Source: Archaeoglobales archaeon (lineage in GTDB: Archaea; Halobacteriota; Archaeoglobi; Archaeoglobales; Archaeoglobaceae). From it: a stretch of 24,116 nt of DNA. This document shows, one piece after another, positions 1 to 24,116 of this stretch. The DNA lies in assembly GCA_003662985.1 (NCBI GenBank), contig QMZD01000002.1:1-24116 (forward strand), written 5' to 3'. The notes under the pieces were generated by a model, which ran no database searches, was not told where the DNA came from, and was given only the letters and a program-made list of their open reading frames with translations. The position numbers and the translations under genes are program-made. Positions within the stretch are counted from its first letter, which is position 1; every line of letters begins with the position of its first letter.

Positions 1-67
1 CAATAGAACAATTCAGCACTCCTAATTCCTAAATCGAATTTATCTTAATCTTAACCTCCAAACTCAA

Positions 68-613
68 CTACTCTCCAGCCAACCGATCGTAAATAAGTCT
101 GCCATTGACAATTCTTGCTTCCTTCGAGATTTTATGCTCAACCTTCCGATCGTTAAGGATGTGAATGACTTTCCATCCTTTCATAGCCAGGTAATCCGAG
201 ATAAACTTCCTATGACACCTCCAATAAAGCTTTTCGGCGCACATTATGGCAGAGGGTCTCAAAACTGCGATTTCTTGAAGTTCTTCGATCGCCGTTTTGA
301 ATTCTTCGGTAAGCATGTAGTCAGCGTAATTCCTGAAGCCCTCACTTTTTATTGCCTTGTTGGGAGAATCATCCATTATCTTCTTCCTGTAACCCCCTAA
401 AGTGGGAAACCAGTAATACTCGATTCCCGATTCTGAAAGAATCTGCCTGAGATACTCCCCTTTGAAGTGGGGAAATTTCGAGGTTGGAAACCTCCTAACA
501 TCTATCAGGATTTCAATCTCGTTTCTGATAAGCAGTTCAACAAATTCCTCTGCCTTTCTGTTGGAGTGGCCGATCGTGAATATTCTTTTTATTTCTTTTC
601 CCTCTGCCTCCAT
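68..613 (-). CDS. DUF488 family protein
   Basis: A 181-residue protein of the DUF488 family (PF04343), whose biochemical role is not established. The family signature is complete: an N-terminal IFTIGHSNR strand-loop (residues about 11-19), IDVRRFPTSKFPHF (about 37-50), GIEYYWFPTLGG (about 63-74), and the C-terminal AIMCAEKLYWRCHR segment (about 122-135) with two conserved cysteines and IS after it. Length is normal for the family and the frame is intact. The start at 613 is the first ATG before the TIGHS strand. It has no clear Shine-Dalgarno, but two TATA-like boxes lie just upstream. The gene follows the PGF-CTERM gene by 60 nt in the same direction, so it may be read through from that operon or from its own promoter. 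A degenerate copy of this gene lies at 9374-9489, behind the other giant gene. Family assignment is firm; function is unknown. Confidence 0.93.
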   Translation of the reverse strand: MEAEGKEIKRIFTIGHSNRKAEEFVELLIRNEIEILIDVRRFPTSKFPHFKGEYLRQILSESGIEYYWFPTLGGYRKKIMDDSPNKAIKSEGFRNYADYMLTEEFKTAIEELQEIAVLRPSAIMCAEKLYWRCHRKFISDYLAMKGWKVIHILNDRKVEHKISKEARIVNGRLIYDRLAGE

Positions 614-637
614 CTAATTTATCTTTTTAGTCCTAGG

Positions 638-661
638 TTTAAAATTTCCTTTTAAAATTTC
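638..661 (-). promoter_or_regulatory. Candidate promoter of the DUF488 gene, duplicated TATA-like box
   Basis: Read on the minus strand, the 11-mer GAAATTTTAAA occurs twice, at 651-661 and 638-648, with a 13-nt period. Each copy looks like an archaeal BRE plus TATA element (purine-A run followed by TTTTAAA). Initiation about 25 nt downstream of the first box would fall near 627. From the second box it would fall at or very near the DUF488 ATG, giving a nearly leaderless message, which fits the lack of a strong ribosome site. This is inferred from base pattern only. Confidence 0.4.
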
Positions 662-673
662 AGTTGGTTCTAG

Positions 674-1987
674 TTATCTTGTTCTTCTCAAGGGTATTGC
701 CACTAACATCACCAATGCCACTAAAATTCCCGTCAGAGCGGTGAGAGATTCAAAACCCGGAATCCTCGGAACTGATTCCGGTTGCTCAGTGGATGTTGAG
801 ATTGGAGTTGGAGTTGTTGGAGTTGGAGTTTGCAGGACTGGCTTTTCTGGTTGGATACTTTTTGCTGCTAAGACATAGATTCCGCTTTTATTAGACATAA
901 AACTTAAAGCAATTTCAGAATCACTTGTATTGTAGTAATCAGACGTCCTTTCAATTGTTTCCTCACCTAACCGATAAAAGGCAAGGGTTGATACATTAAT
1001 TTGCTTGGATAATTCTTTAATTTCTTCATCGGATAGATTTGATTCCATATAAATGTACCCGGCCTCGGTATAGACATCAGGTATTACCGTTGCATATATC
1101 GAATCGCTAAGCATGACCAATCCTTCAGGCAACGAATTCAATCTCACGATTGACAACTGAAATTCCTCGCCAGAAACGTTGAGGTTTTTAAGAGAATAGA
1201 GAGATCCATGAGATGCCTGATCTCGGATAAAAACTCCCTTCTCTGCGATACTCCCAGAAACTATGAATCCGTATTCGGAAAAAGTGGAAAGAAACGCACT
1301 ATCTTCGCTATCTTCTCCATCTCCTCTATCTTCTCTTCCTACAAACACTACATCTTTTACTCTATTTGCCATACCACCGGAAAGCTTAACACCTTTCTGA
1401 AATCCTTGGAGGATGAGGTTGGAGAGCAAGATTTTTCTTGAGGCCGAAACTTCAATTCCCACTTCATCTCCCTCCAGAAAGCTGTCCTTGAGCTTTATAG
1501 AGGTGGAATGTTCCACCGTTACACCTACTGCACATCCTTTGATTTCCAACCTTTGAAGGGTAATATTCATACTTTCGGTTATCTTTATGGCTTCCATATT
1601 GTCTTGGAAGACGCAGTTCTTAACATCCAAATCACCAGAATATAAAATCTCCAGCCCCGTTGATCCGTTGATGATGCGCATACCTTCAATCACAACATTC
1701 GGCGTAGAGATAACCTGAATTGTAGGAAGCAATCGGATTTTAGGCTCAAGAGTTGTTTTCTCACCTCCTACAATATTTACAGACTTTTCTATCTTCAAAT
1801 TCTCACGATAAGTTCCCGGAGCTATCAAAATCGTATCTCCCTCTTTCGAGGCGTTGATTGCATCCTGAATGTTGGAAAAATCACATTCCTCGCACACTTG
1901 AATTGCGTTTGCGTTAGCAGATGACGCTAACAGAGCAAGTACGAGAAGTATAGAGAATATCACTAGGGCTTTTTTTAAAGATCCCAT
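674..1987 (-). CDS. Secreted NosD-like beta-helix protein with PGF-CTERM anchor
   Basis: A 437-residue surface protein. Residues about 1-27 form a signal peptide (basic MGSLKKA, then a Leu/Ala-rich core ending SANANA). Residues about 28-215 are a right-handed parallel beta-helix of the NosD/PbH1 type, opening with NIQDAINASKEGDTILIAPG and continuing in short rungs such as GMRIINGSTGLEIL. Residues about 235-385 are a beta-rich domain of unknown family ending in SGIYVLAAK. A Pro/Thr linker (PTPTTPTPISTST) leads to PGFESLTALTG, a hydrophobic helix and a terminal RRTR: a PGF-CTERM signal, known to be cut and lipid-anchored by archaeosortase ArtA. Its ATG overlaps the stop of the 2395-residue gene upstream (TAATG), with GGTG at 1996-1999 as ribosome site, so the two are translationally coupled. 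The ligand is unknown. The protein may anchor or cap its unanchored upstream partner (inference). Confidence 0.9.
   Translation of the reverse strand: MGSLKKALVIFSILLVLALLASSANANAIQVCEECDFSNIQDAINASKEGDTILIAPGTYRENLKIEKSVNIVGGEKTTLEPKIRLLPTIQVISTPNVVIEGMRIINGSTGLEILYSGDLDVKNCVFQDNMEAIKITESMNITLQRLEIKGCAVGVTVEHSTSIKLKDSFLEGDEVGIEVSASRKILLSNLILQGFQKGVKLSGGMANRVKDVVFVGREDRGDGEDSEDSAFLSTFSEYGFIVSGSIAEKGVFIRDQASHGSLYSLKNLNVSGEEFQLSIVRLNSLPEGLVMLSDSIYATVIPDVYTEAGYIYMESNLSDEEIKELSKQINVSTLAFYRLGEETIERTSDYYNTSDSEIALSFMSNKSGIYVLAAKSIQPEKPVLQTPTPTTPTPISTSTEQPESVPRIPGFESLTALTGILVALVMLVAIPLRRTR
677..760 (-). other. PGF-CTERM sorting signal (coding)
   Basis: The last 28 codons of the 437-residue protein encode PGFE (P410-G411-F412), a Leu/Val/Ala membrane segment and an Arg-rich tail. 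This tripartite pattern follows a Thr/Pro linker, as is typical for archaeosortase substrates. It is the only such signal among the three surface proteins here. Confidence 0.88.
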
Positions 1988-1999
1988 TACCTTTTCACC
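1985..1999 (-). promoter_or_regulatory. TAATG coupling site with GGTG ribosome site
   Basis: The stop codon TAA of the 2395-residue gene shares its last base with the ATG of the PGF-CTERM gene (TAATG on the minus strand, 1985-1989). GGTG lies 8 nt before that ATG, inside the upstream coding sequence, and matches the archaeal anti-Shine-Dalgarno. This supports the chosen start and translational coupling. Confidence 0.75.
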
Positions 2000-4900
2000 A
2001 CCTTGATCTCAATATGACCGCTTATCTCCTGTCTCACGGATTTGGAGTTACTTCTCGAACTGCATGAGTAAGAGCGAGTGGAGGAGAAGTCTCTACTGCT
2101 TTCATGATGATAATCTCCCACAACCTCCTGCCATCTATCTTTACCTGTTTTTTTGAGAATTAGGAGACCTGGTTTCACTTCGTAGTAGGGTACGGAGACT
2201 CTCTGCTTCTCAGCATAACCGGGATAAGAGCAACTAGCACCATCTCGAGGATTTGTTCCTGTATCACCATCATAAATGCAAACGTCGACAAAAGTGCTCG
2301 TTCCTTCTCCGAGAGATGAAGTAGAAACGTCTGTTTCAGTTCCTTTCATCAAAAATACTGGCCACTGAATGGGATCTATTGCCAACACCAAGTCTCCGTT
2401 ACTAGTCTCCCACAAGAGCCAAGTTCTTTCATTGGAGACTCTCGATGAAAGGGAAGTATCCTCTACCTTCACATGGCTACTCCCAGAGATACCACTGTTG
2501 CCACTGCAGCCATCGGTGTAACTTCCGCTATGAGTTCTAGAGTAGCTACTCTGGTATTTGTAAGCGTAACTGGCTGTAATTCTCTCTTTTCCTGTGCTTT
2601 CCTTCCAGTAAGTTTTTGATGTGAAGTGGATGGAAGAACGTGCAGACATCGTCCACTCCGCATCAGACGAGCCTGAATCCGCTGAATTGTAACATTCCTC
2701 CCCTATAGGACAGCAGAGATGCGGACAGTTCGATGTGGCAGAGGTTGTTCCGGATTCCTGATATAGAGAATTTCTTGTCCACGTGATGAACAGGACGAAC
2801 TCTTTTTCCTTAACCTCGATGAAAGCCTCATCCCTCGGAGCTTCTGTATATCCAAGTCCTTGATATACTGCTGGTATCTTTACCAAACCTTCTTTCTTGC
2901 CTGCAACGAATTTAATTGTCGCTCTACCATTTTCACCGGTTATCGGGTTGTTGTGAGCATCAATAATGCCTAAAGGGAATACCTTTCCATCTAACAAAGC
3001 AAACTTCTCTATCAAGATCATCTTGTCAGCTAGGGGTGTCCTCTTACCGCCCAGCTCCTCTTTGTAGACGAAAATATGCAAGAGTGTTTGTTGTTTTGGT
3101 AGTAATTCGTCCTTCTCGGGCTTTATCTCAATTCCAATTCCTGCTATCTTAACCATCGCTAATCTGTGGATTTTCTTGCCACCTCTCGCCTTTGCAAACA
3201 CTTCTATCTTATCCACACCAGCTCTAACGCCTTTGGATTGCATGAGGAAGTATTCTGCCTTAGCGACTCCTAAAGCGTCGGTTGTCGAGAAAACGTAACC
3301 GTAATCGCCCTTCCCCTCCGCTTTAACATAACCTCGATCGGTGACCTCTTTGAAGTAAACCTTCGCTCCTTCGATAGCTTTACCTCTGCAGTCCCTTACA
3401 ACTGCTTTGATTACCACTTTATCCTTTCCTTCCTCGAATGTGAGAGTTTCAGGATTAAGTGTTAAAAGCAAAGAGGGATCTCTTGGCGGTTTAGGATTGT
3501 TAACCTCCCACGTTTCGATGATCGATTTCAAATCACCCTGTGAGTTAATCAGATCATTTAAAATTGAGATATCATCACCTCTAGCTGTAACACCACTCAC
3601 CCTAACGACATTATCTACATCGAGAAGCACAAGATTCATCAGGTTCGTGTCTCCAAGCATAACGTAGTTGAATCGAAGGATGTATTCTGCATTAACCATC
3701 TGTCGAATTCTTGATAGATCTGCTTCATCAGGATTCTCGGCCAAGAAATTCTCTTGCTCGAGCAGAGCACTCTTCACATCAACATCACTCGTTATAATCA
3801 CTCCCGGAGACTTCGCCTGAATAAGCTCCTTAACCTTAATTGAGAAATATCTTTTGAGGGTTTCGGGAGTGTCGCCGGGATAGGTTTGCAGCAATTTTTC
3901 AACCGCCTCATCTCCCAGTTCTACAAAGAGGTATACTTTTGGTTTTGAACATCCCTCTTCCCCTTGGAACAAATCTGCATTTAGTATGCAGTTTCCTTCG
4001 CTTTCACTTAAGTTTAAGACTGAAGTGCCCTGAAGGTTAAGGCTAAAGGATGTTACACCGATGTCAGCAAGATCAATCTCTCCTGTGTAGCGAAGTGGGA
4101 GATTTCTTGTCCTATTTTCGCATCCAAGAGCTAGTTTAACCATAGGGATGTAGTATATCTTTCCATCGCTCGTATAGGCTTCGCCAGCAAGATAGTATTT
4201 ACTTGGAGAAGCTGTTATTGAATAACCAAAGTGGTTTCCTTTAAATTCAAACTCATTAGTTTCGAGGGTATAGGAGTCAATAAGTCTTATTCTGCTTAGG
4301 ACGAAGGGAGAGGTGTCGTTGTCCGTTGCATTTCTTAGATACGTTCCTTTTATTGTTGATATGCCACAAACCTCAAATGTCTGGATGTCCTCTGCAACCA
4401 GCACCCCATCATCGTTGAAAAGGTTGCTTCTTAGGATGTAAGTGCCCTCTTTCCAATTACTGTTTATAAATTCTTCAAAAGCTATGAAGTAATCAGATTC
4501 TATGGGTTTGTATCGCTTACCTTCAGCCTTTTCAGAGAGCGTTGGTAGATGTACGACATTGCTTTCGGGATCCTCCATTGATGACAAAAGTGTCCCGTTT
4601 TGAGTTGAGTTTCCCGTGAGCATGTGTTCTATTATGACTTCCTGTCCATTGCTGAAGATTTCTCTGTTTATGTAGAGCTTTACTGAGGTTTGATTATTGT
4701 AGTAAAGCTTGTCCGTGGAGAGTGAGACCGTATTGAATCCATCTGCTAATCCATCTGCTAATCCATCTGCTATCTTGCCAACCAAAATGTAGGTTCCTGC
4801 TGAAAAGCTGTTGTTGAATTTAATCGAAGATGGCAAACGCCCATAGTAGTTCGTTCTTAAGTAGTATGAATCTATCGGTTTTTTGGTTTCACTCCAGTCT

Positions 4901-7900
4901 GGATAGTAGAGTTTTTTGCCATCCGGGGTTAGAAGGTAGATGTATGCTTTGTAATCTTTGCTTCCATTTCCGTTGATGATTCCGTCTATCTTTAGGTAAG
5001 TTGTCATGGTTTCGTTTTCAGAAATGGAGTTGTCTGAGGTGAATGCCTTTATCTGTGGGAAGCTGAAGGGGAGTGATGGAATTAGGGAGACATTTTTGAT
5101 TTCCCACTGCCTTGTTCCTCTATCCCATGCATTCTCCGAGACGAATGAAATTATGTTTTCCACATCTGGAGTGATGTTTTCCAAGATAGGAATTTCGTAG
5201 GTTTGGTAATTTGAATTTAGTTGGATGGTTGTAACAAGGTTTCCCGAAAGGTTGTTATAGCTCTGGATTCCGTTTCTATGGAATTTGTTGAGGTAGATGT
5301 CTATTTTACCTCCACCCTTTGCTTCAAAGGTCAAGGTATAATCCGTTTTCCTTCCAAAGAAGGAGAAGGCCACGTCATCTGTAAACGAGGTCATAGTTGT
5401 GTTCAATTTAAGCAATTCACCTAAGGTGAGAGGTATTATTTTGAACTTTACCTCTCCATTTCCTTTTATTGCATAGTAATCCTCTCCATTGACCATTATT
5501 CTGTGCTCTCCAAGAGATAACCTTTCGATTTCTACAGTTCCTGCGGTTGCATAAGGCTTCAATGAGATGGCAGTAGGTGAGGAATTATCTACGATATAGG
5601 AAGCTCTTCTCAAAGGATATTGAGAGGTAAAGGCTAGGGTTAGGGATCTTTCGGTATAGGATTTGCTTTTAGGAGTGATTTCAATGCTAAACTGGGGTTC
5701 TTTAACCTCCTCTAAAACTGGGATTCCTCCAGCCCCTGTTCCAGCGGTTCCTCCACCTCCAGTAGTCCCAGAAATAACGTTTATTGAGAAGTTAACTACC
5801 GTGAAGTTGAGATTTCCGGCCGTATCGTTTACGTAGACAATTAACGTGTAATCTCCGTTTGATAAACCTGTTATCGTTGTGTTTGGAGTGAAGGTTACGT
5901 TTGACGCCGAGTTTAAAGAGTACCACCATCCGTCTATATCTGGATCGGGTGAGTGAACTTTTAGATAAACGTAGTTCGCTGAATAGGTCTTGCCTTCTTC
6001 AGGTGAAATTACACCGATGAATGGAGCTGTATAGTCTGGGGTGACGTTTGTGAGGGGTAGATAGTCACCGCCAGCTATGTTTCCGCTTGAGTTGTAGGGC
6101 AGAAGCGTATCTCCTAAACCATCTCCTCCAGCCGTGTCAGCTCCCGTATAATCATGCCAGTAGTTCCCTCCCAAATATGAGCCATTGATTATGTTCGTGC
6201 CTGGAGTTTTCGAGATGTTCCAGAAGTTGTTGCCGTTATCGTAGGCGTTTATGGAGTTGTTGAAGTAGTTATTGTAGATTAGGTTGCTGTTTGAGGAAGA
6301 GAGGTAGATTCCGTATCTCTGACCTCCAATCCAGATTCCTTGCTGCGGGTTCGCTAGGCGAAGGATGTGATTCGTTTGAATCGTGTTCGAATTTGAGTTT
6401 GAAAAGTGGAATCCATATCCGCCCTGGCATGGATTGGTTGTTGGAGGGAGATAGAAGCTCGGCCCATTGTCCGTTATGTTTGAATCTAGAATCGTGTTGT
6501 CGCTAGATTCGTCGAGTTTTATTCCGTAGCACCAGTTCTTTTCCACCTTGGTGTTTTCGATGGTAGTATTTTCAGATCCCCCGAGATACAAGCCTGAACC
6601 GTAATTGGAGTTGCCATTATCAGAGAAATCTGAGTTAGTGATTGTGACATTGCTGGAATAGTAAATCGCCAGTCCTGTAAGGTAATTGGTAAAAGCGTTT
6701 GTTGAATCAATGGTAGAATCAGAAGTGTTGTAAAGGATTATCCCATGTGAGTTTGAGAATAAGCCGATGTTTCTGACTATCACATTTTTGCAGTTAATGC
6801 AAGCGAAAAATCCTATCGGTGGTTGAGCAGATTGGTCGAATATTGCATTAGAGGCGTTTTTGATGTAGTAAATTGCACCACCGCTGACGTTGTTTGACGT
6901 ATCTATGTCAAAATCGAAGTCCCGGAATTGGGGAGTAGTGTAAACTTCCCCTGGGTCAAAATAGAAATCGTAGGTGTTACCGAGCATTCTATTCTCTCTG
7001 AGCGTTAAGTTGGTTGAATAGGTGTAAGGAGATGATGAGTCGATTTTGATTCCCGCATACTTGAATTTTACAGTGTTGTTGTAGATTAGGCAGTCGCTCG
7101 CATGGTTTATTTTTATTCCTGCATCTTCATCTTGGACAGGTGTATCCCCTACAATCAGGTTGTTTTGTATAACGCAGCCTCCCGAGTCAAACCTTATCCC
7201 TCCATAGCCCGAGAATGTGTTGTTGGAAACAGTATTTCCCTCAGCATATCTCTTTATCCACACTGCCGGCATAGAAGATGTAAAATTCTTCACGAATGTG
7301 TTGTCATAGATCAAATTGTTACCAGCGTTTCTATAACTCAAACCTTCAATTGTTATGTAGCTGTTGTAAGTTCCCTCTGCAAAAGTATTGAGAGTTATGT
7401 TGTTGTAACTTGAACCCTCAATTCGGAGTTGAGATGCTATGAAGGTGTTCTCTGCTATCAGATTTCTATCTGAACCATGTAGATAGCCCTTTACGAGGAA
7501 TATTCCGCTTCCATTGAATGTATTGTTCCTTATGATGTTATCTGTCGACTCATGATCGGTTATCTGGATACAACTCATACCGGAAACCAGATAGGTTGTA
7601 TATCCCACCTTTATACCAGCCTCAGGTATTGAGCCGAGAGGGCATGGGCCAGGATAGGCTGAATTGTTGATGTAGAAACCTTGAACAACGTTACCATTGG
7701 AGGCGAGGGTGAAACCACTACCTTTCTGGTTGGCATCTATGACGGGATTACCAATCCCCGTTATGTTCAGGGTTTTATTTACAAAAACGTTCTCAACGTA
7801 GGTTCCATTACAAACGATAATCGTGTCTCCATCCATCGAAACATTTACAGCATCCTGAACTTTAGTGAAATTTGCCGGGCAGTCAGCCAGATCATCATCA

Positions 7901-9174
7901 ACATACCACGTTTTTGGATCTCTAAGGGTAGTGAAATTTCTGATTGAGCTGTTGGAGTAAAGGCTTGTGTTGTCTGCCTTATACGAGAAAGCTGAGTAGT
8001 AGTAGGTTGTGTTTGGAGATAAACCGGATAAAGTTATGGAAGGATTCTGCGTGTAGTTATCCCAATCTCGCTCAGGATACATAGTTTCGCCGCCAGATAG
8101 GATTACAGACTCATTCATATAGAGAGTCTGGGTATTGTTATCCCATTCAGACCATTCCGGTGACGATAGATCACTATTGAGGCTGTAGAGAACCCTGTTA
8201 GCTGATAAAACATTCGTATACCAGCTAATTGTTATGCTGGTATTCGTTAGATCGCTCTCCTGGATGTTGCTTATGACCGGAGGTTGTTCTGTCTCGAAAA
8301 GCATCGGATAGTAATCTAAAGGCAAATTCGAACTTTCACCTTCACCACACCAGAGGGTGGAGACCTGATATGGCATATCACCGATTCCATCGTTGTTTGA
8401 ATCGATTCCTGAATAATCATCCCAGTAGTTGCCGGTGTAATTCGAGTAAACATCGCCTTGGTAGCTGTACTGCCTTATTTCAGTCGAGTTCCAATTGTTA
8501 TCCCCGCAATCGATCGCGTTGTAGGTGTTGTTGATAAACCGATTGAGGTAGAAAACGTTTGTAGAAAAATCAGCCTGAATGCCGGTATCGCTATCCCTTA
8601 TCGTGTTGTTGTATATCGTGTTGTTGTAAACGGCGTTGGTATTGGCGTAGAATTCAATTCCAACAGTGGTGTTATGGATCGTGTTATCGAAAATCACAGC
8701 ATAGCCCGAATCTTCAAGCTGAATACCATCGTAGGTATTGTAAATTACATTGTTTGAGATATTGGCATGATCGGAAGGATTCAGCGAGGCGGGATTTGGT
8801 TCTACATCAATCCCATCATCATTGCTTTTCGTTGAGCCACCGGTGATAGTAAATCCAGATATGGTAACATAACTTGCATGAACCTCAATAACATCCTCGC
8901 TCGTGTCGTTTGCTTGGATAATCGTATCCATTGGATTCTGAGAGAACGATTTGAGCGTTACCGAGATGTTGATATCAATATTCTCCAAATATGTTCCACT
9001 GCAAACGACGATCGTGTCTCCATCGCTAGCATTTTTCAAGGCTGATGTGATAGTTGGAAAGTAAACATCCCCAGATGTACATGGAGTTGTTTTATTGACT
9101 ACAAGAACAGCATCAGCACTAGCTGACAGCATTACCACTACACAGACTATTAGAACTACTTTTACGACATTCAT
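1987..9174 (-). CDS. Giant secreted beta-helix / Ig-like multidomain surface protein
   Basis: A 2395-residue protein. A signal peptide (about 1-22, ending SASADA) leads to: beta-helix 1 (about 23-295) closing with a DSNNDGIGD loop; an FN3-like domain (about 297-415); beta-helix 2 (about 420-1045); an Ig-like domain (about 1045-1125); a Gly/Thr linker (TTGGGGTAGTGAGG); then a string of Ig-like or jelly-roll beta domains (about 1157-1740), including an ADGL triplet repeat. A segment at about 1742-1895 recalls CsgG/TolB-N-type domains. Two Big-1/invasin-like domains follow (about 1899-2122), and then a Ser/Cys-rich tail of unknown type (about 2125-2395). N-x-S/T sequons are very frequent. There is no C-terminal membrane helix or CTERM signal, so it is either released or held by a partner. 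GGAGGAAGGT precedes the ATG at 9174. Transcription is from the 9228-9318 block. It is probably a structural, adhesive or glycan-binding protein; no catalytic site was recognised. Confidence 0.9.
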   Translation of the reverse strand: MNVVKVVLIVCVVVMLSASADAVLVVNKTTPCTSGDVYFPTITSALKNASDGDTIVVCSGTYLENIDINISVTLKSFSQNPMDTIIQANDTSEDVIEVHASYVTISGFTITGGSTKSNDDGIDVEPNPASLNPSDHANISNNVIYNTYDGIQLEDSGYAVIFDNTIHNTTVGIEFYANTNAVYNNTIYNNTIRDSDTGIQADFSTNVFYLNRFINNTYNAIDCGDNNWNSTEIRQYSYQGDVYSNYTGNYWDDYSGIDSNNDGIGDMPYQVSTLWCGEGESSNLPLDYYPMLFETEQPPVISNIQESDLTNTSITISWYTNVLSANRVLYSLNSDLSSPEWSEWDNNTQTLYMNESVILSGGETMYPERDWDNYTQNPSITLSGLSPNTTYYYSAFSYKADNTSLYSNSSIRNFTTLRDPKTWYVDDDLADCPANFTKVQDAVNVSMDGDTIIVCNGTYVENVFVNKTLNITGIGNPVIDANQKGSGFTLASNGNVVQGFYINNSAYPGPCPLGSIPEAGIKVGYTTYLVSGMSCIQITDHESTDNIIRNNTFNGSGIFLVKGYLHGSDRNLIAENTFIASQLRIEGSSYNNITLNTFAEGTYNSYITIEGLSYRNAGNNLIYDNTFVKNFTSSMPAVWIKRYAEGNTVSNNTFSGYGGIRFDSGGCVIQNNLIVGDTPVQDEDAGIKINHASDCLIYNNTVKFKYAGIKIDSSSPYTYSTNLTLRENRMLGNTYDFYFDPGEVYTTPQFRDFDFDIDTSNNVSGGAIYYIKNASNAIFDQSAQPPIGFFACINCKNVIVRNIGLFSNSHGIILYNTSDSTIDSTNAFTNYLTGLAIYYSSNVTITNSDFSDNGNSNYGSGLYLGGSENTTIENTKVEKNWCYGIKLDESSDNTILDSNITDNGPSFYLPPTTNPCQGGYGFHFSNSNSNTIQTNHILRLANPQQGIWIGGQRYGIYLSSSNSNLIYNNYFNNSINAYDNGNNFWNISKTPGTNIINGSYLGGNYWHDYTGADTAGGDGLGDTLLPYNSSGNIAGGDYLPLTNVTPDYTAPFIGVISPEEGKTYSANYVYLKVHSPDPDIDGWWYSLNSASNVTFTPNTTITGLSNGDYTLIVYVNDTAGNLNFTVVNFSINVISGTTGGGGTAGTGAGGIPVLEEVKEPQFSIEITPKSKSYTERSLTLAFTSQYPLRRASYIVDNSSPTAISLKPYATAGTVEIERLSLGEHRIMVNGEDYYAIKGNGEVKFKIIPLTLGELLKLNTTMTSFTDDVAFSFFGRKTDYTLTFEAKGGGKIDIYLNKFHRNGIQSYNNLSGNLVTTIQLNSNYQTYEIPILENITPDVENIISFVSENAWDRGTRQWEIKNVSLIPSLPFSFPQIKAFTSDNSISENETMTTYLKIDGIINGNGSKDYKAYIYLLTPDGKKLYYPDWSETKKPIDSYYLRTNYYGRLPSSIKFNNSFSAGTYILVGKIADGLADGLADGFNTVSLSTDKLYYNNQTSVKLYINREIFSNGQEVIIEHMLTGNSTQNGTLLSSMEDPESNVVHLPTLSEKAEGKRYKPIESDYFIAFEEFINSNWKEGTYILRSNLFNDDGVLVAEDIQTFEVCGISTIKGTYLRNATDNDTSPFVLSRIRLIDSYTLETNEFEFKGNHFGYSITASPSKYYLAGEAYTSDGKIYYIPMVKLALGCENRTRNLPLRYTGEIDLADIGVTSFSLNLQGTSVLNLSESEGNCILNADLFQGEEGCSKPKVYLFVELGDEAVEKLLQTYPGDTPETLKRYFSIKVKELIQAKSPGVIITSDVDVKSALLEQENFLAENPDEADLSRIRQMVNAEYILRFNYVMLGDTNLMNLVLLDVDNVVRVSGVTARGDDISILNDLINSQGDLKSIIETWEVNNPKPPRDPSLLLTLNPETLTFEEGKDKVVIKAVVRDCRGKAIEGAKVYFKEVTDRGYVKAEGKGDYGYVFSTTDALGVAKAEYFLMQSKGVRAGVDKIEVFAKARGGKKIHRLAMVKIAGIGIEIKPEKDELLPKQQTLLHIFVYKEELGGKRTPLADKMILIEKFALLDGKVFPLGIIDAHNNPITGENGRATIKFVAGKKEGLVKIPAVYQGLGYTEAPRDEAFIEVKEKEFVLFITWTRNSLYQESGTTSATSNCPHLCCPIGEECYNSADSGSSDAEWTMSARSSIHFTSKTYWKESTGKERITASYAYKYQSSYSRTHSGSYTDGCSGNSGISGSSHVKVEDTSLSSRVSNERTWLLWETSNGDLVLAIDPIQWPVFLMKGTETDVSTSSLGEGTSTFVDVCIYDGDTGTNPRDGASCSYPGYAEKQRVSVPYYEVKPGLLILKKTGKDRWQEVVGDYHHESSRDFSSTRSYSCSSRSNSKSVRQEISGHIEIKVVKR
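4736..4771 (-). repeat. 12-bp perfect tandem repeat, three units, in frame
   Basis: Three exact copies of aatccatctgct (plus strand) at 4736-4747, 4748-4759 and 4760-4771. On the coding strand they add a four-residue ADGL-type repeat (KIADGLADGLADGF) at about residue 1470 of the 2395-residue protein. The unit is a multiple of three, so copy number can change without a frameshift. Confidence 0.95.
8377..8433 (-). repeat. 57-nt exact repeat, copy 1 (shared with the 4639-residue gene)
   Basis: This segment is base-for-base identical to 21206-21262 over 57 nt. It encodes the beta-helix closing motif [19 protein letters not shown]. Identity at every third codon position is beyond what protein constraint requires and points to recent duplication or gene conversion between the two giant genes. 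Confidence 0.93.
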
Positions 9175-9180
9175 TAATTA

Positions 9181-9193
9181 ACCTTCCTCCTTT
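9181..9193 (-). promoter_or_regulatory. Ribosome binding site of the 2395-residue gene
   Basis: On the minus strand AAAGGAGGAAGGT lies 6 nt before the ATG at 9174, a strong purine-rich Shine-Dalgarno match. It fixes the start and gives an ordinary short leader downstream of the promoter block at 9228-9318. Confidence 0.75.
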
Positions 9194-9227
9194 ACGAATT
9201 TCTTCGATGAATCAGACTTTGTTTGAA

Positions 9228-9318
9228 AGTAGAATAGACTAGGTTGTCTGGTAAGAACAATTCTTTAGAGGAAATTTAAATTTTTCGTTGTAAATTTTAT
9301 TTTAATAATTATTATTAG
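9228..9318 (-). promoter_or_regulatory. Promoter/leader block, copy A (drives the 2395-residue gene)
   Basis: A 91-bp block that aligns without gaps to 23738-23828, with about 15 mismatches nearly all in one short stretch. On the minus strand it holds, in order, ATAATAATTAT, an invariant ACGAAAAATTTAAATTT core (BRE-like ACGAAAA followed by TATA TTTAAATT), a divergent spacer of about 20 nt, and the invariant 18-mer AACCTAGTCTATTCTACT. Expected initiation about 25 nt below the TATA box falls near 9250, just before the invariant 18-mer, which would then sit at the 5' end of the mRNA. Conservation of core and leader with a free spacer is the pattern expected of a functional promoter. Confidence 0.72.
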
Positions 9319-9373
9319 CTGATGAATAACCCAACGAGGGTTACGGCAAAATATGTTTTATCTTAAACAACCT

Positions 9374-9489
9374 TCATATTTCAAACCTAACATTCTGCTC
9401 TCCAACCAAAAGATTGTAAATTAGCTTGCCGTCTAGTGTATCCAGTTCCAGCCTCAGTGGCCGATCGTGTATATTGTTTTTGTCTCCAT
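9374..9489 (-). pseudogene. Internally deleted DUF488 gene remnant
   Basis: From the ATG at 9489 the minus strand reads METKTIYTIGH and then a stop (9454-9456), matching the first residues of the intact DUF488 protein (IKRIFTIGHS). The upstream bases also match (AAAGGATAAGTTAA-ATGGAG against AAAAAGATAAATTAG-ATGGAG). Directly after it, in another frame, 9374-9440 encodes DGKLIYNLLVGEQ, matching the family member's C terminus NGRLIYDRLAGE, with clear DNA similarity (CTCTCCAACCAA against CTCTCCAGCCAA on the plus strand). About 140 central codons are gone and the two ends are out of frame. It lies downstream of the 4639-residue gene, the same relative place as the intact copy behind the other giant gene. 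An ORF of 65 codons that spans it is judged spurious. Confidence 0.82.
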
Positions 9490-9559
9490 TTAACTTATCC
9501 TTTGAATTAAAGGTATAACTTTGTTTTCGGTTTGCTATCTTTGAAAGATTCCAATGGGA

Positions 9560-9598
9560 GGGGAAAAACAATAAAAATTAAAAAGTTAAATAAAAAAT
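9560..9598 (-). terminator. Oligo-T terminator after the 4639-residue gene
   Basis: Immediately after the TAA at 9599-9601 the minus strand carries a series of T runs: TTTTTT, TTTAACTTTTT, AATTTTTATTG, TTTTT. Repeated T tracts without a needed hairpin are the usual archaeal intrinsic terminator. This would separate the giant gene from the promoter of the next unit. Confidence 0.65.
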
Positions 9599-12500
9599 TT
9601 AGGCGCCACCCTTGCCTATTCTACCTTTGTAAGCTAAAACCGCAATTAATATTGCAATGATGGCGATTATTGGCAAAGCGAGTTGCCAGAGCTGCAAAGG
9701 TTGCGGTGGAGTTGGTGTGGGTGTAGGCTTGGGTGTTGGGGTTGGTGTAGGTATTGAGATCGGAGATGGGACAGGAGATGGGGCCGGATATGGAGTAGGT
9801 ATTTCAGATGGTGTCGGGGTTGGAGTTGGTGTAGGCTTGGGTGTTGGAGTTGGGAAGGGTGTGTAGTGTGGAACTCTTATCTGCGTAGGTACAGGAGTTG
9901 GCGTGGGCTGTTTCTTTATGCAAGCATCTCCTGGATAGGATTCAAACTGGCAGGCCTGGTAGTAATTCGTCTGGTAAGTATCTTCCCTCTCCTCCACAAG
10001 TGAGAGATCATTGTTGTATATTTTAAGATATGATAAGTAGTAATTTCCGTTCTCCTCACTCTTTCCGATATCTTCTCCTCTGAATTCGAGAGTTATAAGT
10101 TGAGTTCCTGTATCAAGCGGCGCAGATTTATACAAATTGGTTATGAAGCTCCCACCAAGGCTGCCGTAAATAATATAATCTCCTTCCTGCTCGACATTCA
10201 ATTTCAGCTTAACAACTAAGTAATCGTACAATCCGTTGTTATCTGTGTCCAAGCCATAATCTTCCACAACCTCTAAAAGATGTACCGGCTTGCCCTGGAA
10301 ATCTGAGGAGTTGTAAGAGGCTGTGGTTGTGTCCTCTGCCTTCCCTATCAAACCCGGATTGTGAGAGTAGAGTTTAACTCCAACCACATCGTAAGGCCCG
10401 TCTTCACAACTGTTCCTAATCTCAATTCCGCTGAAATTCAAATAGACAATCTGATTTCCTGAATCTAAATGCATAGTGTTAGATGTGTGTGTTATCCTCT
10501 GGTTGCCTTTATAGAGAGACCCAGTTATCGTATAATCGCCCGCTTTAGAGAGGTTTACTGAGAATCCTATCCCGAGATAATCTATTAACCTATCGTTATT
10601 GGAGTCGACCGTTTCCTCGCTCACCTTAATCATTCGTGTAACTACGTTTTTGGGGTGCGGGAAAACAGCGACATTGTTTGTTTCACCAATCTCTTCAATC
10701 GTGTTGTTATAGTCAGCAACAACAAAGAAAATGTATTTTCCTGCTGGAAGGATTGCGTTAAACGTGACGTCAGCGGATTGATTCGGTGAGATGGAATACA
10801 GACTTGTTTTATCAATTATGGCACTCTCGTTGATAACAGAGGTTCCATTAACAACCGTATACGGATTGTTCTTAAACAACGCCACCTCAACATTCTCCGC
10901 AATTACACTTCCTACGTTCCTCACTTTAACATCTATTGTCGCATTATCGCCGAAATCACTTGAAACAGAGATTTCTTCCCCTCTGACTTCCAGATCTGGG
11001 CCAATAAGCACAGGAATTAATTCATGGTTGTTCGTTTCATCTCCTTCAGCAATCTCGTTGTTTTCATCGAGCATAAGATGAATATAGTAGTAACCAGCTG
11101 GAAGCCCACTAACATCCCATACCGCTGTGAGATCTTCAGTTTCGGAAATTTCGAGGCTCCTAACTGTTTGAGAGTCTATAAGCACCTTATCCTTGTTGAA
11201 GAAAGGAGAAGTACTGTAATAGAAATTAACAGTTGATTCATTCGCCTTGTAATGCCCGCGATTGATTACTGTTGTTGTAATTGAGATTTTATCGAACTCG
11301 TATAGAATATGCATAATTCTATGGGCCAAGTCTGGCATGAGGATAGGCTTAGAGGCTATGTTGTTGGTTTCATTCCCCTCTGCTATACTATCGAGCGGAT
11401 CTATCTCCACATAGATAATATGTTGTCTTCCATCAGATGGAACTGTCCAGTTTAAAGTCACCTCCTTGGTTTCACTACCTCTAATGAAATCTATTATTTT
11501 CGTTCTAATTATCCTTCCATTATCGGTGAACCTCACAAGCACATTGTCCAAGGCTAGATCTCCAACATTGTGTACTTTTACAGCTATCGTTATGTCCTTG
11601 CCCGGTTCTGGTGTACTTGAGAAACCAATATCTCCACCATCAATCTCCAAATCGACGATGATCTTATGCTTCAAAAGATAAATGCTCGCATTCTCAAACT
11701 TCGTAGTAGTTACATTGAAGGTCTCATTACCAGCGGTTACAGTTTCGTTCTGCAGTTTGATCTCCTTTTTAATATAAACATTCAGGATCTCATTCTTAGA
11801 GTTGATTATGGGAGAGAAGCTCTGTTCAAGGTCGAAATCATTCGTTAAGGTGTTGCTCATGCTCCAGCTGTCATGCGCTTTATCAAAAACAGAATAAAAT
11901 ATGTTCAAATCGCCATCCATGCGTGATTGCCATAGGATGACAGGGTTGTTTGCCGGATTCCTAGCGATCTCCAATCCTTCAACCTTTCCCTCCACGGTTA
12001 TCGACTCTGGCTCTGACCAGCTTCCATCGTAAATTGCATACAGAATTACATTCTCAGTTTTGTTCTCAGTTGAATTGTCCTTCACCCAAACAAGCATAAT
12101 TTTATCGCCAAAATAAAGCACGTCAGGAAGTCTGTCTTCCCTTCCATCGTTCGTGAATCTTGCCTTTGCAGACCAACCCGTTCCATCGAAAATTGAGTAG
12201 AATACTTCTTTATCAGAAATCGTGGATGAGTTGCCATCCATATCCTCTGTCCATACCGCAATCGCTGAATTGTTGTGGAAATCGAAATTGAGGTTGTCCG
12301 TTAGCCTTAAATCTGAGAATGCTTTCTTTTCCGGAGAGAAGGCTGTTCCATTCCATATGCTGTAGTAGTAGTCGTTTTCAAGGGGGTGATTTTCTGTTGC
12401 ATTATTTCCGATGTAAACCTCATTCCTCGGATTCTTAATCCACATTACCATCGCTTCATAACCATCGGCAACAATCTTCGGCTCATAGTCGAAGTATGAA

Positions 12501-15500
12501 TCATTCGTGAGTAAGGCTGGAGTTGTCCAGTATCCAGAAGAATAAAGTGAGTAAGCGATCTCTGCATGCTTTATAACCTCACTGAAGTTGCCCGGATTTT
12601 CCGGCAAGCTTTCATTATTCAACTTCGTCCAAACTGCTATGAATCGATTGTCTAAGGTGTATGCAAGATCAGGCTTGAAATCAGATGTGGTGTCATTGAC
12701 AATTGGTTTCGGCTCGCTCCATCCACCGCTTTCGTTAAAGGTGTAATATATGTCGAATGCCCGAGTTAGATTCTTAGATGGATTATCAGCTGAATAAACA
12801 ATCATCTCCTCGTTATCAATCCCGAGGGCAAGCTTCGGGTCGGCATCAGGATATGTGTTTTTCACGATAATGTATTCCTGAGTGGGGGAACTGTGGATTA
12901 ACTCTCCAGCCAGAGTATTGTACTCTGCAGTTAGATAATCTCTATCAGAAAGTCTCCAGTACTCCGGTTTCGAAGCTGGTTCAGTCCAGCAATTTCCATT
13001 CCAAAGATCGCATATAAACTTTCTGCCCCAGTGATCTGAGTAGAACAAGAAGTGCCAATCCACCCTTATCAAGACTCCGGCGCGAAGGGAAGTGATTGAG
13101 AAGTCGTAATTCCTATCAAGCTCAGCACCCATTCCAACGTTCGCTCCTACCGTAACCTCAACACTTGCTATGACAACACTGGCACCACCACTAGCTTCAC
13201 CCCAAATATCCACGTCAGCGGTTGCATTGTAGAACTTCAGTTCACCGCTCTCCGTCCTTTGCACAATTCCAAAGCTCACTCTTACATCCATTGTTACCCC
13301 AGCCTTAATGACCACAAAATCCCATTCAGTCAGGGGGATATCCTGAACGTCAACGATCAGATTCCAGTCAACTTCATCCAAGTATAAAGTATTACTAGAG
13401 GGTTTGTATATTGCAATTCTTTGAGCGCAGATTCCGGCAAGGGTTTGCTCTCCAAAGGTGTAATAAATTCCTCCACCATAACTCATTCTCCCCCTTCCTG
13501 TAAAAGAGCTGAATGTAGCGTTTTCTTCAAAGAAGATTCCACATGCTCCTGGATTTGAGCAGAACGTACCCTCCTGTGGCGTATGTTTGCCGGATGGTAT
13601 GTAAGTAGTTACACCGTAATGCCCGCCTACCCATGGTACTCCTGAAGGAACATCAAAGCCTGGTATTTTGTCAATAACCTCCATGATCGGCTCGATTATA
13701 CCGATAATATCCAAGGCAGAGTCTGTAATTTTTGTTACGTCTATAATCACATCCGTAACCACCAACACCGTATGAACTCCAGTCAAAACATCTCCAACTT
13801 CATCAATAACATCTTTAACATCATCTGGAAGCGGAATATCGCCTCTATATTCAATACCAGAGCCATTGAAATAGCAGATGTAAGCTTTATTATCTTTATA
13901 AAATACAACATCACCCCTCGATTTATCGTAGGAGACACCTACACCCTGATATACAAATCTGAGTAAACTATCCTTATATGCCGCTGAAAGGGATATGGAT
14001 CCGTCGTCATAATTGAAGGAGACCTCGTAATCAGACGTGTTGAAGCTCGCTTCTATATCAACTCCATCGCTGTAGTTAAAGCCGACTTCACCTTTATCAT
14101 ACTCTGCTTCAATTTCGATTTCACCGCTATATCTTATGCTTCCAGCGTAATCATCCAAATCGATAGAGACTCCCACATCAGGTGTGTCCAGTGAGAGCCT
14201 GTGTGCATCAAAATCCCAATAGAAAGTATAACCACTATATACAAATTCCACATGATCCTCAAATACGTAGATTTTGGTTACCTTTTTCAGATCGACGTAG
14301 TTCTGGCCCTCAATGTACTTCTCACCTCTGACAACTTGCGGAAACCTCGGCAAGCCTTTTGGCTGGAGTCTGTGAAAGAGTGTCTCAGCTTTAACTGTCG
14401 TCGTTTGTTCAGAAACCGCCTCAATCAAAAACATGCTAGCTCCAAGAGGCAAGTCTTCCATGTTGAATCCTTCATGGGTCGTTTGAGTGTATTTATACGA
14501 GGGATCATCAGGATAGTAATACCAAACACATTCCGGATCGGGATGTCCCTGAATGCAGAACTTCTTCGTTATCGCTTCTTGAGTTGGAGGCGTTACTGAT
14601 ACCCTCAGTGGATCTAGTTCTCCATCCCATCCAACGCTAACCTCCAATCCATTTTCAATACCGTATCCTTTCAAGAAGTACTTAGTGTACATCGGATTTA
14701 TTTCGAGAATATCCGGATACCTTGCAAGGCTGTTAAAGGTTCTGTGAGTTCTCACTGCTCTTTCTGAATAGGGGTCATTCGTCTCAGCCTGTATAGTTGC
14801 ATTTCCAACTTGATTGAATGCATAGTCAAAGATTGCAGTTCCATTCTCATTTGTGAATGCAATCGGTGGGAAGATCACTCCGTTTTCCTCCTCTGAAATC
14901 TCGGAGAAGTTAACTTGCATACTTGAAACTGAGATCGGATTTCCGTTGCAGTCAGTTATTTGAGCAAAGCCTACGAGGTGTTGGTTTTCATACGATATTG
15001 CTCCCATCTCGAGTCCAAAGCAAGTGAGAGGAGGTGAGGTGAGAGGATACATGTCCTGATTATTTCCTCCGGTTATGTTATAGGGACTATCGCATATTCC
15101 ATTGTTGTCCGAATCATAACATCCCTCAGAGGGTTCATCGTAATCACTCCAGTAATTGCCTCTTGAGTCATTGTACCAAAGGTAGAGGGATCTTCCGTCA
15201 TCCAATGCCGAATATTCGTTATTTAAGAAGCTATTGTTCTCAACCACTATAGATTCCATAGCTTCAGCTGGAAGTAAAGCTGCTGTATGGTTAAGCCTAA
15301 CTCCTCTATAATTCTCATTTAGAATGTTCTGAGAAATGTTAACAAAAGTGCAGTCCACCAGACTTATACCTGCATCGCTGTACGAGGCTGTATTTTTGAT
15401 AATTTTGTTGAAATTGGAGTTTTTCATATGAATTGCATCGTTTTTACAGTTTATTACACTATTATCCTCAATTGTGTTGCCATCGGAGTGATTGAGATAA

Positions 15501-18500
15501 ATCCCATGGCTTGTAGCATTGAAGAGGTAGTTACCCTTAACTAAATTGTCTCTGGATTCGTTCAACCAGATAAGATACCATCCCTGGACGATGTTGTTGT
15601 TTGTGATGGTTGTATTTGTAACTTCATCGAGCAGCGTTATTCCAGCTTCTTTGTTGTAGAGAAGGTTGTTTTCAGTTATGTTGTTGTAATCTGATGAGAA
15701 AATGGCAATGCCGTAATAGCTGCCAAATACGGAATTGTTCATTATAAGGTTGTTGTTTGCTTGATAGTCAACATATATTCCCGCCCCTGAGCTTGGATAC
15801 AATTCGTTGTTTCTGATAACGTTGTTCCGCGATTCCAAGACTGAGATGCCCGCATATGACGAGTTGACCAAATAATTATCCTCTATCACACTATTCATAG
15901 AATAATCGAATATGATACCAGTTTGGAGATAATTGCCTATTCTATTATTCCTAACTCTAACCTCATCGGAATTGGAAACATTTATTCCATGCCCAGATGA
16001 TGAGAGTTCGTTTTCTTCTACCGTAATGTTCTCAGAGTTGAGGATTGTTACAATATTCCCCCCATATCTTGCAGAGAAATTGTTTCTTAAAATCAGTGAG
16101 TTCTTGATATTGCTTAGATAAAGCCCACGATAGGAATACATTGGAGAGATGTTATTTGAAGCTATAAGGACCGAGTCACCTCCCGAAATATATATTCCTG
16201 TTACTACAGTATCTCCTACGATGGTGTTGTTCGTAATGAGGCTATCACTTAATCCACTAAACTCAATTGCGACATAAAATGTTGTATTAAAGTAATTCTC
16301 ACTTATGACGTTTCCAGTGTTATATGTTTCTATTCCTATCGACAGACCCCATCCTTGGGATAAGAACCGGTTATTTGAGATATTGGAATTGTAAAGATAA
16401 CCTGTGCGTATCCCATAACCGTTGTCTCTAAAAATGCAGTTGGAGATTTCGATATTATCCATGACTCCCCAGTATCCGAATATACCGTCAGTTGATGCGC
16501 CCTCTATCGTAATTCCAGTTATGTTTACTTTGTTTCTCAAAGAAAATACCTTATCACCCATAGCATGAACAATCGTATCGACTGGATTTCTCGAGAAGGA
16601 TGCGATTTTCTCCAAATTCTTGTCTATTGTGACACTCTCATTGTATTGCCCTGGACAGATGATAATCGAGTCTCCGCTGTTTGCAGCATCTACAGCTTCA
16701 CTTATTGTATGATGATGGGTAATACCCTTAACACAAATACCTCTGTCCGGCTTGTAAACCACCCTTATCGGCTTGTTTGTCCCCATTATGGCATAAGTTC
16801 CACTGGAATTTTGAAGATCAACGTGTGTGAAGACGGCCTTATCAGCGGGATAAACAACATTTGGCCAGGAGTTAACGGGAAGTCTCCAGTTTCCATCCAC
16901 GAAGTTGTAGAGTGCTAGAGTATCTTCAATAACCGAAGTTATATCTCTGTCTTCATAACTCAAAGTTAAATCAAGATATCCACCCTCACACACCGGATTG
17001 AGTTCCAGATAGACTCCAATATTTTGAATGTACTCAAGGCTGTCCAGAATGGGTTCTGCCTCAGCTATAGCATAGCAGTTTCCAACAAAACTAGCTTTAA
17101 TATCATTTAGAGATACATTCCAGAAGAGTTCCCTTGATAAACTCTGAATTGAGACAAAATCCGATGCGTTAAGATGAATCGTTGTGAAGGCATTATCTTC
17201 AGTATTTTTGAGCTTTATACCTACCTTCGAGTCAATAACATTAATGTTCTCGAATTCATTATGAGAACTATTCTGGACTTTGATGCCCGTATTGGAGTTT
17301 GCTATCTCTACATCTCCAAATTCATTGTAATTCGAGGAGGTAAGATTAATCGCATCGAAGGTGTCGGAGGAAGCAATATTATGGAAATCACAATTAAAAG
17401 AATTTTCGAGGTTGATCGAGCTGTATTCGTGCGTGGACTCCAGATCTGACACCGATTGTCTCAAACTACCATTAACATATATCCCGTTTTTATTTCCAGA
17501 AGTCCTTATAGTTGAAAAAGAACTCTCATACCCGCCGATATCCTTAATCCCATACACGTTGTTCTCAGAGGTAAGATCGTAAACATTAGCGAAGGAGACA
17601 TCATACAAAAACAGCCCTGAGCCTCCCTTTGAGTTATTTGAGAGTACAAGATTTCTCAGTGTGACTTGAGTAGAGTTAATTATCGTTATTTTTCCGAGAT
17701 TACTAACATTTTCAGCCACGAGGGTACGGTTTGCTATCCAAATATTCTTCGCATTTACATAATGGAGATATGGTTCTCCGTTAACAGTATTTCCAATTAT
17801 ATCATTGTAATAGCTCTCGATCCCATTGAAGAAGATTCCCGACCCCATAGGATTAATTATTGAGTTGGAGATCAAAGTAAAGGTATTTTTAACGTTGCTG
17901 GAGAGTCTTATTCCATTCTCCTGGGGATTAATAATAGTGTTATTCGCGATCAGTAAATGTCCTGGGGATGTGTCTTTGGATGTTAAAGATTTTACCGCTA
18001 TGGCTATTCCGTTGTCTGAGAATGTGTTATTATCGATCACATTACCTACGCTAACAGAAGGATATCCAAAATAATAGTAGATGCCGTAGGTTGAGTGGAG
18101 AATCTCATTATTACTTATCAAATTTCCTGTGCTTGGTTCAATAAAAGCGATTGCTTCAATCCCCTTTTCGGATGTATCTATCAGATTGTCCAAGATTGTT
18201 ATATTCTTAGATATATACAGGGAAATACCCTTGCTCGAGAGTTCAATAACATTATTGCTTATAGTGATGTTGTTGCATTCCTGTTTAAAGAAAACGGGAG
18301 GTGAGAGATCAATCCCGATTTTGTGATGATAGAGTGAATTTCCATCGATGATGCTGTCCGTCACATTGACGAAAGTTATCCCATAGCGATATCCAGTGAA
18401 GGGTGTGAATGGAGTGAACCCTCCAATTCCTCCCGAGCCTTCAGAATTCAATGCATTATCCCAATCAAGGGTATTATTTCTAATTACAATGTTAGTGGCA

Positions 18501-21500
18501 TCCTCAACAAAAATGATTCTTTCAGTTCCTCCATAGAACTTGAATCCTTCAACGGTTACATTGTCAGAAGTTATATTCATTCTACCAACTATCTCGGCGT
18601 TTGAGCCATAAGCTTCGAGTGTGAGAGGTTTATCAATCGCCAGAATTTCAGTATATCTTCCATCACAAACTACTATTGTGTCACCACCGCCTGCTGCATA
18701 AATCGCATCAGAAATATTGTTGAAATAAAGCGGTGCGGAAAGGCATGGAGTTGATGATGCTGGATAAACCACGAGATCCACTCGAGTAATGTTTACTAGA
18801 GTAAGAGGTAAATAATCCACGTTGTCATCGTTAAGGAAGTAACTCGAATCGCAGAAGCTATCTTGATCTGAATTTGGACATGTTTGACTGAATCCCGAAT
18901 GATCGGTAGCCCAGTAGTTTCCACCAATTTCTGAACCACCAACTATATTCGTCCCATTCATTTTCGTTACATTCCAAGAATTGACATAAAACGTGTCTCC
19001 AAAGATTGCGTTGTTCTCATTCCTGAAGAAGTTGTCATAAATGGTATTGTTGCCCGAAGTTGAGAGCTTTATACCATAATTGTTGTCGGTTACAGTGTTT
19101 CTGTAAAGTGTATTGAAATCTGAGAGGTAAAGGTCAAATCCTATGGTGTTCAGGGTTAGAGTATTGTTAGACAGGATGTTTTCTGAGGATAGATCGATGT
19201 GTATTCCAAAGTAGTTTGAGTTGGCGTTGTTTAGATCGATGAGGTTGTTTATGCTTGAACCTGAGATACTAATTCCATTATAGTTGTCTTTTGCTAAGTT
19301 ACCGATGACCGAATTGCCTGTAGAATTATAAAGGAAAATTCCGATATCGTTGAATTCTGCTGTGTTGTTTATTAATACGTTGTTCTCAGAGCTGTAAACC
19401 GAGATTCCATAATCATCATTCAAGGTTGCGGTGTTGTTTTTGATCGTATTATAGGTGCTATGAGAAGATAACGAGATTCCATCGTTACCATTCGAGCTTA
19501 CGGTATTATCAACTGTGGTGATATAACTGGAATTATAAAGTCTGATTCCCGTTCCCAAATTTTCTATTGCAATATTATTTGTAATCAGACAATTCTGAGA
19601 GTTGCGCAAAACGATTCCATACATTGTGTTTGAGCTTACCGTATCGTTCTCAATTCTGCAGTCCTTTACATTTCTGTAATAAATTCCATCCCACCACCCA
19701 GTAACAGTCACATTCCTCACCGTCACATTTAAGGTATTGGAGGAGTAAATGGCTGAACTTCCCAAACTGTTAATTCCATCGATTATATGTCCGTTTCCGT
19801 CCAAAATTACATCGTTTGCGGTAATATTAACGCACTTGCTTGCTGAACTATCCAAGATATCATTCTGAAGGACATAGTAGCCAGGAGTATCGATAACTGT
19901 GCAAGAATAGATCCTAAAACCTTCGGCCTTTTTACCCTTCAGAGGGAGGTAATCTACATTTCCTAGAGAGAGAGTATAGCTTTCATCGCAAAAGCCGTCC
20001 AAGTTTGCATCAACACAAATCTGGCTGAAACCTGTGCCATCTGGTTTAGCCCAGTAGTTTCCGCCCAAATAACTTCCACCAATTATGTTAACCCCTTGGA
20101 TTTTGCTGACATTCCATGTATTCGAACCTCCAACATTTGCGTTGACTGGGTTGTAGAAGTAGTTGTTGTAGATTAGATTGGAGAACGAAGAGGTTTGGGC
20201 TATGGTAATTCCGAAGTTGTTTAGGGTTACGGTATTGTTTGAGATGGTGTTGTTCCAATTGTTGTATCCCAAATAAATTCCGTAGAAGTTCGAGGTTGCT
20301 GTGTTGTTCGTAAAGGTGTTGTGACTTGAATAATCTAGCCAGAAACCTCCCTGTCCATTTGAGCTGGCAGTGTTGTTCTCTATTAGGCTGGAGATCAATG
20401 AAAGTACAAAACCATAATTCCCGTTTGAGTTAGCAGTATTGTTTGTTATGGTGGCACTACCCTCTACATAAATCCCCCTATAGTTCGAATTTGCGATATT
20501 ATTTGATATTAAGCCACCAAGTTCTGAATAAAGCCCATAATTGGTATTGTAGCTCAGATTGCAGTTCAGAATGCTGTTATCAAGGGAATCTTCGATCCAG
20601 ATTCCATCATAGTTAGAAATTGCGGAGACGTTGGAGATTATGTTGCTGTTGCTGGAATACACCAAATTCATTGCCTTTCCGTTTGAATGCAGAAAACTAT
20701 TCGATATCGTGCAGTAACTTGAATTTAGGAGGCGTATCCCTTTACTAAACGATGAAACTTCGAGGTTTGTTACCCTTATATGATCAGAATTTGAGATGGA
20801 AATTCCTTGATTGTTACTCCCTGACGAGGTTGCACTTACATTCTCGATCCTTCCATCGCTTACATAAACAAAACCTATCCCCTTTTCTTTAACAACTAAA
20901 TTTAGATCTTTCACAGTCACATTAGTTAAAGTTTCACCGGCATAAACGAAAACAGCATAACCGCTGGATTGCAAAGTTATTGTATGATTGTTTCCATCGA
21001 AGTTCACATCGCTAGAGTTAATATAAATACAGTTCGGGGAGGAGGTGGTGATGTCAGAGATAAGGGAGTAAACTCCTGGCTGACTTATAATGGTGCAGTC
21101 ACCAACATTTCCCGGTGGCAGTACGGTTTGATTGACCGAAAGCATAGGATAGTAGTCTAAAGAAGATATTAACCACGGGCCATTTTGTGGGATGTCATAG
21201 GGAACATCACCGATTCCATCGTTGTTTGAATCGATTCCTGAATAATCATCCCAGTAGTTGCCCGTGAAATTGTAGTATTGGGAGTTGCTAAAGTTGTAGT
21301 ACATCCTCTCAGTCGAATTCCAGTGGTTGTTGCCAGAGTCATCGACGGCATTCTGGAAGTTGTTGGTGAAGTTGTTGAGGTAGATCGTGTTATTATAAGA
21401 GAGAGGATAGATTATACCAATCGATTCGAATTGGGTGTATCCCCAACCCTTAATGTGTATCCCATATAAACTGTTTGAAATAAAGTTGTTTCTAATCGTG

Positions 21501-23518
21501 TTATTGAGGGAGCTTGAAACTATCTCTATCCCTACTGAGTTACCACTAAGGCTGTTGTTCTCCACAACAGAATTACTTGTTCCATAGAAGAGAACTCCAT
21601 GACTGGCTTTATTTAGTACTGAATCTCTCACAACAATGTCGTTGCAGTTTACGCAAAAAACAGCTCCAGCGTTGGAGGCTGAGTTAATCTCTACACCAGA
21701 TTCACCTATAAGGTAATAAAGCTTCTTGCCATCCATCAGATTTGACGTGTCTATGTCATGCACTATGTCTGAAACATCTTGCCAATCCTCAATCCAGAAG
21801 CCATGGGTATTTCCATTCATTAAATTGTTTCTAAGCGTTGTGTTTGAGGCATATTCGAAATAGATACCATATTCGTTGTTTTCAACCGAATTTCCAATTA
21901 AAGAGCAAGAATCCGAATCGTAAAGCTTGATTCCGTACATACTATTATCAAAGGAGTGACACTCTACTATGGTTATATTGTACGAAGAATCGAGGTAGAT
22001 CCCACCTCTACCCGAGTTTCCCGTCACATTAAATATCTCAGAGTCGCTTAAGTATTCGAATCTCACACCGTAATACCAATCTGTCACCGTAACGTTCTTA
22101 ACAGAAATATTGGAGAGAGAAGATGAATACCCCTCTGCGTAGATGCCATAGATGCCATTAACATCTCCACCATTTATTGCATGACCATTTCCCTCAAGGG
22201 TAACATCACTTGATTCTATCTTTATGCAATGATCGTTTCCTGCAGAAGATATGTCTTGGCTAAGGATATAAACACCGGGAGAATTTATAATCGTGCAAGA
22301 ATCTACTAGAACTCCAGATGGCTGAACAAGCGTTAATGGAAGGAAATCTATGTTTTCAGAAGCTAAAGTAAGGCTAGAATCGCAGATTCCATCTCCATCG
22401 CTATCACTGCATGTCTGGCTGAAACCAGTGCCATCTGGCTTAGCCCAGTAGTTTCCGCCCAAATAACTTCCACCAGCTATATTTGTTCCCAATTGCTTGG
22501 TTGTATTCCAAGTGTTTGGATACGCTGCAGAAATCTCGAAGTTGTCTATGTTGTTGAAATAGTTGTTAAAAATGAAATTATCCTGTGAATCGTAGATGTA
22601 GATCCCATAATTTGTATTGGAATCTATAGTGTTGTTTACTATCGTGTTACCCTTCGAATGGTCATATAGCATAATTCCTTCCGAATTCTCATTTATCGTA
22701 CTATCAGTCAGGTTGTTGCTTTCACTTCCTTCAAAATAAATCCCATAATTATCATTCAAAACGGCAGTATTATTCTCAATTGTGTTGTTAGACGCATAGT
22801 ATAGCCATATTCCGTGAGTGCTAAGGCTAGCCGTGTTATCAATTACCGTGTTATTGTCAGACGTATCCAGAGTAATCGCTCCATCTCCATTGCAGTGTCT
22901 AACTTTATTCGCTATCACGATATTGAAATTGGAATTGAAAAGGTAAATTCCATAAGCTGATGTCGAATTTACTGTGTTGTTTTCTATTCGCCCATTATCA
23001 ACAAAATCATAAGAAATCCCATAACTCCAATCTGAAAGGACAAAGTTCTTCACAGTCACATTAGTTACCATTGAAGTTGAGTTATAAACCCGAATACCAA
23101 AATGACTACCGATCCCGTCAACTACATGCCCTCTACCATCCAAAATAACATCACTGGAAGTTATTCCTATACAGTTGGAATCTGCATCGATTATATCTTG
23201 AGTAAGAACATAAACGCCAGGAGAGTCTATAACCGTGCACGAATCTATTTCACCTCCCGATGGTGGTTGTGTGGTCTCAGCAGCAACCTTAATAACCCAT
23301 ACATCACTACCTCCGGCATCGTAGGATTGAGTAGATCCACTAATTATGTACCCACCGTCTGACGTTTGCTGTACTGAACTTGCCTTATCCCAACCAGCCC
23401 CTCCGAATGTTTTATTCCATTCTTCATTAGGCGCTTCATTAGCATCCGCAAAAGGTATAAGGGTAAATAAGCAACAGACGAGCAAAAATAATAGAACGTA
23501 TTTTAATCCCAAACTCAT
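9599..23518 (-). CDS. Giant membrane-anchored beta-helix/propeller/CARDB surface protein
   Basis: About 4639 residues. A signal peptide ([16 protein letters not shown], ending ADA) is followed by one orphan [11 protein letters not shown] surface repeat (about 36-90). Six beta-helix modules come next: four opening CT-x-I-x-x-PGVY-x-L (starting near 90, 403, 806 and 1205) and two opening DAI/EAV-x-A-x-x-GD-x-I-x-x-C (near 1580 and 2260). Most modules close in a D-x-D-G-type loop. Then follow a Big-1/Ig-like domain (2828-2935), an unrecognised beta-ladder region (2937-3520), a 6-7 blade propeller with AVWT and YYSIW/FYSIFDG motifs (3540-3945), three CARDB domains (3950-4290), two [22 protein letters not shown] domains (4295-4525), a Pro/Thr stalk and a C-terminal membrane helix with basic tail. 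GGAG at 23527-23530 favours ATG 23518 over ATG 23536 (six residues longer). It is probably an adhesive or structural wall protein; no catalytic motif was recognised. Confidence 0.9.
9602..9691 (-). other. C-terminal membrane anchor (coding)
   Basis: The last 30 codons of the giant gene encode [21 protein letters not shown] followed by KGRIGKGG. This is one hydrophobic helix with a basic cytoplasmic tail, so the protein should be held in the cytoplasmic membrane with its bulk outside. There is no PGF or other CTERM tripeptide before the helix, so it is not an evident archaeosortase substrate. Confidence 0.85.
9697..9911 (-). repeat. Pro/Thr-repeat stalk coding tract
   Basis: About 70 codons of low-complexity sequence encode runs such as [15 protein letters not shown] and [16 protein letters not shown]. 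On DNA this is an imperfect repeat of ggtgttggagttgg-type units, with [12 protein letters not shown] coded twice. Such stalks usually span the wall or S-layer between a membrane anchor and outer domains and are often glycosylated at Thr. The tract is a likely site of replication slippage in units of six bases. Confidence 0.85.
20020..20081 (-). repeat. 62-nt near-exact repeat, copy 1 (internal to the giant gene)
   Basis: Differs from 22414-22475 at only two of 62 positions. It encodes the closing motif [20 protein letters not shown] of the third beta-helix module. Matching third codon positions suggest recent internal module duplication or gene conversion. Confidence 0.9.
21206..21262 (-). 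repeat. 57-nt exact repeat, copy 2 (shared with the 2395-residue gene)
   Basis: Identical at all 57 bases to 8377-8433. It encodes the second module's closing motif, with [18 protein letters not shown] at its core. The protein around it is only moderately similar, so the identity has sharp borders. Confidence 0.93.
22414..22475 (-). repeat. 62-nt near-exact repeat, copy 2 (internal to the giant gene)
   Basis: Matches 20020-20081 at 60 of 62 bases. It encodes the closing motif of the first beta-helix module of the giant protein. The two copies sit at equivalent places of modules one and three. Confidence 0.9.
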
Positions 23519-23522
23519 GTTA

Positions 23523-23705
23523 TCAACTCCTACCATTCCGATAGGTTAACAAACCGTTAAACACAGCATTTGGTTTAATTGCTCGGTTTGCTAGATGATT
23601 ATTCAGCTCAGTACACCCCGAATTAGGAAAAGAGAACAATTCAAGGACTACAAGAGTATAGAGTTCACTCTCTCGAGGCTCCATGCCACTAATACAAGGA
23701 GACAT
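23523..23705 (-). CDS. Possible 60-residue leader ORF upstream of the giant gene
   Basis: An unrecognised 60-residue frame ([20 protein letters not shown] at its start, LLTYRNGRS at its end). A GGGGGT ribosome-like site lies 3 nt before its ATG, and that ATG lies about 33 nt below the promoter block. Its TGA ends 4 nt before the giant gene's ATG, so the two would be translationally coupled. Against it, the composition is unlike a typical folded protein, no family is recognised, and the equivalent leader of the 2395-residue gene has no such ORF. It may instead be inserted non-coding leader sequence or the tail of a lost mobile element. Without this stretch there is no other gene between 23519 and 23852. 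Confidence 0.25.
23527..23532 (-). promoter_or_regulatory. Ribosome binding site that decides the giant gene start
   Basis: TAGGAG on the minus strand lies 8 nt before the ATG at 23518. The alternative in-frame ATG at 23536 lies upstream of this site and has no comparable purine run before it. The shorter start also gives a cleaner signal peptide (MSLGLKY followed by a hydrophobic core). Confidence 0.6.
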
Positions 23706-23737
23706 TTTACCCCCTTTTAATCAGGCGTTGTTATCAG

Positions 23738-23828
23738 AGTAGAATAGACTAGGTTGCCTGATAAGAAAAGTCAACAATTAAAAATTTAAATTTTTCGTTG
23801 TAAATTTTATCTTGATAATTATTATTAG
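23738..23828 (-). promoter_or_regulatory. Promoter/leader block, copy B (drives the 4639-residue gene)
   Basis: This is the second copy of the 91-bp block at 9228-9318, ungapped. The BRE/TATA core and the 18-mer AACCTAGTCTATTCTACT (23739-23756) are unchanged, while most of the roughly 15 differences lie in the spacer between them. Expected initiation is near 23760. That leaves an mRNA leader of about 240 nt before the giant gene, against about 75 nt for copy A. The extra length is the stretch 23523-23705. Confidence 0.72.
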
Positions 23829-23852
23829 GATGCTAAATAATGCCATCCCAAA

Positions 23853-24116
23853 CTATAACTTCCCCTTATAATATTTTGTCGCAGGACATCCCAAACACCT
23901 TTCATGCTCGTATCTCTTACAGGTACCGCAATGAACACCACATGGAGCATATTCAAGAGTTTTTTCCGGTACAACGTTGATGTCCAAGAAGCCATCATAC
24001 TTTATTTCTTGAATTGGGTAAAGTTCGAATCTTCTAACACCTTCCTGGCTTCTGAGAGAACATTTTTCCAAACTTACACTCTCTAAGGAATGGTAATCTT
24101 CAGCAAAAATCAATGC
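23853..24116 (-). CDS. C-terminal part of a Cys-rich protein (cut by window edge)
   Basis: The frame runs open to the right edge, so only the last 87 residues are seen. A TTG at 24113 could be read as a start, but continuation beyond the window is more likely. The C terminus carries CGVHCGTCKRY and, after a short gap, CLGC, giving the pattern C-x3-C-x2-C-x8-C-x2-C. This is reminiscent of Cys-rich DUF3795-like or small iron-sulfur/zinc modules, followed by a short basic tail (KYYKGKL). Family and function are not assigned. Its stop lies only about 25 nt before promoter block B, and no clear terminator is seen between them. Confidence 0.55.
   Translation of the reverse strand, partial: ALIFAEDYHSLESVSLEKCSLRSQEGVRRFELYPIQEIKYDGFLDINVVPEKTLEYAPCGVHCGTCKRYEHERCLGCPATKYYKGKL

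Follow-up and report, generated by a model that had tools for sequence, protein, structure and literature searches.

The window (the whole stretch of DNA analysed here, 24,116 nucleotides) is one entire contig of a fragmented assembly (2.15 Mb in 383 contigs, 80.7% complete), and its principal genes all lie on the minus strand. Two of these encode giant proteins, which we infer from their signal-peptide-like starts and domain types to be surface proteins. The features are as follows.

68-613, minus strand: DUF488 gene
674-1987, minus strand: gene for a 437-aa NosD-type protein, second gene of a presumed operon
1987-9174, minus strand: gene for a 2395-aa NosD/beta-helix giant (likely surface) protein
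9186-9193, minus strand: Shine-Dalgarno-like AAAGGAGG of the 2395-aa gene, picked by eye
9210-9252, minus strand: inverted-repeat leader, copy A (5' arm 9246-9252; 28-nt loop 9218-9245, holding an 18-mer; 3' arm 9210-9217)
9275-9287, minus strand: BRE/TATA CGAAAAATTTAAA, copy A
9303-9317, minus strand: 15-bp dyad TAATAAT-A-ATTATTA, copy A, a perfect dyad 15 bp upstream of CGAAA
9398-9486, minus strand: probable DUF488 gene remnant between the giants, with scraps of the start (TIGH) and end (DGKLIYNLLVGE)
9599-23536, minus strand: gene for a 4645-aa NosD/CARDB giant (likely surface) protein; the coordinates are those of the longest ORF, and the likely start is at 23518
23523-23705, minus strand: 60-codon upstream ORF with Shine-Dalgarno-like AAAGGGGG, ending 4 nt ahead of the giant's likely ATG (23516-23518)
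23719-23762, minus strand: inverted-repeat leader, copy B (5' arm 23756-23762; 29-nt loop 23727-23755; 3' arm 23719-23726)
23785-23797, minus strand: BRE/TATA CGAAAAATTTAAA, copy B
23813-23827, minus strand: 15-bp dyad TAATAAT-A-ATTATCA, copy B, 6/7 pairs
23853-24116, minus strand: 3' portion of a gene for an Lrp/AsnC-type regulator, truncated at the contig end, 92% to residues 104-190 of a protein in the related genome G004

The regulator fragment at 23853-24116 had no family match of its own in family searches; it is the G004 counterpart protein that matches Lrp/AsnC models. G004 carries two close copies of this regulator (87%; G004:C49:4158-4724 and G004:C29:2021-2590), and the window's own assembly (G000) has two partial copies, one on contig C74 and one at the right end of the window. 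The same genome also holds a further open-ended NosD-type giant frame of 3961 aa (G000:C18, L128), the start and promoter of which lie beyond the contig end.

Upstream of each giant NosD/beta-helix gene lies one copy of a shared repeat, also on the minus strand (copy A, 9210-9317; copy B, 23719-23827). In a BLASTN search of the whole 2.15-Mb, 80.7%-complete assembly, copy B matched copy A at 82% over ~110 bp (E = 4e-24), and there was no third copy, all remaining matches having E values of 0.02 or worse. The 18-mer occurred twice genome-wide with up to 2 mismatches allowed; a shuffled window held 0.07 matches on average with up to 3 mismatches allowed. The initial annotation had aligned 9228-9318 with 23738-23828 over 91 bp without gaps, and we recovered the same coordinates and the same gap-free alignment. 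It had also placed the differences in the spacer after the TATA box, and this is where they concentrate: the copies share the core CGAAAAATTTAAATTT and match at 13/13 positions of the BRE/TATA and 11/11 of the loop core, but at only 6/16 in the 16 nt after the TATA. The dyad matches at 14/15 positions and the flanks at only 4/20 and 3/10. The limits of the unit needed correction, since the true unit extends further at its 3' end, where an inverted repeat has its second arm (9210-9217 and 23719-23726); the arm was missed because it varies. Copy B ends ~200 nt upstream of the likely start of its gene, with the 60-codon ORF between. The initial annotation did not include the 15-bp dyad, the upstream ORF, the inverted repeat that encloses the 18-mer, or the duplication of the block together with its gene.

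Distribution and conservation of the leader

The promoter half of the block was found by BLASTN ahead of a NosD giant in G004 (98% over 47 bp) and in G002 (86% over 50 bp), two genomes placed in the same genus. A first covariance model (R1), built from the first four leaders with the helix supplied, was used to search 99 genomes and returned three more leaders (G072, G002_C41 and G023), which were thus detected with a model already containing the helix. A second model (R2), built from all seven sequences, recovered the same seven leaders at 51 to 68 bits, and none further, in 5 of 55 Archaeoglobaceae genomes: two each in G000 and G002 and one each in G004, G023 and G072, from three genera. With laxer filters, the best other R2 match in nine genomes scored 18.6 bits. 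Across 392 genomes of the phylum (taken from a larger group, scored with stricter filters and including the five leader-bearing genomes), the best other match reached 23.1 bits, in G130. The G072 assembly has an estimated contamination of 9%, and the other six genomes of its genus are without the leader.

On the neighbouring genes, all seven leaders are linked to NosD-type giants. A relative of the window's NosD proteins lies within 1.5 kb at 6 of the 7 leader loci, and at the seventh, in G072, the leader is parted from the giant by an insertion. As a comparison, 35 loci with weak or stray hits (20 weak R1 hits, 11 weak R2 hits, 3 of them falling on places already represented, G130, pattern hits in G013 and G007, and G058) were searched with the three NosD proteins of the window, and none had a relative at an E value of 1e-5. 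The 20 weak R1 hits (E values of 0.039 and above, 12 of them viewed) were left out of R2, as were the weak R2 hits from the nine-genome and 392-genome searches.

The genes behind the leaders vary in how completely they are assembled. In G004, G023 and G002 (C41) the giant is followed by a NosD protein of about 400 to 450 aa; the G002 C41 giant is in two frames in its assembly, and one G002 leader precedes a gene that exits its contig. In G072, the giant and a similar partial gene behind it lie on contig C406 and the leader on contig C309. The insertion there carries a transposase-like ORF (L114:67-708, with the leader at L114:845-898; L127), and its other end is visible on the contig of the giant gene. 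The 4645-aa giant behind copy B is related to the leader-associated giants in parts only. The giant's C-terminal module was found in 4 of 40 genomes, all four leader-bearing, the match in G023 amounting to 47 of 304 residues; the 31 further genomes of the family, apart from G072, were covered by the leader model only.

Between G000 and G004, the giants agree at 57% of aligned residues (a gapped BLASTP alignment gives 52%) and at 60% of nucleotides, and the third positions of 1307 identical residues are 45% identical, whereas a 47-bp promoter segment is identical at 46/47 positions. Among six leaders, mean pairwise identity rises from 29% immediately before the dyad to 81% within it, and is 74% in the next 15 bp, 90% in the BRE/TATA, 51% in the spacer, 70% in the first arm, 81% in the loop core, 88% in the second arm, and 38% beyond it. 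The element thus has clear borders, since identity falls at the left edge of the dyad and past the 3' arm. By this comparison, the cassette is maintained while the gene behind it has diverged heavily.

Promoter, upstream dyad and upstream reading frames

CGAAA and a TTAA-centred box are present in all six leaders with upstream DNA, identical in three and as variants in three. (The seventh, G002_C41, begins at a contig end.) The distance from the end of the 8-nt TATA box to the first arm is 22 to 24 nt in 6/6 leaders, or 30 to 32 nt from the TATA start. In Thermococcus kodakarensis, the part of the study available to us gives a median of 23 bp from TATA to transcription start (PMC4247193). The close agreement of these spacings suggests that the repeat and the mRNA begin at about the same nucleotide, with transcription predicted to start at or within a few nucleotides of the repeat. 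By sequence and spacing in all six leaders, this fits an archaeal BRE/TATA core promoter. The reading of the block as promoter plus 5' leader, already made in the initial annotation, is now supported by conservation over five genomes and three genera, by the fixed geometry and by the association with one kind of gene. A scan of 9100-9800 for sigma-70 promoters and terminators gave results near chance level; the promoter type scanned for is not archaeal.

The 15-bp dyad lies exactly 15 bp before CGAAA in 6/6 leaders with upstream DNA. It changes symmetrically between species, and this makes it a candidate site for a dimeric regulator. Copy A has a perfect dyad, the G002 dyad (TAATTAT-A-ATAATTA) is changed on both sides, the G023 dyad (TAGTAAT-C-ATGACTA) keeps 6/7 pairs, and the remaining leaders have 5 or 6 of 7. 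Among 63 columns, the dyad is the best-scoring centre, with 37 of 42 complementary cells and 2 further pair types; none of 2000 column shuffles reached 37/42 (mean maximum, 26.5). From this symmetry we infer that the dyad may be bound by a dimeric transcription factor.

Archaeal Lrp-type dimers bind imperfect inverted repeats of 13 to 17 bp with an AT-rich centre, according to the part of PMC2995911 that we could consult. The dyad resembles such operators in being an inverted repeat near a promoter, 15 bp long and almost pure AT. The adjacent regulator gene has no relative at an E value of 1e-20 in G002 or G072, two of the five genomes with a leader. At this threshold it has matches in 36 of 55 genomes, some only about 30% identical, and 33 of the genomes with a match are leaderless. 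The adjacent Lrp/AsnC gene is therefore not supported as a dedicated regulator, since its presence and absence over the 55 genomes does not track the leader.

Four of the seven leaders are followed by a short upstream ORF (G000_B, 60 codons; G002_C46, 25; G002_C41, 21; G023, 19), with an ATG after the repeat and a stop 1 to 4 nt before the presumed main start. That start is an ATG in G000_B and, in the other three, a TTG after GGAGG picked by eye. All eight alternative frames hold at least one stop. In dinucleotide shuffles of the ORF bodies with start and end fixed, the chance of an open frame was 0.0088, 0.18, 0.14, and 0.22 (product, 4.7e-5), of which only the first is notable alone. The peptides have no evident common sequence, and the 60-codon ORF of copy B had no Pfam match. 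The ORF is absent in G000_A and G004 and interrupted in G072. The arrangement resembles translational coupling, and the act of translation would then count for more than the peptide made.

Inverted repeat, probable duplication history and proposed regulation

In all seven leaders, arms of 7 to 8 bp and a loop of 28 to 29 nt enclose the 18-mer at the predicted +1, and the loop core AGTCTATTYTR is nearly invariant. RNAalifold arrived at the same 8 pairs when given an alignment made from sequence alone, which had been trimmed around the repeat. Two of the 8 pairs changed on both sides: pair 13-46 is G-C four times, A-U twice, and G-U once, and pair 9-50 is U-A five times, C-G once, and unpaired once. 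In copy A, one arm pair is broken. Overall, 92.9% of cells were paired in the seven rows, three of which were found with the helix-containing model. The helix accounted for 47 of 49 cells, a score reached in 0 of 1000 column shuffles. In 500 letter-dealing shuffles, by comparison, the covariation score was reached in 22, the number of pairs changed on both sides in 113, and the number of pair types in 359. The seven sequences are a small sample from five genomes and are related to one another. Taking the shuffles together, compensatory change in the arms is suggestive, short of proof. On the comparative evidence, the repeat is probably a 5'-terminal mRNA hairpin.

The predicted stability of the hairpins was -4.2 to -11.1 kcal/mol at 37°C and 0 to -3.6 kcal/mol at 65°C, where copy A already had no structure; at 80°C no structure was predicted for 6 of the 7. 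By these predictions, a bare hairpin would hardly hold in a hyperthermophile, so that either some partner would have to bind it or the element would act as DNA.

The second of these possibilities deserves to be weighed. The inverted repeat (+1 to +44) might be a second DNA operator with two half-sites AATCAGGC ~36 bp apart centre to centre, the 18-mer being part of the bound DNA and no RNA hairpin being formed. Helical phasing would demand the loop of 28 to 29 nt that is kept in 7/7 leaders despite internal indels, the RNA fold is weak at high temperature, and archaeal Lrp targets are clusters of imperfect 13- to 17-bp inverted repeats, as described in the accessible part of PMC2995911. However, the conserved loop core is asymmetric, and the repeat is positioned at the predicted mRNA 5' end. 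Further, the four non-Watson-Crick cells of the inner five pairs are all G-U and none A-C, as expected for RNA, a small number to be read alongside the one A-C and one C-A in the outer pairs. We consider a second operator a serious reading and an unlikely one.

We rate as close to an even chance, falling just short of it, that the repeat is a previously undescribed cis-regulatory RNA: a hairpin at or next to mRNA nucleotide 1 with a 28- to 29-nt loop containing AGTCTATTYTR, which would be dedicated to giant beta-helix surface proteins and would act with the upstream operator and the coupled short ORF. Rfam gave no match at the gathering threshold in the window, the one around copy B (E = 0.38) being far below the cut-off. 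A hairpin hiding the Shine-Dalgarno sequence is not favoured, as that sequence lies outside the stem in copies A and B and in G004. Pairing of the copy A loop 'AACCT' with 'AGGTT' near the Shine-Dalgarno sequence, compared by eye, is not kept in the relatives seen.

The gene order in G004 is regulator, leader, giant, second NosD gene, another gene, and a DUF488-like gene (the last assigned by likeness). In the window's genome, it is regulator, leader B, 4645-aa giant, probable DUF488 remnant, leader A, 2395-aa giant, 437-aa gene, and DUF488. The remnant matches 565-595 at 27/31 nt (87%) and gave protein matches to the window's DUF488 protein with E values of 0.005 and 0.010; it is apparently a deletion remnant marking a tandem duplication. 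Duplication of the segment from leader to DUF488 is the most likely explanation of this layout, and there would be two leader copies in the window because the control region was duplicated together with the gene. G002 likewise has two leader-plus-gene copies. Separately, the otherwise divergent giant genes share an 81-bp stretch of 91% identity (8368-8448 versus 21197-21277), which suggests exchange of a beta-helix segment.

Such a history raises the question of whether the shared block is leftover similarity from a recent tandem duplication, containing an ordinary promoter only. The probable DUF488 remnant between the giants and the 81-bp stretch fit this view, and both duplication and exchange probably occurred. 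Even so, other genomes retain these elements where third positions have fallen to 45% identity, and identity stops sharply at the element borders. Comparison across genomes thus largely refutes leftover similarity as the explanation, which we regard as very improbable. A dispersed repeat or mobile-element end is scarcely credible: two copies do share one contig and a transposase-like ORF adjoins the leader in G072, but the counts refute it (two sites in the window's own assembly, as the 18-mer search proposed with the initial annotation also found, and seven leaders in 55 family genomes, all at one kind of gene), and the G072 insertion splits the leader from its gene, with its other end on the gene's contig.

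We think it fairly likely that the block is a cis-regulatory cassette serving a particular kind of operon for giant beta-helix surface proteins in Archaeoglobaceae. A dimeric transcription factor would bind the 15-bp dyad, whose spacing from the BRE/TATA downstream is constant, and transcription would start, given the TATA spacing, at or within a few nucleotides of the inverted repeat. The initial ~44 nt of the message could then fold into a stem with a 28- to 29-nt loop and its AGTCTATTYTR core, a pairing backed by comparison. This 5'-terminal structure would probably be bound by a protein or other ligand and, in the least certain step, might protect the long message from 5' decay or gate ribosome entry. 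Where an upstream ORF is present, its position suggests that ribosomes would translate it first and then reinitiate at the giant gene. Following duplication of the control region with its gene, purifying selection would have kept the two window copies alike, and the two giants should for that reason be co-expressed.

To our knowledge, archaeal control of very large surface proteins has been little studied. The cassette would offer a precise case, in which operator, promoter, and 5' leader stand in a fixed geometry and mark paralogues expected to be co-regulated. Should the leader function at the RNA level, it would count as an archaeal regulatory RNA restricted to this lineage and unmatched in Rfam. 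In bacteria, 5'-terminal mRNA stem-loops of the ompA type protect against 5' decay. Such stem-loops resemble the stem at the predicted 5' end of a very long mRNA here, and differ in that the stem here is weak and its loop long with conserved sequence. Archaeal 5'-3' decay by aCPSF2 is described in the part of PMC3792030 available to us.

Searches of the open-access literature on archaeal leaders, Archaeoglobus NosD, promoters, uORF coupling, Lrp operators, RNA motifs, and mRNA decay listed no description of the element, and the word Archaeoglobus is absent from the main text, as available to us, of a 2010 structured-RNA survey (PMC2864571). The nearest parallel that we found is the promoter and leader of the Methanosarcina S-layer gene slmA1, likewise an archaeal surface-protein gene with a conserved TATA. 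The available part of that study describes three short upstream dyads and a leader of 154 to 159 nt that is >91% identical between two species, with possible RNA structures (PMC3361143). The gene family is different, the same portion of the slmA1 description mentions no +1 inverted repeat or coupled upstream ORF, and the two are likened by description, not sequence.

A similar AT-rich stretch with a CGAAAAATTTAAAT promoter precedes the gene of another protein, one with a signal-peptide-like start, in G011 (L023:1501-1546). The locus is absent from the hits of the inverted-repeat model; it perhaps points to a wider regulon.
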